Part shown: positions 1 through 64,000 of the stretch, piece by piece
How the letters are laid out: each line of letters starts with the position of its first letter
How positions within the stretch are numbered: position 1 is the stretch's first letter
Origin: Paenibacillus sp. cl123
GTDB lineage: Bacteria > Bacillota > Bacilli > Paenibacillales > NBRC-103111
Direction of reading: 5' to 3'
NCBI RefSeq assembly: GCF_900101595.1
Contig: NZ_FMYY01000007.1
Coordinates: 178,298-242,297, forward strand
DNA length: 64,000 nt
The notes under the pieces: generated by a model
What the model was told of the DNA's origin: nothing
Seen by the model: the letters and a program-made list of their open reading frames with translations, nothing else
The model's database searches: none
Program-made: the position numbers and the translations under genes

Positions 1-40
1 ATGCCGCGCCACGCCTACACTTATAGATACTCACTGGCGC

Positions 41-71
41 AAAAAAAGAAGCATCACATATTGTGTGCTTC
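41..71 (-). terminator. Rho-independent terminator after truncated gerE
   Basis: On the minus strand a hairpin (GAAGCA paired with TGCTTC, then CACA/TGTG with one bulged base and a three-base loop) is followed by seven T. It begins four bases after the premature stop of the gerE fragment. It may belong to the DNA joined to gerE rather than to gerE itself. Confidence 0.7.
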
Positions 72-74
72 AAA

Positions 75-227
75 CTATATCACGTTGGAGATATGATTCC
101 TGACCGTCTTCTCACTGATAAACAGCTGCTGCGCGATATCTTTCGTCGTTTTGTCCTGCACAAGCAGTTCAAAGACTTCGCGCTCGCGGTTGGTAAGCAA
201 GAATTTGCTCTTGTGATCATTGCCCAT
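75..227 (-). pseudogene. gerE: gerE 5' fragment (sporulation regulator GerE), interrupted
   Basis: The 50-residue frame matches the N-terminal two thirds of GerE, the small LuxR-type DNA-binding regulator that acts with sigma-K late in the mother cell. The GerE core is visible (LTNREREVFELLVQDKTTKD, then FISEKTVRNHISNV). GerE is normally about 72-74 residues. Here the frame runs into a TAG inside the recognition helix, and the expected KLGVKGRSQAVVEL end is absent from the adjacent DNA. An AAGGAGGGG ribosome site precedes the ATG, and a sigma-K-like promoter lies upstream, so the 5' half is intact. Either the 3' part was lost, or an element reaching past the left edge separates the two halves, as skin does in sigK. 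The product as read here could not bind DNA. Confidence 0.85.
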
Positions 228-291
228 CAAAGTGTCACCCCTCCTTGCCCGGGTTTTGTATCAATACAAGGTCTAGGGATACAGTCAAATT

Positions 292-319
292 CAGTGTATG
301 AAGCATCCTATAGACTGGT
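292..319 (-). promoter_or_regulatory. Sigma-K-like promoter of gerE
   Basis: On the minus strand an AC (-35, at 319-318) is followed after exactly 17 bases by CATACACTG (-10, 300-292), one mismatch from CATANNNTA. The known consensus for sigma-K is AC-N17-CATANNNTA, and gerE is a known sigma-K target. A perfect palindrome TTGTAT-CA-ATACAA (256-269) lies in the leader between this promoter and the ribosome site. Confidence 0.65.
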
Positions 320-497
320 GCGACACTTAGGCAAAAATAGGCGATAGCCCCTTCTCCGGCAAAAGCATTCCCGCAAAATCAGGCGAAGCTGCAAGGCGAG
401 CTGCAACAGGCAAAACCAAGTGTGTTCGGCTCAGGCGCACGCGCGGGCTCCGAAAACTACACTTGGGAAGAGCCTGTCCCTGACAAATACCGGGACA

Positions 498-977
498 TTA
501 GGACAGTCCGCCTGCTTTGGTACCGACGGGCGCTGTGCAATATTTGCAGCGCGTCGCCTTAAGCGGGATTTCCGAGAGGCATTCCGGGCATTCCTTGACC
601 TCGGGTTTCGGCGCCGGCTTCGCCTCTTCCTTCTTGCGCAGACGGTTCAGCTGCTTGACAACGACGAAAATGACGAACGCGACGATCAGGAAATCGATCA
701 GCGTGCTGATGAACTGTCCATAGTTCAGCGTCGCCACGCCCGCTTCCTTGGCTTCATTGATTGTGTTATAATGCTTCCCATCCAGACTCAAGAACAAATC
801 CTTAAACGGAACTTTGCCCAGAATGAGACCGATAGGCGGCATGATGATATCGTTTACGATCGACGTCACCACTTTCCCAAAGGCGCCGCCGATAATAACC
901 CCGATGGCCAGATCGACCATGTTCCCTTTCATCGAAAATTCCTTAAATTCCTTCCACAATTTCGTCTTATCCGCCAA
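498..977 (-). CDS. mscL: MscL mechanosensitive channel with C-terminal zinc ribbon
   Basis: MscL is the homopentameric large-conductance channel that opens under membrane tension to release osmolytes. The N-terminal amphipathic helix and TM1 are typical ([28 protein letters not shown]), followed by a periplasmic loop and TM2 ([12 protein letters not shown]). After the basic LNRLRKK segment the protein adds [13 protein letters not shown], a four-cysteine zinc ribbon that many Firmicute MscL proteins lack. The TTG start at 977 is chosen because GGGAGGG lies at ideal spacing; an upstream ATG at 1019 has no ribosome site. The 159-residue length is that of MscL plus about 30 residues. Single gene, function certain, role of the ribbon unknown. 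Confidence 0.93.
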
Positions 978-1117
978 TGCAGATCCCTCCCGCAACATAA
1001 GTCGTTTCATGTCGATCATTGTACAACAAACAAGCCCAAGGCAAAAGAAATTCTTTTGTCCGGGCCTGTTTATTTTTCTCGATATGCGTTAAGCCGCTTC
1101 CGGCGCTTGCGCTTCGG

Positions 1118-1915
1118 CTATCTGCCTATGAACTGCTGAGTAAACATCTTGCCGCACTGTCCGCCGTCTACGATCCCGATCCCTATATGCGTGAAATCCT
1201 TGCTCAAAATATTGGCCCGGTGCCCCGGGGAATTCATCAGCGCTTGATGCGCCGCCTCGACGCCCTGATTGCAGGCAATATTTTCTCCCGCTGTCCGGTA
1301 GCTGATGCCGAATTGCTTCATCATATCGAACGGCGATCCGTACGTCGGCGACTGATGGGAGAAATAGTTCTTGTCGGCCATATCCTGGCTCTTAAGCCGC
1401 GCTACCTTGGACAGCTCCAGATCGGCCGCCAAAGCAGGCAATCCGGCTTCAGAGCGGGCCTGATTAACCAGCTCGAGCATCCGCTGCTCCTCGGCGGACA
1501 GTTGATAATCCGAAGGCTGCGGCTCGTTAGGCGCTGGCGCTGGCGCCGGGGTCGGTGCTGGAGCGGGCGTCGGTGCTGGGGTCGGAGCGGGCGCCGGGGC
1601 CGGCTTCTTAGGAATTTTGGCGTTTGCATACGCCCACAGGATCGACTCCAGCGTTTTGTCGTCGACTGCGCCCGTGACCGGCAGCCCGTAGGCTTTCTGG
1701 AACAGCTTGACGCCGTTCTCGGTCTCCGGACCGTAGTAGCCCGTAATGCTGCCGGAGAAGTACCCGATGGATTTCAGCATGCCTTGAACGGCGAAGACGT
1801 CAGGCCCCTTCACCCCTTTGCCGAAGGCGGAGGCAGCGGCGGGAAGCGTCAGGCTGAGCAGCAACGCGGCAAGCAGCAGCCAGGTTAATCTCTTGGTGCG
1901 CCAATGGTTCAACAT
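1118..1915 (-). CDS. Secreted PG-binding plus CAP (SCP/PR1) domain protein
   Basis: 265 residues. A signal peptide (WLLLAALLLSLTLPAAASA) is followed by a peptidoglycan-binding type 1 domain (about residues 35-90: VQGMLKSIGYF, FQKAYGLPVTG). A linker of Pro-Ala repeats (about 103-128) then leads to a CAP domain (about 145-265) with LVNQARSEAGLPAL, SPGHRANIL and FTHIGIGI, the YkwD-type arrangement. Such proteins sit in the cell wall or spore coat; the enzymatic role of bacterial CAP domains is not settled. AAGGAG lies 10 bases before the ATG. The DNA of the linker is a degenerate GC-rich repeat and may vary in length between strains. Confidence 0.9.
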   Translation of the reverse strand: MLNHWRTKRLTWLLLAALLLSLTLPAAASAFGKGVKGPDVFAVQGMLKSIGYFSGSITGYYGPETENGVKLFQKAYGLPVTGAVDDKTLESILWAYANAKIPKKPAPAPAPTPAPTPAPAPTPAPAPAPNEPQPSDYQLSAEEQRMLELVNQARSEAGLPALAADLELSKVARLKSQDMADKNYFSHQSPTYGSPFDMMKQFGISYRTAGENIACNQGVEAAHQALMNSPGHRANILSKDFTHIGIGIVDGGQCGKMFTQQFIGR

Positions 1916-2132
1916 CTGTCCATAGCTCCTTCTGGTTGTTAATGAATGGCCGGAATGCCATTTCTTAATTCCAGCATCCCCGTTTGCCGGTCAAATTATG
2001 AATGATTTCCCGGTTAATACGGAGCTTATGTCGCCCCCCTGCTTCCTGAAAGCTGCAAGGTTAAACGGGCTGATGCCAAAAAATCCGCCCCGCCCTGTTC
2101 AGGGGGAAGCGGATCTGCTGGCTGCCGGGAGC

Positions 2133-2783
2133 TTATTTCTTGCGGCTGAGCGAGACAAGCAGCGAGGCAGCGCCCAGCACGACTGCCGCGATGGAGAGAT
2201 ACAGCGGCAGGCTGGAGGCCGGCGCTGCCGCGGCTGATGCTGCCGTCTCGCCCGCAGCGGCAGCGGCCGTATGACCGTGGCTGTCGGTTGCGGCGCCGGC
2301 AGGCTTGGGATTGACTTTGGTCACCGAAGCAGGCTTATCCGAGCCTTCGGCGCCCACCCACTCCACTACACTGCCGTCCTTGTACGTCTGATAGGCTTTC
2401 CAGCTGATAGCGGTTGCCGTATCGGCCACTTTTCCCTGCATATAGAACTCGCCGAACTCGGTAGCCCCGAGTCCTTCGCCTGTCGCCGTCCAGATGACGC
2501 CCGTAATGTTGTCGCCATTGCGGGTCAGCTCATAGGTCCAGCCCGGCTTCGGCTCGAAACGGGAGATCGACACCGAGTCCAGCGGGAATTTCACTTCGAC
2601 TTTAACCGTCGGGATCGTTTTCTCATTAGGCACGCGTACGGCGAATTTCTCGTAGCTGCCCTGCGTCGCTTCCTTGGGCAGCACCGTCACGTGAGCGCTG
2701 GCGACTCCCGATAGCAGTAAAGACAAAAACAACACAAGTGCAAAGGCCCCGTACGCGGGTTTCAACTTCTTCATTTGATTCAC
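2133..2783 (-). CDS. ycnI: YcnI-like copper-binding membrane protein (DUF1775)
   Basis: 216 residues. The signal peptide ends at VASA, so the mature protein begins HVTVLP. That N-terminal histidine is the copper ligand known in YcnI/DUF1775 proteins (monohistidine brace). The DUF1775 core includes VRVPNEKTIPTVKVEVKFP and FEPKPGWTYEL. An Ala-rich, His-containing linker and one C-terminal transmembrane helix (LPLYLSIAAVVLGAASLLVSL) with a basic tail anchor it outside the membrane. It probably binds or traffics extracellular Cu(II). In B. subtilis ycnI sits with the copper importer ycnJ; no such partner is next to this gene. The GTG start has GGAAGGGG close upstream. Confidence 0.88.
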   Translation of the reverse strand: MNQMKKLKPAYGAFALVLFLSLLLSGVASAHVTVLPKEATQGSYEKFAVRVPNEKTIPTVKVEVKFPLDSVSISRFEPKPGWTYELTRNGDNITGVIWTATGEGLGATEFGEFYMQGKVADTATAISWKAYQTYKDGSVVEWVGAEGSDKPASVTKVNPKPAGAATDSHGHTAAAAAGETAASAAAAPASSLPLYLSIAAVVLGAASLLVSLSRKK

Positions 2784-2866
2784 TAGCCCCTTCCTTCTAT
2801 ACAGCGGTAAGTATGTCCATTCCTACTGTAGCGCAAACCGCTTCAGGGCAACATGACTCGACCGGG

Positions 2867-3538
2867 CTATTTTTCGGAAGGTTTTTGGACGTTTTGTGTC
2901 AGGCCGTGGCGCACGGCATAGGCGGTTAGCTGAACCCGGTTGTCCAGCGCCAGCTTGGAGAGGATGTTTTTGACATGATTTTTGACCGTGTTCTCCGTAA
3001 TGACCAGGGCTGCGGCAATCTGCCGGTTGCTTTGACCGGTCGCGATATAACTGAGAATCTCATTCTCGCGCTGAGACAGGGAGCTTGGGGCAATCTCATC
3101 ATGCTCCCCGCCTCCCGCGCGCCGGAACGACTGGAACAGCCGGTCCGCCATCCCGCGGGAAATCTCGCTGTTCTCGTCCAGCAGGCCGCGCAAATAATGA
3201 ATCCAGTCCTCCGGGTTCATATTTTTCAGCAAATACCCTTGGGCCCCATGGCGGACGGCGGTGAACAGATCCGTCACATCATCGGACACGGTCAGCATGA
3301 CGACGCGGATATGCGGATACAGCTGCTTGATCCGCCTCGTCGCCTCCAAACCGCCGCCTTCCGGCATGCGAATATCCATCAGAATCAGATCCGGCAGCAG
3401 CACCGGGCACAGCTCAAGCGCTTCTTCCCCGCTGGACGCCTCGCCTATCCATTCGAAATCCTTCTCCCCGCCAAGCAGCGTTCGGACCGCCCTGCGGGCC
3501 AGCGGATGGTCATCGGCTACCAGCACACGATACTTCAT
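2867..3538 (-). CDS. NarL/LuxR-type response regulator
   Basis: 223 residues. The receiver domain (1-120) has the acidic pair DD (9-10), phospho-acceptor D55 in LILMDIRMP, T83 and K105. The C-terminal LuxR HTH (about 150-215) is SQRENEILSYIATGQSNRQI..ENTVKNHVKNILSKL. It is a DNA-binding transcription regulator activated by the kinase encoded just upstream; its ATG overlaps the kinase stop (ATGA), so the two are translationally coupled. The arrangement resembles small DesK/LiaS-type systems. Targets cannot be read from the sequence. Confidence 0.9.
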   Translation of the reverse strand: MKYRVLVADDHPLARRAVRTLLGGEKDFEWIGEASSGEEALELCPVLLPDLILMDIRMPEGGGLEATRRIKQLYPHIRVVMLTVSDDVTDLFTAVRHGAQGYLLKNMNPEDWIHYLRGLLDENSEISRGMADRLFQSFRRAGGGEHDEIAPSSLSQRENEILSYIATGQSNRQIAAALVITENTVKNHVKNILSKLALDNRVQLTAYAVRHGLTQNVQKPSEK

Positions 3539-4365
3539 AAACTTTTCCCCTCCTCCAACGCTCCGGTCAGCACCAGCTCCACGCCCCCCTCCTCAGGAGA
3601 GCGGAACTGCAGCTCGGCGTGCAGCTCGAGCGCACGCTTGCGCAGAATCGACAGGCCGTAGCGGCTGCCCGAAGCGTCGGCCTCCGGATCGTAGCCGACG
3701 CCGTTATCCGCGATACGCAGTCGCCAGCGCTGCCCGTCCTCCGTGCGTCCCAGCTCCAGAAACGCCTGATCCGCGTGCGAATGCTTGCGAATATTCGTGA
3801 ACGCCTCACGGACGATAGAGAACAGCGCCACCTCCGCCGAGGGCGGGATGACTCGTCCGTTCAGCTCCAGTGCCGGCTCCACGTTGATCCCCGTCAAGCC
3901 GCTCCATTCCTCCAGCCAGGCAAGCAGCCTGCTCTCGAAGGTCGCCCCCTCCTCGGGCGTCGTGCGAAGATTGAAGATCGCCTGACGCAGGTGATGGTCG
4001 ATCTCGGATACCGCCTCGCGCGCCTCATGCAGTTGGCCCTTGGTCAGCTGCACATTCAGGAAGAACAACACCTGCGCGATATTGTCGTGCAGCTCTTCGG
4101 CCAGACGCTCCCGTTCTTCGTAGACAGCCCGCTTGGCTTTCTCGCCGGCTATCGTTTCGTTCATCGCCTCGATCCGCCGAAACATCCACGTGCCGAATAT
4201 ATAAGACAAGAGCAAGGTCAGCAGCGTAATGTACAGGTTGCCCGTTTCCATCGACAGCAGATGCAGCATAAAATCATGGCGGACATACTCAAAGCCGCCG
4301 ATAATGAAGGGCGGCAGCAAAATGGTGCACCATTTCAACGTTCTCATCGACATGCGGATAATCAT
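3535..4365 (-). CDS. Two-TM sensor histidine kinase (HisKA_3)
   Basis: A short membrane sensor kinase of the HisKA_3/HATPase_c class. Two hydrophobic helices (WCTILLPPFIIGGF and LYITLLTLLLSYIFGTWMF) enclose a very short outer loop, which suggests sensing within the membrane. The phosphorylation site is H93 counted from the start chosen here, in ERLAEELHDN. The ATP-binding N-box (REAFTNIRKHS) and G1 box (ADNGVGYD) are present. The ATG at 4365 has GGAAAG six bases upstream; an in-frame TTG at 4419 would add 18 residues but lacks a good site. It pairs with the overlapping response regulator. The signal is unknown. Confidence 0.88.
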   Translation of the reverse strand: MIIRMSMRTLKWCTILLPPFIIGGFEYVRHDFMLHLLSMETGNLYITLLTLLLSYIFGTWMFRRIEAMNETIAGEKAKRAVYEERERLAEELHDNIAQVLFFLNVQLTKGQLHEAREAVSEIDHHLRQAIFNLRTTPEEGATFESRLLAWLEEWSGLTGINVEPALELNGRVIPPSAEVALFSIVREAFTNIRKHSHADQAFLELGRTEDGQRWRLRIADNGVGYDPEADASGSRYGLSILRKRALELHAELQFRSPEEGGVELVLTGALEEGKSL

Positions 4366-4427
4366 CACACACTTTCCGGTTGCTGCTTTCAGTATAAGGG
4401 AGAGTCTGCATTCCCACAACCAAGACT

Positions 4428-4459
4428 AAGAAGCCTCTCCCGTTCGGAAGAAGCTTCTT
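4428..4459 (-). terminator. Hairpin between gapB and the two-component genes
   Basis: AAGAAGC-T-TCTTCC, loop GAAC, GGGAGA-G-GCTTCTT on the minus strand forms a long stem 23 bases after the gapB stop. There is no T-run, so it may be a weak terminator or mRNA processing site. Confidence 0.45.
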
Positions 4460-4481
4460 CTTGGCTCGGCTGCTTGCCGGA

Positions 4482-5528
4482 TCAGACGGGCTCCGGCTGA
4501 GCCGCGTGGAGCGCCTCGCCTGCTCTGCTCGCCATCATCCCGGCCAGATCGATGACACGGCCCGCATACGCCCATTCGTTGTCATACCAGGCGAGCACTT
4601 TGATATGCTTGCCCATGACGAATAATGAATCGCCGTCGATCACCGCGGATTTCGGGCAGCCGATATAATCGATAGAAACCAGAGGCTCCTCCGAGTACCC
4701 GATATAGGGGGATAAGGGACCAGAAGAGGAGGCTTGTCTGAACAGCTCCTTCACTTGGTCCAGATCCGTTTCCTCCGAGACCGTCACCGTCAGATCGAGC
4801 AGCGAAACGTCCGGAGTCGGGACTCGCAGCGAAAGTCCCTGGACGCGGTCAGCCAGATGCGGCAGCACATCTGCCAGCGCCTGTCCTGCGCCTGTTGCCG
4901 CCGGGACGATCGACTGCGTGCAGGCACGGGCCCGCCGCAAATCCCGGTGCGGATTGTCCAGATGCTTCTGATCGGAGGTGAAGGCGTGAACGGTCGTCAT
5001 CCAGCCCGATTGAACCGAATACGCCTGGTCGATCAGATGGAGTACCGGAGCGAGACAATTGGTCGTGCAGGAAGCCGCCGATACGAGCCGATGCTTGGCA
5101 GGATCATAACGATGATCGTTAACTCCCATGACCACCGTCAGGTCCATCTCCCTGCCCGGAGCCGTAAGCAGCACGCGCGAAGCGCCTGCAGACAGATGGC
5201 GCTGCGCCCCTTCGCGATTGTTGAATTGCCCCGTAGCGTCAATCGCCAGCTCAACCCCGTAGCTGGACCAGCCGATATCGGCCGGCTCTCTCTCCTCCGC
5301 CACCTCCACGATATTTCCGTTAATATGAAGCTTCCCCTGCCGGACGGAAATATCCGCATCCCACCGGCCGTGTACGGAATCATACTTCAGAAGATGGGCA
5401 ACCGTTTCAGCGGGATAAATACTGTTGATCGCTTTCAGTTGAAAGGCCTGCTGCCGGCTTGAACCGATAGTCCGGATCAATAGCCGCCCGATTCTTCCCA
5501 TACCGCTAATCCCTACTCCGAACGCCAT
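4482..5528 (-). CDS. gapB: Glyceraldehyde-3-phosphate dehydrogenase, GapB type
   Basis: 348 residues, full-length type I GAPDH. It has the Rossmann start GISGMGRIGRLLIR, the catalytic SAASCTTNCLAP (C154) and the phosphate-binding HAFTSDQKHLDNPHRDLRRA region. After the second strand it reads AINSIYPAETVAHLLKYD. The Asp that binds the NAD ribose in glycolytic GapA is replaced, as in B. subtilis GapB (AINASYSAETLAHLIKYD), an NADP-preferring gluconeogenic enzyme. I infer the same here. GAGGTG lies 8 bases before the ATG at 5528; the GTG six bases upstream is too close to that site. An AT-rich stretch of about 100 bases upstream with several TTGATA/TATAAT-like boxes carries the promoter; I could not pick one. 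Confidence 0.92.
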   Translation of the reverse strand: MAFGVGISGMGRIGRLLIRTIGSSRQQAFQLKAINSIYPAETVAHLLKYDSVHGRWDADISVRQGKLHINGNIVEVAEEREPADIGWSSYGVELAIDATGQFNNREGAQRHLSAGASRVLLTAPGREMDLTVVMGVNDHRYDPAKHRLVSAASCTTNCLAPVLHLIDQAYSVQSGWMTTVHAFTSDQKHLDNPHRDLRRARACTQSIVPAATGAGQALADVLPHLADRVQGLSLRVPTPDVSLLDLTVTVSEETDLDQVKELFRQASSSGPLSPYIGYSEEPLVSIDYIGCPKSAVIDGDSLFVMGKHIKVLAWYDNEWAYAGRVIDLAGMMASRAGEALHAAQPEPV

Positions 5529-5653
5529 GCTCACATCACCTCGATTAAATAGTATGTACTAATTACATATTTATAATACAATAAATATCAAATGATGTAT
5601 ACTATACAATCAAATAGTGATGTATTCAAGCCCTTGAATGCCTCTACATGCTG

Positions 5654-5691
5654 AAAAAGCGCCGAGCTTTCAGCGGAAAGTCCAGCGCTTT
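5654..5691 (-). terminator. Terminator of a degraded minus-strand gene
   Basis: On the minus strand AAAGCGC..GCGCTTT encloses a second stem (GACTTTC/GAAAG) and runs into TTTTT. It lies just after the stop of the reading-frame remnant at 5708-5880, so it is probably that gene's original terminator. Confidence 0.6.
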
Positions 5692-5707
5692 ATAGTTCAG
5701 ACTCCAG

Positions 5708-5880
5708 CTATACCAGCCCGTTTTCTTCAAGATCGATCATTCTGATGGCCCCTTCGCCCGCAACATGCATCAGGACGCCGTTAATGAAACGCGAGCTTTC
5801 GGCCCACCGATCGGCATAGTAGATTAACCTTTCAGGAAGGAAAGGGTACAGTATGATAACTCCGGAATTAGGTATTAAAC
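5708..5880 (-). pseudogene. C-terminal gene remnant of unknown family
   Basis: A minus-strand frame with no start codon reads like the end of a real protein: NSGVIILYPFLPERL, YYADRWAESSRFINGV, LMHVAGEGAIRMIDLEENGL, then a stop and a terminator. Upstream, the frame runs into the dispersed repeat core at 5903-5926 and stops. I do not recognise the family. The 3' end and terminator seem to have survived loss of the rest of the gene. Confidence 0.4.
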
Positions 5881-5902
5881 CGTGTACGCAGCAGGACGGA
5901 GT

Positions 5903-5926
5903 TGTAAACGGAACTCAGCGACCTTA
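5903..5926. repeat. Dispersed intergenic repeat, copy 1
   Basis: The 24-base core starting TGTAAACGGAACTCAGCGAC matches 20081-20104 at 22 of 24 positions. Both copies lie in gene-free DNA with degenerate flanks. The rest of 5930-6260 holds no gene I can support. Confidence 0.6.
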
Positions 5927-6261
5927 AGCGCATGAAATCGAGCAAATTCCATTTGTAACGCAGCACCCTTAGCGAACTGAACGGTTCATTCTCCTCTCCT
6001 TTTGCCCGTCTAAGAGTGCCTGAGTTCCCCAAGAACGGCCATGCCATGAGAAAAATCAGCTTTAAAAGTCAGCCAGCTCCGCTACAGTCCCGCGCCACCC
6101 TCTTGTCCGTCTGTTCGTACAGATGCTGTCAGCTGTTTCTTTAGAGCTAAAAAGACGCCGTTTAAATTAAGCGTTGCTTCGCTGAACTTCGCTGAATTTC
6201 CTCGTGATCAACTGATCACAGCTTGAAAAACTTCGATGCCGGCGACTCTTAATTGACTTCA

Positions 6262-6429
6262 CTAATGCGATAAAGCGCGGTGGGACTTACTGCTCGCAAG
6301 AAAAGCTTTCGCTAATACGGATGCCTCTTCCACGAAAGAGCTCCGATCAGGAATTTTCTTATATTTCGAAAGTATAGACGCCGGTGCTTGTTCGATTTCC
6401 TGGTTACGCGCGGCTTCTAAGGATGCCAT
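6262..6429 (-). pseudogene. Short coding-like frame, possible gene remnant
   Basis: A 55-codon minus-strand frame from ATG to TAG has protein-like composition (EAARNQEIEQAPASILSKYK, FVEEASVLAKAFLASS). A stop lies in frame just before the ATG, while another frame upstream reads QTDEDNLAYGILRS; together they look like a frameshifted fragment of a longer gene. The ribosome site is poor. No family recognised. Confidence 0.25.
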
Positions 6430-6476
6430 AAGCTAGGTTATCCTCGTCGGTCTGTTGAAAGTTAACAATTTTCGGA

Positions 6477-6504
6477 TTGATTATTTTTTATGATCCGTTA
6501 TAAT
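6477..6504 (+). promoter_or_regulatory. Sigma-A promoter of fabH
   Basis: TTGATT (-35, 6477-6482), a 16-base spacer and TATAAT (-10, 6499-6504), about 65 bases before the fabH ATG. The last base of the -10 is the first base of the FapR-like operator. Confidence 0.8.
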
Positions 6505-6520
6505 TAGTACTAGATACTAA
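6504..6520 (+). promoter_or_regulatory. FapR-type operator at fabH
   Basis: TTAGTA-CTAGA-TACTAA is a perfect inverted repeat with the spacing and sequence of the Firmicute FapR site (consensus near TTAGTACCTGGTACTAA). It overlaps the -10 and start point of fabH. FapR represses fatty-acid and phospholipid genes and is released by malonyl-CoA. Confidence 0.85.
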
Positions 6521-6569
6521 AACTAAGTCATATAATCTGGTTATTATCAAATCAAATGAGGTGTTGCCC

Positions 6570-7595
6570 ATGATAAACGGAGTTATTTCCTCTTCAGCCC
6601 CTCCGAGATACGCGTCCAAGCTGACCGCCATCGGCAGCTACGTTCCCGAGCGTATTTTATCTAACAGCGATCTGGAACGGATGGTCGACACCAACGATGA
6701 ATGGATCGTTCAGCGGACGGGGATACGCGAGCGCCGTATTGCCGCCGACACGGAATTCACCAGCCATCTGGCTATACGCGCGGTTCAAAATTTGGCTGAT
6801 CGCTATTCGTCTGCTCTCGCCGACGTGGACTTGATTATCGTCAGCACCAGCACACCCGACTTCTCCTTCCCATCCACCGCCTGTCTGGTTCAGGAGCATT
6901 TCGGCATCGCTTCGCCGCTGGCCTTCGATCTGAGCGCAGCATGCGCGGGGTTCGTTTACGGCTTGCAGGTGGCCGACGGCATGATCGGCTCCGGCCTATG
7001 CCGCAAAGCGCTCGTGATCGGCGCTGAGACCTTGTCCAAAATTACCGACTACACCGACCGCACGACCTGCATCCTGTTTGGCGATGCCGCTGCAGCCGTA
7101 CTGCTCGAGAGAGATGAGACGCCGGACGCGCAGCCCCTGTTCCTCGCTTATTCAGCAGGAAGCGACGGCTCCGGCGCTCCGCATCTGTATCGCTCCCTGA
7201 CAGCGCCCGTCCTGAACGGAACGGAGCTTCGCACGGACGGCAAGCTGGTGCAGAACGGGCGGGAGGTGTATCGCTTTGCCGTGCAGGCCATCCCCCAAGG
7301 CGTAACCGCGCTGCTGAAACAGGCGGAATTAGCCGTAGCGGATGTCGACTGGTTCATCCCGCACAGCGCCAATCTTCGCATTATCGAGTCCGCTTGCGGC
7401 AAGCTGGGCATCCCGCTGGAGAAGACGCTGCACACGATCGAGCGGCTGGGCAATACGTCGGCGGCTACCATTCCGCTCGCGCTTGACCAAGGCATCCGCG
7501 AGGGCTTGTTCCGCAGCGGAGATCGCGTGCTGCTGTTCGGCTTCGGCGGAGGCTTCGTGCACGGCGGATTGCTGATGAACTGGAAAGCCTTGTAG
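6570..7595 (+). CDS. fabH: 3-oxoacyl-ACP synthase III (FabH)
   Basis: FabH starts fatty-acid synthesis by condensing acyl-CoA with malonyl-ACP; in Gram-positives it often prefers branched primers. The 341-residue protein has the Cys-His-Asn triad at C125 (DLSAACAGFVYG), H265 (FIPHSANLR) and N295 (GNTSAATIP), and the family N-terminus VDTNDEWIVQRTGIRERRI. The ATG at 6570 follows GAGGTG by 6 bases; a GTG nine bases earlier lies inside that site. It is monocistronic: no fabF follows, so it may be a second FabH copy separate from the main fab cluster, but its operator places it in the FapR regulon. Confidence 0.95.
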   Translation: MINGVISSSAPPRYASKLTAIGSYVPERILSNSDLERMVDTNDEWIVQRTGIRERRIAADTEFTSHLAIRAVQNLADRYSSALADVDLIIVSTSTPDFSFPSTACLVQEHFGIASPLAFDLSAACAGFVYGLQVADGMIGSGLCRKALVIGAETLSKITDYTDRTTCILFGDAAAAVLLERDETPDAQPLFLAYSAGSDGSGAPHLYRSLTAPVLNGTELRTDGKLVQNGREVYRFAVQAIPQGVTALLKQAELAVADVDWFIPHSANLRIIESACGKLGIPLEKTLHTIERLGNTSAATIPLALDQGIREGLFRSGDRVLLFGFGGGFVHGGLLMNWKAL

Positions 7596-7643
7596 CGGGG
7601 CGGCGGACGGCTGCGGAAGCAAGGCTCGCCAATGACGGCCGAT

Positions 7644-7762
7644 GCGCTGCCGGCAACGGCCGGGGCGCTGCCGGCGACGGCCCAGGCGCTGCCGGCGATG
7701 GCCCAGGCGCTGCCGGCGACGGCCGGGGCGCTGCCGGCGACGGCCGGGGCGCTGCCGGCGGC
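7644..7762. repeat. 21-bp tandem repeat, six units
   Basis: Units beginning GCGCTGCCGGC recur at 7644, 7665, 7686, 7707, 7728 and 7749, differing at a few positions. The length is a multiple of three, so both strands stay open (LPATAGA on plus). I see no ribosome site or domain and read it as non-coding DNA between fabH and the next minus-strand genes. The rest of 7596-7896 holds nothing else I can name. Confidence 0.8.
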
Positions 7763-7896
7763 GTCTGCCCCGCCCGCAGCGACTGCGGGCTTGTCCGCTG
7801 GCATAAGAAGGCGGCCCCCTGCGGTTGAAGGCCGTCAGTCTACCGCATAAGGGCTGCGCCCTAGACCGGACGCCCCGCCAGCCCAGCGCAGCCCCG

Positions 7897-8229
7897 TTAC
7901 CGCTTGAGCCGGGGATTCAACCAGGGCTTGCCCGGGACGCCGCGCCTGATGCGGCGGAGCCGCAGCAGGCCAAGCCGCTCGGCCATCGCCCGCTGATAGC
8001 GGCCCAGCACCACCAGCTGGGCCAGCCATTCCCGGCCTTCAGGCGGGGCCCCTACGCTGCCCTGCGCCCGCTCGCCTGCCGGTTGCGCCCCGCCGGTCGG
8101 CCGCTCTTGCCTGCCGCTTTCCATGGCATCCGCCACGCTCTCCAACATGCGGGCCAGCGCCCTTTGGCTCCGAGCCAGAGACGTCAGCATATGCAGCTTA
8201 ACCTTGTTCTCCGTCTCTAGCCCGTTCAT
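7897..8229 (-). CDS. Small helical protein of spore-surface locus
   Basis: 110 residues, no family recognised. The N-terminal half is predicted helical (LTSLARSQRALARMLESVAD), a low-complexity Gly/Pro/Glu stretch follows, then a second helix (LVVLGRYQRAMAERLGLLRL) and a very basic tail (RIRRGVPGKPWLNPRLKR). Its ATG overlaps the stop of the preceding gene (ATGA). Third of three small genes in a row that share a pattern of helices plus a charged or low-complexity end, downstream of the glycosyltransferases. A spore-surface structural or accessory role is inference from position only. Confidence 0.6.
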   Translation of the reverse strand: MNGLETENKVKLHMLTSLARSQRALARMLESVADAMESGRQERPTGGAQPAGERAQGSVGAPPEGREWLAQLVVLGRYQRAMAERLGLLRLRRIRRGVPGKPWLNPRLKR

Positions 8230-8573
8230 TTGGTGTCGTCGCCTCCGAAGGAAAAGAAATCCCCGACATCGCCGCCCCCATCATCCGAGCTTTCTCCGCT
8301 CTCCTGCTCGCCCAGCAACACGGACATATGTTTGGCCAGCGCCCTCTCCAGCTTTGTCATTCCATCGATGACTTCCAGCAGCTGATCATGAATGTCGATC
8401 GATCCTTTCAGCTGATCGCTGTGGCTCTCGAAGTGCTCGCCGCTCACATGCCCGCAGATCCATTGACAGGAGCGCTCCGCTTCGATGGCCTTCGCCTCCA
8501 GGATCAACGCGATATTATGCTGGAACCTCGCTGCCGCCGTCAGCATGCGGTTATACGCATCGGCTCTGCTCAC
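8226..8573 (-). CDS. Small helical protein with acidic Gly-rich tail
   Basis: 115 residues. Mostly helical (NRMLTAAARFQHNIALILEA; HDQLLEVIDGMTKLERALAK) with two cysteines in CQWICGH, ending in a disordered acidic tail (SGESSDDGGGDVGDFFSFGG). The pairing of ILEAK in the first helix and a LxxLExALAxxL helix near the end is shared with the gene at 8626, so the two look like distant paralogues. The GTG start has GAGGGAG five bases upstream. Function unknown. Confidence 0.65.
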   Translation of the reverse strand: MSRADAYNRMLTAAARFQHNIALILEAKAIEAERSCQWICGHVSGEHFESHSDQLKGSIDIHDQLLEVIDGMTKLERALAKHMSVLLGEQESGESSDDGGGDVGDFFSFGGDDTK

Positions 8574-8625
8574 TACTCTCCCTCATTCCTGTTCGTTATT
8601 GTTTCCGCGCCCGATCAAGCCTTGC

Positions 8626-8916
8626 CTACTCCTCGCCCGCAGGAGCCTGCACTTCTTTCAGCACAAAGGTCAGATTATCGGCCAGCGCTTCCTCCAGATC
8701 GGCCAGAGAGCTCAAATAACCGGCGATGTTTTTCGTAACGTTCATCGCATTCTCGGTCAAAGCCTCCACGCCGTCGAAGCCGGGATATTGCGGCGGAATA
8801 TCATGGACCAGCTGAGCCATCCGGACGGCAACCTGGCGTTTGGCTTCCAGGATACGAACCATCTCCTCCTGCGAGGTTGCCATATGATGCATCATGGTTG
8901 TGATTTGCTTATGCAT
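8626..8916 (-). CDS. Small helical protein, paralogue of neighbour
   Basis: 96 residues from an ATG preceded by a perfect AAGGAGGT; longer in-frame upstream codons lack a site. Two long helices: ITTMMHHMATSQEEMVRILE, then NIAGYLSSLADLEEALADNL ending in FVLKEVQAPAGEE. The positions of RILEAKRQVA and DLEEALADN mirror LILEAKAIEA and LERALAKHM in the next gene, so duplication is likely. First of the three-gene set after the GT2 run. Unknown function; probably a coiled-coil structural protein. Confidence 0.7.
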   Translation of the reverse strand: MHKQITTMMHHMATSQEEMVRILEAKRQVAVRMAQLVHDIPPQYPGFDGVEALTENAMNVTKNIAGYLSSLADLEEALADNLTFVLKEVQAPAGEE

Positions 8917-9044
8917 GTCGCTTACCTCCTTGCTCCGGAAGTCCGTGCCCGCGCTTAGCCGCTCAGGCAGCCGGCTCTTCATTCCCTTACTTAGCAGTGT
9001 ATGCGCGCCGGCACCTCACGACCTGGGCGGATGCCCAGGGAACG

Positions 9045-9779
9045 CTATATAAAATCGAAAGGATCGACCTGCCATTTGGCCATAAACTTTGCCCGGTTCA
9101 CCCGGATCAGCTCCTGTACCTGTTCCGGCTTCTGCCGCTTGAAGCTTACGCTGCCATGATGGTAGACGAAGGAATCACCCGCTATCATCAGCCTGTAACC
9201 GGCCTGGCGGGCGCGGAAGCAATAATCGTCGTCCTCGAAGTGGCCCGGCGTAAATCGTTCGTCTAGCATGCCTATCCGCTCCATCAGCTCCCGTTTGAAG
9301 AGAAAACAAAGACCTACAATTCTCTCCGCCTGCCGCCACTTGGCAGGATTATGCCTATTGATGCGCGCCGCCGTCCTGGCAATGGTCGTGAACGGCTGCT
9401 TCATCTGCTGCCGGCCGCTTGCAAAGTTGGTCATCGGACCAACGATTCCGATATCCGGGCTGCTGTGCAGGCAGCGCCGGAGCGCCTCCATCGCCCCGCG
9501 GGTCATCTGCGTATCGTTATTGAGCAGCAGCAGCTCATCGCCGGAAGCCAGCCAGAGACCCCGATTGCAGGCGGCCGGAAACCCCCGGTTGTCCGGCAGG
9601 GCGATCAGCTTGACATTATGACGGAGACAAACCTTCACCGAGTCATCAGTGGAGCCGTTGTCGACGACGATAATCTCATAAGGACTGCTGACATAGCGGC
9701 CTATGGACCTCAGGCAAGGCTCCAGCACATGAGCCCCGTTATAGTTCGGGATGATGATGCTCAGCCGTCTCTCGCTCAT
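9045..9779 (-). CDS. Family 2 glycosyltransferase
   Basis: 244 residues, compact GT-A fold enzyme. It has the GT2 N-terminus LSIIIPNYNG, the nucleotide site VVDNGSTDDS, the NRGFPAACNRG segment, a metal motif region LLLLNNDTQ, and the acceptor-side motif FEDDDYCFRARQAGYRLMIA typical of rhamnosyltransferase-like GT2 enzymes. No membrane segment. Its ATG lies 41 bases inside the end of the preceding GT2 gene and has GGAGGGG upstream. Donor and acceptor are unknown; the UDP- and dTDP-6-deoxy-sugars made nearby are natural candidates. Confidence 0.9.
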   Translation of the reverse strand: MSERRLSIIIPNYNGAHVLEPCLRSIGRYVSSPYEIIVVDNGSTDDSVKVCLRHNVKLIALPDNRGFPAACNRGLWLASGDELLLLNNDTQMTRGAMEALRRCLHSSPDIGIVGPMTNFASGRQQMKQPFTTIARTAARINRHNPAKWRQAERIVGLCFLFKRELMERIGMLDERFTPGHFEDDDYCFRARQAGYRLMIAGDSFVYHHGSVSFKRQKPEQVQELIRVNRAKFMAKWQVDPFDFI

Positions 9780-11265
9780 GTTCAGCCGCCCCTCCCCCCG
9801 TTATGCGGGCTCGCTGAGTGTCGGGAAAGCACAGTCTTGCCCCAGCCTTTTCTCCGGCCAGCTTCAGCGCTTCCAGGTGGTCGCCGATGATAAGCCGGGC
9901 GACCCGGTTCAGCGCCCCTTGATTGCCCTTCCGCCGTTTGTTGCGCCGGATAACGTCTACACTGGCGGGGGCTCCGACGGACAACCCCTGCAGCAGAGCG
10001 GCGGCCTGCGCCTTGGGCGGCACCATCAGCAGCTCGGGTCCAAGCGCCTCCAGGGCTGCGCGGGACATTGCATGGGGAACGGCCGTCAAGGAATTCGCCT
10101 TCAGGTCGGGGCGGCCAAGACTAAGGTTGAGAAACTGCTTGACTTGAGTCACCTGATCCCGGCGGCTAAACGATCCGAGATACGGACTGATATCGTTGAG
10201 GGCGATATCCATTCCCCGCGAGACGGCATGCACAAAAGCAACGAGACGCTCGGCCCGGATCGGAATGTCTCCGTCCAGAAACAGCACGATATCGGCTGTG
10301 GCCAGGCGCGCTCCGACGGCTCGCCCTACGTCATGTCCAAGCGGATGCGGGTAATGGACAATTTTCGCTTCGGCATGCTGGCTCGCCCGTTCGTAGGTGC
10401 GATCGGTGGAGCCGTTGACCACCACGATCACTTCATCCGCGCCGAGTCTCACAGCCTCTCTGATGGTCCGGCCGATTGTAGCCTCCTCATTCATCGCCGT
10501 GATAACGACGGCTATCGACTGCTCGACAGGCGACAGCACCCAATCGGGAACAGCCTCCTTCCTGCCTACGAAAAAGCCGTGCAAGTACCCTTCGCTCATC
10601 GAGCGATACCTGCTCCAGTTACGCCTGCTCCCCTCCCAGTGGCGGAGGCGTTCCGCCCAGCGGCGGTTAAGAGCCCGGTGAAGCCGGCCCTCGGCGCATA
10701 GGGCGCCGGCCAGCGCATCCTCCCGCCCCAGAATATACCCGTAACGGAAGGCCTGCGTCTTCCGCTCATAAGAAAAAGCGCCTGTTCCTCCGGCAACCTT
10801 ACGACGGCGGTCCCTACCTTTTCCCCTGCCCGCGCCTCGGCGGCCGGCCTCTCTCCCGCCGGAAGAGATAGCGTTCGCCCGCACAGTTCCCCGCTGCCGC
10901 CGGCCTGCCGCGCCAGTCGCCGCCGGGCGCAGCGCCGCCACTCGAACGGCCTTGCCGCGTGCCGGCTTGCGAGCCCCGACCTGCCGGCCGGAGAGAGCGG
11001 CAGCGTCTCCGTCCGCGCGCGGGCTCCCGGCCCCCCGGGCCGAAGCGCGAGAGCTCTCCATAGCTCCGGCTATCTTGACCTCCGCCGCAGCCCGGCTCTC
11101 CGGGGAACAAATGCTGTGGTCGATACCCATACCGGCATGTTCAGCAGCCGCAGCCCGAGCCCGAGCCCGAGCGGCCCTGGCTGCGGCAGGCGGGCGCCGG
11201 CCTGCACCCAGAGCGCATCTTTTGTCCGAAAACGATACAGATTGCAGATCAACCGTGGAGTTCAT
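9739..11265 (-). CDS. GT2 glycosyltransferase with Arg-rich N-terminal extension
   Basis: 508 residues. The first 160 or so are an Ala/Arg/Gly-rich low-complexity region. Residues near 165-235 carry two Gly/aromatic motifs (RYGYILGREDA and EGYLHGFFVGRKEAV) like those before the CgeB domains in this locus. The GT2 domain follows: VVITAMNEEATIGRTIREA, VVNGSTDRT, GHDVGRAVGAR, FLDGDIPI, then VPHAMSRAALEALG and a C-terminal IIGDHLEALKLAGEKAG. It is a paralogue of the next gene upstream (same GHDVGR, DGD, VPHAxSR and GDHLEAL blocks) but with the extension. GAGGTG lies 11 bases before the ATG. Confidence 0.85.
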   Translation of the reverse strand: MNSTVDLQSVSFSDKRCALGAGRRPPAAARAARARARAAAAEHAGMGIDHSICSPESRAAAEVKIAGAMESSRASARGAGSPRADGDAAALSGRQVGARKPARGKAVRVAALRPAATGAAGRRQRGTVRANAISSGGREAGRRGAGRGKGRDRRRKVAGGTGAFSYERKTQAFRYGYILGREDALAGALCAEGRLHRALNRRWAERLRHWEGSRRNWSRYRSMSEGYLHGFFVGRKEAVPDWVLSPVEQSIAVVITAMNEEATIGRTIREAVRLGADEVIVVVNGSTDRTYERASQHAEAKIVHYPHPLGHDVGRAVGARLATADIVLFLDGDIPIRAERLVAFVHAVSRGMDIALNDISPYLGSFSRRDQVTQVKQFLNLSLGRPDLKANSLTAVPHAMSRAALEALGPELLMVPPKAQAAALLQGLSVGAPASVDVIRRNKRRKGNQGALNRVARLIIGDHLEALKLAGEKAGARLCFPDTQRARITGGGAAEHERETAEHHHPEL

Positions 11266-11275
11266 AAGCCAAGGA

Positions 11276-12079
11276 TCACCTCACCGTTTCTCGAATCCGT
11301 GTCTCATCCTTATACCGCCCCCGGCTTCCTTCCTGTTCCAAATACCAGCCCAGCGCCTCCAAATGATCGCCGACGATCAGTTGGCCGACCTGGTCGACGC
11401 CCAGCTTGTTGATTCGCCGTCCCCGTCTCCGGTTGATTCGTCCGATGTTCACCAGATGGACCGGGCTTACCTTCAGTCCGCGATGAATCGCTATCGTCTG
11501 CGCCAGCGGAGGCACGCTTAGCGACGCGGCCCCGATCGCCTCCAGCGCTTTCCGGCTGATCGCATGGGGCACAGTCGTCATAGAGACGCCCCGGAGCTCC
11601 GGCCGGCCGAGGGCGGCATTCAGCACATGCTTGGCAAGCACGACCGGATGCGTCCGTTTACCCCGCACCGGACCCAGGTAACGGTTCAGCGCCACGTCCG
11701 TCCCTCTTTCGACCGCGCGAATATAGGGTCTAAGCTCTTTCGCCGGAATAGGCGTATCGCCATCGACAAACAACAGAACATCTCCGGTCGCATGGAGGGC
11801 GCCTATGCTTCGGCCGACATCATGCCCAAGCGCAGCCTCGCAAGAGATCACCTTGGCGCCCAATGCTTCGGCAATTCGCCCTGAGCCGTCCGTAGACCCG
11901 TTCACGACCACTATGATTTCAATCCGGGAGGGAGACAGCCTGCGAACCTGCCGGATAACGGAAGAGAGCGTTCGGCGTTCGTTCCTGACGGGAATGATGA
12001 CGGATACCCGGCCTGCGCGCAAGGGCGCAGCCTTTTTCCGGCGCCTCGTTCCCTTCGTCTGCATGCGTAAGCGTCCCAT
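11276..12079 (-). CDS. Family 2 glycosyltransferase
   Basis: 267 residues. A short basic start (KGTRRRKKAAPLRAGR) precedes the GT2 domain: VSVIIPVRNERRTLSSVIRQ, VVNGSTDGSG, GHDVGRSIGAL, LLFVDGDTPI, VPHAISRKALEAIG, IGRINRRRGRRINKLG, LIVGDHLEALGWYLEQEG. It matches the catalytic part of the downstream gene block for block, so the pair arose by duplication. Its stop overlaps the ribosome site of that gene. A CATACGATA box (12153-12145, minus strand) about 65 bases upstream resembles a sigma-K -10, but no AC lies 17 bases before it. The 154 bases upstream hold nothing else clear. Confidence 0.9.
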   Translation of the reverse strand: MGRLRMQTKGTRRRKKAAPLRAGRVSVIIPVRNERRTLSSVIRQVRRLSPSRIEIIVVVNGSTDGSGRIAEALGAKVISCEAALGHDVGRSIGALHATGDVLLFVDGDTPIPAKELRPYIRAVERGTDVALNRYLGPVRGKRTHPVVLAKHVLNAALGRPELRGVSMTTVPHAISRKALEAIGAASLSVPPLAQTIAIHRGLKVSPVHLVNIGRINRRRGRRINKLGVDQVGQLIVGDHLEALGWYLEQEGSRGRYKDETRIRETVR

Positions 12080-12233
12080 TCATCCATCCCCTTTCATCGA
12101 ATCATGACTTACTCTCGTCTCATCGCAATTGTCGTCGGTTAATCTATCGTATGCCGGTCCGCGCAGGGGGACAGGGCAGCTGCGGAAGCCGGGCGGAAGG
12201 AAAAGCCGGACGGAGCCCGCAGCAGCGTGACGG

Positions 12234-12950
12234 CTATCCGCCGTGCCTGCGCGCAAAGTCATCCAGCAGATGGCGGTATCTGCCTCTGACCATGGCGATT
12301 TCCTGCTCGATGACCGGGCGATGCCTTTCCGTCCCCATAGCCGGATGCCAGCGGTATTGAATAAGCGGGCCGGGATAGAAATGAAAATGAATACCGTTCA
12401 GCATCAGCCTGATCCACATATCGTAATCCTGCGTATAGGGGAGCTGCTCGTCAAACAGACCGAAGCCTACGAGCACGTCCTTGCGGGCGATCACGGTGCA
12501 GCCGTTGATCGGATTGGCATCGATCATGGAGCGCACCAGCGCGCCGTAGTTCGGGAAGGTCGGCACGACATGCTGTTGCGTAATCCGGTTATAGGCATCG
12601 ATCAGATCGAACGAGGAGAAGCTGACCGCACCTCCCCGCTCCAGCATGAAAGGCAGCTGCGCCATCAGTTTATGAGGATAGAACATATCATCCGAGCTCA
12701 GCCAGGCTATATACTCGCCGGATGCCATCCGGATGCCGTGATTCAGCGCGCTTGCGGTGCCCCCGTTGGCTTTGCCCAGATAACAGATCCGGTCCATAAA
12801 GGGGGCGAGGATGTTCGCATGCCGGGTCGAGCCGTCGTCGACGACGATAATCTCTACATTCGGGTAAGTTTGGGCAACAGCGCTGCTGACAGCCTGCCCG
12901 ATATACGGATCGTTATAAAACGGGATGACAATGGAAACCTTCGGATACAC
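12234..12950 (-). CDS. Family 2 glycosyltransferase
   Basis: 238 residues, GT2/GT-A fold: KVSIVIPFYNDPYIGQAVSS, VVDDGSTRH, the donor site GKANGGTASALNHGI, WLSSDDMF as the metal motif, then YTQDYDMWIRLMLNG. This acceptor-side pattern is common in polysaccharide and spore-coat GT2 enzymes of the SpsA type. The GTG at 12950 is chosen because GGAGG lies 7 bases before it; a TTG six codons earlier precedes that site. The gene begins close to the stop of the SDR gene upstream, so they are co-transcribed. Confidence 0.9.
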   Translation of the reverse strand: MYPKVSIVIPFYNDPYIGQAVSSAVAQTYPNVEIIVVDDGSTRHANILAPFMDRICYLGKANGGTASALNHGIRMASGEYIAWLSSDDMFYPHKLMAQLPFMLERGGAVSFSSFDLIDAYNRITQQHVVPTFPNYGALVRSMIDANPINGCTVIARKDVLVGFGLFDEQLPYTQDYDMWIRLMLNGIHFHFYPGPLIQYRWHPAMGTERHRPVIEQEIAMVRGRYRHLLDDFARRHGG

Positions 12951-12964
12951 AGCCACTCCTCCTT

Positions 12965-13975
12965 TCAACTATCCAAGGCTGCGGCTGTCCGGTGATAGCC
13001 CAAAATATCTGCGACAGACTGCCCGAAGGCGATGACCGGCTCCCAGCCGAGCGCGCGCATCGGCGCCATATTGACGGCCGACGCGCCCGCAGCCTTCAAG
13101 GCGTCCGCCGTCTCGCCGGACAGCTCCGTCAGCCGTATCGGCTGGCTTGCGCTGCCTTCCTCCATCCCGATGCGCCATGATACGGGCGTTTGCGCCGCCT
13201 GCTCGAACTGCCGGGCGATCTCGCCCAGCGTCCGAAGCCGTCCTGATCCGATCGGATAAGAGACCCCCGGCTCCCCTTGCTCCAGAATCAGGCCGTAAGC
13301 CCGCACAGCGTCGCGCACGTCCACGAAATCCCTCGCTTCCGCAAGCGAAGAGAGGCGAAACGGAGCGCCTTCCCCCGCGCGCTCCCATCCGGCGATATGC
13401 GCGCCAATCAAGCCGCAGATGCCGTTGGATGCGCCAGGGCCGATCAGATTGGAGGGCAGCGCAAGGCTGACGTGCAGACCGAACAGCTGTCCCCAGGCGG
13501 CGGCCGTCAATGCCTGCAGGGTTTTGCTGAGCGAATAGGGATGCGGCGGCTTCGGTGTCTCATCGTCCCGGAGACGGCAGCCCAGCATGGAGCCGACGAT
13601 CAGGGTACGGCAGCCTGTCAGCCCCAGCTGCCGCAACCCGTCGAGCAGGTAAAGCGTCGACATCACATTAAGCTGCATGTACGTGATCGGCTGCTGCCAG
13701 GAAGGTCCAACGGCATTCAGACCGGCCAGATGCAGCAGGCCATCCGGCTTTTCCTGCTCCAGCAGCTCCAGGACGGCTGACCGATCGGACAGATCCAGCG
13801 CCCGCTCCCGGATAACGCCATGCCCGGCAGCGGCAGCCTCGGCGGCGATACGTGCCGCCGATCCCGGCCTGCGCAGGACAGCGGTCACGTCATAGCCGAG
13901 GGCCGCCAGATGAGCGCAGGCATGCAGGCCGGTAAAGCCCGAGGCCCCGGTCACGACCACCCTGCCCCGGCTCAT
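12965..13975 (-). CDS. NAD-dependent NDP-sugar epimerase/dehydratase (SDR)
   Basis: 336 residues, extended SDR. The dinucleotide site is TGASGFTGLHACAHL, the middle motif LLHLAGLNAVG, and the active site YSLSK (YxxxK). The length and the segment NVMSTLYLLDGLRQLG resemble GDP-mannose 4,6-dehydratase or NDP-sugar 4-epimerases, without enough detail to choose. The C-terminal half has ARDFVDVRDAVRAYGLIL and YPIGSGRLRTLGEIA, usual in these enzymes. Its start overlaps the stop of the reductase gene. It may act on the sugar made by the three preceding enzymes or on a separate activated sugar. Confidence 0.82.
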   Translation of the reverse strand: MSRGRVVVTGASGFTGLHACAHLAALGYDVTAVLRRPGSAARIAAEAAAAGHGVIRERALDLSDRSAVLELLEQEKPDGLLHLAGLNAVGPSWQQPITYMQLNVMSTLYLLDGLRQLGLTGCRTLIVGSMLGCRLRDDETPKPPHPYSLSKTLQALTAAAWGQLFGLHVSLALPSNLIGPGASNGICGLIGAHIAGWERAGEGAPFRLSSLAEARDFVDVRDAVRAYGLILEQGEPGVSYPIGSGRLRTLGEIARQFEQAAQTPVSWRIGMEEGSASQPIRLTELSGETADALKAAGASAVNMAPMRALGWEPVIAFGQSVADILGYHRTAAALDS

Positions 13976-14838
13976 GGGTGCATCCGCATCCAGGAGCTCA
14001 GCTCGGCGAGCATCGTCTCGTAATCCGGCACAGCGTAGCCCAGATCCGCACGCGTGCTCTGCAGCGTCCGGTCGAGCACGATGGCGTCGTCCGCGCGGAT
14101 CGTCACATCCGATCGGCCGAACGTCCGCTGGAACAGCTTCAGCAGCTCATACTTGCTGACCGTCTCCGGAGCGGTCAGATGCACCAGCCCGCTTAAGCCG
14201 CTTCCGCGCTCCAGCGCGTAGCGGATAAATTTCGCCAGCTCCAGCGTTGTTACCCCATTCCACGGCACATGGACGAAGCCCTTGATCTCTCCCGACTGCT
14301 GAAGGAACCAGTGCAGCAGCCCGATCCCTCCTTGTCGAAGCTCCGGGCCGATAATCGACGTTCGGATTGTCAGATGAGGCGCGCTGTTCACTTCTCCCAG
14401 CGCCTTGGTGCGGGCATATACGGAATGTCCGTCCGGTACGTGACGCTCCTCATACCGGCCCCGGTCCCCGTTGAACACACAGTCCGTGCTGATATGAATA
14501 AGCCTCGCGCCGACGGACTCCGCCTGCCTGGCCAGCTTGTGAGGCAGCAGGCCGTTCACTTCGTAAGCCAGCACCTGCTGCAGCCGGGCCGCATCATTCA
14601 GAATACCGACGCAGTTCACAATAACATCCGGCCTGATCAGCTCAATGGCATGCGACACTCGCTCCCAGTCCGCCACATCCACATACAGACGCGCTCCGGG
14701 GAGCGCAGTCCGGTGCAAGCCTTCTTTCTCGGCCTCTGTCCGAATGGTGTAGAACAGCTCATGCTCACCGGCTTCATCCAGATAACGGAGAAGCAGATGC
14801 CCGGCCATCCCATTGCCTCCGAGAATAAGAAGCTTCAT
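13972..14838 (-). CDS. RmlD/FnlB-like NDP-sugar 4-reductase
   Basis: 288 residues, RmlD superfamily: LLILGGNGMAGHLLLRYL, VNCVGILNDAA, the catalytic HISTDCVFNGDRG and YARTKALGE, and RTSIIGPELR. It is the middle enzyme of an FnlA-FnlB-FnlC order. CapF/FnlB of the UDP-L-FucNAc pathway carries an extra C-terminal cupin (about 370 residues in total); this protein stops at the RmlD size. That fits WbvR-type reductases of the UDP-L-RhaNAc/L-QuiNAc route better. The ATG overlaps the previous stop (TGATG). Confidence 0.82.
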   Translation of the reverse strand: MKLLILGGNGMAGHLLLRYLDEAGEHELFYTIRTEAEKEGLHRTALPGARLYVDVADWERVSHAIELIRPDVIVNCVGILNDAARLQQVLAYEVNGLLPHKLARQAESVGARLIHISTDCVFNGDRGRYEERHVPDGHSVYARTKALGEVNSAPHLTIRTSIIGPELRQGGIGLLHWFLQQSGEIKGFVHVPWNGVTTLELAKFIRYALERGSGLSGLVHLTAPETVSKYELLKLFQRTFGRSDVTIRADDAIVLDRTLQSTRADLGYAVPDYETMLAELSSWMRMHP

Positions 14839-15821
14839 CACAGAAAACCGCCTTTGCGCAGCATCGTATAAATTTCTTCTTTATCCATCAGCGAAAATTC
14901 GGACGAGTATTCGTCATCCCCAACCTTGCGGCAGCCTGCATACGACTCCTTGAGTCCGGGAATTTCCAGCGGAGGCAGCACGACGACATAATCGCGGTCG
15001 AAGACCACGGAGTTCTGCGCTTCATACTCCGAGTACAAAATCTCGTGCAGCTTCTCGCCAGGGCGAATGCCCAGCTCCACAAACTTCAGGTCAGAGACCC
15101 CCATATGCTCCGCCAGCACCTCGGCCAGATCGATAATTTTGCAGGTCGGCATTTTCATGATGAAAATTTCTCCGCCCTTGCCCTCGGCCGTCGCCTTGAG
15201 CAGCAGCGAGATGGCTTCCTCGACGGTCAGGAAGAAGCGCGTCATGTCTTTATGCGTAATCCCGACCTCGCCTTTCTCTGCAATCTGCTTCTTGAACAAA
15301 TGAACGACGCTGCCATTCGTCCCGAGCACATTGCCGCCCCGCACGCATACGAATGTCGTCTCCGAGCGAAGCAGGTTCGCATAAATGATCAGCTTCTCTC
15401 CGATCGCCTTGGTCATGCCGTAGAAATTCGAAGGATTGGCTGCTTTATCGGTCGAAATGTTGATGACCTTCTTTACTTTATTTTCAATAGACGCTTCAAT
15501 GATGTTTTGTGTGCCCACGACATTGGTTTTGAGCGCTTCGTAGGGCTGATCCTCGCAGACGGGAACATGCTTGAGGGCCGCCAGGTGGAAGACGTAATCC
15601 ACCCCCCGGGTCGCCGCCACCAGCGCCTCCTTGTCGCGAACGTCGCCGATGCGGAAATGAAGCCGGGGATCGTCGAAATGCCGCTTCATCGCCACCTGAG
15701 TGGACTCGCTTCTCGAAAAGACGATAATCGCCTTGGGATCATAGACGAGCAGCTGGGAGACCAGCTCCTGCCCCCAGGACCCGGTGCCGCCGGTTACTAA
15801 TATCGTGCTGTCTTTAAACAT
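14838..15821 (-). CDS. UDP-GlcNAc 4,6-dehydratase (FnlA/CapE/FlaA1 family)
   Basis: 327 residues. Soluble polysaccharide-biosynthesis SDR: VTGGTGSWGQELVSQLL, FHLAALKHVPVCEDQP, ISTDKAANPSNFYGMTKAIG. Members convert UDP-GlcNAc to the 4-keto-6-deoxy sugar, with C5 inversion in FlaA1/CapE types. A regular YxxxK (Tyr of NFYGMTK) is present, where I recall CapE/WbjB enzymes having Met. Its first codons overlap the stop of the WecB-like gene by 8 bases. With the neighbours it should give a UDP-N-acetyl-6-deoxy-L-hexosamine; the exact stereochemistry cannot be told from sequence. Confidence 0.87.
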   Translation of the reverse strand: MFKDSTILVTGGTGSWGQELVSQLLVYDPKAIIVFSRSESTQVAMKRHFDDPRLHFRIGDVRDKEALVAATRGVDYVFHLAALKHVPVCEDQPYEALKTNVVGTQNIIEASIENKVKKVINISTDKAANPSNFYGMTKAIGEKLIIYANLLRSETTFVCVRGGNVLGTNGSVVHLFKKQIAEKGEVGITHKDMTRFFLTVEEAISLLLKATAEGKGGEIFIMKMPTCKIIDLAEVLAEHMGVSDLKFVELGIRPGEKLHEILYSEYEAQNSVVFDRDYVVVLPPLEIPGLKESYAGCRKVGDDEYSSEFSLMDKEEIYTMLRKGGFL

Positions 15822-16905
15822 TTTGCTTTCCTCCCAATACGTATTTGACCACCTTGGTCGAAACGTCCCGGTCGGTATACCCCTCCGGGAACTCCCAATC
15901 CGTGGGCAGCTTGACCATGAGCTTTACGGCGTCTGCAATTTGCCCGGCATTCAAGCCGGCTACCACGTTGCTCCCGCAATCCACGGTTTCCGGCCGTTCG
16001 GTCGTATGGCGCATTGTAACGGTCGGCACGCGCATCAGGCAGCATTCCTCCTGCACCGTCCCGCTGTCGGTCATTACACAGAGCGCTTCACGCTCCAGGC
16101 GAACAAAATCGAAGAAGCCAAACGGCTCATGGAATTCTACAAGCGGATGCGGGTGTACATGGCCGAGAGCGGCGATGCGGGAGCGGGTGCGGGGATGAAT
16201 GCTGCAGATGATACGCCGGTTGTCGCGTGCGGCGATGTCGTTTAGCGCTTGAAGGATCTGCTCCAGATGTTCGGGAACGTCCACATTTTCCGCGCGGTGT
16301 GCCGTGACCAAGTAGTAGTCCCGGGGAATCAACTGGAGCTTGTCGAGAATTCGGCTGGAATCGATGCTGGACGCGTAAGCCTGAAGCACCTCGTAGATCG
16401 GGTTGCCTGTCAGGACGATGTGATCCGCCGGGCAGCCCTCTCTGCTCAAATTCCGCTTGCTCCCCGGGGTATAGGGCATATTGATCGTGGATACCGCGTC
16501 GATGATTTTGCGGTTTTTTTCCTCCGGCACCCGCAGGTCGTAGCAGCGGTTGCCGGCTTCCATATGCATGACGGGAATTCCCATCCGCTCCGCCACAATG
16601 GCGCATAGCGCGCTGTTCGTATCGCCCAGCAGCAGCACCTTGTCAGGGCGCTCCCGCTCCAGAATGTCCGCCACCTGGCCAAACATGGCCGACAGCTGCG
16701 CGCCGAGCGCCGAGCTGCGATGATCCAGCACATAGTCGGGCTGACGCAGATTCATCTCCTCGAAGAACACGTCGCTCAGGCTGCGCGTAAAGTTCTGACC
16801 CGTATGCACCAGCACGTGGCGTTCGGCCAGATCGTCCAGCTTCCGAATGATCAGGCTAAGACGAATGATCTCAGGCCTTGTGCCCAGTATTGTAACGATC
16901 TTCAT
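15814..16905 (-). CDS. UDP-HexNAc 2-epimerase (WecB/FnlC family)
   Basis: 363 residues. Non-hydrolysing 2-epimerase fold: MKIVTILGTRPEIIRLSLII, VHTGQNF, LLGDTNSALCA, HMEAGNR, YYLVTAHRAENV, the Glu-containing TDSGTVQEECCLMRVP and TMRHTTERPETVDCGSN. In the FnlABC and WbvBRD pathways this enzyme inverts C2 in the last step. The ATG at 16905 follows AAAGGTG by 6 bases; an ATG two codons earlier overlaps that site. It is followed directly by the 4,6-dehydratase and then the reductase, so the order is C-A-B on the transcript. Confidence 0.9.
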   Translation of the reverse strand: MKIVTILGTRPEIIRLSLIIRKLDDLAERHVLVHTGQNFTRSLSDVFFEEMNLRQPDYVLDHRSSALGAQLSAMFGQVADILERERPDKVLLLGDTNSALCAIVAERMGIPVMHMEAGNRCYDLRVPEEKNRKIIDAVSTINMPYTPGSKRNLSREGCPADHIVLTGNPIYEVLQAYASSIDSSRILDKLQLIPRDYYLVTAHRAENVDVPEHLEQILQALNDIAARDNRRIICSIHPRTRSRIAALGHVHPHPLVEFHEPFGFFDFVRLEREALCVMTDSGTVQEECCLMRVPTVTMRHTTERPETVDCGSNVVAGLNAGQIADAVKLMVKLPTDWEFPEGYTDRDVSTKVVKYVLGGKQNV

Positions 16906-16937
16906 GCTCATCACCTTTCGTAAAAATAGGCTCCGGT

Positions 16938-18818
16938 TCACCCCGAACGGCGTCTATGCCGTCGTCTTGCTCTCCGAGTCACTCGGGCGGAGGCCGCAGG
17001 CCGCCGATGCCCCCGGGTGTGATGACGCCGTGTTCCCCGAAGCCGCTTTCTGCCCGCGGAATGACGTTTCCTCCGCCGGAGCAGCCGCTTTCCGCCCGGC
17101 TTGCGCCTGGCCTTGAGCGGAAGCTTTCTCAGCGGCCTTCGCCTTAATTTGAGCTTGCGCCGTCTCCCGGACTTGCGGAGCTTGCGGGAGAGCGCCCGCG
17201 TCCGCGTTCGCGAGCTTCTCAGCGCTTCTCCCAGCGGGAGTAAGTCCAGTTCGCTGTCCGGCAGCTCCACGACACGCTCCGGCGTATAACCCCTCTGACG
17301 CAGTGCCGCCTGGGAAGCAAACGGGAATCTCCGGCCGTGGGCAATGAGATAGACTCTCGGCCCCGAGCCCTTGGCCAGCAGTATCGCCGGCCGATTGCCG
17401 GCCGAAGGAGGCGTATGCCGGATCTCGGGGCCGGTAGGCAGCGCATAGAGCCACGCATCGGGCACGACCCGCACCTCCTCCCAGCGGTACCGGTAGAACC
17501 GCATCGTTTCTTCCGTCGCGAAAGGCCGCTTCATCCCTGACTCCAGAAGAAAAACAGCTGCGCTGCGCTCGCCCTTGTACAGCCAGCCCGGGTCCAAATC
17601 CCTGCCGGGGCTGGCCGCTCGGCCGACGCTTCTCTGCTTGCTCTCGTCATAGAACCGCTCCGCCAGAGGTCTCAGCCGCCGACGATACGCTTCGATGCCA
17701 TAAGCGGCCTCAAGCGAGGCTCGGCCCGCCTGTCTGCGCCCCTCCGCTCCGGCTGCGTCCGAGTCGAGCAGCTCCAGGACCCGGTCGGCCAGCCCGGCGG
17801 CATCGCCCTTATCCGCCAGCCAAGCGCCGTGACCGACGGCCAGCATGATCTCTTCAAGCCCGCCTGCCCGGTAGGCGACGACATCTGCGCCGAACAACAG
17901 CCCCTCGGCAGCCGTCAAGCCGAAGCCCTCGTCAATCAGACTCGGCACCACGAGCATATCCAGAGCGGGAAACAGCCGTTCGATACGGGGCTCGAAGCTT
18001 CGCCATTGAAACCTTGCTCCGCAGCCGGTCGCCCGGATTTGATTCGAACAACGGGTAAAATACGCTTCATCCGTCACATTGCCGACGATCAGAAACCGGG
18101 TATGAGGCCGTCTCAACGCCACCTCAGCCGCCATCGTCACGAAGTGCTCAAGTCCCTTCTCCTCATGCAGACTGGAGGAAATATACCCGATCAGCCGCTC
18201 TCCGGCGCGGATACCCAGCTCCAGCCGTCTGAGTTCGCGATGATAAGGCCATTCCTCCGGACGAAGCTCCTCCAGCCGCCAGGTCGGCGGAAGCAGATGA
18301 GCCTTGGCCCCCGCGGCCTGAGAGTGCATTCGGATCGGACGAAGCGTCGTTTCCGAGATGCCGACGATCCAGTCGGCATAGCTGTTCATCAGGCTAACGG
18401 TCTGCGAGGTCCAGGCGTTTTCCGTTATTTTCTCCGTCACAAACCAGGCCACCGGCACTCCCGCCACGCGAGCCGCAGCGGCAGGGAATACATTCAGGCA
18501 AGTATTCACCACCACCAGATCGGGCTGATGCATGTGAAGCAGGTTCACGAGCCTCTCATGCTCCCCGCGGTCCAGCCTGGCCTCCACCTCCTGCCGAAGA
18601 TCGGGGCCCGGATTAAACATCTGCCAGACGAGGGGCACCTCATGAATGACCGTACGGATACCGGCCGCCTCCGCCTCCTGCGCAAGCAGCCCGGATTCCG
18701 GAGCGACCAGCGTGCATTCGGCGTACTGCCCCAGTTCCCGGGCAAGCAACAGCAAATATTTTTCAGCGCCAGTGATCATCTGATTTCCACTCACATGTGA
18801 AAAAAGCATGATTTTCAT
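16938..18818 (-). CDS. GT4 glycosyltransferase with C-terminal repeat domain and basic tail
   Basis: 626 residues. The GT4/GT-B domain spans about residues 1-390 (MKIMLFSHVSGNQMITGAEK; LIGYISSSLHEEKGLEHFV; donor-site SLIDEGFGLTAAEGLLFGAD). Residues of about 400-530 hold three units with the pattern LYKG..VFLLESGMKRPFATEETM, LAKGSGPRVYLIAHGRRFPF and GYTPERVVELPDSELDLLPLG. This K-G-..-VYLI-G-RRPF repeat occurs in various cell-surface proteins. The last 100 residues are almost all Arg/Lys/Gly/Ala. The ATG at 18818 overlaps the stop of a 14-codon leader frame with a good ribosome site, so translation is probably coupled. The alternative frame across the tail is Ala/Gln-rich, so a frameshift cannot be wholly excluded. 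Confidence 0.82.
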   Translation of the reverse strand: MKIMLFSHVSGNQMITGAEKYLLLLARELGQYAECTLVAPESGLLAQEAEAAGIRTVIHEVPLVWQMFNPGPDLRQEVEARLDRGEHERLVNLLHMHQPDLVVVNTCLNVFPAAAARVAGVPVAWFVTEKITENAWTSQTVSLMNSYADWIVGISETTLRPIRMHSQAAGAKAHLLPPTWRLEELRPEEWPYHRELRRLELGIRAGERLIGYISSSLHEEKGLEHFVTMAAEVALRRPHTRFLIVGNVTDEAYFTRCSNQIRATGCGARFQWRSFEPRIERLFPALDMLVVPSLIDEGFGLTAAEGLLFGADVVAYRAGGLEEIMLAVGHGAWLADKGDAAGLADRVLELLDSDAAGAEGRRQAGRASLEAAYGIEAYRRRLRPLAERFYDESKQRSVGRAASPGRDLDPGWLYKGERSAAVFLLESGMKRPFATEETMRFYRYRWEEVRVVPDAWLYALPTGPEIRHTPPSAGNRPAILLAKGSGPRVYLIAHGRRFPFASQAALRQRGYTPERVVELPDSELDLLPLGEALRSSRTRTRALSRKLRKSGRRRKLKLRRRPLRKLPLKARRKPGGKRLLRRRKRHSAGRKRLRGTRRHHTRGHRRPAASARVTRRARRRHRRRSG

Positions 18819-18859
18819 AGGAATCGCCCGATGCCCCATCCGCTTGACGCGGTCGACAC
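18815..18859 (-). CDS. Leader peptide ORF coupled to the GT4 gene
   Basis: GTG start with GGAGGT seven bases upstream, 14 codons (MSTASSGWGIGRFL), and a TGA that overlaps the ATG of the GT4 gene as ATGA. The GT4 start has no ribosome site of its own, so ribosomes ending here probably re-initiate. The peptide has no recognisable function. Confidence 0.4.
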   Translation of the reverse strand: MSTASSGWGIGRFL

Positions 18860-18914
18860 GACGCTCACCTCCGCTTTCAAGTACTAAGCCCCTGCTCCGC
18901 TATGAACCTTGTGC

Positions 18915-18942
18915 ATATGCGCAGTTCCTAGGTCCATACAAT
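18915..18942 (+). promoter_or_regulatory. Sigma-E-like promoter reading into the minisatellite
   Basis: ATA (18915-18917), 17 bases, then CATACAAT (18935-18942) fits the known mother-cell consensus ATA-N16-18-CATACANT. It points right, away from the GT4 operon, into gene-free DNA with the 52-bp repeats. No matching -10 for the minus-strand operon is evident here. Confidence 0.45.
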
Positions 18943-19205
18943 ATATTAGCGGGACAACTGTAGCGGCACGTCATTTAGCCCCCGTCCATTCGTACAATTT
19001 GGCCGGGGGTATGGAAAAAATAGGGTAAAAGGGGGAGGGATAAGACGGAGGAAAGAGGCTGCAAGCAGACAGAATGAGATCATGGATGCATGGTGATCTC
19101 CTATAAGAAAATGCGCTTCTATGTTTCCATGCTCGGCGTGTGAGCGAAGCCATGGATGCGCACCATCTGCTGAGCAAGACAGGTTGCCTTAGCAAACGAC
19201 ACGGC

Positions 19206-19856
19206 GCGCGGTTAAAGGATGGGATGTGGGCGGAAAAATGCACAAAATGCACTCGGCAGGCGGGCAGGAGATGGGTTGTGGGTGGAAAAATGTACAAAAT
19301 GCACTCGGCAGGCGGGCAGGAGATGGGTTGTGGGTGGAAAAACGTACAAAATGCACTCGGCGGACGGACAGAAGTTGGGATGTGGGCGGAAAAACGTACA
19401 AAATGCACTCGGCGGGCGGGCAGAAGTTGGGATGTGGGCGGAAAAACGTACAAAAGGCACTCGGCAGGCGGGCAGGAGATGGGATGTGGGCGAAAAAACG
19501 TACAAAATGCACTCGGCGGGCGGGCAGGAGATGGAATGGGCGGAAAAACGTACAAAATGCACTCGGCGGGCGGGCAGGAGATGGGGTGTGGGCGGAAAAC
19601 CGCACAAAAGGCACTCGGCGCGAGGTTAAAAGATGGGAGGTGAGCGAAAAACCGTACAAAATGCACTCGGACGGCGGGCAAAGGACGGGAGGTGGGCGAA
19701 AAACCGTACAAAATACACTCGGCGGGCGGGCAGAAGATGGGAGGTGGGCGGAAAACCGCACAAAATGCACTCGGACGGCGGGCAAAGGATGGGAAGGTGG
19801 GCGAAAAACCGCACAAAATGCACTCGGCGCGCGGTTAAAAGATGGGATGTGAGCGG
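19206..19856. repeat. 52-bp minisatellite, 12 units
   Basis: The anchor ACTCGG recurs at 19251, 19303, 19355, 19407, 19459, 19511, 19561, 19613, 19665, 19717, 19769 and 19822: period 52, once 50 and once 53. Each unit contains CGTACAAAATGCACTCGG, then a G-rich stretch (GGCGGGCAGGAGATGGGATG). The period is not a multiple of three and the unit has few stops, so several frames on both strands stay open by chance; none has a convincing start. Units differ by point changes (AGAAGTTGG/AGGAGATGG; ATGC/AGGC). The two ends and one unit inside read GGTTAAAxGATGGGA. Flanking 18960-19200 and 19860-20080 hold no gene I can support. Confidence 0.9.
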
Positions 19857-20080
19857 AATGTCTGTTAAACACTATGAGAGATTGTGAAGCATTAATATAT
19901 GCAGCGAATATCGTGAGAGGTATGCGGGCGGAAGCAGCAGCTGGGTGGCTGCGCGGGCTGTAACGGCATTGGCTGACCCTTAAAGCCACTTCTCCCAGAT
20001 ATTTCCATTCTTACGAAATTCGGCGGCGCAGGAATGGGCGATTGAGCGACGAACAGTCGGACGAGATGATGGCGTGGAAC

Positions 20081-20104
20081 TGTAAACGGAATTCAGCGAC
20101 CCTA
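20081..20104. repeat. Dispersed intergenic repeat, copy 2
   Basis: TGTAAACGGAATTCAGCGAC followed by CCTA matches 5903-5926 at 22 of 24 positions. It lies in the gene-free stretch 18860-20654. Confidence 0.6.
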
Positions 20105-20494
20105 GACAGGCAGAATGAACGAAAATGGGACCGTTTCGTCTTATAAGGAACTCCTAGCTGTCTCCGTTGCCCTCAGGACAGCTTGTCCCACACCGCTTCA
20201 TCCCAAGAAGATGTCCTTGGCCTATGCGCACTCCTCCTTGCGTCCGCCATGGCAGCCCGGTTGACGGGATCGGTCTGACGAAGCTGGAAATCGAGCTTCC
20301 GGGTGCCGCCGGCAAACTAGAATCGAAGCGGCCGCCCGGCTAAAATACAAAAAGCGACATAAGCGCTCTGCCATCCAGCCGTCGCTTAGCCTGATTACAG
20401 CGCAGAAGCGGCTGGTCGTCATACCAGACCGAGGAGGCTTTCCCCGGCAGGCACTCTCGGCTAGCGCGGGGGGCGGGCCGGGCAGACTTCGCTC

Positions 20495-20625
20495 AGCTCA
20501 CGCGCCAGCCCGCTCTCCGCTCGCAGCGCCGAGCTGCGGCCGCAGTCTACGCTTTCGGCTCACGCGCCAGACCGCCTTCCCTGCACGCAGCCCGCTCTCC
20601 GCTCACACGCCGAGCTGGGGCTGCG
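20495..20625. repeat. Imperfect GC-rich direct repeat
   Basis: Two degenerate copies of CAGCCCGCTCTCCGCTC followed by CGCCGAGCTG (near 20505-20536 and 20588-20618), with further GCTCACGCGCCAG copies at 20495 and 20557. Gene-free DNA just downstream of the Arg-rich small gene. Confidence 0.5.
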
Positions 20626-20654
20626 GACATCGCTCTCGGACACCGTGCGCCGGG

Positions 20655-20978
20655 CTAACCCGGCGGCGGCTGTCCGTCCTTGATGCCCTGCTCCATCCCT
20701 ACGCTGAACGCTTCGTTATAGGCCTGATTGAACGCTTCGTTGTAGGCTTGCGCATACGACCGGCCTCTAACGCGGCTTCCGCCGACGCGGACGGCCGGAT
20801 GCCGCCGGCGCCGCCTTAGGGCTCTCGCCCCGGCACGTCTGGGCGCGCCCTTCCGCGGCCCTGCCGCCCTTCCTCCTGCTCTCCTGCCCGCAGCGGCGGG
20901 CCTGCGTTTGATTTTTGCGGCGCGCGAGCCGGCCGCTGGGCGTTTGGACCGTACGCTGCGTGTTTTTCTTTTTTTCAT
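20655..20978 (-). CDS. Small Arg-rich protein with Tyr/Asn/Ala tail
   Basis: 107 residues. The first 75 are extremely basic (KKRKTRSVRSKRPAAGSRAA; RRRRRHPAVRVGGSRVRGR). The C-terminus repeats YAQAYNEAFNQAYNEAF and ends SVGMEQGIKDGQPPPG, a Gly/aromatic heptad-like pattern related to the motif before the CgeB domains. The ATG at 20978 follows a perfect AAGGAGGT. A CATATCTTA box at 21020-21012 upstream resembles a sigma-K -10, but the -35 is absent. It follows the two CgeB genes on the same strand. I infer a small spore-surface or DNA/polyanion-binding protein; no family recognised. Confidence 0.7.
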   Translation of the reverse strand: MKKRKTRSVRSKRPAAGSRAAKIKRRPAAAGRRAGGRAAGPRKGAPRRAGARALRRRRRHPAVRVGGSRVRGRSYAQAYNEAFNQAYNEAFSVGMEQGIKDGQPPPG

Positions 20979-21058
20979 CCCCGACACCTCCTTCAAGCAT
21001 ACGCATCTCTATAAGATATGCAGGAAGTCCGCCCGGCGCCCGGGGATAGCCGCCTAAT

Positions 21059-22183
21059 TTATCCGAGAAGCAGCCGCATCATCTGGGCCATACGATGGGA
21101 ATACGTGTGCTCCGACATCGTGCGGCGCAGCGCACCGAGCGCGATCGCCCGGCGGGCCTCTTCATGGGCCAGGTAAAAGTCGATCTTTTCCTTAAGCTCC
21201 TCTGTCGAAGAGTAAGTGACGATCTCCTGATCGGGCGTATAGAAACGGGGCAGGTCCCCGCGCATATCGGTCAGCTGAAGCGTGCCGCAGCCTGCGATTT
21301 CGAAAGTCCGCGGATTCGGAGAAACAGCGCCGATCAGTCTGCTGTTATTGTTGAAGCTTTCGTCATCGACCGAGCGGTGCAGATTGATCGAAATTTTCAT
21401 CCCGTTGTAGTAGGTGGCCGTTTCCTCCGCTTCCATCCATTTGTTCAGCTCGATTTTGTCGCTCAGCAGCCGGTAAGACTTCAGCCGGTCCCACCAGAGG
21501 CCGGATATATACGTGTGGCGTTTGGCAAGGAAAGGAGCGATCTGATCGAAGAAATGCGCCCGGTTCCAGTAGGCCGAGCCGATAAATCCGACATCGTACC
21601 GGTAGTGAAGCGGAATCGGCTTCGGACGGAATATGCTCGGATTGGCGGCGAACGGCAGGTAGTGTACCTGTGCGCTTCCGTTGCTCCGGTACAGCTCGAC
21701 GCATTCCAGCTCCAGCGTAAATACCGCATCGTAGTGCAGCGTCATCGGCAGCGTCATATCCGTGTAATAGGGATCGTCCGTCAGCCAGACGGCGGTGCGG
21801 ACGCCGAGCGAGCGGATGAGGTCGATCCGGTCGACCTCCACATTCAGGCCGTCCAATACGATCACGTAATCCGGCTTGATCTGCTCGGCCGCCGCTACGA
21901 TATCCTGTACCGGTGTGAGCACGATAAGCTCTCTGACCAGCTCGCGAAGCGCTTCGATGATCGAAGCGTCCAGCGGCGAATAGGGGAAGCCCTTGCCCGA
22001 CGTAATGTACAGGATGCGAGCATCCCACCAGCCTTGCGACCGGATCGGCGACTGCCGCATCACCGCCTCGCAGCGGCCGTAATAATAGCCGTAATTCATA
22101 CCAAGCTGGTAGCCATGCTCCCTTCCTTCGCGACGGCCGAGGGCAGCCCCCGAGATCCGTTGATGCGCCGTTATCCCTGGCAT
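21059..22183 (-). CDS. CgeB-family spore glycosyltransferase-like protein
   Basis: 374 residues. A Gly/aromatic leader (EGREHGYQLGMNYGYYYGR, residues 19-37) precedes a GT-B type CgeB fold: LVLTPVQDIVAAAEQIKPDY VIVLDGLN, then VAVWLTDDPYY-like donor-side sequence (AVWLTDDPYYTD), YLPFAANPSIFRP, DVGFIGSAYWNR, INLHR, and NPRTFEIAGCGTLQLTDMR. CgeB in B. subtilis is a late mother-cell protein required for crust polysaccharide. It is a tandem paralogue of the next gene upstream, 21 bases away. GAGGAGGAACAGGA lies before the ATG. Likely adds sugars at the spore surface; donor unknown. Confidence 0.88.
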   Translation of the reverse strand: MPGITAHQRISGAALGRREGREHGYQLGMNYGYYYGRCEAVMRQSPIRSQGWWDARILYITSGKGFPYSPLDASIIEALRELVRELIVLTPVQDIVAAAEQIKPDYVIVLDGLNVEVDRIDLIRSLGVRTAVWLTDDPYYTDMTLPMTLHYDAVFTLELECVELYRSNGSAQVHYLPFAANPSIFRPKPIPLHYRYDVGFIGSAYWNRAHFFDQIAPFLAKRHTYISGLWWDRLKSYRLLSDKIELNKWMEAEETATYYNGMKISINLHRSVDDESFNNNSRLIGAVSPNPRTFEIAGCGTLQLTDMRGDLPRFYTPDQEIVTYSSTEELKEKIDFYLAHEEARRAIALGALRRTMSEHTYSHRMAQMMRLLLG

Positions 22184-22204
22184 TCCTGTTCCTCCTCTTC
22201 GTAA

Positions 22205-23386
22205 TTAGGTTTCATAGCCCAGCAGCCCGAGCAGCTGGCCGATTCGGCTGACGAAGGAATGCTCCGTCATGGTGCGGCGCAGTCCGTTAAAGGCGATCGT
22301 TCTCCGGATATCCTCATGCTTCAGATAATAATCTATCTTGGCGATGAGCTCTTCGGGACTCCCGAACACATCCAGATCGACCCCGGGCGTATAGTAGCGG
22401 GGCAAGTCTTGCCGCATGTCCGTCAGCTGCAGGGTGCCGCAAGCGGAAATTTCATATGTCCGCGGATTGACCGACATGGCCGGTATCCGCAGCGCATTGC
22501 GGTTATCCGTCTCATGGTCGGGCCCCCGGTGCAGGTTGATGACCAGCTTGGCGCCGCTGTAGTACAAGACGGATTCCTCGACGGGTATCCAGCCCGAGCG
22601 GACGAACCGCCGGACCATCCGGTAGTTGGACATGCGCTCCCACAAGCCTCCTCCGATAAAGACGCGCTTTCCCTGCAAATAAGGAGCAAGCCTGTCGAAG
22701 AAAGCTACCCGATTCCAGAAGGCCATGCCGATAAAGCAAATATCGCTGCGGTAATCGGGCGGCACCGGCATCGGACGGAAAAGCCCGGTGTCGGCAGCCA
22801 GCGGCAAATACCGGACCTGCGGGCATCCGGCTTGCTCGTAGAAGGGCACGCAGCTCTGCTCATGCGTGATCACCATATCGTAGCGCAGCGCGATGTCCGC
22901 CGTATAGTTCGTAAAGTACGGGTCGTCGGCGAACCAGATCACCGTCCGGATTCCGAGGCCGCGCACCCGGTCCACCTGCTCCAGATGGTCGGTGGGGAAT
23001 ACATGAAGACCGTTGAGCACAATCATCACATCCGGCCGGTGTTCCGCAGCCAGCTCTGCCATTCGCTCGGGCGTCCCTACTACAAGTTCCCGCACGCGGC
23101 TCTCCAGCCCTCCGGCGATCCCATGATCAAGCGCCTGGAAGCCCTGCGGGATGAATAACACTTTCAGCTCCAGGCGATTTCCCGGCTCCGGCTGTACGGT
23201 GCGGGCCCTGACTGCCTCGCAGCGGCCGTAGTGATACCCGCGCTCATAACCTGCGGCGCGCCCTTCCTTCCAGGCGGTTCGCCTGCCCTGCTTTACTACT
23301 CGCCCTACTACTCGCCTTACTACTCGCCTAGCCACTCGCTTTGCTGACCGCTTTGCTAATCGTAAGCGCCGTTTGTTAGCCTTCAC
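22205..23386 (-). CDS. CgeB-family protein with Arg-rich N-terminus
   Basis: 393 residues. Residues 1-36 are a strongly basic helix (RRLRLAKRSAKRVARRVVRR), followed by EGRAAGYERGYHYGRCEAV, the same Gly/aromatic motif as its paralogue. The CgeB domain is parallel throughout: VIVLNGLHVFPTD-like region, VIWFADDPYFTN, YLPLAADTGLFRP, DICFIGMAFWNR, INLHRGPDHETD, NPRTYEISACGTLQLTDMRQ. The two proteins end alike (LRRTM.EH..). GTG start with GAGGATGAGG upstream. Co-directional with rmlD just upstream, so it probably belongs to the rml transcript and may use its product. Confidence 0.88.
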   Translation of the reverse strand: MKANKRRLRLAKRSAKRVARRVVRRVVGRVVKQGRRTAWKEGRAAGYERGYHYGRCEAVRARTVQPEPGNRLELKVLFIPQGFQALDHGIAGGLESRVRELVVGTPERMAELAAEHRPDVMIVLNGLHVFPTDHLEQVDRVRGLGIRTVIWFADDPYFTNYTADIALRYDMVITHEQSCVPFYEQAGCPQVRYLPLAADTGLFRPMPVPPDYRSDICFIGMAFWNRVAFFDRLAPYLQGKRVFIGGGLWERMSNYRMVRRFVRSGWIPVEESVLYYSGAKLVINLHRGPDHETDNRNALRIPAMSVNPRTYEISACGTLQLTDMRQDLPRYYTPGVDLDVFGSPEELIAKIDYYLKHEDIRRTIAFNGLRRTMTEHSFVSRIGQLLGLLGYET

Positions 23387-23471
23387 CCCTCATCCTCTCC
23401 CCAGCGAAATGTGATCGTCCCATCGAGACCGGCGCCTGATCCCGTCCACCCGACTCCATCGAGCCCGGACT

Positions 23472-24353
23472 TCATCGGATCAGTCCTCCCCGGCCGCTCT
23501 CCGGCGGGGAGTCCCAGTCGACATGTATGAAGTGCTCCAGAGCGGACTTCCAGTCGCGCATGCGCGGAAGCCTCGCCCGGCGCAGCGCCAGATCCGTCAG
23601 GGCCGAGTTCGCCGGCCGCGGAGCAGGCAGAACAAACTCGTCGGAGCGCGCCGGCCGGATACGGACATCCCTGCGGCCGGCGGCCGCCAGGATCGCCTCG
23701 GCGAACGTGTATCGGGAGCAGAAGCCCCGATTGGACACATGGTATAGGCCATAAGCGTTCGTCTCCAGCAGACGCCCGATGCAAACGGCCAGATCCACCG
23801 TATAGGTCGGGGAGCCGTATTGATCGTCTACGACGGTCAGCTCCCGCTTGTTGCTTGCGGCCGCCAAAATTTTCGTCACAAAATTGCTGCCGTCTCTGCC
23901 ATACAGCCAGGAGGTCCTAACGATAAAGTGGCGGGCGTTCAACTCGCGGGTCAACTGCTCGCCGGCAAGCTTGGAGCGGCCGTATACCCCGAGCGGCTGA
24001 GTACAATCATTTTCCTTGTAGGGTTCGCCCTTCTCGCCGTCGAACACGTAGTCTGTGCTGACATACACGATGGCCGCGCCGACCAGCTCGGCGTACATCG
24101 CAGCATGGCCCGCTCCGACTGCATTGACCCGGAACGCCAGCTCCGGCTCCGACTCGGCCCGGTCCACTTGCGTATAGGCCGCCGCATAGATGACGGCGTC
24201 GGGAGCGATGGACAGGATGCGCTCGCGCATCGCGGCTTCGTCGGTCACATCCAGCTGCTGTCGGGTAAACGCATAGCAGGTATGAGCGGGCTCCAGCACA
24301 CGGACCAGATCGCGGCCGAGCTGGCCTCCCGCTCCGGTAATCAGCAGCTTCAT
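23472..24353 (-). CDS. rmlD: dTDP-4-dehydrorhamnose reductase
   Basis: 293 residues. RmlD fold: LLITGAGGQLGRDLVRVL, LDVTDEAAM, AAAYTQVDRAESEPELAFRV, YVSTDYVFDGEKGEPYKEND, the catalytic YGRSKLAGE, RTSWLYG, and YGSPTYTVDLA. Uses NADPH to reduce dTDP-4-keto-6-deoxy-L-mannose, the last step to dTDP-L-rhamnose. The ATG overlaps the rmlB stop. It corresponds in order to spsK in the B. subtilis sps spore-coat operon. The C-terminus extends slightly past the usual end with a Gly/Pro-rich segment. Confidence 0.93.
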   Translation of the reverse strand: MKLLITGAGGQLGRDLVRVLEPAHTCYAFTRQQLDVTDEAAMRERILSIAPDAVIYAAAYTQVDRAESEPELAFRVNAVGAGHAAMYAELVGAAIVYVSTDYVFDGEKGEPYKENDCTQPLGVYGRSKLAGEQLTRELNARHFIVRTSWLYGRDGSNFVTKILAAASNKRELTVVDDQYGSPTYTVDLAVCIGRLLETNAYGLYHVSNRGFCSRYTFAEAILAAAGRRDVRIRPARSDEFVLPAPRPANSALTDLALRRARLPRMRDWKSALEHFIHVDWDSPPESGRGGLIR

Positions 24354-25339
24354 TCCCCTTCCTCCTTATGCGGCCAGCGGCTCCACCAGTCCGTATGGCT
24401 TACATACCAGGCGACTGTCTGCTTGATCCCGCTTTCGAATGCATACTGCGGCGTCCAGCCCAGCTCGCGCTTGATCTTGGACGCATCGATCGCATACCGG
24501 CGGTCATGGCCAAGACGGTCGGGCACGAAGCGGATCAGCGACTCCGGCTTGCCCAGCTCGGCAAGCACCGTGCGAACTACCTCCAGATTGGTCCGCTCGT
24601 TGCTGCCGCCGATATTGTATACCTCTCCGGGTATTCCGCGCTCTATTGCCAGTTCGATGGCGGCGCAGTGATCCTCCACATGCAGCCAATCGCGCACGTT
24701 GCGGCCATCCCCGTACACAGGGATCGTCTCCCCCCTCAGCGCCCGTGTGAGAATAGTCGGCACCAGCTTCTCAGGATGCTGATACGGACCGTAATTATTG
24801 GAGCAGCGGGTGATGACGACCGGCAGGCCGAAAGTCTCGTAATACGCGCGAGCGATGAAGTCGGAGCCGGCCTTGCTGGCGGAATACGGACTGTTCGGAG
24901 CAAGCGGCGTCGTCTCTGAAAAATATCCTTCGCTGCCCAGCGACCCGTACACCTCGTCGGTCGAGACATGCACGAATTTCCGCACCCCGCTGCGCCTCGA
25001 TTCCTCCAGCAGACATTGGGTGCCCATCACATTCGTGCGGATGAATGCCTGCGGATCGGCGATGCTGCGGTCGACATGCGACTCCGCCGCAAAATGCGCG
25101 ACCGCTTCGATAGACTCTTCGGCGAACAGCCTCCGGACCAGCGCCTGATCTGCAATATCCCCCTTGACGAATCGGAAGTTCGGCAGACTGGAGACAGACG
25201 CCACATTGTCCGGATTGCCGGCATAGGTCAGAGCGTCGAGGGCGATAATTCTGTCCGCCGGATGCCGCCGCATCCAGTGCAGCACGAAGTTGCTGCCGAT
25301 AAAACCCATAGCGCCCGTTACCAGCAGTGCAGTCATCAT
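24350..25339 (-). CDS. rmlB: dTDP-glucose 4,6-dehydratase
   Basis: 329 residues. LLVTGAMGFIGSNFVLHWM, HFAAESHVDRSI, VSTDEVYGSLG, YSASKAGSD (YxxxK) and TRCSNNYGPYQHPEKLVP are all diagnostic for RmlB, which converts dTDP-glucose to the 4-keto-6-deoxy sugar with NAD+. The start is placed at the ATG that overlaps the rmlA stop (ATGA), behind AAGGAGG encoded in the last rmlA codons. Second gene of rmlA-B-D; equivalent to spsJ of the B. subtilis spore-coat operon. Confidence 0.95.
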   Translation of the reverse strand: MMTALLVTGAMGFIGSNFVLHWMRRHPADRIIALDALTYAGNPDNVASVSSLPNFRFVKGDIADQALVRRLFAEESIEAVAHFAAESHVDRSIADPQAFIRTNVMGTQCLLEESRRSGVRKFVHVSTDEVYGSLGSEGYFSETTPLAPNSPYSASKAGSDFIARAYYETFGLPVVITRCSNNYGPYQHPEKLVPTILTRALRGETIPVYGDGRNVRDWLHVEDHCAAIELAIERGIPGEVYNIGGSNERTNLEVVRTVLAELGKPESLIRFVPDRLGHDRRYAIDASKIKRELGWTPQYAFESGIKQTVAWYVSHTDWWSRWPHKEEGE

Positions 25340-26055
25340 GTCTCCTCCTTCATCAGCCGCATGCCCGCTTCCAGAAGCGACCGGTGCGTCCCGGCATCGG
25401 TCCACCACCCCGGGAGCAGGCTGTAATCCAGCAGTCCTTTTGCGGCATAGGCATTGTTGACATCGGTAATCTCCAGCTCTCCCCGGTCCGAGGGCCGCAG
25501 CGTGCGTATAATCCCGAATACGCTGTAGTCGTACAAATATGCGCCAGTCACGGCGTAAGAAGATGGCGGCTGCTCGGGCTTCTCTACGATTCGGACGATC
25601 CGCCCGTCAGCTATCTCGGCTACCCCGTACCTGCGGGGGTCATCGACTTCCTTCAAAAACACATGCGCTCCCTTGCTCCCCGCCTCGAAGGCTCGCACAG
25701 CCTCCTTCAGCGAATCCCCGAATAAATTATCTCCAAGCAGCACCATCAGCTTGTCGCCCGGATGCACGCAGGCTTCCGCCAGTCCAAGCGCCTGGGCGAT
25801 CCCTCCCGCTTCCTCCTGTACGCTGAAGCTTACCTGCAAGCCCCAGCTCCGGCCGCTTCCGATATATTCGGCGTACAGGCCGGCGGACTGCTTGCCCGTG
25901 ACAAGGATGACCTCCTTGATGCCGGCCTCAGCCATTTGAACCAGGCCATAGTGGATCATCGGGTATTTGCCGACAGGCAGCAAATGCTTATTGACGATAC
26001 CTGTGAGCGGACGCAGCCGAGTGCCCGTTCCGCCCGCCAGTATAATCCCTTTCAT
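25336..26055 (-). CDS. rmlA: Glucose-1-phosphate thymidylyltransferase
   Basis: 239 residues. MKGIILAGGTGTRLRPLT is the nucleotidyltransferase signature; KYPMIHYGLVQM, VLLGDNLFGDS, FLKEVDDPRRYGVAE and RGELEITDVNNAY agree with RmlA. It makes dTDP-glucose. The ATG at 26055 follows GGGAG by 8 bases. A CATATCATA box (26117-26109, minus strand) lies about 55 bases upstream and resembles mother-cell sigma -10 elements, but I find no AC at the right distance, so this promoter is only tentative. First gene of rmlA-B-D-cgeB-cgeB. Confidence 0.94.
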   Translation of the reverse strand: MKGIILAGGTGTRLRPLTGIVNKHLLPVGKYPMIHYGLVQMAEAGIKEVILVTGKQSAGLYAEYIGSGRSWGLQVSFSVQEEAGGIAQALGLAEACVHPGDKLMVLLGDNLFGDSLKEAVRAFEAGSKGAHVFLKEVDDPRRYGVAEIADGRIVRIVEKPEQPPSSYAVTGAYLYDYSVFGIIRTLRPSDRGELEITDVNNAYAAKGLLDYSLLPGWWTDAGTHRSLLEAGMRLMKEET

Positions 26056-26274
26056 TTGCGCGTCTCCCTTCCTATCCCTGATATGTGATCGACCTATAGT
26101 CATGCTGGTATGATATGCACCCTCCCCGCATGTCTAGTGGACGAATACCATGAATGCCGGAAAATTGGCTCCCGCCCGCGCCTCTCCGGGCTCGCCTAAG
26201 CCAATCCGCCGTAGGCCACATAGTATGAGGAAGCGCAATGAAATCAAGCTTCAGGAGAGGAAGAGAGATCCGAT

Positions 26275-27198
26275 ATGAAACTAATTGTGACAGGAGGAGC
26301 CGGATTTATCGGCTCCCATCTGGTCGACGCTCTGACGGCCCGAGGCGCGGAGGTCCATGTCATCGACAATCTGTACGCGGGCAAGCTTGAATATGTAAAT
26401 CGTCAGGCTGTGCTGCATCAATACGATGTGGAAAGTGCGGAAGCGCGGGAACAAGTCGTCCGGTTGAAGCCCGATCTGGTGTTTCATCTGGCGGCCCAGG
26501 CGGATGTGCAGCAATCCGTGCAAGCCCCCGGCTACGACGCCCGGGTCAATGTGCTCGGCACGCTGAACATGCTGGAGGCTTGCCGGGAAGCCGGCGTGCG
26601 TAAGCTGGTGTTTGCATCCACCTCCGGCGTATACGGCGATTTGGCCAAGGATCGGATCGAGGAGGACGACCCGGCTGCTCCCATCTCCTTCTATGCGCTC
26701 TCCAAGCTGGCCGGCGAGCAGTACATCCGGTTATTCCACCGCATGTTCGGCTTGTCCTACACGATACTCCGGTATGGCAACGTATACGGTCCGCGTCAGC
26801 AGGCCAAGGGAGAAGGAGGCGTCGTCGCCCTGTTCACCGACAAGCTCCGGCAGGGCTTGCCCGTTCGCATATTCGGCGATGGCGAGCAAACCCGCGACTT
26901 CATCTTCGTGAAGGATATCGTGGAAGCCAATCTGGCTTGCATCGGCCAGGGCGACCAGCAGACATTTCATGCCAGCACCGGCCGGCCCGTCACCGTGAAC
27001 ACCCTGGTTCGAGAACTTGAGCGGCTCAGCGGAACCCCGTTGGCGGCTGATTATTTGCCTCCCCGCCAGGGAGATATCCGGCACAGCTGTCTAGATAACC
27101 GCAAGCTTACAAGCATGCTTGGCTGGCAGCCTGCCTATGACATCGTCTCGGGATTGCGCGAAACCTATGAGTACGTCCAGCAAAGAAGCACTCGCTAA
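26275..27198 (+). CDS. NAD-dependent epimerase, UDP-glucose 4-epimerase-like
   Basis: 307 residues, extended SDR: LIVTGGAGFIGSHLVDAL, VIDNLYAGKLEYV, FHLAAQADVQQSV, FASTSGVYGD, YALSKLAGEQYI (YxxxK), ILRYGNVYGPRQ, FGDGEQTRDFIFVKDIVEAN. Closest in pattern to GalE-like 4-epimerases that interconvert UDP-Glc/UDP-Gal or their HexNAc forms. AGGAGAGGAAGAGAG precedes the ATG. It is divergent from rmlA, the 220 bases between them holding an ATTGGCT/AGCCAAT inverted repeat. Probably another donor-sugar enzyme for the surface glycan. Confidence 0.87.
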   Translation: MKLIVTGGAGFIGSHLVDALTARGAEVHVIDNLYAGKLEYVNRQAVLHQYDVESAEAREQVVRLKPDLVFHLAAQADVQQSVQAPGYDARVNVLGTLNMLEACREAGVRKLVFASTSGVYGDLAKDRIEEDDPAAPISFYALSKLAGEQYIRLFHRMFGLSYTILRYGNVYGPRQQAKGEGGVVALFTDKLRQGLPVRIFGDGEQTRDFIFVKDIVEANLACIGQGDQQTFHASTGRPVTVNTLVRELERLSGTPLAADYLPPRQGDIRHSCLDNRKLTSMLGWQPAYDIVSGLRETYEYVQQRSTR

Positions 27199-27207
27199 GC
27201 GGCTAAG

Positions 27208-27840
27208 CTAAGCCCTCTCCACCAATTGTACGCCTGCGAGCAGCGCATCCCAGATATGGCTCTGACCCTCCCAAACATCATGGGAGGGCAGCGCCATCAC
27301 CGTCGTATGCTCAAGCCCCAAATAGACCTCCTGCCAAACCGTCGTCAACTGATAATTAATCAGCAGCACATGATACGTATGAGCCACGATCTCGTTTAGG
27401 ACTTGCTGCAGCTCGATCGCTTCCTGATACGAGCCTCCTATGCGCACAAACAAAATACGGCGGCTGTTCGCGAACTTATCCAGCGTCCGCGCGATCCGCC
27501 TATCCAGCGTTTCTCTGAACTCGGGATACGTCGCCAGATGTTCCGGCGTATTCAATTCCGAGGGAAAGTGATGGGCAGCCGTGATCCGGTACGACGTATC
27601 CTCAACCATCAGATTGCTTCCTCCGCTATCGTATCCCGCCGGCTGCAGGCGCTCTCTTGCCATAAAGTCCGAGAATCGGTTGCGCAGCAGCCGGTTCACC
27701 TCCGACAGGTAAGGAGAGATCATCCAGTCCAGCACGCCCGCGTAGGGGCGCAGTCCCCGCTTCTCCAGCTCGATGGAGGGAAGACAATGTCCGCCAAGAC
27801 TGAATACAGCATCATAAACCCCATGGGCCCTTAGTTTCAT
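27208..27840 (-). CDS. DUF1796 (putative papain-like cysteine peptidase) protein
   Basis: 210 residues. Matches the DUF1796 pattern: YDAVFSLGGHCLPSIELEKR, GLRPYAGVLDWMIS, and AHHFPSELNTPEH. The family is annotated as putative papain-like peptidase (Cys of LGGHC, His of HHF), but the activity is unproven and a glycan-related role is often suggested by context. Tandem paralogue of the next gene. The ATG at 27840 is chosen for AGGAGG 8 bases upstream; an upstream in-frame ATG lacks a site. Convergent with the epimerase, 9 bases apart. Confidence 0.8.
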   Translation of the reverse strand: MKLRAHGVYDAVFSLGGHCLPSIELEKRGLRPYAGVLDWMISPYLSEVNRLLRNRFSDFMARERLQPAGYDSGGSNLMVEDTSYRITAAHHFPSELNTPEHLATYPEFRETLDRRIARTLDKFANSRRILFVRIGGSYQEAIELQQVLNEIVAHTYHVLLINYQLTTVWQEVYLGLEHTTVMALPSHDVWEGQSHIWDALLAGVQLVERA

Positions 27841-27963
27841 CCGGTTATCCTCCTCATATTGGACATGCCTTGAGTCAGGCAAACAGGAATTTCTGACAAT
27901 CGGCCGAATCCGCTTCTTCCGCAAGCGGGGAAGGGGGGAATCGGTCTCCGGACCGATTGCACT

Positions 27964-28587
27964 CTAGCGCAGCGACACACCCTTGAACATTTGCTCCCAA
28001 TAGGGATCGCTGGCATAATTCCACAAATCGGCTGAGGGGATTTCTACAACGCACACATGATTAAGCCCCCACTCTATCTCAGTCAGCCCCGTCACACCCG
28101 TATAATTGACGATCAGCAGCGTAAAATCATGAGCCACGATGCTGCGCAGTATGGCCTGAAGCTCGCGCACTTCTTCATAGGCGCCCAGAAGGCGCACGAA
28201 TAAGATACGCTGACTGCTTCCCGCTTTCTCGTAAAAGCGCGCGATCCGCCGATTCAGCTTCTCCTTGAATTCCCCGTAGGTAGCCAGATGCTGCTCCGTA
28301 TTTTTCGACAAAGGAAAGTCGTGAACGGAGATGACATTATTGTGCAGGTCTTTGACCATATAGCTTTTATATCCGGCCGACATCACCTGCAGGTCGGACC
28401 ACTCCATAAAATGGCCGAACCTTGTAAGCAGCAGCCGATTCACATCGGCAAGCGTATCCGACATCATCCAGTCCAGCACGCCCGCAAACGGGCGCAGCCC
28501 GTTTTTTTCCAATTGGATAGCCGGCGTGCAATTTTGTCCCAGACTAAATACTGCGTCATAGGTTCCGGCAAGCTCGGAAAGCCTCAT
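27964..28587 (-). CDS. DUF1796 protein, paralogue
   Basis: 207 residues. YDAVFSLGQNCTPAIQLEKN, GLRPFAGVLDWMMSDTLADV, and VHDFPLSKNTEQHLATYGEF give the same domain as the neighbour; the two align throughout including RIARFYEKAGSSQRILFVRL. The Cys (LGQNC) and His (VHDF) are kept in both. GAGGAGGAGTGGGCG precedes the ATG at 28587. The long 5' frame extension to 28740 has no ribosome site and is left out. Divergent from the small gene at 28762. Confidence 0.8.
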   Translation of the reverse strand: MRLSELAGTYDAVFSLGQNCTPAIQLEKNGLRPFAGVLDWMMSDTLADVNRLLLTRFGHFMEWSDLQVMSAGYKSYMVKDLHNNVISVHDFPLSKNTEQHLATYGEFKEKLNRRIARFYEKAGSSQRILFVRLLGAYEEVRELQAILRSIVAHDFTLLIVNYTGVTGLTEIEWGLNHVCVVEIPSADLWNYASDPYWEQMFKGVSLR

Positions 28588-28761
28588 CGCCCACTCCTCC
28601 TCAAACTGATTTCCTGTCCTTCGTAATATGTAATGCGCGGGAAGCCCCGAAGGTTTGGACCCGAGGGCCGCCCCCCGGCAAAATGAGGCGCGTGTCCAAT
28701 CCTCTCCTCGCTCACTTTCATATACTGGGAGAAAACGCAAGTGTTGGAGGGATTCCTGCCC

Positions 28762-29115
28762 ATGGCTTTGTTCTATTTAATGTCGGATGTGCATATGCCG
28801 ATCGACTCCCGGTACGTCCAGTCCTATCATCTTTATATCCAGAACTTCGGGGACAGGAGCTTTGACCTGCTCGTCCAATCCGCCAGCCCCGACCGGATGC
28901 TGCTGCTCGGACTGCAGCGCATGTATGCGGCCGGGATGCCCGCTTCGACTTACACGGCCCACAGCATCTTTACCGGCTATCAACCGTTCCATCTGCAGAT
29001 CGCGACCAATATCCGCAATAAAAACTCCCTCGGCATTATGCTGGAGTTCCTCCAAGGCGATACCGTGGTCGCGCGCGTCACCCACGAGCATTCCGAGCTG
29101 AACAAGCTCGATTAG
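28762..29115 (+). CDS. Hypothetical protein, spore-surface locus
   Basis: 117 residues, no family recognised. Beta-rich with aromatic clusters: MPIDSRYVQSYHLYIQNFGD, AHSIFTGYQPFHLQIATNIR, FLQGDTVVARVTHEHSELNK. No signal peptide or membrane helix. GGAGGG lies 10 bases before the ATG at 28762. It is the first gene of a plus-strand set with a GT4 enzyme and two small beta-sandwich-like proteins; spacing to the GT4 gene is 18 bases. A structural or acceptor protein at the spore surface is possible, from context only. Confidence 0.65.
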   Translation: MALFYLMSDVHMPIDSRYVQSYHLYIQNFGDRSFDLLVQSASPDRMLLLGLQRMYAAGMPASTYTAHSIFTGYQPFHLQIATNIRNKNSLGIMLEFLQGDTVVARVTHEHSELNKLD

Positions 29116-29133
29116 ACAGGAAGAGGGAGCGTT

Positions 29134-30225
29134 ATGAAGATTCTCTTTGTGTTCTACGTGCCGAGCGGCGGCGTTGAAACCTTGAACCGGCAGCGCTGCC
29201 AGGCTTTGCGGCCCTATGGGGTGGAAGGCCATTGTCTGTATTACAGAACCGGCTCGGGGGTGCAAAACTTCGGCCGGCATCCCAGCTTCGTCACCGATGA
29301 CGACGCTCAGATCGGCATGCTGCTTCGAGAGCATGCCTACGGAGCCGTCGTCGTCGTTTCGGATTATTGGACGCTGCCGAGATTCCGCCGGCTGGGTTAC
29401 ACCGGGCCGCTTATTCTGGAGATTCAAGGGCTCGGATCTCCCGCTGCCGCCAGGGAAGAGCTGACCCGGGCGCTGCCGCATATTACGGGGCATGCCGCAG
29501 CCTTGCTTCATCCGAGAACCCCCCATATCGCGGGCCTGTTCGACGAGTTGTACCCGCATATCCCGAAATTTCAGTTCAACAACTGCCTGAATACAGCCGA
29601 ATTCTCCTATCAGCCCGGCTTCCGGTCCGCCCAGCCCATATTGGGCTGGCTGGGACGTCTTGAGGATAATAAAAACTGGCGGGAGTTTCTGCATATCGGC
29701 CATCTCCTGATTCATGGGCATACGCCTTCCTTGCGGCTGTGGATGTTCGAGGATGCCGAGCTCTCCAGCCCCGAGGAGCGCAGGGCGTTCCAGCAGCTCG
29801 TGGGCGAATACGGTCTGTCGGACAACCTGACGCTCTACTCCAATATTCCTCATGCCCAGATGCCGACCTATTTCTCCGCTATCGGAGATTCGGGCGGCCT
29901 GCTCTGCTCCACCTCCAAAAGCGAGGGCGCTCCGTACGCGCTGCTGGAAGCTATGAGCTGCCGCTGTCCCGTCGTCTCCTCCGATGCGGACGGCGTGCTG
30001 CAGGCCATCCTGCACAACCGGACCGGGAAGCTTTACCGTCTCGGAGATGTCCTGCATGCCGTGAACGAGATCGCCGAGCTGCTGAACGACGCGGAGCTGC
30101 GCGAGCGCATCCGCACCACAGCGCTTTTGCATGTGCAAACCAGCTTCTCGCCCGATGAGTACGCCCGGCAATTCATCGGCATGCTGGCAGCTCTGCATCT
30201 CACACCCCCTCAAAGGAGAGATTAG
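29134..30225 (+). CDS. Family 4 glycosyltransferase
   Basis: 363 residues, GT-B fold: MKILFVFYVPSGGVETLNRQ, ILGWLGRLEDNKNWREFLHI, the donor-binding SKSEGAPYALLEAMSCRCPV and VSSDADGVLQAIL. This is the GT4 pattern, a retaining nucleotide-sugar transferase. GGAAGAGGGAG lies before the ATG. It sits in a tight plus-strand operon: the next gene starts one base after its stop region. Donor and acceptor unknown; the neighbouring small proteins may be substrates. Confidence 0.9.
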   Translation: MKILFVFYVPSGGVETLNRQRCQALRPYGVEGHCLYYRTGSGVQNFGRHPSFVTDDDAQIGMLLREHAYGAVVVVSDYWTLPRFRRLGYTGPLILEIQGLGSPAAAREELTRALPHITGHAAALLHPRTPHIAGLFDELYPHIPKFQFNNCLNTAEFSYQPGFRSAQPILGWLGRLEDNKNWREFLHIGHLLIHGHTPSLRLWMFEDAELSSPEERRAFQQLVGEYGLSDNLTLYSNIPHAQMPTYFSAIGDSGGLLCSTSKSEGAPYALLEAMSCRCPVVSSDADGVLQAILHNRTGKLYRLGDVLHAVNEIAELLNDAELRERIRTTALLHVQTSFSPDEYARQFIGMLAALHLTPPQRRD

Positions 30226-30226
30226 C

Positions 30227-30619
30227 ATGAGTTCCTACACCGTGATCAGCGAAGCAAGACCAGACAGTCATTCCCTGCCTATGAAAGTCGGGGAGGCGGA
30301 GCTTCCGCTCACTACCGTTTTATTGACGAACCTGCTGCCCGGTCAGCGGGTCTCCGTGGAGGCCAGCATCGTCTGGCACAATGCCGTGCCCAATATGGAT
30401 ATCGGCGAGCTCGAGCTGTTCATCCGCGATACCGGGATTCATGGCCAGCTGCTGGCCAGCGGACAAGAGTCCTGCTATCTGAGCGGCGAAGCCGAGCTTG
30501 ATTTCGAAGAGACGATTGGCTCAGACACGGCCCGCGTCTATGCGCTGACGGTCCGCTCCTCCGACGAACGGGCGATTATCGTCGGACCGGTCGTCCTCAA
30601 GGCAACCGTCCGGGCGTGA
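30227..30619 (+). CDS. Small beta-sandwich-like protein
   Basis: 130 residues. It shares a scheme with the next gene: a start region with LPLTTVLLTNLLPGQRVSVE, a W in the following strand (ASIVWHNAVPN), and an end reading AIIVGPVVLKATVRA. Many alternating hydrophobic strands, no cysteine cluster except one Cys, no signal peptide. AAAGGAGAG precedes the ATG, directly after the GT4 gene, so co-translated. The fold looks like small trimeric or jelly-roll surface proteins of exosporia, but I cannot assign a family. Confidence 0.7.
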   Translation: MSSYTVISEARPDSHSLPMKVGEAELPLTTVLLTNLLPGQRVSVEASIVWHNAVPNMDIGELELFIRDTGIHGQLLASGQESCYLSGEAELDFEETIGSDTARVYALTVRSSDERAIIVGPVVLKATVRA

Positions 30620-30722
30620 AAATAGCCGCTTGTCCTCTGACGAATATCCGGTTCCAACCCGCCGGTTTCTACATGTAATGATCCTGTAAGACAAGCGACT
30701 TTTAACGAAGGAGTGGATCATA

Positions 30723-31175
30723 TTGGCTACACTGATTGACTTTCAGTCCAACGATGCCCTGAGAGGAAACGGCTCCCTCCCCTTTGCTCTCAGCTCAGGC
30801 AATGAGGTGCCGCTTGCAACGATCTCTCTCTCCAGTCTGAGCCTGTCGAACCGTCTTGTATTCGCAGGCACCGTTTGCTGGCAGCCCGATCTGGCCCTGC
30901 TGACGCCAGTGCTGCCAACACTGACGCTTCGCATCCGGCAAGGCGGCTTCGCGCCAAACTCCCCGACCATTTATGAAACCAGCGATTCGGCCTTCATCGG
31001 GACAGGGATTCTCATTCCGCTGATTTCGAATCCGGTGACAACGACGTTCGAGCATACGCTCAGCCCTACGGCAGTCGGTCCTCAATCCTACTTCCTGACC
31101 GTAACTCTCAGCAACGTGGGCAGCGCGTCCATCGTCGGCCCCGTGCATCTGAGAGGCATGACGATCGGCGCCTGA
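30723..31175 (+). CDS. Small beta-sandwich-like protein, paralogue
   Basis: 150 residues. Aligned features with the previous gene: VPLATISLSSLSLSNRLVFA, GTVCWQPDLALL, and the end SIVGPVHLRGMTIGA. It is rich in Ser/Thr and beta-branched residues. The TTG start at 30723 is supported by GAAGGAG seven bases upstream. A strong terminator follows, closing the four-gene plus-strand operon. Inferred secreted-free, spore-surface structural protein; function unproven. Confidence 0.72.
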   Translation: MATLIDFQSNDALRGNGSLPFALSSGNEVPLATISLSSLSLSNRLVFAGTVCWQPDLALLTPVLPTLTLRIRQGGFAPNSPTIYETSDSAFIGTGILIPLISNPVTTTFEHTLSPTAVGPQSYFLTVTLSNVGSASIVGPVHLRGMTIGA

Positions 31176-31203
31176 CGGATGCCGGTATCCGATTTCGAAA
31201 AAA

Positions 31204-31247
31204 GAACCCAATTCCCGCAGCAAGCGGAAATGGGTTCCTTTTTTTTG
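31204..31247 (+). terminator. Terminator of the GT4/small-protein operon
   Basis: GAACCCA plus TTCC-CGC pair with GCG-GAA plus TGGGTTC around a five-base loop, followed by eight T. Confidence 0.9.
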
Positions 31248-31271
31248 GCGTGCGGCGCCCCGGAAGTGCCG

Positions 31272-31439
31272 CTATCTTTGCAGAGCCTGCAATATCTCGT
31301 AATCCGGAAGCGTGTAGCCCTCCGGCAATGATTCATAAATGCGCGTCCACACCTCATAATCCACTCTCAGCTCCGGGGAGGAGATTTGCACGGCGAACAA
31401 CCGGTTGTACAAATCGCCGCATATATGGGTCAGATTCAT
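31272..31439 (-). CDS. 55-residue protein overlapping the GT4 stop
   Basis: Reads MNLTHICGDLYNRLFAVQ, SSPELRVDYEVWTRIYESLP, EGYTLPDYEILQALQR. The ATG overlaps the stop of the GT4 gene (ATGA) with AGAGGG upstream, and coding-like composition is good. No family recognised. It is a soluble, mildly acidic, probably helical peptide; coupling to the glycosyltransferase suggests an accessory role. Confidence 0.6.
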   Translation of the reverse strand: MNLTHICGDLYNRLFAVQISSPELRVDYEVWTRIYESLPEGYTLPDYEILQALQR

Positions 31440-32668
31440 GCGTATCCCTCTCTTTTCTTGTTAAGAATCGCTTGCTCATATACGTTCAGCAGCCTCTCCA
31501 TCATCAGGTCCATGGACCAGTGCCGGGCTCCCCAGCTGGCCGCTGCGGCTCCCATCTTCCGGCGCAAACGATCATTTTCCAGCAGCTTCTCCAGATGAAA
31601 CGCCAGCGTGCCCGTATCCCCTACCCTGGAGACGAAGCCTGTTACGCCGTGCTCCACCATCTCCGGCAGTCCTCCCGCATCGGACACAACGGACGGCTTG
31701 CCGCACAACTGCGCTTCCATGACGGAGAATGGCTGGTTATCCTGTACGCTCGGATGCGCGAAAATATCGGATAGCTGCAGCAAGGCAGGCACATCGGTCC
31801 GATGACCGAGAAATTTCACGTCGTTGCTTATCCCGAGGGCCATAGCCTGCTGCTCCAGCTCATGCCGCAGATGCCCGTCCCCGACGATCCAGCACTCCCA
31901 ATCCGTCCGATGTCTCAGCTTGCCCAGCGCTTCGATCAGGTACGCGATGCCTTTGATGTACACGAGACGGGAAGGGCAGATGATGACCTTCTTCCCGGCT
32001 CCCGGCCGGATCGGCGTACCCTCTCTGCAGATGTTCCAGAACTTTTCCGCATCCAGTCCGTACTGGAAGGTCTGAATATGCCCCTCCGGAATGGCGAAAT
32101 CATGGACAAGAATCCGCTTCATCCACTGCGTGGAAGTCAAGGTCACATCGCTGGACAGCGCCCCCCAGTGCTCCAGGGATTCGTAATACTTCCACATGTC
32201 GCTTTCCCTGTACGCTTCTCCGGCATCCTTGGCGACCGCAAGCTGCACCTCGCGGGCAAGCGAGCCGTGAATATTGGCGACAAGCGGCGTCGATGCCGGC
32301 TTCACCCGCTTCAAAGCCCGGGTTGAGATGACGTCCTGCGTATGAATAACATCATACTTGCCCAAGCCGAAGTAAGCGGCAGCCAGCTCCATGCAGTAGC
32401 GGTCCGTCTCTACAGTCCGGATCCAGTCGTTGACATGAAGCAGCGGGGCTGTGTACGGATTCAGCTTGGCATGCAGCAAGGGCAATAGCGTCTCTTTGAG
32501 TATTTCCCTGTTCTCATACAGAATGTGGTATTTCGGTATGTCGGGACCGTTGCCCATAATGTCGACGGAATGTCCCTTGCGCTCCAAGTTCTCCTTGATC
32601 TGTTTCATATAAGGCCAGACGCCTCCAAGATGAGGGAGCGGCCAATAGGTTGCCAGCAAAATATTCAC
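31436..32668 (-). CDS. Family 4 glycosyltransferase
   Basis: 410 residues: VNILLATYWPLPHLGGVWPY, KVIICPSRLVYIKGIAYLIEAL, WIVGDGHLRHELEQQA, FAHPSVQDNQPFSVMEAQLC, GKPSVVSDAGGLPEMVEHG. Full GT-B fold with the E-x7-E donor motif region. The GTG at 32668 is chosen because GGGAGGG lies 8 bases upstream; longer ATG starts lack a site. A CATACACTA box (32759-32751) about 75 bases upstream matches the sigma-K/sigma-E -10 pattern, but no -35 is clear. The gene lies just downstream of the giant repeat protein on the same strand, so it may glycosylate that protein. Confidence 0.9.
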   Translation of the reverse strand: MNILLATYWPLPHLGGVWPYMKQIKENLERKGHSVDIMGNGPDIPKYHILYENREILKETLLPLLHAKLNPYTAPLLHVNDWIRTVETDRYCMELAAAYFGLGKYDVIHTQDVISTRALKRVKPASTPLVANIHGSLAREVQLAVAKDAGEAYRESDMWKYYESLEHWGALSSDVTLTSTQWMKRILVHDFAIPEGHIQTFQYGLDAEKFWNICREGTPIRPGAGKKVIICPSRLVYIKGIAYLIEALGKLRHRTDWECWIVGDGHLRHELEQQAMALGISNDVKFLGHRTDVPALLQLSDIFAHPSVQDNQPFSVMEAQLCGKPSVVSDAGGLPEMVEHGVTGFVSRVGDTGTLAFHLEKLLENDRLRRKMGAAAASWGARHWSMDLMMERLLNVYEQAILNKKREGYA

Positions 32669-32930
32669 AAATTTCTTCCCTCCCATATCGCCATTCCCCT
32701 CGCCCCTTGCCCTAAGCCCTCCGGCGGTTCGCGGCAAAGTCTCAGTAGTATAGTGTATGGGCAGCCGGGAGCCGGGGGCACGACCAATGCCCCTTGCCCG
32801 TTTAACTTTTTTTGGAGCATGCCGGCCGGGGCCCGGCCTTGCCGCATCCTCCCATTTCCAGAAAGGCCTGCGGACAGCGTGAAAACATCCGCCGAGACGC
32901 TCGGGGACGTTTCACTTTGCTGAGCTCTGA

Positions 32931-35900
32931 TCAGTCCGCACGCGTCGCAGGCTCCCCGATCGCGATCCAGTTCATCTCTCCTTGCAAATATGCCGAATAC
33001 TTGCTCCGCACGATCGTAAGAATGGCGCCATCCTCCAGCTTCTCCTTGACTGACGCATAGCAATTCGGATCGGTAGCGGTCGATACGAGTACATAATTCC
33101 TGTTGCGGAATGCGGCATCGAAGGTGATCAGCACCTCCGACTGATCTTCGTCGGCCCCCATCTGGAACGGCGCAACACCGAACTGCTGGATGGCGGGCAG
33201 CGGCGAAACCGCAGTAATGGCGCTGCGTCCATGGACGGCAGCCGGCTCCGATTGCTGTGGGGCGGCATCAGCTGGTTCGGGCTGAACGGGCGGGACGTCC
33301 AGTTGCTGCTCCTCTTCTTCCTCCGCCTGCCCGCTATTATCTGCCGAAATTTCTGTTTGTTCGGAAAGCTCGGATGCTGCCGTTATGTCTGCGTCGTGCT
33401 CCAGCGCCCCTTCCAGCTGCTCTTCAAATGAGTTTTCAAATGAATTTTCAAGCGAATCCTCAAGCGACTCTTCAGGCAAATTCTCAAGAGGGCCCTGAAG
33501 CGACTCCTCAATCGGCTGCGGCCTGCCGGCCGACGCTTGGATGCGCTCCGTCAGCAGCGCCTGGATGGAAGGCTCCAGATGAATCAGCGAGATGCTGCCA
33601 GGCAGCAGATGGTAACCGGAGATCGACTCCTGCTTAATGTGAAGGCTATCAATCGCATCGAAGTCAAGATGTTCCCCCCTCACGGACAGCGGGGCAAGCT
33701 TGCTAGCCGTCACGGCTTCATCCGCCAATTTGTCGGCGGTTACCGCTGCGTCGGCAAGCTTTTCGACTGTTACCGATTCGTACGCCAGCTTAACGCCCGT
33801 CACCGCTCCATACGCCAGCTTATTGCTTGTCACCGCTTCGTCGGCGAGCTTAACGGGCGTTACCGCTCCATACGCCAGCTTATTGCTCGTGACGGCTTCG
33901 TCCGCCAGTTTGTCGACCGTCACCGCTTCATCTTCCAGCTTAACGCCCGTCACCGCTCCGTACGCCAGCTTATTGCTTGTCACCGCTTCGTCGGCGAGCT
34001 TAACGCCCGTTACCGCTCCATACGCCAGCTTATTGCTCGTGACGGCTTCATCCGCCAGTTTGTCGGCCGTCACCGCTTCATCTTCGAGCTTGTCGACCGT
34101 CACCGCACCGTCTGCCAGCTTGTCGGTCGTCACCGCTTCGTGCGCCAGCTTGTCGGCCGTCACCGCTTCATTTGCCAGCTTGTCGCTCGTCACATCTTCG
34201 TTCGCCAGCTTATCGGTCGTCACCGCTTCATTCGCCAGCTTATCGCTCGTTACGGCTTCATTCGCCAGCTTATCGCTCGTCACGGCTTCATCAGCCAACT
34301 TATCGACCGTCACGGCGTTGTACCCCAGCTTATCGGTCGTCACCGCTTCGTCGGCAAGCTTGACGTCCGTCACGGCTCCGGCTGCCAGCTTGCCGTTCGT
34401 CACCGCTTCGTCCGTCAGCTTGTCGGTCGTTACCGCTGCTGCAGCCAGCTTGTCGGCCGTCACCGCCTCATGCGCCAGTTTGTCGTTCGTCACGGCTTCA
34501 TATGCCAGCTTGTCGACCGTCACGGCTTCGTACCCCAGCTTGTCGGTCGTCACCGCTTCGTATGCCAGCTTATCGCCCGTCACCGCTCCGTCCGCCAGCT
34601 TGTCGCTTGTCACAGCTTCGTTCGCGAGCTTGTCGACTGTTACCGCTTCATACGCCAGCTTATCGCCCGTCACGGCTTCATAACCCAGCTTAACGCCCGT
34701 CACCGCTCCGTCGGCCAGCCTGTCGACCGTCACAGCTTCAGCCGCCAGCTTATCGCTTGTCACCGCTTCGTCGGCAAGCTTAACGCCCGTCACCGCTCCG
34801 TCAGCCAGCTTATCGCTCGTCACGACTTCGTACCCCAGCTTATCGCTCGTCACGGCTTCAAGCGCCAGCTTATCGCCCGTCACCGCTCCGTACGCCAGCT
34901 TGTCGGCCGTCACCGCTCCGCCAGCCAGCTTTTCGACCGTCACGGCTTCGTCCGCCAGCTTGTCGCTCGTCACCGCTTCGTCCGCCAGCTTAACGCCCGT
35001 CACGGCTCCATACGCCAGATTATCGGCCGTTACAGCTTCGTACGCCAGCTTGTCGGCCGTCACCGCTCCGTCTGTCAGCTTATCGGTCGTGACTGCTCCC
35101 TCTGCGAGTTTAACGCCCGTCACCGCTTCGTCCGCCAGCTTATCGCTTGTCACGGCTTCGTCCGCCAGCTTAACGTTCGTTACCGCACCTTCCGCCAGTC
35201 TATTGCTCGTAACCGCTTCGTACGCCAGCTTGTCGGCCGTGACTGCTCCTTCAGCCAGTTTAACGCCCGTGACCGCGCCTTCCGCGAGCTTGTCGCTCAA
35301 CACCGCTCCGTCCGCCAGCTTGTCGGCCGTGACCGCTCCGCCCGCCAGCTTGTCGCCCGTCACCGCATCGTCCGCCAGCTTGGCGCCCGTCACCGCTCCA
35401 TTCTCAAGCTTGTCGCGCGAGACCGCCCCGGCAGCCAAATGCAGCCCGGCAATCGTCTCCGCTCCGATGTGCATGGGCTGGATAGCGCCTGCGGCCAAAT
35501 GCTCGGAGAGCACGGCCGCCTTGCCGAGCTTCTCCGCAGTTACGCTGGCATGGGCAATCTTGGCCGTAGTGACGGCCAGATTCGTCAGCTTGTCGGTCGA
35601 AACGGACTCGCTGGATATTTTTACTGTGGTAACGCTGTGATTGGCCAAATGCGACGTCAGCACTGCCGACTCATGCACATGCTGCGAAAGGACGGAGCCA
35701 GGTGCCAGCTTGTCGGAGGTCACCGACCGCTCCGCTAGCTTTTCCGTCGTCACACTTCGTTCCCTCAGATGCTCGGCGGCGATCGCTTTGACTTCCAGAT
35801 GAGAGCTAAGCACACTTTTATCGGCCAGATGCTCCGCTGTGACCGCCGAACGGGAGAGATGCTCGGCATATACGGATTGCTTGGCGAGCTTCTTGGCCGT

Positions 35901-37109
35901 CACCGAGCGCTCCGCCAGCTTTTCTTGCGTCACCGACTGCTCGGCGAGCTGAAGGGACTGAACGCTGCCTGCCGCAAGCTTGTCGCTCGTCACCGCACGA
36001 GGCGACAGGTGCTGGGTTTCAACCGAGCCGTGGGACAGATGCTTCCCTTCGACGGCCTCTTCCTGCAGATGCGGCCCCTGAACCGCGCCGGGAGCAAGCT
36101 TAGCGGCATTTACCGCTGCATCCTTCAGATGCTCCCGCATCACAGCCTGCTCCGACAGGTGGGAGGCTTCGATCTGGCCTTGTGCCAGGTGCCCGCTGCG
36201 GATCAATCCGCTCGACAAATGTTCGGTCATGATTGCGCCCTGCTTGATCCGCTGCGAGGACACGCTTCTCGCCGCCAGCTTCTCCTCCGTCACAGCCCCG
36301 TCGGCCAGCTTGGTGCTTCCGATTCCGCCGTCTGCCAGCTTGGCGGCTGTGACCGAATGATCGCGCAGCTTCTCCGTCGTGACGGCATGATCCGCCAGCT
36401 TGGAGGTGTTAACCGCCCCATTGGCCAGGTTGGTCGTTTGCACGGCTCCGCTTTTGATTTTATCCGTCGTTACCGCCTGACTCTGCAGCAGCTCTCCTGT
36501 GATCGCTTCCTCGGCCAGATGCTTCGTATGAATGGAAGACTCGGCGATCTTCATCGCGTCTATCGTCTTGTCAGCCAGCTTCTCCGAAGTGATGCTGTGG
36601 TCCTGTATTTTATCTGCCGTAATCGCCGCCTGCTGGATCTTGTCAGTCGTAACAGAGCCGCTCGCGAGATGCTCCGCAGTGACAACCCGTCCGGCCAGCT
36701 TCTGGCCGGTAACGCTTTGAGCCGCCAGCTTGCTGGCATCGATGATATAATCCGCCAGGTTATCGCGCTGAATGGTCCCCCTGCGGATACGGCTTCCGTC
36801 CACGGCATAGCGCGCGATCTTCTCTCCCGTCACCGCTTCGTCAGCCAGATCGTCCGTATAGACGATGAAACCCGCCTTCGCCTTCTCTACCGCTGCCTCT
36901 GCATGTCTGTATATATATTCCTTTTCCTCCAATAGATCTTCCTCTTCAGCGACTCTGCTGATATTGGCTTCTTCGTCTATCGAATAGCGTCCCGCCTCCT
37001 CAGCGGGCGTCTCCTCAAGCCAGCGCAGCTCGTTGACCAGGGGGCGAATTCGCTTCGGCTGAAGCAATCCGGAAGTTCCGGTTTTCCGGCGACGGTTCTC
37101 CTTTTTCAT
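32931..37109 (-). CDS. Giant decapeptide-repeat fibre protein, probable spore surface
   Basis: 1392 residues. A basic start (KKENRRRKTGTSGLLQPKRI) and an acidic helical segment come first. About 105 ten-residue repeats of the form AVTxDKLAxE follow (about residues 90-1140); the first third and last units are diverged (KIADHSITSEKL, AEHLASGSVTTDKI), the middle nearly identical. An acidic Glu-rich linker then leads to a C-terminal domain of about 100 residues (VLITFDAAFRNRNYVLVST, WIAIGE), like phage-fibre/H-lectin-type ends. The short period suggests a beta-helical fibre. No signal peptide, which fits mother-cell assembly. The ATG follows AGGAGG by 7 bases and a strong sigma-K-like promoter lies upstream. 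Repeat number probably varies between strains. Confidence 0.85.
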   Translation of the reverse strand: MKKENRRRKTGTSGLLQPKRIRPLVNELRWLEETPAEEAGRYSIDEEANISRVAEEEDLLEEKEYIYRHAEAAVEKAKAGFIVYTDDLADEAVTGEKIARYAVDGSRIRRGTIQRDNLADYIIDASKLAAQSVTGQKLAGRVVTAEHLASGSVTTDKIQQAAITADKIQDHSITSEKLADKTIDAMKIAESSIHTKHLAEEAITGELLQSQAVTTDKIKSGAVQTTNLANGAVNTSKLADHAVTTEKLRDHSVTAAKLADGGIGSTKLADGAVTEEKLAARSVSSQRIKQGAIMTEHLSSGLIRSGHLAQGQIEASHLSEQAVMREHLKDAAVNAAKLAPGAVQGPHLQEEAVEGKHLSHGSVETQHLSPRAVTSDKLAAGSVQSLQLAEQSVTQEKLAERSVTAKKLAKQSVYAEHLSRSAVTAEHLADKSVLSSHLEVKAIAAEHLRERSVTTEKLAERSVTSDKLAPGSVLSQHVHESAVLTSHLANHSVTTVKISSESVSTDKLTNLAVTTAKIAHASVTAEKLGKAAVLSEHLAAGAIQPMHIGAETIAGLHLAAGAVSRDKLENGAVTGAKLADDAVTGDKLAGGAVTADKLADGAVLSDKLAEGAVTGVKLAEGAVTADKLAYEAVTSNRLAEGAVTNVKLADEAVTSDKLADEAVTGVKLAEGAVTTDKLTDGAVTADKLAYEAVTADNLAYGAVTGVKLADEAVTSDKLADEAVTVEKLAGGAVTADKLAYGAVTGDKLALEAVTSDKLGYEVVTSDKLADGAVTGVKLADEAVTSDKLAAEAVTVDRLADGAVTGVKLGYEAVTGDKLAYEAVTVDKLANEAVTSDKLADGAVTGDKLAYEAVTTDKLGYEAVTVDKLAYEAVTNDKLAHEAVTADKLAAAAVTTDKLTDEAVTNGKLAAGAVTDVKLADEAVTTDKLGYNAVTVDKLADEAVTSDKLANEAVTSDKLANEAVTTDKLANEDVTSDKLANEAVTADKLAHEAVTTDKLADGAVTVDKLEDEAVTADKLADEAVTSNKLAYGAVTGVKLADEAVTSNKLAYGAVTGVKLEDEAVTVDKLADEAVTSNKLAYGAVTPVKLADEAVTSNKLAYGAVTGVKLAYESVTVEKLADAAVTADKLADEAVTASKLAPLSVRGEHLDFDAIDSLHIKQESISGYHLLPGSISLIHLEPSIQALLTERIQASAGRPQPIEESLQGPLENLPEESLEDSLENSFENSFEEQLEGALEHDADITAASELSEQTEISADNSGQAEEEEEQQLDVPPVQPEPADAAPQQSEPAAVHGRSAITAVSPLPAIQQFGVAPFQMGADEDQSEVLITFDAAFRNRNYVLVSTATDPNCYASVKEKLEDGAILTIVRSKYSAYLQGEMNWIAIGEPATRAD

Positions 37110-37150
37110 GGGTGTTCCTCCTAATTGACAATTGACATCCAATCATAGGG

Positions 37151-37178
37151 TAGCATATGCATTCACCCATTTCCTGGT
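37151..37178 (-). promoter_or_regulatory. Sigma-K-like promoter of the fibre gene
   Basis: On the minus strand AC (37178-37177), 17 bases, then CATATGCTA (37159-37151) matches AC-N17-CATANNNTA at every fixed position. It lies 42 bases before the fibre-gene ATG. Confidence 0.75.
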
Positions 37179-37247
37179 TAGCTGTCCCGGTAAAATTAGG
37201 CGGTTCCATGCGCGGCAAATCCGCTGAATACAAGGAGGCTGCGCCGT

Positions 37248-38405
37248 TCAGCGCTCGCTAATGAACAGTTCCAGCCAGCGTCCGGCCGTACAATCCCATG
37301 TGAAACACTCAGCCACCCGCTGCGCGCTGCTCTCGCCATAACAACGCGCCCGCTCCTCATCGAGCAGCAGCGCCGCTATACGGTCCGACAGCTCGGGAAC
37401 GATGGCCGCCGGGTCCACGGTGTAGCCCGTGATTCCGTCCAATACGATCTCAGGCATCCCCCCGGCCCGCGTGGCTACAACCGGTACGCCCGCTGCCATC
37501 GCCTCAACATTCACCAACCCGAACGCTTCATGCCGGGCGGAAGGAACGGCCAGCACATCTCCCAGCCGGAACCATTCGTCCACCTGGTGATGCGGAACAT
37601 AAGGAACAAACCTGACATGCGGTTGGAGCTTGGCCGCCATCCTTCTCAAGCGCCGCACGTAAGGAGTCGTTCGCTTGGAGCCATAGAAAGCGCTGCCGAC
37701 CACGACCAAAGTCGCCTCCGGCACCCGCCGGATAATATCCGGCATCGCGGCCAGCAGATGATGCACGCCTTTGATCGGAATAAGCCGGCCGACATACAGA
37801 ATGATCTTGCGCCCTTCCAGCCCCTGCTGCGCCGCGAAGGCTTGCCGTCTGACCGCTCCCTCCGGCGTCCACCGCGATATAAACCGCTCTTTGTCCACAC
37901 CCAGATGATTGACCGTTATGCGATCCGCGATCTCCGGAACCCGCCGAATCAGCTCCTCGCACAAGTAGCGGCTGTTCACAATGACCCGGTCGACCGCCCG
38001 CAAACAGCGGCGAAGCTCCCTTCGGCCCATGTGGGGGCGGGAGACGAAGGTCACGGAATGAAGCGACAGCCACACTTTGGCCCCCGGATGCCGACGCTTC
38101 AGCACGCGGGCGAATCTCGGACGGTTCTCCACCTGGATGACGCGCGGGCGAAAGCTTCTCAGCCGCCGGCTGACCGAGCGGATGTACGACCGAGGAGAAG
38201 GCGCCGGCACCCTCCTGTAGCAGACTCCTCCACACAGCTCCCGGGATCGCTGGCGTTTGCCGCGGCGTCCGAATACCGCCAGCTTCACTCGTCCATGCAG
38301 ACGGCGGGCCACCTCGGCCGTAACAAGCTCAACGGAGCTGCTGGTCCCCGAAGGAATGGGAAAAGTGCCTGGCGTGACCACCACAGCGTCCCAACGACGT
38401 TTCAT
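37248..38405 (-). CDS. Family 4 glycosyltransferase
   Basis: 385 residues, GT4: VVVTPGTFPIPSGTSSSVEL, KIILYVGRLIPIKGVHHLLA, VVVGSAFYGSKRTTPYVRRL, VPSARHEAFGLVNVEAMAAG and VPVVATRAGGMPEIVLDG. The arrangement resembles CotSA/YtcC-type spore-coat glycosyltransferases. Arg-rich patches occur near residues 50-100 (FGRRGKRQRSREL; RSVSRRLRSFRPR). AAGGAGGAGTAAGCG precedes the ATG. It reads toward the fibre gene promoter; last gene of the spore-surface locus. Confidence 0.9.
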   Translation of the reverse strand: MKRRWDAVVVTPGTFPIPSGTSSSVELVTAEVARRLHGRVKLAVFGRRGKRQRSRELCGGVCYRRVPAPSPRSYIRSVSRRLRSFRPRVIQVENRPRFARVLKRRHPGAKVWLSLHSVTFVSRPHMGRRELRRCLRAVDRVIVNSRYLCEELIRRVPEIADRITVNHLGVDKERFISRWTPEGAVRRQAFAAQQGLEGRKIILYVGRLIPIKGVHHLLAAMPDIIRRVPEATLVVVGSAFYGSKRTTPYVRRLRRMAAKLQPHVRFVPYVPHHQVDEWFRLGDVLAVPSARHEAFGLVNVEAMAAGVPVVATRAGGMPEIVLDGITGYTVDPAAIVPELSDRIAALLLDEERARCYGESSAQRVAECFTWDCTAGRWLELFISER

Positions 38406-38613
38406 CGCTTACTCCTCCTTCATGAACGGGTATGCAGGCAGTATATTCAATCTCGTCTTGACGTGGATAGGCATCGGTCTTGTTTCCCGGCTTATGCCTG
38501 CCCAAAGTTTGTATTAGACGGCCGCAATCCGCATAATAAGGAAATAAGGCCGATGTCTTCTCCTGCTGGGAGAGACGCCGGACCTATATTCCGAATCAGT
38601 AGGTGATCCGCAG

Positions 38614-39843
38614 ATGAGTTCCTTAACCCATGCCATCGAGCGCTACGCCGAGCTGGCCGTTAGCGTAGGCATCAATGTTCAACCGGGCCAAACCCTGGTC
38701 ATTCAAGCTCCGCTGTACAATGCCGAATTCGTGCGGCTGATTGCCAAGAAGGCGTATGAGGCCGGCGCCAAAAACGTTCAGGTCGAATGGGATGACGACG
38801 AGCTGAAACGGATGAAATATATGATGGCTCCCGACGAAGCCTTCGAGGAATATCCGGCCTGGAAGGCGCAGGGCTATGTGGAGATGGCCGGCAATGACGC
38901 CGCTTTCCTGACGGTGTACTCCCCGACTCCTGACCTGCTGAGGGATGTCAAGCCCGAGCGGCTGGCCGCAGCCAGCAAAGCCTATGGGACGGCCATGCGC
39001 GAATACCGCGCGATGATGCAGGCCGGCCGGATCAGCTGGGCGATCGTCTCGGCCCCTTCACCCGCCTGGGCGCGCAAGGTTTTCCCCGATGCTTCGCCAG
39101 AGGATGCGGAACGGCTGCTGTGGGAGCATCTGCTTAGAGCCGCCCGGGCTTATGAGGAGCATCCGGTCGAAGCGTGGAGGCAGCATCTGGAGAGGCTCCG
39201 CGGCCATGTGGAGCGTATGAATGCCAAGCGGTATGCCCGCCTGATCTACCGGTCGCCGGGCACTGAGCTGAGCGTGGATTTGCCGCCGGATCATCAGTGG
39301 GTAGCCGGAGGCATTCACAATGCGAAGGGCACGTTCTTCGTGCCGAATATTCCGACCGAAGAGCTGTTCACTCTGCCGCACAGGGACAGTGTGAACGGAA
39401 CCGTGTCCAGCACGATGCCGCTCAACTGGAACGGCCAGCTCATCGACAAGTTCTCGCTCACCTTCGAGCATGGCCTCGTGACCTCCTGTACGGCGGAAAC
39501 CGGACTTGAGGCGCTCCAGCGGCTGATCGCCACCGATCCCGGGGCCGCCCGGCTCGGCGAGGTCGCTCTCGTGCCGCAGGACTCGCCTATCTCCAATATG
39601 AAGGTGCTGTTCTACAACACCGGCCTGGATGAGAATGCTTCCTGCCATTTCGCTCTGGGCAATGCGTACCCGCTATGCCTCAAGGACGGCTCCTCGATGA
39701 GCCGCGAGGAGCTTGATGCGCGAGGAGCCAACTTCAGCATCGTCCATGTCGACTTCATGATCGGCTCCGATCAGCTCGATATCGACGGCGTGCTGCAGGA
39801 CGGCACCGTGGAGCCCGTATTCCGGAGCGGGAACTGGGCCTGA
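38614..39843 (+). CDS. Aminopeptidase, family M29 (AmpS/PepS type)
   Basis: 409 residues. Thermophilic metalloaminopeptidase family: VQPGQTLVIQAPLYNAEFVR near the start, VEWDDDELKRMKYMMAPDEA, LPPDHQWVAGGIHNAKGTFF, NIPTEELFTLPHRDSVNGTV (with the metal-binding Glu and His), and YNTGLDENASCHFALGNAYP with VHVDFMIGSDQLDIDG. Two-metal cytosolic aminopeptidase that trims peptides. AGGTGATCCGC before the ATG. Single gene; a short AAGC inverted repeat after the stop (39844-39863) may be a weak terminator. Confidence 0.93.
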   Translation: MSSLTHAIERYAELAVSVGINVQPGQTLVIQAPLYNAEFVRLIAKKAYEAGAKNVQVEWDDDELKRMKYMMAPDEAFEEYPAWKAQGYVEMAGNDAAFLTVYSPTPDLLRDVKPERLAAASKAYGTAMREYRAMMQAGRISWAIVSAPSPAWARKVFPDASPEDAERLLWEHLLRAARAYEEHPVEAWRQHLERLRGHVERMNAKRYARLIYRSPGTELSVDLPPDHQWVAGGIHNAKGTFFVPNIPTEELFTLPHRDSVNGTVSSTMPLNWNGQLIDKFSLTFEHGLVTSCTAETGLEALQRLIATDPGAARLGEVALVPQDSPISNMKVLFYNTGLDENASCHFALGNAYPLCLKDGSSMSREELDARGANFSIVHVDFMIGSDQLDIDGVLQDGTVEPVFRSGNWA

Positions 39844-40002
39844 CTAAGCTCGGGTAAGCTTAGAAGTGTGGTGAACAAGCGGGCCCTTCAGCAGACCTTA
39901 GATCTTCCATTTTGTTATCCATACGGTTGGAATCCGGTTTCAAAAGGCGAACGCTTTGCTTTTCCAGATTCAAAGGTCCTCTGCGCAAGTTATTCACCAT
40001 AC

Positions 40003-40647
40003 TTAGAGATCCCGCGAAAGCTGGGGCTCCCCTTCCCCCGCACACAGCTGCTCATAACGGAAGCAGTCGGTAACATGGTCCATGACCATGCCGGTCGCCT
40101 GCATGAAGGCATAGCAGATCGTCGTGCCGACAAAGGTGAAGCCCCGCTTCTTCAAATCGCGGCTCATCGCATCCGACTCCGGCGTGCTGGCGGGCACCTC
40201 CTGCAGCGATGCCCGCCGGTTCACCCGGGGAGAACCGCCGACAAAGCTCCAGATATAGGTATCGAAGCTGCCGAACTCGGCCTGTACCTGCAAGAAGGCG
40301 CGGGCATTTTTGACCGAGCCGGCGATCTTCAGCCGGTTGCGGATCAGCCCGGGGTCGGCCAGCAGCTCTGCCAGCTTGTCCTCGCCATACCGGGCGACCA
40401 GCGCCGGATCGAAGCCGTCGAACGCTTCCAGGTAACGCTCCCTTTTCTTCAGCACGGTGTACCAGCTCAGTCCGGCCTGCGCTCCTTCCAGAATAAGCAT
40501 TTCGAACAGCTTCCGGTCGTCATGCTGCGGCACTCCCCATTCCTTGTCATGATATTCCATATAAAGCGGATCTTGATTGACCCAGCCGCATCGGCAAACC
40601 ATCGTCTTCATCTCCTCGGGATCATGTTCTGTGCTCGCATTGCCCAT
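40003..40647 (-). CDS. tag: DNA-3-methyladenine glycosylase I (Tag)
   Basis: 214 residues. Excises 3-methyladenine. The family zinc ligands are visible: Cys in VCRCGWV, His in EYHDKEWG, and His/Cys in MDHVTDCF; substrate-pocket EMLILEGAQAGLSWYTVLKK is present. The N-terminal 15 residues before MVCRCGW are extra; an ATG there has GAGGAG 9 bases upstream, so the protein may begin at residue 16. Single gene. The 155 bases on its 3' side hold no gene. Confidence 0.93.
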   Translation of the reverse strand: MGNASTEHDPEEMKTMVCRCGWVNQDPLYMEYHDKEWGVPQHDDRKLFEMLILEGAQAGLSWYTVLKKRERYLEAFDGFDPALVARYGEDKLAELLADPGLIRNRLKIAGSVKNARAFLQVQAEFGSFDTYIWSFVGGSPRVNRRASLQEVPASTPESDAMSRDLKKRGFTFVGTTICYAFMQATGMVMDHVTDCFRYEQLCAGEGEPQLSRDL

Positions 40648-40797
40648 TCATTTCCCTTCCAGCATACCATACTGCCTGCGGCCTGAGGACTCAACCGCGC
40701 CAATATGCATACTTTGCTCTCCGGATGCGTATCAACTAACATAAACTCCCGTCCCGTTCGGGGCGTGTTGATAAGATAAGCTGAGGTGAAGCATCTG

Positions 40798-41544
40798 ATG
40801 AACGATCGATATACCGTATATGAACAGCAAACCGCACGCGCCCTGCTGCGCTGGGAGAAGGAGCTGGCGAAGCCGCCCGGACTGCTGGAGAAAACATCCA
40901 GGGCTGTGCAAACCCGCGTGAATCAGGTTATCCCCGAGAAAGTCCACACGGCCATTACCGCCGCGGTCAAAGGCATCGTGCAAACGGCCTTGTTCACGAT
41001 GGACTATACGCCGAAAAGCGCCCCCTTGACCGATATGTCGCTGGCCATGCGGGATGCGCGAGCGGAGGAGCTGCTCGGCTTCTACAAGAAGCTGGCGGCC
41101 GCCGAAGGAGCAGGCGCAGGAGCAGGCGGCTTGCTGCTCGGCCTGGCCGATTTCCCGATCCTGATCGGCATCAAGATGAAATTTCTGTTTGAGCTGGCCC
41201 ATGTGTACGGGCATTCGACCATGGATTACCGCGAGAGAGTCTATATTCTGTACATCTTCCAGCTCGCCTTCTCCAGTCAAGCCAAAAAGCCCCAGCTGCT
41301 GAAGACGCTGGCCGACTGGCCGGAATACGCCAAAACCCTTCCTCCGGGCGAAGAGCTGGGCAGCCAGATCGACTGGCGGCAGCTTCAGCAGGAATACCGC
41401 GACACCATCGACTTCCGGAAGATGCTTCAGCTCGTCCCGGGGATCGGAGCGGTCGTCGGAGCCTGGGCCAATTACGGCCTGCTGGAGGAGCTGGGCCAGA
41501 CCGGCATGAACGTCTACCGGATGCGCTGGCTTCAAGAGTCTTGA
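40798..41544 (+). CDS. EcsC family protein
   Basis: 248 residues. EcsC domain (PF12787-like): RWEKELAKPPGLLEKTSRAV, VNQVIPEKVHTAITAAVKGI, a Gly/Ala-rich hydrophobic stretch (EGAGAGAGGLLLGLADFPIL), KMKFLFELAHVYGHSTMDYR and LVPGIGAVVGAWANYGLLEE. EcsC is linked in B. subtilis to the EcsAB ABC transporter, though these stand-alone forms have no known function. The ATG at 40798 follows GAGGTG by 9 bases. Confidence 0.87.
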   Translation: MNDRYTVYEQQTARALLRWEKELAKPPGLLEKTSRAVQTRVNQVIPEKVHTAITAAVKGIVQTALFTMDYTPKSAPLTDMSLAMRDARAEELLGFYKKLAAAEGAGAGAGGLLLGLADFPILIGIKMKFLFELAHVYGHSTMDYRERVYILYIFQLAFSSQAKKPQLLKTLADWPEYAKTLPPGEELGSQIDWRQLQQEYRDTIDFRKMLQLVPGIGAVVGAWANYGLLEELGQTGMNVYRMRWLQES

Positions 41545-41646
41545 TTCACCCCGCGGCCGCCCGGGTAAACCTATACCAAGACAAGCTGCACAACAAAATG
41601 CAGCTAAACTAATAGCCTACGGGCCTTGGAAAGGCGGTTGATCTCT

Positions 41647-41817
41647 ATGTTGAAATATTCCATGCTGTTCCTGATTATTGCCGTCGTTGCAGGTATTTTC
41701 GGCTTCGCCGGAATCGTTTCGGCGGCGGCCGGAATCGCCAAAATTTTGTTCTTCATCTTCCTGGTATTGTTCGTCATCTCGTTCTTCATGGGAAGAGGCT
41801 CTAAAACCCGCGTATAG
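41647..41817 (+). CDS. Small membrane protein, DUF1328/UPF0391 (YtjA)
   Basis: 56 residues, two membrane helices ([20 protein letters not shown] and [17 protein letters not shown]) with a basic end (RGSKTRV). The pattern [32 protein letters not shown] is that of UPF0391 proteins, often stress-induced, function unknown. The ATG at 41647 has GGAAAGG upstream. Confidence 0.85.
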
Positions 41818-41861
41818 CGAGCGGGACCTTGCTTTCCCTGCATAAGCCATTGCTCTACCGG

Positions 41862-41894
41862 CGGCTTCTCCCCTCCTAGGGGAGGGCCGTTTTG
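41862..41894 (+). terminator. Terminator after the DUF1328 gene
   Basis: CTCCCCT-CCT-AGGGGAG with outer CGGC/GCCG and a short T-run (GTTTT), 50 bases after the stop. Confidence 0.65.
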
Positions 41895-42073
41895 CCGTTG
41901 GGGCAGACGTTGGAGGCGGGAGCGCTGTACCTATCCTGCGTCTCTTGCATCTCCGCGGCTGCGGGACGCAGCGCAACCAGCCGGTCTCATTTCACCAGGA
42001 AAGGCTTGTTTCGCTCGTCCGGTAAACAGGTAAAGAAGGTACGTACACCATTTTTCGACAAGAGGTGATCGTG

Positions 42074-42265
42074 ATGCCATGGACGCAAGGAGATTATCCC
42101 CCATCAATGAAAAATCTGGACACAAGGGTGCGGAATAAGGCCGTCGAAATCGCCAATGCCCTGTTGGAGGACGGTTATGAGGAAGGGCGGGCGATCGCTA
42201 TCGCCACCGCTCAAGCGAAGGAATGGAACGAAAATCATCCCGAACCCGGCAGCAAGACAGACTAA
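42074..42265 (+). CDS. Small YdaT-like protein
   Basis: 63 residues: MPWTQGDYPPSMKNLDTRVR, NKAVEIANALLEDGYEEGRA, IAIATAQAKEWNENHPEP. This is the short conserved motif seen at the start of YdaT-type general-stress proteins. GAGGTG lies six bases before the ATG. It may share a stress regulon with its SDR neighbour; the function is unknown. Confidence 0.75.
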   Translation: MPWTQGDYPPSMKNLDTRVRNKAVEIANALLEDGYEEGRAIAIATAQAKEWNENHPEPGSKTD

Positions 42266-42337
42266 ACGCAGTTGACCCCCTATCTATAAAGCTTGATCTC
42301 ATTCACAAATTCCATATGGCAAAGGAGAGCATGATTC

Positions 42338-43210
42338 ATGAGCACATCGACAAAGGATAAAAAGCAAACCGTCCCCCCGCAGCATCAGGACCGCCAGCCG
42401 GGCCTGGAAAGCGAAATGACGCCTAAGCCGGTAGCCGTCGACCGCAGCTACAAGGGCAGCGGCAAGCTGCAAGGCAAGGTCGCCATCATCACCGGCGGAG
42501 ACAGCGGCATCGGCCGGGCGGCCGCCGTCTGCTACGCGGCCGAAGGCGCCAACCTTGCGATCGTCTACCTCGACGAGCATGAGGACGCGAAGGAAACGAA
42601 GCGGCTGATCGAGGAGCAGGGCGGCGAATGCCTGCTGATCGCCGGAGATATCGGCGAAGCCTCGTTCTGCGAGGAGGTCGTCAAGCAGACCGTGGACAAG
42701 TTCGGACGGCTCGACATTCTCGTCAACAACGCGGCCGAGCAGCATCCGCAGCAAAGCCTCGAAGATATCTCGCAGGAGCAGCTGGAGAAAACGTTCCGCA
42801 CAAACATCTTCTCCATGTTCTACCTGACCAAGGCGGCGCTGCCGCTGCTGAAGGAAGGGTCGGCCATTATCAATACGACGTCGGTCACGGCGTACCGCGG
42901 CCATCCGGAGCTGCTGGACTACGCGTCCACCAAGGGCGCTATCGTCGCCTTCACCCGGTCGTTGTCCCAGAATGTGATCGAGAAAGGCATCCGCGTCAAT
43001 GCCGTTGCGCCCGGCCCGATCTGGACGCCGCTCATCCCGTCGACCTTCGATGCGAAGAAGACAAGCGAGCATGGCGCTGCCGCTCCCATGAAGCGTCCCG
43101 GCCAGCCCGAGGAGCTCGGTCCGGCTTATGTTTTCCTGGCGTCGGACGACTCCTCGTATATGGCCGGTCAGGTGCTGCATCTGAACGGCGGCGAGATTAT
43201 TAACGGATAA
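42338..43210 (+). CDS. SDR oxidoreductase, general-stress YhxC/YhdF type
   Basis: 290 residues. A 45-residue polar N-terminus (HQDRQPGLESEMTPKP) precedes a classical SDR: VAIITGGDSGIGRAAAVCYA, DIGEASFCEEVV, ILVNNAAEQHPQQ, INTTSVTAYRGHPELLDYAS (Ser and Tyr of the active site), YASTKGAI, and the C-terminal VLHLNGGEIING. The N-terminal extension is characteristic of the YhxC/YhxD/YhdF group. Substrate unknown. AAAGGAGAG precedes the ATG; a hairpin follows the stop. Confidence 0.92.
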   Translation: MSTSTKDKKQTVPPQHQDRQPGLESEMTPKPVAVDRSYKGSGKLQGKVAIITGGDSGIGRAAAVCYAAEGANLAIVYLDEHEDAKETKRLIEEQGGECLLIAGDIGEASFCEEVVKQTVDKFGRLDILVNNAAEQHPQQSLEDISQEQLEKTFRTNIFSMFYLTKAALPLLKEGSAIINTTSVTAYRGHPELLDYASTKGAIVAFTRSLSQNVIEKGIRVNAVAPGPIWTPLIPSTFDAKKTSEHGAAAPMKRPGQPEELGPAYVFLASDDSSYMAGQVLHLNGGEIING

Positions 43211-43239
43211 GCAGGTTTTGCCGGAAGGCAGCCCGCAGC

Positions 43240-43280
43240 AAGAGCCGGTCCCCCTCCTCGCGAGGCAGTGACCGGCTCTT
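43240..43280. terminator. Hairpin between convergent genes
   Basis: AAGAGCCGGTC and GACCGGCTCTT pair perfectly (11 bp) around a 19-base loop. With only a short T-tract it may act as a bidirectional terminator between the SDR and the gene at 43336. Confidence 0.6.
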
Positions 43281-43335
43281 ATCATGCTGTTATGCAGTTG
43301 TTTAGCGGCGGCATCGGGGACGTCGCCGCGCCCGC

Positions 43336-44877
43336 TCACAGCCTGGTGAATAGATAGACGAGCCGGGACAGCAGCTGTCCGATCGGCTCCCGCCCGACCG
43401 ACACCCGCAGCGCGGCCTCAAGCCCGAGCTCGCCGGCTACGGCATTCATCCGGAACGTATCGAAGCCAAAGCTGCCGCCCGATACGAAATGCGCCTCCTC
43501 CGGCGCGCCGGCAACAAAGGCGTCGACCCAGGCCTGGTAGTCCCGCTCCGAGCGGCAGCCCGGCAGTTGAATATAAAAGAGCGAGCCCATCCATCTACGG
43601 CCCTCGATCAGGTATTGGTCCGAAGGCTCCACCGAACGCTGGTACGCCGTTATTTTGCCTTCGCGCATCAGATGGGTCAGGAAGGCGTCCACCCAATAGG
43701 CGTTGCGGTTCAATCTGGACAAGCGGGCCGTCAGCCTCTCCTGATCCGGAACAGGCAGCTGACGCACCGTTAGCGGATCGGCCCCCGCGTCCAGCAGCGC
43801 CAGCAGCGTCACCCAGCTCTGCCGCTGGGCTTCCTGCTCCAGCTGTCTGCCTGCCGCTACCATAAAGCCGGTATTGGCCAGCTCCATGCCCAGCTGCATA
43901 TACTTGATGCCGCTCTCCACGCTGATGAGCACTACATGCGGCGGAAGCCGGTCCGCATACTTTGCGAACAGCGGGTTGGCCGCCGTCGTGAGCGTCCGGT
44001 CCACGATGACGTAGAGCGGCTCCTCCTGCCTGTGCCGGCATAAGCCCTCCATCAGCCGGCCCAGGTCTACGGGTGGCCTCACCGGCCAGCACATCCCCGG
44101 ATCGACGAGCAGGCAGCCGATAGGCTCGTTTCGCTCCACCTTCGCATACATCTCCTGGGGCTCTAGCTCTGTTGGACGGTTCAGAAGAAGGCGGGCCAGC
44201 TCAACCCCTTCTCCGTAAAACCCTTGCTGGAGATAAGCGGGCAGAGCTTCCCCCGTGAAGCTCCGGTAAGCGGCCAGCGCGAGCTCCAACGCCTTCATGC
44301 CCGATGTCGTCAGGAAGCCGACGCATCTTCGGCGCGCCTCCGCCGACATGGCATAATAGGCGCGAAGCGATGCCGCCTCATAGTCTTTGACCGCTTCGCT
44401 GCCGTAGCTGCGCCGGTACGTATTTTGCTCCTCCTGCGTGTAGCCCGCCTCCCGGGGAACGTCCGGGTCGGACGACTTGAACCGCTTGCAGGGCGACTGC
44501 CAGTCGCTCCCGGCGACGACCGCTCCGAGCTGCTTGATCAGTGTGCGGATCTCATATTTGAGCCCCAGGTAGGCATTCCAGTCGCACGCTTCAGGCTCCC
44601 GCTCATAAGCGGCCGTCTGCCGCTCCAGCTTGTCCGCCTGATGGGCAAAGGCCGCGGCCAGCTCGCGCTCGAACCTTCCGTCCGGGAACGAATCCCGGTA
44701 CAGCTCCAGCTCATCCCTCGCTCCATCCAGCAGCCAGCGCAGCTCGGAGAGATCCTCCAGCCGCTCCTCCAGCTCTGTCCGCAGTCCTACAGCTCCGTGT
44801 CGCGCCTGATCGTCATGCAAAAAACGGCCCCATTCCCAGCTGTCCGGAACTGGACCCGATCGATGTTTGTTGTCCAT
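43336..44877 (-). CDS. Orphan PLP-dependent aminotransferase-fold protein
   Basis: 513 residues. The N-terminal 165 residues look helical (TELEERLEDLSELRWLLDGA; FERELAAAFAHQADKLERQT) and match nothing I know. Residues 165-500 resemble the Cys/Met-metabolism PLP fold: FLTTSGMKALELALAAY in the cofactor phosphate position, VDRTLTTAANPLF before the Lys site, and SVESGIKYMQLG where the Schiff-base Lys should be. Spacing from the Asp (VDRT) to the Lys is as in cystathionine gamma-synthase-type enzymes. GGAGG lies 8 bases before the ATG. No pathway context: neighbours are an unrelated SDR and a VOC protein. Substrate unknown. Confidence 0.65.
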   Translation of the reverse strand: MDNKHRSGPVPDSWEWGRFLHDDQARHGAVGLRTELEERLEDLSELRWLLDGARDELELYRDSFPDGRFERELAAAFAHQADKLERQTAAYEREPEACDWNAYLGLKYEIRTLIKQLGAVVAGSDWQSPCKRFKSSDPDVPREAGYTQEEQNTYRRSYGSEAVKDYEAASLRAYYAMSAEARRRCVGFLTTSGMKALELALAAYRSFTGEALPAYLQQGFYGEGVELARLLLNRPTELEPQEMYAKVERNEPIGCLLVDPGMCWPVRPPVDLGRLMEGLCRHRQEEPLYVIVDRTLTTAANPLFAKYADRLPPHVVLISVESGIKYMQLGMELANTGFMVAAGRQLEQEAQRQSWVTLLALLDAGADPLTVRQLPVPDQERLTARLSRLNRNAYWVDAFLTHLMREGKITAYQRSVEPSDQYLIEGRRWMGSLFYIQLPGCRSERDYQAWVDAFVAGAPEEAHFVSGGSFGFDTFRMNAVAGELGLEAALRVSVGREPIGQLLSRLVYLFTRL

Positions 44878-44943
44878 ATTCGGTTCCTCCATCCGAGCAT
44901 ACCCGCTGAGGTTATTTTACCCGGAAAAAGGAAGAATCAAGCA

Positions 44944-45327
44944 TTAGGAGCCGTAGGGCGCATCGAATTCGATCACGTTAAGATCAGGATCGAGCACATA
45001 AATCTGCGCAAATCCGGCTACGCTGTCCGGTCTTGCTTCATAAGGCACCGAGGCGGCTTCCAGCCAAGCCACTGTCCCGCTATAGCTTTTCACCCAGATG
45101 GCGAAATGCCCGTCGACCGTGTTGATCCCGCTCTCGCGCAGCGTTTCGCCTGTCGGATTTTCCAGCAGATGCAGCTGCTGCGTGCCTACCGCATACCACA
45201 GCCCCTTGGATGTGAACGGCGGACGCGCTATTTCTTGCAGCCCCAGCACCTGGGTATAAAAAACTCTGGAGCGCTCCAGCTCCCGGACAGCCAGACTCAC
45301 ATGATGCAAATGCTCGAATTCAATCAT
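44944..45327 (-). CDS. VOC (glyoxalase/bleomycin-resistance) family protein
   Basis: 127 residues. FEHLHHVSLAVRELERSRVF, FYTQVLGLQEIARPPF and YVLDPDLNVIEFDAPY mark a VOC fold; candidate metal ligands are the first His, a mid-protein His (TQQLHLLENP, DGHFAIWV) and the Glu near the end (NVIEF). Probably a metal-dependent lyase, isomerase or resistance protein; the substrate cannot be told. GGAGG lies before the ATG. Confidence 0.85.
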   Translation of the reverse strand: MIEFEHLHHVSLAVRELERSRVFYTQVLGLQEIARPPFTSKGLWYAVGTQQLHLLENPTGETLRESGINTVDGHFAIWVKSYSGTVAWLEAASVPYEARPDSVAGFAQIYVLDPDLNVIEFDAPYGS

Positions 45328-45683
45328 CGGTATTTCCGCCTCCCGTTATCGTCGTCGGTTATTAATCAGCTTGCAGCCATCCGTGCCTCCTAAACCTCAT
45401 CTTACACGTCCCGGGTGCGGTCGGCAATGCTGCCGGCTGAGGGATGCCCTCTCGGAAGCACTTCCGGGGCTATGAGCTCCAACCAGAATCCAGGAACCAG
45501 GAAGGACCGTTCGCCGCTTCGCCCCCGGACAGCTGCTGCTCAAGACAATTCGGTTACGACGGAAAGCAAGCTTTTAGGCGAGATGTCCCTCAGATTAACC
45601 TCAAATTCAGCCGCACCTTTTCTCTAGGCGCATAATAGGATGAAGCAGGGACCCTGACATTAGTCTAGAAAGGTGTGACCGTT
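45328..45683. other. Gene-free stretch
   Basis: I see no gene, terminator or repeat that I can support here. The open frames are short, lack ribosome sites and have no recognisable motif. Confidence 0.5.
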
Positions 45684-46787
45684 GTGACTGGAGGCATCAC
45701 CAACTTTTACGCAGGCGGCAATACCGCTCGTGGATTCACCAGCCTGTTCGACTCGTCCATGCAAGGACTGGAGCGTGTTTATGCGCTGCAAGGAGGACCG
45801 GGTACAGGAAAGTCCGGCCTGCTTCGAGACATCGGAGCTCATATGACGCAGCAGGGCTATGACATTTGGCTGATTCATTGCGCTTCGGATAATGACGCCG
45901 TCGAAGGATTGGTCATCCCTGCTCTTAAGATCGGGATTGTCGATGTCGATGGAACCGTCCCTCATATCATAGAGCTCAAGCTGCCGGAGACTGTCCTGCA
46001 ATACGTCCGGATGGACGCGGCCAAGGATGCGGCTCAACTGAGCGGCAGAAGCTCGGACAATCTGAGCTTGCACAACGACATTTCTCAAGCGTATGAACAC
46101 GCCTACTCCAGCTTCGCGGAGGCGCTTCGCATTCATGATGACTGGGAGGCCTTCTATATAGCCAATATGAATTATGGGGCGGCTGACGAGCTCACAGAAA
46201 CTTATAGTCGGCTGCTCTATGGCGATCGCAGGCTGGAGAAACAAAGCCGGGTGGATCACCGGTTCCTCGGAGCTGCTACCCCAAATGGCGCTGTGGATTT
46301 TGTCCCCAACCTGACGGAGGGTCTCAAGCGATATTTCATTAAAGGCCGGCCCGGCTCCGGCAAATCGACCATGCTGAAGAAATTGGCGGCATACGGGACG
46401 GATCACGGCTTCGATGTGGAGATTTACCACTGCGGCTTCGATCCGAACAGTCTGGATATGATCATCGTGCGCGAGCTGGGATTTGCCATATTCGACAGTA
46501 CGGCTCCGCATGAATATGACCCCGAGCATGCCACCGATGAAATTGTGGATACGTACGCAAGGTGCATCAAGCCGGGCACTGACGAAGCGTACGCTGATAA
46601 CATTCGTGTGTTGAAAGAGCAGTACGCTTCTCAGATGAAGCAATCCATACAATTTCTGTCGCAAGCTAAATCCCTCCAGGATGAGCTGAAGCAAATTCAT
46701 GCGGAAGCAACAGATTTCAGCGTGGTTGAGCGGATCAAGAATGATATTTTGCAGGATATTGTTGGTCTGGCCGCTGCTCGGAGTTGA
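45684..46787 (+). CDS. Double-P-loop ATPase of PRK06851 type
   Basis: 367 residues. Two Walker A motifs, ALQGGPGTGKSGLLRDI near the start and FIKGRPGSGKSTMLKKL in the middle, each followed by a similar unit (IHCASDNDAVEGLVIPALKI; YHCGFDPNSLDMIIVRELGF with VRELGFAIFDST), so the protein is an internal duplication. This matches an uncharacterised Firmicute ATPase family. The C-terminus is a helical segment (MKQSIQFLSQAKSLQDELKQ). Start at GTG 45684 with AAAGGTG 8 bases upstream. A terminator follows. Function unknown. Confidence 0.8.
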   Translation: MTGGITNFYAGGNTARGFTSLFDSSMQGLERVYALQGGPGTGKSGLLRDIGAHMTQQGYDIWLIHCASDNDAVEGLVIPALKIGIVDVDGTVPHIIELKLPETVLQYVRMDAAKDAAQLSGRSSDNLSLHNDISQAYEHAYSSFAEALRIHDDWEAFYIANMNYGAADELTETYSRLLYGDRRLEKQSRVDHRFLGAATPNGAVDFVPNLTEGLKRYFIKGRPGSGKSTMLKKLAAYGTDHGFDVEIYHCGFDPNSLDMIIVRELGFAIFDSTAPHEYDPEHATDEIVDTYARCIKPGTDEAYADNIRVLKEQYASQMKQSIQFLSQAKSLQDELKQIHAEATDFSVVERIKNDILQDIVGLAAARS

Positions 46788-46803
46788 GGATAGGAAGGAA
46801 TAA

Positions 46804-46841
46804 AAAAGCATCCCCCATGGTTAATGAAGGGGGATGCTTTT
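46804..46841 (+). terminator. Terminator after the PRK06851-type gene
   Basis: AAAAGCATCCCCC and GGGGGATGCTTTT form a 13-bp perfect stem; symmetric A/T ends allow use in both directions. Confidence 0.9.
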
Positions 46842-46971
46842 GGTGTTGAAGCTTTTCCATTATGCTTACTACTCGCTAGTCAACAGTACATACGTACAGG
46901 CTTCGGGCTTTACGAAACGGGCTGACCGATACCAGTGGGCCGTCCCGTCCATGATCGCCCTAACAGCTTGC

Positions 46972-47868
46972 TTACACCGTCTCCGCAACCATCCGGTTCG
47001 TCAGCGAGCCGAGCTTCTCGATCTCGATCGTCACGATGTCGCCGTCCTTCAGGTAGACGCGCTGCTCCGGCGGCAGGCCGAGCACGACGCCTTCCGGCGT
47101 GCCTGTCAGGATAATATCGCCAGGCACAAGCGTCATGTGATGCGAGATGTAGCTGACGATCTCGTCACAGTGGAAGATCATGTCCGACGTGTTGGAGTTC
47201 TGGCGCACCTCGCCGTTGACGGTCGCCTTGATCGCCAGCTCGTTCGGGTTGCCGACTTCATCGGCGCTGACCAGGTACGGGCCGAGCGGCGAGAACTTGT
47301 CGCAGGATTTGCCGAGCAGCCATTGATGCGTCCGCAATTGCAGATCGCGGGCGGACAGGTCGTTGACGCAGCAGTAGCCGAATACATGGCTGAGTGCGTC
47401 TTCCTTGGAGACGTATTTCGCCGTCTTGCCGATGACGATGACCAGCTCGGCCTCGTAATCCACCTCGGAGGATACCTTCGGCAGCGGGATATCGTCGCCT
47501 TGGGCAGCCAGCGTGTTGTTGAATTTATTGAACAGAATCGGATATTGCGGGATCGGAGCGTTTGTCTCCTCCGCATGCTTGCGGTAGTTCAGTCCGACGC
47601 AGATGATTTTGTTCGGACGGGTGACGCACGGCCCGAGCTGCAGCTTGGACTCATCCAGCCAGCCCTCGCCGCCGTTCTCCGAAGCGCGGTCCACGAGCTC
47701 TTGCAGCGCCGCGATAGCAGCTGCGCCGCCTTCGATGACCTCATGCACGTCGGTGGGCACGCCCTGCCTACCGGATGCGGCCTGAGCTGCAGCCACGTCC
47801 AGAATCCCTTTATCCGTCTTGACGCCCAGCTTGTAGGCGCCTGCCTGTTCGAATGTAACCAATTTCAC
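46972..47868 (-). CDS. FAH-family hydrolase, probable 2,4-diketo-3-deoxy-L-fuconate hydrolase
   Basis: 298 residues. The fumarylacetoacetate hydrolase C-terminal fold is clear: KIICVGLNYRKHAEETNAP, the metal site Glu residues in SSEVDYEAELVIVIGK, NDLSARDLQ and ILTGTPEGVVLGLPP. Members cleave a C-C bond in diketo acids. As last gene of this operon it fits hydrolysis of diketo-deoxy-fuconate to pyruvate and lactate in the non-phosphorylative L-fucose pathway. GGAGGG lies 8 bases before the GTG. The 100 bases downstream hold no clear terminator; the symmetric stem at 46804-46841 may serve. Confidence 0.88.
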   Translation of the reverse strand: MKLVTFEQAGAYKLGVKTDKGILDVAAAQAASGRQGVPTDVHEVIEGGAAAIAALQELVDRASENGGEGWLDESKLQLGPCVTRPNKIICVGLNYRKHAEETNAPIPQYPILFNKFNNTLAAQGDDIPLPKVSSEVDYEAELVIVIGKTAKYVSKEDALSHVFGYCCVNDLSARDLQLRTHQWLLGKSCDKFSPLGPYLVSADEVGNPNELAIKATVNGEVRQNSNTSDMIFHCDEIVSYISHHMTLVPGDIILTGTPEGVVLGLPPEQRVYLKDGDIVTIEIEKLGSLTNRMVAETV

Positions 47869-47881
47869 GATAAAGTCCCTC

Positions 47882-48655
47882 CTAAGCGTTTTTGCCGAAC
47901 ACGACTCCGCCGTCAATATACAGCGGCGAGCCCATCATAAACTTCGATTCGTCCGAAGCGAGGAATACGGCGGCCTGCGCCACATCCTCCGGCCGGCCCA
48001 GGTCCCCGCTGAGCTGACGGCGTTTGATGCCGGCCAATCCTTCCTCCGGATCGGCATACGACTGCTTCAGGTAGTTCTCGACGAACGGCGTCAAGATCGT
48101 CCCCGGCAGCAGCGCATTGACGCGAATGCCGTACGGGGCGTAATCCACCTGCATCGACTTGGTCAGCGCAAGCACCGCGCCCTTGGTCGCTGCGTAGGAG
48201 GCCCGCTGAGCCAGTCCGATCTCGGCGATGCAGGACGACATGTTGATGATCGAGCCGCTGCCCTGCTCCATCATATGGGGCAGCACGTATTTGCTGGGCA
48301 GGAAGGTCCCGCGAATGTTGACGTTAATGACCCGGTCCCATACTTCCGGCTCCACCTCATGCAGCGCGCCAACGCCGCTGATGCCGGCATTGTTGAACAG
48401 CACGTCGATGCGCCCGTATTCGGCGATCGCGCCCGCTACCAGTGCCTGCACGGACTCGGGATCGGTCACATTCGCCTGTATAAAAATAGCCGATCCGCCC
48501 GCTTGGCGAATCTCCTCCGCCGTCTCCTGCCCCTTCGCTTCATCGAGGTCCGCGATGACGATAGATGCGCCCTCCTGAGCGAAGCGCAGCGCCGAGCTGC
48601 GGCCGATGCCCGAGCCTGCGCCGGTGATCAGCGCGATTTTTCCAGCAAGTCTCAT
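47882..48655 (-). CDS. SDR dehydrogenase, probable 2-keto-3-deoxy-L-fuconate or L-fucose dehydrogenase
   Basis: 257 residues. Classical SDR: IALITGAGSGIGRSSALRFA, ANVTDPESVQALV, VLFNNAGISGVGA, INMSSCIAEIGLAQRASYAA (Ser-Tyr), YAATKGAV (YxxxK), and the C-terminal SPLYIDGGVVFG. In such clusters the SDR oxidises either the free sugar or the 2-keto-3-deoxy acid; which one cannot be read here. The Gfo/Idh enzyme of the same operon could do the other step. ATG at 48655 with AGGAG 11 bases upstream; 13 bases before the next gene. Confidence 0.87.
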   Translation of the reverse strand: MRLAGKIALITGAGSGIGRSSALRFAQEGASIVIADLDEAKGQETAEEIRQAGGSAIFIQANVTDPESVQALVAGAIAEYGRIDVLFNNAGISGVGALHEVEPEVWDRVINVNIRGTFLPSKYVLPHMMEQGSGSIINMSSCIAEIGLAQRASYAATKGAVLALTKSMQVDYAPYGIRVNALLPGTILTPFVENYLKQSYADPEEGLAGIKRRQLSGDLGRPEDVAQAAVFLASDESKFMMGSPLYIDGGVVFGKNA

Positions 48656-48740
48656 TGTATCCGATCTCCTTTTCGTCCGATTGACGTCTCTTCCATTTCC
48701 TTTCACGTCCGGCAATCCGGCGTTCTAGAAGTCCATTCTG

Positions 48741-49571
48741 TCAAATCCGGTAAAACCTCGCCGCATTGCCGCCAAATACCGCCGTCCTGTCCGCCGATGT
48801 CCAGCTCTCCGGCAAGGTACGCTCAATCAACCGAACAACATCCTCATAACTGGCCGCGAGCAAGCACACCGGCCAGTCGCTGCCGAACATCAGCCGGTCC
48901 GGCCCGAACATCCGGCATACTTCTGTCACATAGGGGCGAATATCGCTCTCTGTCCAGTTCGCCAAGTCGGCCTCGGTGACCATGCCGGACAGCTTGCAGT
49001 ACACGTTCAGATGCGACGCGGCCGCTTCCAGCCCGCTAAGCCACGGCTCCCGTTCGCCTCCGGCGATATCCGGCTTGGCGATATGGTCGATAACGGCGCG
49101 CAGTCCCGGCACCCGTTCCAGCATCTGCAGGACATAAGGCAGATGGCGCGAGCGGATGAGAATATCCAGCGCCAGACCGCGCTCGGCGAGCAGCTCCAGT
49201 GAGCGGACCACCCGGTCCCGCGTTATATAGGCATCGTCCTCCATATCCTGCAGCATAGGGCGGACGCCTTTAAAATACGGAGATTGCGCCAGCTCATCCA
49301 GCACCTGTTCCACGCCGTCGGCTTCCAGGTCGACCCAGCCGACGACGCCGGCCAAAGTCTCCTCCCGCTCGCACAGCTCGAGCAAATACCGCGTCTCCTC
49401 CACCGTCGGGGCCGCCTGTACAACGATCGTGCGCTTGATCTGCTGACGGAGCAGCTCGGGCCGCAGATCGTCCGGACCGTAATCGCGGTACAGCACACCC
49501 TGCTCGGGCGTCAGCCAGCCGTAGTCGCCGCGCGCCACCTGCCAATAATGCTGATGCGCATCGATTCGCAT
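48741..49571 (-). CDS. Amidohydrolase-family lactonase (L-fuconolactonase type)
   Basis: 276 residues, amidohydrolase 2 fold: MRIDAHQHYWQVARGDYGW with the HxH, the Lys/His region IDHIAKPDIAGG, KLSGMVTEA, and the Asp-containing FGSDWPVC. The group hydrolyses sugar-acid lactones such as fucono- or galactonolactone. It sits between the SDR and the mutarotase gene, matching step order. The ATG at 49571 is chosen; GGGAG lies about 10 bases upstream and the GTG at 49580 is too close to it. Confidence 0.88.
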   Translation of the reverse strand: MRIDAHQHYWQVARGDYGWLTPEQGVLYRDYGPDDLRPELLRQQIKRTIVVQAAPTVEETRYLLELCEREETLAGVVGWVDLEADGVEQVLDELAQSPYFKGVRPMLQDMEDDAYITRDRVVRSLELLAERGLALDILIRSRHLPYVLQMLERVPGLRAVIDHIAKPDIAGGEREPWLSGLEAAASHLNVYCKLSGMVTEADLANWTESDIRPYVTEVCRMFGPDRLMFGSDWPVCLLAASYEDVVRLIERTLPESWTSADRTAVFGGNAARFYRI

Positions 49572-49576
49572 CACGA

Positions 49577-50101
49577 TCACGCTCCCGTCTGTTCGATGGA
49601 CCCGTTCTGTACGGGAGATAATTCCCCCGCCGGGATTGCCTTGGTCTTTCTGCCGGCTTCACCGGACAAGGCTTCCACGATCACACCCTTGCTCAGCACA
49701 ATATTCGCATATTGCGCCCGTTCCCCGGTAGCGACGATCGCATAAGCCTTCTTCGCGCGTTCATAGAAGTCGAACCGTTCCAGAAAAGTCTGCTGCACCG
49801 CGCGTCCTTCGTGCCGGTCGACAATCTCGCGGTACTCCTCCCAGATGACCGGGACGACCGGATCGTCCGGCACAACCTGCATCAGGCTGACCGGCGCTTC
49901 GACGTACTGGTCGAGCGGGTACAGCTGCAGCACCGCCTCCAGCAGCTCCGGTATACCGTGCCCGTCAGCGCGCACCAGACGCCGGGCGCAGGACGCCGCT
50001 GGGAAGTTGCCGTCAGCCAGCACCAGTTCGTCGCCATGGCCCATTTCCATCAATATAGCGAGCAGCTCCGGTGACAATAAGGGAGAGATGCCCTTCAGCA
50101 T
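49577..50101 (-). CDS. fucU: L-fucose mutarotase (FucU/RbsD family)
   Basis: 174 residues. MLKGISPLLSPELLAILMEM, GHGDELVLADGNFPAAS and the His/Tyr-site ERAQYANIVLSKGV are the RbsD/FucU signature; the mid-protein LYPLDQYVEAPVSLMQVV fits FucU. It interconverts sugar anomers, which supplies the form used by the first dehydrogenase. The last 20 residues are an extension beyond the usual end. GAGGAGGGGGCCGC precedes the ATG; the start overlaps the Gfo/Idh gene end by 7 bases. Confidence 0.9.
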   Translation of the reverse strand: MLKGISPLLSPELLAILMEMGHGDELVLADGNFPAASCARRLVRADGHGIPELLEAVLQLYPLDQYVEAPVSLMQVVPDDPVVPVIWEEYREIVDRHEGRAVQQTFLERFDFYERAKKAYAIVATGERAQYANIVLSKGVIVEALSGEAGRKTKAIPAGELSPVQNGSIEQTGA

Positions 50102-51219
50102 GCGGCCCCCTCCTCTTGCGCGATCTCATCCAGCCTGACAGGCCGGTTCTCCTCCATGGAGCGGTAAGCGCCGAATACGATCTGCATCGTCTTCAGATTA
50201 TCCTGCACGCTGTTCTCCGGCTCACGGTCTTCCTCGATCGCCCTCAGCAGCTCGCCCATCGTGCCCAGGAAGGCGTGCGGAAACCATTTGCCGTGCAGCG
50301 AAGGCGTGAACCAGTAGTCCGGATGCAGCCGCTTCGTGTGGAAGCTAAGCGTATCCTCGCGTCCTACGGGATAGTTGTACAGCGAGCCGTTCGTCCCCTT
50401 CACGATCCCTTCCGTTCCTTCGAAGCGGTATGTGGCATACCAGTCATCCTCGCCCGCGATATGGTTGTGGTTGTCGTGAATCAGCCCCCGCGCTTCGCCG
50501 GGAAATTTCATATGCAGCAGCGTACGGGTCTCGCCGATGCACTGCTGGCCCGGAAACCGTGCGCCGTCGGCGTAAATATATTCCGGCTTTCCGAACAGAA
50601 ACCGGATCGCATCAATATAATGAATGCTGTGATACATAAATTCCAGTGTCGGCATCTGCCTCAGCCAGGCCCAGTTGGCGAAATCCTGCTTTACGTTCAC
50701 GGCGATCGACGCCTGCAGCAGCTCCCCCAGCCAGCCCCGCTGGATGATCGTGTGCGTGGCCCGGATGCCCGGCGACCAGCGCATCTGCTGGTTGACCGCG
50801 CCCTTCACGCCCGCCCGGGAGCAGGCTTCCGCGATCGACACCGCTTCCGCGTATGACTCGGCCAGCGGCTTCTGGCAGAGCATATGCTTGCCCGCCTCCG
50901 CGACCGGGGCCGCGAGCCCCGGCTGCGCCTTGGCCGGCACGGCCAGATCGACCACGACTACCTGCGGGTCGGCCAGCAGTTCATCCAGCGAGCCGTATAC
51001 GCGCTTGATGCCGAATTTGTCCGCGAGCGCCTGCGCCTTGGCAGCATCAACGTCATAGAGACCGACCACATTCAGCTCGCCCATCCGGTAAGCCGGCAGA
51101 TGGCAGGCGCCTACGATCTCACCCGCACCCACGATGGCAATCCCCTTGGAGCGGTCCTGCGGCACCTTCGGCTTATAGTCGAGGTCCAGCCACTCCGTAT
51201 TCCCTGGTATTCCTGTCAC
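50095..51219 (-). CDS. Gfo/Idh/MocA oxidoreductase
   Basis: 374 residues. The dinucleotide fold IAIVGAGEIVGACHLPAYRM, the family CQKPLAESYAEA (KP motif) and the central MYHSIHYIDAIRFLFG with the active-site HSIHY pattern place it in the Gfo/Idh/MocA family. In this context it may be the first enzyme, oxidising L-fucose to the lactone. GTG start with GGAGGAAGC upstream. It is in the operon between the dehydratase and the mutarotase genes. Confidence 0.87.
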   Translation of the reverse strand: MTGIPGNTEWLDLDYKPKVPQDRSKGIAIVGAGEIVGACHLPAYRMGELNVVGLYDVDAAKAQALADKFGIKRVYGSLDELLADPQVVVVDLAVPAKAQPGLAAPVAEAGKHMLCQKPLAESYAEAVSIAEACSRAGVKGAVNQQMRWSPGIRATHTIIQRGWLGELLQASIAVNVKQDFANWAWLRQMPTLEFMYHSIHYIDAIRFLFGKPEYIYADGARFPGQQCIGETRTLLHMKFPGEARGLIHDNHNHIAGEDDWYATYRFEGTEGIVKGTNGSLYNYPVGREDTLSFHTKRLHPDYWFTPSLHGKWFPHAFLGTMGELLRAIEEDREPENSVQDNLKTMQIVFGAYRSMEENRPVRLDEIAQEEGAAC

Positions 51220-51242
51220 GCAGCTTCCTCCTTCCGTTCTTG

Positions 51243-52403
51243 TTACAGGCTCGGCCCGATGCGGTTGATGCTGAATTCCTGATGGCCTAAAATTTCCGCC
51301 TTGGTCAGCTTGCCCTCCGCCACTTCACGAATCTCCTGCCAGATGCGGTCGCCCGCTTGCCCAAGACCAAGCGTGCCGTCCAGCATCTCGCTGACATCAA
51401 CGTCCATATTGTCTTCCATCTTGTCGAAGGTCCGCTTGTTGCCCGTAATCTTGATGACCGGAATGACAGCCGCTCCCGTCGGCGTGCCCCGTCCCGTCGT
51501 GAAGCAGACGATATGGGCGCCGCCCGCCGCCATACCCGATACGCATTCAATGTCATTTCCCGGGGAATCCATGAAATACAAGCCGCCCTCCGGCAAATGC
51601 TCCGCATATTCGACGACTCCGCGAATCGGCGCGGTGCCGCATTTGCTGATGCAGCCCAGCGATTTCTCTTCGATCGTGGACAGCCCGCCCGCGATATTGC
51701 CGGGGCTCGGATTGCCGCCGCGCATATCTGCGCCCATCCGCTCGACTTCCTTCTCGAACCGGTCGACGATATGATAGAGCTGGTCCTTCGTCTCCGGCGT
51801 CGCGCATCTCTCCGCCAGCACATGCTCTGCGCCGATGATCTCGGTCGTCTCTCCGATCACGATCGTGCCGCCCTCCGCGATCAGCGAGTCTGCCGCCGCA
51901 CCAAGCGCCGGGTTGGACGCAAGGCCCGAGGTTGCATCCGAGCCGCCGCATTTCACGCCAACCTTCAGCTTGGACAGCGGAACCGGCACCTTCGGCTGCT
52001 TCTCCAGCTCGACCAGCATCCGGCGCGCCAGCTCCGTGCCGTGCTGGATCGCCTTTACGGAGCCGCCAACGCTTTGAATATCGAAAAATTCGACCGGTTT
52101 ACCGGTAACCTTGATCGCTTCAGCCAATGCCTCCGGATCGACCACTTCACAGCCCAGGCTGATGATCAGCACTGCGCCTACGTTCGGATTTTTCCCCGTA
52201 CCGGCCAGCACGTCGAAGGTTCTGTCCTTGTCCGCGCCGATCTGACTGCAGCCATGCTGATGCGGAATGGCTACCGCTCCCGGCACGTTCTGCATAATCC
52301 GCGAACAGACCTGGTTGGAGCAAATAACGGTCGGTATGATCAGCAGATGATTGCGGATGCCGATGTCTCCGTTTGCCCGTTCGTATCCCATAATGGTTGT
52401 CAT
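51243..52403 (-). CDS. UxaA-family dehydratase, large (C-terminal) subunit
   Basis: 386 residues. Iron-sulfur or Mn-type sugar-acid dehydratase of the altronate/galactarate group: MGYERANGDIGIRNHLLIIP, VPGAVAIPHQHGCSQIG, IISLGCEVVD, KVGVKCGGSDATSGLASNPA, KSLGCISKCGTAPIRGVVEY and FMDSPGNDIECVSGMAAGG. It lacks the SAF domain, which is encoded by the upstream gene, so the enzyme is split into two subunits as in Campylobacter fucose utilisation. Proposed role: L-fuconate dehydration. The ATG at 52403 follows GGGAGG by about 10 bases. Confidence 0.88.
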   Translation of the reverse strand: MTTIMGYERANGDIGIRNHLLIIPTVICSNQVCSRIMQNVPGAVAIPHQHGCSQIGADKDRTFDVLAGTGKNPNVGAVLIISLGCEVVDPEALAEAIKVTGKPVEFFDIQSVGGSVKAIQHGTELARRMLVELEKQPKVPVPLSKLKVGVKCGGSDATSGLASNPALGAAADSLIAEGGTIVIGETTEIIGAEHVLAERCATPETKDQLYHIVDRFEKEVERMGADMRGGNPSPGNIAGGLSTIEEKSLGCISKCGTAPIRGVVEYAEHLPEGGLYFMDSPGNDIECVSGMAAGGAHIVCFTTGRGTPTGAAVIPVIKITGNKRTFDKMEDNMDVDVSEMLDGTLGLGQAGDRIWQEIREVAEGKLTKAEILGHQEFSINRIGPSL

Positions 52404-52559
52404 CTTGTAAGTTGCCTCCCTGCATATAGTTGGGTATGCTTGGCTGTCACGGTAACCGCTTACTTGGCGGCCGTTAGTCAGCTGATCTTTCAGGTTGCGT
52501 GACATTTTTGCGCGATATCCGCCGCTTGCCGGTCACGTCTGTTTCCATTCCTAGGCACG

Positions 52560-52877
52560 TTACTTGGCAGCCGCCTGATCGCCGCGCCCGCGAATGCCTT
52601 CGATATTATGAACATGCACATGTCTGCCCGCTTCAATCGGACAGACCGTTCGGCCGATCACCTCGCCGTATTTCCTGACGTCAAAGCCCGCATCCATCGC
52701 GACGATAGAAATTTTGTGTCCGAACGGCACGGCGTCCAGCAACACTACCTGCTCCACACGGCTGCCGATCCGGTAACGGATCTCCTCGCCCGCGGCCAGA
52801 TCCTTGAGAGCTGTCGCCACATGATCCGCTTCATCCATCACGAGCGCGTCAGCGCCGGGTTCAATCGAATGTGCCAT
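52560..52877 (-). CDS. UxaA-family dehydratase, small SAF-domain subunit
   Basis: 105 residues: a SAF (UxaA N-terminal) domain, MDEADHVATALKDLAAGEEI, VPFGHKISIVAMDAGFDVRK and YGEVIGRTVCPIEAGRHVHV HNIEG pattern. Partner of the next gene, 155 bases downstream, giving the two-part dehydratase. First gene of the catabolic operon behind a TTGACA/TATTTT promoter and LacI-type palindrome. GGAGG lies 8 bases before the ATG. Confidence 0.87.
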   Translation of the reverse strand: MAHSIEPGADALVMDEADHVATALKDLAAGEEIRYRIGSRVEQVVLLDAVPFGHKISIVAMDAGFDVRKYGEVIGRTVCPIEAGRHVHVHNIEGIRGRGDQAAAK

Positions 52878-52903
52878 AAGATAAGCCTCCATGTTAAGGT
52901 AAT

Positions 52904-52947
52904 GTTATCGATAACTCCAAAATAGCAATGAAATGACTTGCTGTCAA
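52904..52947 (-). promoter_or_regulatory. Promoter and LacI-type operator of the catabolic operon
   Basis: On the minus strand TTGACA (52947-52942), 17 bases, TATTTT (52924-52919), followed at once by the perfect palindrome GTTATCGATAAC (52904-52915), where the start point lies. The operator between promoter and first gene, divergent to a LacI gene, suggests repression released by the sugar. Confidence 0.85.
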
Positions 52948-52997
52948 TCTCTTTTTTCCCTACAATGAATCGTAGCAACTAACGGAAAGGAGCGTCA

Positions 52998-54020
52998 TTG
53001 TTGATTACGATCTACGATATCGCCAAGAAAGCCAATGTATCCGCGATGACCGTTTCCAGAGTTATCAATAACAATGGCAAAATCAGCGAGCTGACCCGGC
53101 AGCGCGTCAAGCAGGTGATGGAGGAGCTGAACTATGTGCCCAATTCCAACGCCCGCAGCCTGGTGCTGCAGAAAACGCATATTATCTCCCTGCTGATTAC
53201 GGATATTACGAATCCGTTCTATACGACACTTGCGCGCGGAGCCGAGGATACGGCCAAGCGGCTCGGCTATAAGCTGCTGTTCGGCAACAGCGACGAGAAC
53301 TATGCGAAGGAAAAGGACTATGTGGATATGATTCTCTCCACCCGGGTAGACGGCGTGCTGTTCGCTCCGGCGGGAGACGGCTCAGCCGTCCATCTGCAGC
53401 AGCTGCAAAAGCACCGCATTCCGCTCGTCCTGCTCGACCGCGAGGTTCCCGGCATCCAGGCGGATACGGTGCTCGGGGACAGCAAGGAAGGGGCGCGGCG
53501 GCTCGTCGAGCATCTGCTCGCGCTGGGCCATCGCCGCATCGCGCTGATCAACGGCTCGGAGGATGTCTCGACGGCTCGCCAGCGGCATACCGGCTACAAG
53601 GAAGCGCTGAAGCTCAATGACATCGCCTACGATGAAGCGCTTGTGCTTCATGCGAACTACCGGGATATTCAAGACGAAGCGGCGCTGGACCGTCTGCTCC
53701 ACCTTCCGGACCCTCCGACCGCCGTATTTGCCGCCAACAATTTTCTTGCCATCGGGGCCATTCAAGGGTTGCGCGCTCAAGGGCTGAGGGTGCCGGACGA
53801 CATGTCCGTTGTCTGCTTCGACGATCTGGGCCTCGCTTCGGCGCTGCATCCTTTCTTGACCGTAGCGGCCCAACCGGCGTACCAGTTCGGCTCGCTCGGC
53901 ATGCAGTGGCTGATCGACCGGATCGAGGGCCGGGCCCAGGAAGAGCCGCGCACGATCATCCTGCCATCGGAGCTGATTGTCCGGTCCTCGGCGGCGGCGC
54001 GTCCCCGTGAAGGAAAATGA
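52998..54020 (+). CDS. LacI-family transcription regulator
   Basis: 340 residues. The HTH is ITIYDIAKKANVSAMTVSRV followed by INNNGKISELTRQRVKQVME and the hinge YVPNSNARSL. The periplasmic-binding-type effector domain follows (IISLLITDITNPFYTTLARG; LLDREVPGIQADTV; IALINGSEDVSTARQRH). Divergent from the catabolic operon with the palindrome between them, so it is very probably that operon's regulator. TTG start, AAGGAG upstream. Effector likely a fucose- or fuconate-related compound. Confidence 0.9.
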   Translation: MLITIYDIAKKANVSAMTVSRVINNNGKISELTRQRVKQVMEELNYVPNSNARSLVLQKTHIISLLITDITNPFYTTLARGAEDTAKRLGYKLLFGNSDENYAKEKDYVDMILSTRVDGVLFAPAGDGSAVHLQQLQKHRIPLVLLDREVPGIQADTVLGDSKEGARRLVEHLLALGHRRIALINGSEDVSTARQRHTGYKEALKLNDIAYDEALVLHANYRDIQDEAALDRLLHLPDPPTAVFAANNFLAIGAIQGLRAQGLRVPDDMSVVCFDDLGLASALHPFLTVAAQPAYQFGSLGMQWLIDRIEGRAQEEPRTIILPSELIVRSSAAARPREGK

Positions 54021-54105
54021 CCGTTTTTAGCGTTGTCAACTCGTCCGCCGGGTGGGATAATAGGCTGTGTCTGTTACTTCTTATGAAGAAAGCTGGTCCT
54101 GACCT

Positions 54106-55266
54106 GTGATCTATTTTCTGCTGTTCTACGCCGTTATCTATATGGGCAATGCCGTGTACGGCACCTACATGCCCGTGTACTTCCAGTCGATCGGCCTGAC
54201 GCCTTCGCAGATCGGTACGCTGCTTAGTCTGGGACCGCTCGTCGCCGTGCTGGCCCAGCCCGTCTGGGGAGCGGTCGGAGACCGGGCGCGCAGCAAAAAT
54301 ACAGTGCTTGCCGTGCTGCTGCTGGGCAGCGGAACCGCCATTATGCTGTTCCCGTTGTCGGAAGCCTTTATCTATTTGCTGCTGATGGTCTGCCTGTTTA
54401 CATTTTTCCAGACCTCGACCTTTGCGATCAGCGACGCCGTCACGCTGGAGGAGCTGGAGAAGCATCCCCGCTGGACGTTCGGTACGATCCGGCTTGGAGG
54501 CACATTCGGCTTCGCCCTCATGTCCGTCGCCTTCGGCTGGCTGGCCAAGACGCATATCGGGCTGCTTTTTCCCGTCTATGCGCTCGTAATGCTTGCCTCG
54601 CTGGGGCTTCTGACCCGGCTGCCCCGGGTCGCCGGCTACCGGACTGCCGGCAATCCGGAGCGAATCTGGGTGCTGCTGAAGCATCGGAAGCTGATGACGT
54701 ACATGGGCATCAATCTCGTCCTGCAAATAACGCTAGGCTATTATTATTCCTTCTTCCCCGTATATTTCCGGGATTTGGGCGGGGATAACGCCTTGCTTGG
54801 CTGGTCGATGCTCATCTCCTCATTGAGCGAAATTCCGTTCCTGCTGCTGGCGGGCAAAATTTTCAAAAAAATCCGCATCTCCTGGGTGCTTCTCGTCTCC
54901 GGATTGGCCACAGCCGTCCGCTGGTTCGCCTATTCGGTGACGGACAGCGCGGGCTGGCTGCTTCCCGCCCAGCTTCTGCACGGGCTTATGTTCATCGTGC
55001 TGACCGTTACGATGGCGATATATATTAACCAGGAGGTGCCCAAGTCGCTGAAGGCAAGCGGGCAAACGTTGTACGGTCTGCTAAGTCTCGGGGTAGCCCG
55101 CATTATCGGCAGCTTCTTCGGCGGGTTCGCGAGCGAAGCGTTCGGCATGCGCGCCGTGTTTGCCTTCTGCGGCTGGATCGCCCTTGCCTGCTGCGTGTTT
55201 ACAGTGTTTGTGATCATGCGCGAGAAAACCGGAGAAGCGCAGGCCGACAGCCCTCGCGCCAGTTGA
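54106..55266 (+). CDS. MFS transporter (PPP/NhpC-like 12-TM)
   Basis: 386 residues, about 12 membrane helices. Starts YFLLFYAVIYMGNAVYGTYM and keeps the MFS loop GDRARSKN and VPKSLKASGQTLYGL. The pattern is of the MFS_1-like group often found in Firmicutes sugar loci. Encoded 85 bases after the LacI gene on the same strand, it may import the sugar degraded by the divergent operon. GTG start with a weak ribosome site. Confidence 0.8.
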   Translation: MIYFLLFYAVIYMGNAVYGTYMPVYFQSIGLTPSQIGTLLSLGPLVAVLAQPVWGAVGDRARSKNTVLAVLLLGSGTAIMLFPLSEAFIYLLLMVCLFTFFQTSTFAISDAVTLEELEKHPRWTFGTIRLGGTFGFALMSVAFGWLAKTHIGLLFPVYALVMLASLGLLTRLPRVAGYRTAGNPERIWVLLKHRKLMTYMGINLVLQITLGYYYSFFPVYFRDLGGDNALLGWSMLISSLSEIPFLLLAGKIFKKIRISWVLLVSGLATAVRWFAYSVTDSAGWLLPAQLLHGLMFIVLTVTMAIYINQEVPKSLKASGQTLYGLLSLGVARIIGSFFGGFASEAFGMRAVFAFCGWIALACCVFTVFVIMREKTGEAQADSPRAS

Positions 55267-55271
55267 CAGGC

Positions 55272-55310
55272 GCGCTATCCGACCTGCGCTTACAGCAGGT
55301 CGGATAGCGC
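55272..55310 (+). terminator. Perfect 16-bp hairpin after the MFS gene
   Basis: GCGCTATCCGACCTGC and GCAGGTCGGATAGCGC pair fully around a seven-base loop, just after the MFS stop. No T-run. Confidence 0.6.
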
Positions 55311-55337
55311 AGGAGGGCCGCCTGGAGTCCAAAACAG

Positions 55338-55378
55338 TTGACATTTGCTTTCCGGTGATTTATCTTAATATTAAGATA
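55338..55378 (+). promoter_or_regulatory. MarR-gene promoter with overlapping palindrome
   Basis: TTGACA (55338-55343), 17 bases, TATCTT (55361-55366). The -10 is the first part of a perfect 18-bp palindrome TATCTTAATATTAAGATA (55361-55378), a typical MarR-type site for autorepression. Confidence 0.8.
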
Positions 55379-55421
55379 ACAGTTGCGAACCAAGCATCGC
55401 ACTGAAAAGGAGCTGAACCGC

Positions 55422-55880
55422 ATGTCCGAGCAGCAACGAGATGATTCCCTGCATTTGTTCATCGTGTTATCCCGTGCTTGCGAATGGGTAACCGCCCATG
55501 CGCATCGGGACATCCGCCGTCACGGCTTGAATCCGACAGAATACGGCGTGCTGGAGCTGCTGTACCACAAGGGCTCGCAACCCCTGCAGCAGATTGGTGA
55601 GAAAGTATTGATGACGAGCGGCAACATCACCTACGTCGTCGACAAATTGGTCGGCAAGGGACTCGTCATTCGCAAGCCTTGTCCTGAGGACCGCCGAGTG
55701 AGCTTTGCGGAGATTACCGACAGCGGGGTCGCGCTGCTCGACAGCGTTTTTCCCGGGCATCGGGAGGTCATCGACCAGGCTGTATCCGGCTTAAGCGACG
55801 ATGAGAAACGTCAAGCGATCGATCTTCTCAAGAAGCTGGGGCTGTATGCGAAAGCAACGTTTAAGGAGAGCGGCAGCTAG
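55422..55880 (+). CDS. MarR-family transcription regulator
   Basis: 152 residues. Winged-helix MarR: the HTH region PTEYGVLELLYHKGSQPLQQ, KVLMTSGNITYVVDKLVGKG, wing PCPEDRRVSFAEITDSG, and a C-terminal dimer helix. MhqR/pirin-associated type by context. ATG at 55422 follows AAAAGGAG by 9 bases. The palindrome at its promoter recurs before the pirin gene downstream, so the pair forms one regulon. Ligand or redox sensing is unknown; there is no obvious sensing Cys. Confidence 0.87.
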   Translation: MSEQQRDDSLHLFIVLSRACEWVTAHAHRDIRRHGLNPTEYGVLELLYHKGSQPLQQIGEKVLMTSGNITYVVDKLVGKGLVIRKPCPEDRRVSFAEITDSGVALLDSVFPGHREVIDQAVSGLSDDEKRQAIDLLKKLGLYAKATFKESGS

Positions 55881-55904
55881 CGTGCCGGGTGTTCTCCCGT
55901 CTAT

Positions 55905-55922
55905 TATCTTAATATTAAGGAA
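55905..55922 (+). promoter_or_regulatory. Second MarR-type palindrome before pirin gene
   Basis: CTTAATATTAAG (55908-55919) repeats the core of the palindrome at 55361-55378; the outer bases match on the left only. It lies 50-65 bases before the pirin ATG. Confidence 0.65.
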
Positions 55923-55968
55923 AACTCACTTTCTTTACATTTCAACTAAATTTCAAGGAGAGATTCAT

Positions 55969-56748
55969 ATGCAAATGATGGTCTATACGCCTGCCATGCA
56001 GGCCACAGGCAGCTTTGACGGAGGCACAATTGTGGAGCAGAAGCCGATCGGCTTCTCGGGCGAAGGCTCGGTTGTCAAACGAATCGGCCCTCTATTCTAC
56101 TGGGCATGGGCATTCGCGCCTCAGGAGGGTCATATCGGCCTCCATCCGCACAAGGCGTTCGAGATCATGACCTACGTCGTGCAAGGACAAGCTTCGCACG
56201 GCGATACGCTCGGCACGCGCAGCATCGTCGGAGCCGGCGGCGCGCAGGTGATGCAGACCGGGTCCGGCGTCTCCCATACGGAACGCTTCATCGGTCCTGA
56301 TATGGAGGCGTTCCAGATCTGGTTCGAGCCGGAGTTCCAAGCGGCGCTGCAGCGCAAGCCGACCTACAACCAATTCGAGCATGAGGATTTTCCGATTGCC
56401 GCGGGCGACGGATACCGCCTCAAAACAATTCTCGGTCCCGGCTCCCCGATCGAGCTGGTCGCCGAAGCACGGCTTTGGGATCTCGAGTTTGATCCTCAAG
56501 GCGCTTTCACTTATACGGTCGAGCAAGGACGCACGCTGGCTGTACTGGCTATTCGCGGCGGCGGCAGCGGGGAGATCGGCGGCAGCGCTGAACGAGCAGC
56601 CACACCGTTCAAGCACCGTGACTTTCTCGTCATGCGCGCCGATGATGATGCCGAGATAACGCTGCGGGCATCGGAAGACGCGCCCTTGCGCCTGATCGGC
56701 ATCGATGTGCCGACAACGGTATCGTACCCGCTGTATCCGAAGCGCTGA
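55969..56748 (+). CDS. Pirin-family cupin protein
   Basis: 259 residues. Pirin cupin fold: WAWAFAPQEGHIGLHPHKAF (metal His pair HPH), VQGQASHGDTLG, and QTGSGVSHTERFIG completing the site, with a second, degenerate cupin half. Bacterial pirins can be quercetinases or regulators. Under the MarR-type palindrome, 89 bases after the MarR gene; probably part of an electrophile or quinone response. AAGGAG eight bases before the ATG. Confidence 0.9.
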   Translation: MQMMVYTPAMQATGSFDGGTIVEQKPIGFSGEGSVVKRIGPLFYWAWAFAPQEGHIGLHPHKAFEIMTYVVQGQASHGDTLGTRSIVGAGGAQVMQTGSGVSHTERFIGPDMEAFQIWFEPEFQAALQRKPTYNQFEHEDFPIAAGDGYRLKTILGPGSPIELVAEARLWDLEFDPQGAFTYTVEQGRTLAVLAIRGGGSGEIGGSAERAATPFKHRDFLVMRADDDAEITLRASEDAPLRLIGIDVPTTVSYPLYPKR

Positions 56749-56844
56749 TCAGCGGACCAAGAGTCGCCGGCGGCTGGCGGCTTTCTCTGCCGTCTCAGCC
56801 GCAAGTCGCACGCACGGGAAATCCGCCCTGCAAATCAAGCCCAA

Positions 56845-56878
56845 ACAGCCTGCGGTCTCCGCAGGCTGTTGTTTATTT
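56845..56878 (+). terminator. Terminator after the pirin gene
   Basis: ACAGCCTGCGG and CCGCAGGCTGT (11 bp) around a three-base loop, followed by TGTTTATTT. Confidence 0.85.
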
Positions 56879-57023
56879 CATCCCTCGTCATGCAACTGGT
56901 ACAGCCCTTGGATTCTACGCGATGATTACGGGAATCGGCATCTTCCTCGCGTCTTTTGTTAAAAGGCTGGCTTTGGCAGGATTTGGGCGCCTTCCAAGAT
57001 CATACATGTGCCCCTAATAGAAA

Positions 57024-57048
57024 AGAGCGCCTTCTCTTGGGGCGCTCT
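57024..57048. terminator. Second hairpin before the DHA2 gene
   Basis: AGAGCGCC and GGCGCTCT pair around a nine-base loop. Position between pirin and exporter genes suggests an extra insulator; the T-run is poor. Confidence 0.45.
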
Positions 57049-57167
57049 CTAGCTATAGAATAAATCATCGGAAAGAATAAGTCTATTCTTTTTTTCGGAT
57101 TCCCGGTATATTGTTGGTACTGTTTCCGCGCGGGTCAGCAATCCATGGAAAGGAAACGTTCGACTAC

Positions 57168-58589
57168 ATGTCAAGTGAACTTAATAATCCAAACCAGCAA
57201 CCAAAAGTAAAACTGGTCACCATCAGTCTATTAATGGGATTGGTCCTGGCTTCTATAGACCAGACTATCGTATCCACAGCTATGCCAACCGTCATCAAAC
57301 AATTGGATGGATTGTCCCTATACAGCTGGGTGTTCACCATCTATATGTTAGCTTCGACGACGACTATCCCGATTTACGGGAAACTGGCGGATTTATTCGG
57401 ACGCAGGAACGTCTACTTAACCGGCTTATCCCTTTTCCTGCTCGGGTCCGTTCTATGCGGATTCGCTGGAAGCATGATGCAATTGATTTTCTTCAGAGGG
57501 ATTCAAGGATTGGGAGCCGGGGCATTGCTGCCGGTTGCCTTTACGATAGTCGGGGATCTGTACCCACCGGAATCAAGAGGCAAGTTCATGAGCTTGTTTA
57601 GCGCCGTATTCTCTATTTCCAGCATACTCGGGCCGGCACTCGGCGGAATAATCTCCGAATACTTAGGTTGGGGGTGGATTTTTTTCATCAATCTCCCGAT
57701 TGGCATTCCGGCAATCTGCCTCATGGCCGCTGCTTGGAAGGAAAGCAAGCGCTACGCGAGACGATCCATCGATTGGGCCGGTATTGCCACGTTCAGTATC
57801 TCTATCGTTTCTCTTTTACTGGCGCCGGTTCTAAGCGGGGACCCACCAACCCGTATCGTTTTGTTCAGTCTAAGCGCTCTCTTTATTGCCTTGTTTATAG
57901 GGATCGAAACGAAGGCGAAAGAACCGATGCTACCGCTTCATCTCTTTAAGATCCGCGTCATTGCTTTCGGAAACATGGCCGGATTTTTCATGAGCGCCGG
58001 AATGTTTGGCGCGATTGCGTTCATTCCTCTTTTTGCCCAGGACGTGATGGGAGTGAGCCCTACCTATGCCGGTTACATCCTGATACCGCTCATGCTGTCC
58101 GTAGTCGTTACAACGACAATAGGCGGAAGGTTGATGAGCAAGGTCTCGTACCGGGCCATCCTTGTCCCCAGCATGGCTCTCATGGCAATGGGATTGGGGC
58201 TGCTCGGCAGAATGACGGTTGATACTACTGCGCTGCAACTGGTCTTTTATATGATTATTACGGGTCTGGGCATGGGTGCACTGTATCCGGTAGTCGGCAC
58301 TGCTGCACAAAGTGCAGTGGAGCCTGGAATACGGGGTGTCGCTACCTCTTCCTCGCAGTTTTTCCGGTCTATCGGAGGAACGATCGGAGTCAGTGTGCTC
58401 GGCAGCTTGCTAACGCAGGGGATGGTCGCAGGTAGTAGCGAAGCAGATTCTGGAATGGCGCTGAGCCACACTTTGAATCATATCTTCCTGGTAAGTCTCG
58501 GCTTTGTCATTGTCGCTCTGATTGCCTGCTTCTTGATGGGAAATGCGAGATTAGTTCCGAAAGCTGGTAAAGTGAAGCAAGGGGCTTGA
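57168..58589 (+). CDS. DHA2-family (14-TM) multidrug exporter
   Basis: 473 residues, about 14 membrane helices. Early LVLASIDQTIVSTAMPTVIK (motif D1), GKLADLFGRRNVYLTG (motif A) and LGPALGGIISEYLGWGWIFF (motif C), all diagnostic for DHA2 EmrB/LmrB-type proton-coupled exporters. The start at 57168 has AAGGAAA somewhat far upstream. Base composition is visibly nearer 50% GC than its neighbours, hinting at recent transfer. No adjacent TetR or membrane-fusion partner. A terminator follows. Confidence 0.92.
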   Translation: MSSELNNPNQQPKVKLVTISLLMGLVLASIDQTIVSTAMPTVIKQLDGLSLYSWVFTIYMLASTTTIPIYGKLADLFGRRNVYLTGLSLFLLGSVLCGFAGSMMQLIFFRGIQGLGAGALLPVAFTIVGDLYPPESRGKFMSLFSAVFSISSILGPALGGIISEYLGWGWIFFINLPIGIPAICLMAAAWKESKRYARRSIDWAGIATFSISIVSLLLAPVLSGDPPTRIVLFSLSALFIALFIGIETKAKEPMLPLHLFKIRVIAFGNMAGFFMSAGMFGAIAFIPLFAQDVMGVSPTYAGYILIPLMLSVVVTTTIGGRLMSKVSYRAILVPSMALMAMGLGLLGRMTVDTTALQLVFYMIITGLGMGALYPVVGTAAQSAVEPGIRGVATSSSQFFRSIGGTIGVSVLGSLLTQGMVAGSSEADSGMALSHTLNHIFLVSLGFVIVALIACFLMGNARLVPKAGKVKQGA

Positions 58590-58693
58590 ACATACACTGA
58601 TAACATAACCAGCCATGCGTATGCTTCCGCAGAACGGATTGATGTCCGTAAGACCGCCCCTTCGTAAAATAGGTTTGACCAACCCAATAAATA

Positions 58694-58736
58694 AAACAGC
58701 GGCGGACGAATCGTCTAAAAATGCCGCTGTTTTTTT
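58694..58736 (+). terminator. Terminator of the DHA2 gene
   Basis: AAACAGCGGC and GCCGCTGTTT form a 10-bp stem with a 19-base loop, then six T. Confidence 0.85.
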
Positions 58737-58876
58737 ATGGCTCTAGAGTCATCCGTTAATGCGGCTGTGAACGGCGTACACACAGGGCACTCCCGAACTC
58801 CAAGTTGAAGTTCGTCTATTACTTCTTTTCTTGGCTGCTTCCCCAAGAAGCGCTGCCTATGCAACGACCCAGCTGC

Positions 58877-59278
58877 CTACTCCCTGCTGCGCAGAGGAAG
58901 CAGCTCGCGCACCCGCTCGTCGCGCAGCCACAGTCCGGCCCAGGCCATAACCGCCAAATAAACCGCAAACAGCACATGTGTGAACAGCGGCGCATCAATC
59001 CGAATCTGGGAGGCGACCACACCCCCGAAATACGCAGTCAACAGCAGCGCTCCCAGAACAGCGGTGCGCGGGATCACATACAGCAGAGTTGACAGCAGAG
59101 CAAGTATCCCCATCAAAGGAATGTGATGCTTCGCGAAGCCGAGTGAAACCGTCCCCTCTAACACTTCCGGAGGCGGAAACAGCTTAAAGATGCCGTCAAA
59201 CAGCATAAACGCGACCACCAGTCCGCTCAGCACGCGAGCCGTCCACAGCCGGCCTTTCGAAATTTTCGTTGTTCTCAT
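58877..59278 (-). CDS. DoxX-like membrane protein
   Basis: 133 residues, four membrane helices: VLSGLVVAFMLFDGIFKLFP, HIPLMGILALLSTLLYVIP, AVLGALLLTAYFGGVVASQI, HVLFAVYLAVMAWAGLWL. The pattern (small, with RIDAPLF between helices 3 and 4) fits the DoxX-like PF13564 group. The function is not established. The ATG at 59278 follows GAGAGGA by 6 bases. Confidence 0.82.
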   Translation of the reverse strand: MRTTKISKGRLWTARVLSGLVVAFMLFDGIFKLFPPPEVLEGTVSLGFAKHHIPLMGILALLSTLLYVIPRTAVLGALLLTAYFGGVVASQIRIDAPLFTHVLFAVYLAVMAWAGLWLRDERVRELLPLRSRE

Positions 59279-59434
59279 AAGAAATCCTCTCACCTGTAAC
59301 AGATTTGAGCTCATTGTAGCACAGCTGTTCGGGTCGGATTTCTTATCGATTGCTTAATTTACATAAAGAGCCGTCCCCGGTACCGCCCTCCCCTGCAGTT
59401 GCAGGAAAAGGCGATAATGGGAACGACTTAGCAT

Positions 59435-61084
59435 CTACCAGGTTCTAAATCCTTTCGATCCGATACCCGCATCATTTATAATATCCATCACCGGTATCGT
59501 GTAAGCCACCAGAATGAGCACGACCAGCACCCCGACCCAAACGCCCCAGCGTTCGAAGATGGCGGGAGCCTTCTCCGCTTGCTCGCTGACTTCGGCGATC
59601 GGGTATTCCGTCTCGCCCTTCGGAGCGCTCATCAGCATGCAGATGTTGACGATCATCAGGACGACGGCGAAGAACAGAATGACGCCGCCGATCGCCATCG
59701 CTACATGGTACGGCATCCAGAGCACCGTATCCGGATGATCCTGATACGTCGTGAACGCCGTTCGCCGCGGGGAGCCAAGCAAGCCGACCGTATGCATCGA
59801 GCCGGACATGAAGAACATGCCGATGAGCCATAGGATCGTTTGGATAATGCCCAGCCGGTTCATCAGCGGCGTCATCGAGCGGCCGAGCATGGATGGAATG
59901 AGCCAGTACGTGATGCCGAAGAAGGTCAAAGCTACGCTCGTTGCTACCGTCAGGTGGAAGTGGCCGGTTACCCACAGCGTGTTATGCACGATCGCATTCA
60001 GCTCATGGCTCGCATTGATCAGCCCTCCCGCTCCCGCCGGGATAAATACGAGCATCCCCATGAACGGAGCGAAGAAGCGGACATCCCTCCACGGCAGCTT
60101 CTTGAACCAGCCGAACAGCCCTTTGGCGCCGACGGAGCGGCCATGCATTTCGAACGTGGCGAAAAGCGAGAACGCCGTCATCAGCGACGGAATAACGACC
60201 ATGAAGGTCAGCACGACCTGAACGAATTTCCATACATTCGAGATGCCCGGCTCCATCAGCTGATGGTGGAAGCCGACCGGAATCGAGAACAGCAGGAACA
60301 TAATGAAGGAGAGCCGTGCGAGCGCGTCGCTGAACATTTTGCCGCCGATCACCTTCGGAATGACGACATACCAGCACATGTAAGCCGGCAGCAGCCAGAA
60401 GTACACGAGCGGATGGCCGAAGTACCAGAACAGCGTACGGGAGAGCGTAATGTTAATCGTCTCGACCCAGCCGAACGACCATGGAATCAGCTGGAACAGC
60501 ACCTCGATAGCTACGCCCAATGTAGCGATAATCCACATCAGCATCGTCACGACCGCCATAAATGTGAACAACGGAGTCGTTTGGCCCGGATTCGTCCGTT
60601 TCCAGTAGCGGTAGTTAAGGAATACTCCGATGCCGCTCATCCAGCTGCCTACTACTACGAATACGAGCGCTACGTAAAACCACGGGTCCGCTTTGAGCGG
60701 CGCGTAGAACGTGTATAGGACCGTCGCTTTGTTAAGCAAAATAAGAACGGTTGCGAGCAGCGTGCCGAATGTCATCAGCGCAAAGCCGAGCCAGCCGAGA
60801 TGGCGCGCAATCGGCAGCAGCCGTCCGCCGAGCGTGCGGGCTACCCCCGAATAGATAAATCCTATAATGAAATACGTCGTAAAAATCAACGCCATCAGCA
60901 CGCCGTGCGCCGTCAGCAGCTGGTAGTAGCCGATCCCCATCGGCAGCGTAACCATGCCCCCGCGCACCAGCCCCTGCAGCACGCCGGCCACGCCGCCCAT
61001 AAACAAGGCGAAAAATGCGAACAGGATATGGGCCAGCACAAGCGCAGAGTCGCGCCGGTCGAAGCTTTTGATTTCCTTTATCAT
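59435..61084 (-). CDS. Haem-copper oxidase subunit I, ba3/b(o/a)3 type
   Basis: 549 residues. Haem and CuB ligands are visible: low-spin haem His in LLTAHGVLMALIF, WYFGHPLVYFWLLPAY (CuB His and Tyr region), HHQL pair in FHHQLMEPG, and VTGHFHLTVATS for the haem a3 and low-spin His. It reduces O2 to water as a B-family proton pump. Three-gene operon with subunits II and IIa upstream in reading order (IIa-II-I). AAGGGTG precedes the ATG. Confidence 0.94.
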   Translation of the reverse strand: MIKEIKSFDRRDSALVLAHILFAFFALFMGGVAGVLQGLVRGGMVTLPMGIGYYQLLTAHGVLMALIFTTYFIIGFIYSGVARTLGGRLLPIARHLGWLGFALMTFGTLLATVLILLNKATVLYTFYAPLKADPWFYVALVFVVVGSWMSGIGVFLNYRYWKRTNPGQTTPLFTFMAVVTMLMWIIATLGVAIEVLFQLIPWSFGWVETINITLSRTLFWYFGHPLVYFWLLPAYMCWYVVIPKVIGGKMFSDALARLSFIMFLLFSIPVGFHHQLMEPGISNVWKFVQVVLTFMVVIPSLMTAFSLFATFEMHGRSVGAKGLFGWFKKLPWRDVRFFAPFMGMLVFIPAGAGGLINASHELNAIVHNTLWVTGHFHLTVATSVALTFFGITYWLIPSMLGRSMTPLMNRLGIIQTILWLIGMFFMSGSMHTVGLLGSPRRTAFTTYQDHPDTVLWMPYHVAMAIGGVILFFAVVLMIVNICMLMSAPKGETEYPIAEVSEQAEKAPAIFERWGVWVGVLVVLILVAYTIPVMDIINDAGIGSKGFRTW

Positions 61085-61122
61085 CTGTGTTACACCCTTT
61101 CCGATATCCCCGTTATGTCTGT

Positions 61123-61593
61123 CTATGTCACAATAATCTTCATCATCATCACTTCATGCGCGGCTCCGCAATATTCGTTACAGAGCACCAGGTACTCGCC
61201 CGGCTTGTCGAAGGTATACGTCATATGATTGACTTCGCCCGGAATAACCATCATGTTGATCGTCGTGCCGTTTACCTGCATCCCGTGAACAACATCCTGG
61301 CTCGTTACGCTGAAATGGACTTTGGCCCCCAGCGGAATTTCCAGCTTATCCGGCGTAAAGCCGAATGCGAAGGCGATCAGATTGGCTTCGTATTCCTTGT
61401 CACCGATCTGCTTCAATCCCGGCTTGTCGAACGGCGGCGTCTGCGCCAGCTTCTCGGGATCGACCGTGTGCCTGTGGCCGCCCGGCGGCTCCATGCCGAG
61501 AGAGAATGCCCCGACTCCTACTACGGACAGGAAGACGATCAGCATGGATACGCCGAAGATCAGCCAATATTTTTCTAAACGATGAATATGCAT
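61123..61593 (-). CDS. Haem-copper oxidase subunit II, CuA protein
   Basis: 156 residues. One N-terminal membrane anchor (YWLIFGVSMLIVFLSVVGVG) and a cupredoxin domain with the CuA site: HGMQVNGTTINM (first His), then CNEYCGAAHEVMMM (two Cys, His, Met). Takes electrons from cytochrome c and passes them to subunit I. GAGGAG before the ATG; 38 bases ahead of subunit I. Confidence 0.93.
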   Translation of the reverse strand: MHIHRLEKYWLIFGVSMLIVFLSVVGVGAFSLGMEPPGGHRHTVDPEKLAQTPPFDKPGLKQIGDKEYEANLIAFAFGFTPDKLEIPLGAKVHFSVTSQDVVHGMQVNGTTINMMVIPGEVNHMTYTFDKPGEYLVLCNEYCGAAHEVMMMKIIVT

Positions 61594-61632
61594 ATGCGTG
61601 TCAGCTCCTCTGGACCCTACGATTTCTAGTCT

Positions 61633-61794
61633 TTAACCCCTTACGAGAAACAAAATAAATATGCCGACCCAGCTCAGAACCAAAAACAGACCGAGCAGCA
61701 TGACCGATGCGAAGGTTCCGCTGAGCACCGGCTCCCTGCGCTCTTCTTTCGTCTGCTTTTTCACGTCCCGGTTGATCTCTTGCAATTTAGCCAT
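61633..61794 (-). CDS. Cytochrome oxidase subunit IIa-like small protein
   Basis: 53 residues. A charged start (EINRDVKKQTKEERREPVLS) and a single C-terminal helix (FASVMLLGLFLVLSWVGIFI) match the ba3 oxidase subunit IIa (CbaD-like). GGGAGAGG precedes the ATG at 61794. First gene of the oxidase operon. Confidence 0.8.
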   Translation of the reverse strand: MAKLQEINRDVKKQTKEERREPVLSGTFASVMLLGLFLVLSWVGIFILFLVRG

Positions 61795-61865
61795 TATCTT
61801 TCCTCTCCCTTCATGAGGGCTTCTGTTTGATGTCCTCATTGTAGGGGAACGTGGCGCAGCGACTC

Positions 61866-61881
61866 TATGATATGGATCACA
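61866..61881 (-). promoter_or_regulatory. Candidate CRP/FNR-type site upstream of the oxidase operon
   Basis: On the minus strand TGTGA-TCCATA-TCATA, one mismatch from TGTGA-N6-TCACA, lies about 75 bases before the subunit IIa ATG. An FNR-like regulator at an oxygen-reductase operon is plausible; I could not place a promoter relative to it. Confidence 0.45.
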
Positions 61882-61940
61882 GCGATTGTGAAAGAGTCGT
61901 GAACAACGGCACAATCCGGGGTCAAATTGCTGCCGCAAAC

Positions 61941-61974
61941 AAAAAAAGGCCGCCCCGAGCAAACCGGGACAACC
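61941..61974 (-). terminator. Terminator of tenA
   Basis: On the minus strand GGTTGTCCCG and CGGGGCGGCC pair (with G-T pairs), six-base loop, then seven T; 75 bases after the tenA stop. Confidence 0.85.
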
Positions 61975-62048
61975 TTAATTGGCAAACTGCTTGCCGCATA
62001 ATTATTGGAAATACGCCTTTTTCACTTCCGTCGCGGCTGCCGCAAGCC

Positions 62049-62726
62049 CTAGCGAACCGGCCAGCCCTCACGGGTATAAGCCATCTCCCAGAACATGTAC
62101 TCATAGCGGCTGCTGAGCACAAAATACTGTCGCATCCGCGCCCTGTCCGCCTCGCTGGCCTGTTCGGCCAAAGCGTCAAGCCGCCCGATCTGTTCCTCCA
62201 CCAGCTCTCGAAACCAGTCTCCACCATACGCAGCAATCCATTCACGGTAGATCGGCTCCTCCGGCGTGCAATGCTGCAGGCGCTCGCCGATTTCATAATA
62301 CAGCCAATAGCAGGGCAGAATAGCCGCGATAATATCGCCCAGCGAGCCGCTATAGGCAGCCCGCAGCATATGGGAGGTATACGCATAGGCGGTCGGCGCA
62401 GGCTCGAAGTTCTCCCTCTCCTCGGACGTGATCCCGAGCAGCCGGGAAAATTTCTCATGCAGCGACAGCTCGGCCTCGTAGGTGCTTTGCGCATGGACCG
62501 CCATCCGGTTCACCGTCGGCAAGTCATGAGCTTTGGCGGCGCCAAGCGCCTGTACGCGGGCGAATTGGGACAAATAATAGGCATCGTTCTGCACATAGTG
62601 ACGGAAGCATTCGAGGGGCAGCGACCCGTCCCCGATCCCCTGAACGAACGGATGGTTGAAGCTCGCTTCCCAGCTGTCCCGGACAGCCTCCCTCAGCCCT
62701 GCGGAAAATGTTGTCGTTGCCTGCAT
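62049..62726 (-). CDS. tenA: Thiaminase II / aminopyrimidine aminohydrolase
   Basis: 225 residues. TenA-type four-helix fold with the catalytic Cys in LPCYWLYYEIGERL, Asp in YVQNDAYYLSQF and the Glu/Tyr of YMFWEMAYTREG. It hydrolyses base-degraded thiamin to hydroxymethylpyrimidine for reuse. Encoded after EcfT- and ATPase-like genes, so salvage and uptake are linked, as in ykoEDC. GAGGAGGAG precedes the ATG. A terminator follows. Confidence 0.94.
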   Translation of the reverse strand: MQATTTFSAGLREAVRDSWEASFNHPFVQGIGDGSLPLECFRHYVQNDAYYLSQFARVQALGAAKAHDLPTVNRMAVHAQSTYEAELSLHEKFSRLLGITSEERENFEPAPTAYAYTSHMLRAAYSGSLGDIIAAILPCYWLYYEIGERLQHCTPEEPIYREWIAAYGGDWFRELVEEQIGRLDALAEQASEADRARMRQYFVLSSRYEYMFWEMAYTREGWPVR

Positions 62727-62783
62727 AAATGTTTCTCCTCCTCATCTTTCTTCTACTATATTCATTCAATAATTTAGAAGCTC

Positions 62784-63578
62784 TTACCTGACGTCCGTGA
62801 TGTCAAACGGCGGCACCTGCGCCGCCAGCCACCAGGCGCATCCCCACAGGCTCAGCATGACGGCCGCAAGCGCCGCATCGCTGCCGGACCAGCCGACGCG
62901 GTAATAGTACGTCCTCGCCGCCCCCGAGGCGAAACGCTTCGCTTCCATGGCGACGGCCGTCCGCTGGGCGCGGCGGATGCTCTGGGCGAGCAGCGGGATC
63001 GCATAGCGCTTTACCGATTCGCCGAAGCCCCGCAAGCCCCGCCGGGTCTTCACACCGCGAACGAGGAAAGCGGCGCGCAGCGTCCGGTATTCGCCGACCG
63101 ACAGCCCCATCAGCCGGATCGCGGCCAGGAAGCTGTAGGCGTATTTGGCCGGAAGCCGCAGCTGCTGCATCATCGAATAAAACAGCTGCACGGGATTCGT
63201 CGTCAGCGCGAACAGCAGTCCGACGAGCGCCGCATCGACGGTTTTGAAGCCCAGGTGCAGCCCTCGGAAGAAGCTCTCCTCCGAGATTCGAATCAGTCCG
63301 TACTGATACCATACGGTCTCCCCCGTACCGAACAGCACCATCGACACGGCGGATGAAACGAAGAGAAGGCCGAACGGCAGCAGGATCAGGAGCAGCCTGC
63401 GCGCCGGCTGCCCGCTCGCGGCGAAGAGCAGAACCGTATACATCCACGTAATATGAAGAAGCACGTTGATGTTATGCGTAAAGAGAACAACGATAAAAGC
63501 GACCATCGACACGAGCAGCTTGAAGCTCGGATTCACCCGGTGCAGCCAGGTGGATCGTCCCGCCAGTATGTCCAGCAT
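62784..63578 (-). CDS. ECF transporter transmembrane protein (EcfT; YkoC-like)
   Basis: 264 residues: about six membrane helices with FKLLVSMVAFIVVLFTHN, LLLILLPFGLLFVSSAV, and the two coupling motifs that bind the ATPases, AAFLVRGVKT and AMEAKRFASGA. With TenA and the ATPase it forms the energising module of an ECF importer, most likely for hydroxymethylpyrimidine (YkoEDC). The ATG at 63578 follows AGAGGAG inside the ATPase gene end. The substrate-binding S component (YkoE) must lie to the right, outside the window. Confidence 0.88.
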   Translation of the reverse strand: MLDILAGRSTWLHRVNPSFKLLVSMVAFIVVLFTHNINVLLHITWMYTVLLFAASGQPARRLLLILLPFGLLFVSSAVSMVLFGTGETVWYQYGLIRISEESFFRGLHLGFKTVDAALVGLLFALTTNPVQLFYSMMQQLRLPAKYAYSFLAAIRLMGLSVGEYRTLRAAFLVRGVKTRRGLRGFGESVKRYAIPLLAQSIRRAQRTAVAMEAKRFASGAARTYYYRVGWSGSDAALAAVMLSLWGCAWWLAAQVPPFDITDVR

Positions 63579-63585
63579 CCTTGCG

Positions 63586-64000
63586 TCAGCTCCTCTCCCC
63601 CATGGTCCCGCACGCGGCAGGTGAAGCGGCTGCTGCGGCAGTCGGGCGCGCCGCCTCGTCAGCCTGTGTTCGCTCGGCCCGACCGCCTCTGGGAACTCTC
63701 TCCGTCTTGACGGCGCCGTTCTCCACGGTCCACACCTGCGTGGCAAAGTGCCGGACGATGTCCATATCGTGCGTGACCATCACGATCGTCATGCCGTTCT
63801 GCCGCCACTGCTCCAGCTTCTCCAGCAGCGCAAACGTATGAGCCGCATCCTGTCCGAACGTCGGCTCGTCGAGCAGCAGCAGCCGCTGAGCCTTGACCGT
63901 CGCGGCGGCAACGGACAGACGGCGCTTCTGGCCCAGCGAGAGCTGGTACGGATGCTGTCCGCGCTGCCCTGCCAGACCGAATTCGTCCAGCAGCGCGGTT
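63586..64000 (-). CDS. ECF/ABC transporter ATPase (YkoD-like), 3' part only
   Basis: 138 codons of the 3' end; the gene runs off the right edge. LSLGQKRRLSVAAA is the ABC signature, LLLLDEPTFGQD the Walker B with following D-loop, and VTHDMD the H-loop. The C-terminus after the ATPase ends in an Ala/Gly/Arg-rich tail. YkoD is a fused two-ATPase protein, and this would be its second half; the length outside the window would tell. Confidence 0.9.
   Translation of the reverse strand, partial: TALLDEFGLAGQRGQHPYQLSLGQKRRLSVAAATVKAQRLLLLDEPTFGQDAAHTFALLEKLEQWRQNGMTIVMVTHDMDIVRHFATQVWTVENGAVKTERVPRGGRAERTQADEAARPTAAAAASPAACGTMGERS

Follow-up and report, generated by a model that had tools for sequence, protein, structure and literature searches.

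A glycine-repeat helix shared by glycosyltransferases and a small basic protein of a Paenibacillus locus is a candidate assembly tag

Introduction

It is poorly understood how the glycosyltransferases of surface-polysaccharide pathways are held together and how a spore-forming cell confines them to the developing spore. The question is raised by a locus of Paenibacillus sp. cl123, in which enzymes of unrelated folds and a small basic protein share a short motif. The original prediction for the stretch of 64,000 nucleotides analysed here (the window) interpreted this common tag as a sign of shared localisation or of a scaffold and considered spore targeting. If a short portable helix on unrelated enzymes does act together with a small partner, it would represent a simple and possibly reusable mode of enzyme assembly. 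In the papers searched, no report of the tag was found.

The GX3 tag and its carriers

The shared motif is a GX3 helix, with Gly or Ala at each fourth position and Tyr, Phe or Trp often adjacent. All motifs quoted in the original prediction were recovered: GYQLGMNYGYYYGR in CgeB1, GYERGYHYGR in CgeB2, RYGYILGRE and EGYLHGFFVGRK in one and the same GT2 enzyme, and AYNEAFNQAYNEAF in the small protein. Within the window the tag is carried by two CgeB glycosyltransferases, by one GT2 enzyme (two copies) and by the C-terminus of the small basic protein:

22205..23386, minus strand: CgeB2, a GT-B type glycosyltransferase with tag (Pfam PF13524 and PF12996; Foldseek matches to GT-B enzymes)
23210..23287, minus strand: GX3 tag of CgeB2, residues 34-59, GRRTAWKEGRAAGYERGYHYGRCEAV (profile, conservation, predicted helix)
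21059..22183, minus strand: CgeB1, a paralogue of CgeB2 (46% identity) with tag and without a long basic arm
22061..22138, minus strand: GX3 tag of CgeB1, residues 16-41, GRREGREHGYQLGMNYGYYYGRCEAV (profile match E 1.8e-10)
20655..20996, minus strand: small basic protein, the scaffold candidate
20661..20750, minus strand: C-terminal GX3/AX3 tag of the small protein, AYNEAFNQAYNEAFSVGMEQGIKDG (best tag match of the genome, E 3.5e-10; predicted helix)
9739..11265, minus strand: GT2 glycosyltransferase, basic in its N-terminal region, with two copies of the tag (PF00535 at residues 253-374)
10702..10758, minus strand: first tag copy of GT2, FRYGYILGREDALAG (A/G positions 65-85% conserved, n=26 relatives)
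10549..10611, minus strand: second tag copy of GT2, EGYLHGFFVGRKEAV (profile match E 0.0099)

The assignment to CgeB-type GT-B enzymes rests on Glyco_trans_1_2 (PF13524) and DUF3880 (PF12996) together with the GT-B fold. The motif of CgeB1, CgeB2 and the small protein forms part of a longer run with Gly or Ala at each fourth residue (GRREGREHGYQLGMNYGYYYGR; that of the small protein is listed above). Across 80 related loci two further carriers were found, a longer GT2 (GT2-long) and a GT-D enzyme. The tags of the different enzymes vary in length and in the positions of the aromatic residues, and their regularity is lower in GT-D and GT2b proteins.

Of the 144 CgeB relatives, 141 had the sequence GxxxGxxxG within their first 130 residues, compared with 8.5 (maximum 17) for shuffled sequences. 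The three glycines of the CgeB tag (G46/G50/G54) are 97-99% conserved among these 144 proteins, while the N-terminus is otherwise variable. Similarly, four positions of the GT2-long tag are 100% conserved (n=25 proteins) between variable flanks. A profile built from the small protein alone retrieved only the CgeB, GT2-long and GT-D families (1,744 ORFs), and decoys gave no match at E<0.01 and one at E<1. Chance or composition as the source of the motif was ruled out by the shuffles and decoys. The motif is a real feature, and it is more pronounced than the original prediction could tell. By profile-profile comparison, the tags of the small protein and of CgeB matched each other with E 6.9e-6 and a probability of 84.5%. 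A search of solved structures with the tag as query gave no significant match.

All genome-wide statements on the tag derive from profile searches. With two profiles, the top tag matches in the own genome all lay in the locus of the window. The CgeB2 tag was found with E 3.8e-9 (mixed profile, E 9.3e-5); CgeB1 matched the mixed profile poorly (E 3.2). Next in rank followed FliH, the nearest match outside the locus with a marginal E-value (0.013), and transposase-like proteins. By this ranking the tag was rejected as a general genome-wide motif. These FliH and transposase-like proteins contain GX3 runs as well, an observation which would suit a convergent origin, in which low-complexity helices drift in GC-rich genomes and have no common role. 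This explanation is already disfavoured and we regard it as very improbable, given the excess over shuffled sequences, the invariant glycines amid variable residues and the confinement of the tag to the window locus in the searches. Since FliH proteins of many bacteria contain the bare GX3 motif too, this motif does not by itself signify a spore function.

The small protein and its co-occurrence with CgeB

The small protein matched no family above cut-off in the libraries scanned, and it is the shared helix that suggests a function for it. Its true start is probably the ATG at 20978, after AAGGAGGT. A helix was predicted for residues 81-108, with block pLDDT values of 86-92. All CgeB-pair genomes of the family (84/84) contain a small tag protein. 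The association is highly significant (Fisher P 5e-16), a value computed with genomes G088 and G089 still scored as lacking the small protein; in both, a small tag protein adjoins the CgeB pair and falls below the profile threshold used. In the sister family, a tag match was obtained in 24 of 24 CgeB-positive genomes. Among the samples searched, the small tag protein is restricted to Paenibacillales, and the CgeB relatives read from outside this order did not carry a GX3 tag. In genome G728 a tagged GT2 is located about 38 kb away from the CgeB locus and has retained its tag.

Two single cases were also noted. Genome G090 harbors a small tag protein without CgeB pair, the neighbours being c13 and a YheC/D-like gene; a gene of the YheC/D family lies near some of the loci. 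The match in G017 is a 27-residue frame and probably due to chance.

These data bear on the possibility that the helices serve homo-oligomerisation only, with a dimer or tetramer of each glycosyltransferase by itself, separate self-assembly of the small protein and no mixed complex. The GxxxG repeats of FliH are believed to mediate dimerisation of FliH itself (PMC2674601), the YG box of SMN self-associates (PMC8287954), and the enzyme tags are unlike in length and aromatic positions, all of which speaks for such a situation. It leaves unexplained, however, the near-perfect co-occurrence of CgeB pair and small protein as well as the resemblance between the latter's tag and the tags of unrelated enzymes, and we consider it unlikely.

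Basic arms

The original prediction had placed a basic low-complexity segment alongside the motif. This applies to CgeB2, GT2 and the small protein, but not to CgeB1, which has no long one. The basic segment is a feature separate from the tag.

23276..23386, minus strand: basic arm of CgeB2, residues 1-37 (sequence; in one predicted helix with the tag)
16941..17210, minus strand (approximate borders): basic C-terminal tail of the GT4 enzyme at 16938-18839, without GX3 run (charge in relatives)

In CgeB2 a continuous helix comprising basic arm and tag was confidently predicted for residues 2-62; an arm of this kind is absent from most CgeB relatives. Among the relatives, only 10% of the CgeB proteins reach a net charge of +14 per 40 residues, compared with 100% for the small protein and GT-D. 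Basic arms are present on the small protein, GT-D, GT2b and the GT4 tail. The last of these was not mentioned in the original prediction; 92% of the GT4 relatives (n=60) reach +14 per 40 amino acids, at a median relative position of 0.94.

Promoters and a possible link to sporulation

26109..26141, minus strand: conserved sigma-K-like promoter (TCCAC ... CATATCATA) of the run rmlA-rmlB-rmlD-cgeB2-cgeB1-small gene
21012..21020, minus strand: CATAnnnTA box directly upstream of the small gene (weak, box in only 6 of 43 relatives)
12145..12153, minus strand: CATAnnnTA box upstream of the GT2 pair 11276-12079 / 9739-11265 (box upstream of 16 of 70 GT2b-cluster genes)

The element in front of rmlA is the same in 14 genomes, with a variable spacer; compared with a sigma-K promoter (-10 CATAnnnTA, AC-type -35), its -35 spacing is only a loose fit. 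Sigma-K-like boxes were detected in 21 of 36 rmlA/GT2b upstream regions versus 35 of 325 others (P 2.8e-10), and sigma-E-type boxes showed no enrichment. CATAnnnTA boxes as such occur in the window at about the frequency expected by chance, and only their position and conservation favour them. The sps operon of B. subtilis is driven by sigma-K (PMC517825). A spore role of the rmlA-headed operon is plausible because this operon is preceded by the sigma-K-like promoter in the 14 genomes, and the cluster is probably switched on during spore formation. Support for a connection with sporulation is indirect and comes from the conserved sigma-K-like promoters, from the YheC/D family gene near some loci and from the occurrence of the small tag protein in Paenibacillales alone among the samples searched. 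Comparison of the tag with spore genes, suggested along with the original prediction, was uninformative: SpoIVA is present in 103 of the 104 genomes of the family, with and without the locus, so that tag presence and sporulation cannot be correlated within the family.

Basic arms and sigma-K-like promoter would both suit a tag for spore or membrane targeting. In that case, arm and helix would together form an amphipathic anchor that attaches to coat polymers or anionic lipids, and the glycines would do no more than give the helix its shape. CotG provides a precedent for supercharged basic proteins in the spore surface (PMC9765600). Yet it is the glycine lattice that is conserved and not the charge, a strongly basic stretch being found in so few CgeB proteins, and a membrane anchor needs no glycine at each fourth residue. 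We judge this targeting explanation to be quite unlikely. The earlier claim stands in part: the common tag is well supported, and a scaffold fits better than targeting, since the motif agrees with helices known to oligomerise (the YG box of SMN and the GX3 segments of Yae1-Lto1 and FliH) and travels with a small tagged protein.

Discussion

The sequence analysis shows that the motif is shared and conserved, that the small tag protein is confined to Paenibacillales among the samples searched and co-occurs with the CgeB pair, and that a promoter element is present. From these we infer how a complex might assemble and where it would be localised. The tag may be a soluble glycine-zipper helix whose Gly or Ala residues at each fourth position create a flat face for the packing of another helix of this type, aromatic residues being interleaved. 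Attached to different folds (the two GT-B enzymes CgeB1 and CgeB2, GT2s and, in relatives, GT-D), it would function as a tag for assembly. As dedicated partner of the enzymes, the small basic protein, ending in the same helix, would bring them together in one complex by pairing of helices between proteins. The disordered arm of the small protein, rich in Lys and Arg, probably holds this complex on an anionic surface together with the basic arms that some enzymes possess; the forespore membrane or the coat are candidates for this surface. Expressed from sigma-K-type promoters late in sporulation, the complex would synthesise a surface polysaccharide of the rhamnose type. As a whole, this proposal of an assembly helix, a small scaffold, surface-binding arms and a late-sporulation product appears to us about evenly poised between right and wrong. 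The small protein may also be another client rather than the hub. A more far-reaching version, that of a dedicated bacterial scaffold for a polysaccharide pathway, would have the small protein build assemblies of higher order through its YG-zipper-like helix, perhaps as a condensate on the forespore, and recruit enzymes of three unrelated folds (GT-A, GT-B and GT-D) by the portable tag; this version is tentative and in our opinion rather doubtful.

Comparison with known systems

Among spore-surface systems, the sps/cge polysaccharide genes of Bacillus subtilis resemble the locus by CgeB-type glycosyltransferases, rml-type dTDP-sugar genes and the sigma-K promoter of sps (PMC517825). They may differ regarding the tag, which is missing from those CgeB relatives that were read from outside Paenibacillales. 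With CotG-like coat proteins, which build the spore surface as supercharged basic proteins (PMC9765600), the small protein shares a basic, disordered, low-complexity character and a likely location at the spore surface. It ends in a GX3 helix, however, and central tandem repeats were not seen. Classification as CotG-like was rejected, cotH not being adjacent (CotH on contig C49, small gene on C18).

FliH contains AxxxG(xxxG)m repeats in which Tyr and Phe are typical at position x1 (PMC2674601), similar to the tag, but is part of flagellar export. The FliH domain (PF02108) was not found in the tagged proteins of the window, whose families are glycosyltransferases or which have no match, and FliH of the own genome is encoded by a separate gene. 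The YG box (YG zipper, PF20635) of SMN dimerises via interleaved Tyr and Gly motifs (PMC8287954). Its aromatic residues interleaved with GxxxGxxxG, its position in a C-terminal helix and its formation of dimers and higher oligomers (PMC8287954) resemble the tag, for which a single-chain helix was predicted here. SMN functions in eukaryotic RNP assembly, and no homology is claimed; PF20635 gave one weak match only (E 0.088) among 22 small proteins.

The deca-GX3 proteins Yae1 and Lto1 (Yae1_N, PF09811) are eukaryotic iron-sulfur adaptors with ten repeats, whereas the Paenibacillales glycosyltransferases have 3-6. CgeB1 matched Yae1_N below threshold (E 4.8e-5, 23.4 bits versus a cut-off of 27.5), as did, weakly or below threshold, 19 of 22 small proteins and 5 of 30 CgeB proteins; the small protein and CgeB2 of the window did not match this family. 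The trait that characterizes Yae1_N, Gly or Ala at each fourth residue over several turns, is present in the tagged proteins. Mutations of the GX3 glycines weaken Yae1-Lto1 binding (PMC4523923), and it is this pairing of two different proteins via their GX3 segments, in an adaptor role, to which we liken the tagged proteins of the locus.

Gene content of the polysaccharide cluster

A surface-polysaccharide cluster occupies the minus strand of the window between about 26.1 and 7.9 kb, with the following genes:

minus strand, rmlA, rmlB and rmlD-like genes
22205-23386, minus strand, cgeB2, GT-B type (Pfam PF13524, PF12996)
21059-22183, minus strand, cgeB1, GT-B type (Pfam PF13524, PF12996)
20655-20996, minus strand, small basic protein gene
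16938-18839, minus strand, GT4
minus strand, GT2 genes including 9739-11265 (Pfam PF00535)
minus strand, WecB-like epimerase gene and three SDR genes
minus strand, three small helical proteins

A Shine-Dalgarno sequence (AAGGAGGT) was found ahead of the ATG at 20978, suggesting that this codon is the real start of the small protein. Between its gene and GT4 lies a tandem array (19218-19858; 52-bp unit, 12.3 copies, 86% matches), whose open frames on both strands are probably spurious. The adjacent small helical proteins c13, hb and c10 (7897-8982) gave no Pfam match above the cut-off; the trio is kept together near tagged genes in many Paenibacillus loci. A 21-bp tandem repeat in 6 copies (7634-7760) lies downstream of a FabH-like gene. 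At 27208-28740, two genes side by side encode relatives of the DUF1796 papain-like family (Pfam was run on the second only). The gene at 32931-37142 contains a 30-bp repeat in 56 copies (33707-35397), and its 1403-residue product has no Pfam match. Together with long repeat-protein relatives from related loci, this product makes up a cluster of 39 proteins from 38 loci, including the window, with GAVxSEQLxxGSV-type repeats. A sigma-K-like box (37151-37159) resides just upstream of the gene.

One tag on unrelated proteins

The original prediction had proposed a basic segment plus a Gly/aromatic motif as a possible spore-targeting tag, and a sequence check found all quoted motifs in place. In CgeB1, CgeB2 and the small protein they belong to an extended run with Gly or Ala at every fourth residue, often followed by an aromatic residue (GX3 helix motif, here called the tag). 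The small protein carries the tag at its C-terminus; the GT2 encoded at 9739-11265 has two copies. GxxxGxxxG occurred within the first 130 residues of 141 of 144 CgeB relatives, whereas shuffled sequences gave 8.5 on average and 17 at most; the tag is more than chance. In the alignment of these relatives, G46, G50 and G54 were 97-99% and G42 90% conserved, the residues between the tag glycines mostly 20-50%. Four glycines were invariant among 25 GT2-long relatives. The 80 named loci were retrieved by two peptide patterns, one of them inside the tag, a possible bias; the tag was also present in 24/24 CgeB loci of the sister family, which were retrieved with the whole protein.

Searched against 1,744 ORFs of 81 loci, a profile made solely of small-protein tails matched small proteins together with the CgeB, GT2-long and GT-D (PF22882) families, and no other family at E<0.5. 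Per set, block-shuffled decoys yielded 0 matches at E<0.01 and a single match at E<1. By iteration the profile reached 48 CgeB and 10 GT2-long proteins without drawing in other families, and profile-profile comparison of the small-protein and CgeB tags gave an E of 6.9e-6 (probability 84.5%). The window GT2 (9739-11265) and its relatives were not picked up by the tail profile; they are linked to the tag by a mixed profile (E 0.0099) and by the pattern. The observation of a common tag on unrelated folds holds and reaches further than first described.

Basic arms

The basic arms are a second feature, separate from the tag. For the largest net charge within 40 residues, the medians were +20 for small proteins, +17 for GT-D, +21 for the C-terminal tail of GT4, +14 for long GT2b and +11 for GT2-long, but only +7 for CgeB; SDR, RmlA and WecB enzymes from these loci had +4 to +5. 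Both features joined in the original prediction exist, but they are not always paired.

Distribution

In its own genome, the mixed profile was led by the small protein (3.5e-10), CgeB2 (9.3e-5) and the GT2, followed by FliH (0.013); a CgeB-tag profile picked out just CgeB1 and CgeB2, with FliH next (0.19). In class and phylum samples, strong matches to the small-protein tag were limited to Paenibacillales, the weaker ones outside being mostly FliH-sized frames, several recognisable as FliH, and some other GX3-repeat proteins. The tag was not found in four CgeB relatives inspected outside the order (loci L176, L177, L179, L180). Of 104 family genomes, 84 encode the CgeB pair or a related CgeB of this type, and 82 of these had a small-tag match at E<=0.001. 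In the other two (G088, G089), inspection disclosed a small tag protein adjoining the CgeB pair. One of the 20 family genomes without the pair, G090, encodes a clear small tag protein; it lies beside c13-like and YheC/D-like genes (locus L223, 9926-10306). In G728, a sister-family genome with a split locus, a tagged 581-residue GT2 adjoins rmlA and a GT-D gene; the CgeB pair and the small gene are about 38 kb away. That this distant GT2 keeps the tag suggests continued cooperation between the products.

Promoters and sporulation

Sigma-K promoters have the -10 pattern CATAnnnTA. Such a box was present in 21 of the 36 regions upstream of rmlA and GT2b genes, compared to 35 of 325 other regions. 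Ahead of the rmlA-headed run, 14 genomes share the conserved element TATTCGTCCA...CATAnnATA with a variable spacer; the window is one of them (26109-26141). Some loci have a nearby gene for a YheC/D-like ATP-grasp protein (PF14398), a family annotated as coat-associated. Sigma-K consensus logos and spacing have been published, and transcription of the sps operon in B. subtilis depends on sigma-K (PMC517825). Since SpoIVA is found in nearly all family members, tag and sporulation are not separable within the family. A link of the tagged cluster to sporulation is plausible.

Possible role of the tag

The predicted CgeB2 structure (mean pLDDT 92.5) exhibits a GT-B fold, and the tag lies in a single long helix at its N-terminus (residues 2-62); the small-protein model is confident only at helix 81-108. 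By analogy with known GX3 helices, the tag most likely pairs helices, through which the tagged proteins would assemble. Less probably, the tagged proteins form homo-oligomers, or the tag mainly serves as an anchor to a surface. The small protein is taken as the candidate scaffold or adaptor, because it comprises little beyond the tag helix and a basic arm and was found with each CgeB pair of the family set. We infer that the assembly might be localised at the spore.

Soluble GX3 helices are assembly devices in several systems to which the tag can be likened. The Yae1-Lto1 complex is weakened when glycines of the Lto1 deca-GX3 segment are changed (PMC4523923), the YG box of SMN dimerizes via interleaved Tyr and Gly motifs and forms further multimers (PMC8287954), and in FliH repeats Tyr and Phe are favoured after glycine (PMC2674601). 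Matches to Yae1_N and SMN_YG-box were weak, and membership in neither family is established or claimed. The tag would put a known structural device to a new use, with a single portable helix borne by glycosyltransferases of three folds together with a dedicated small partner.
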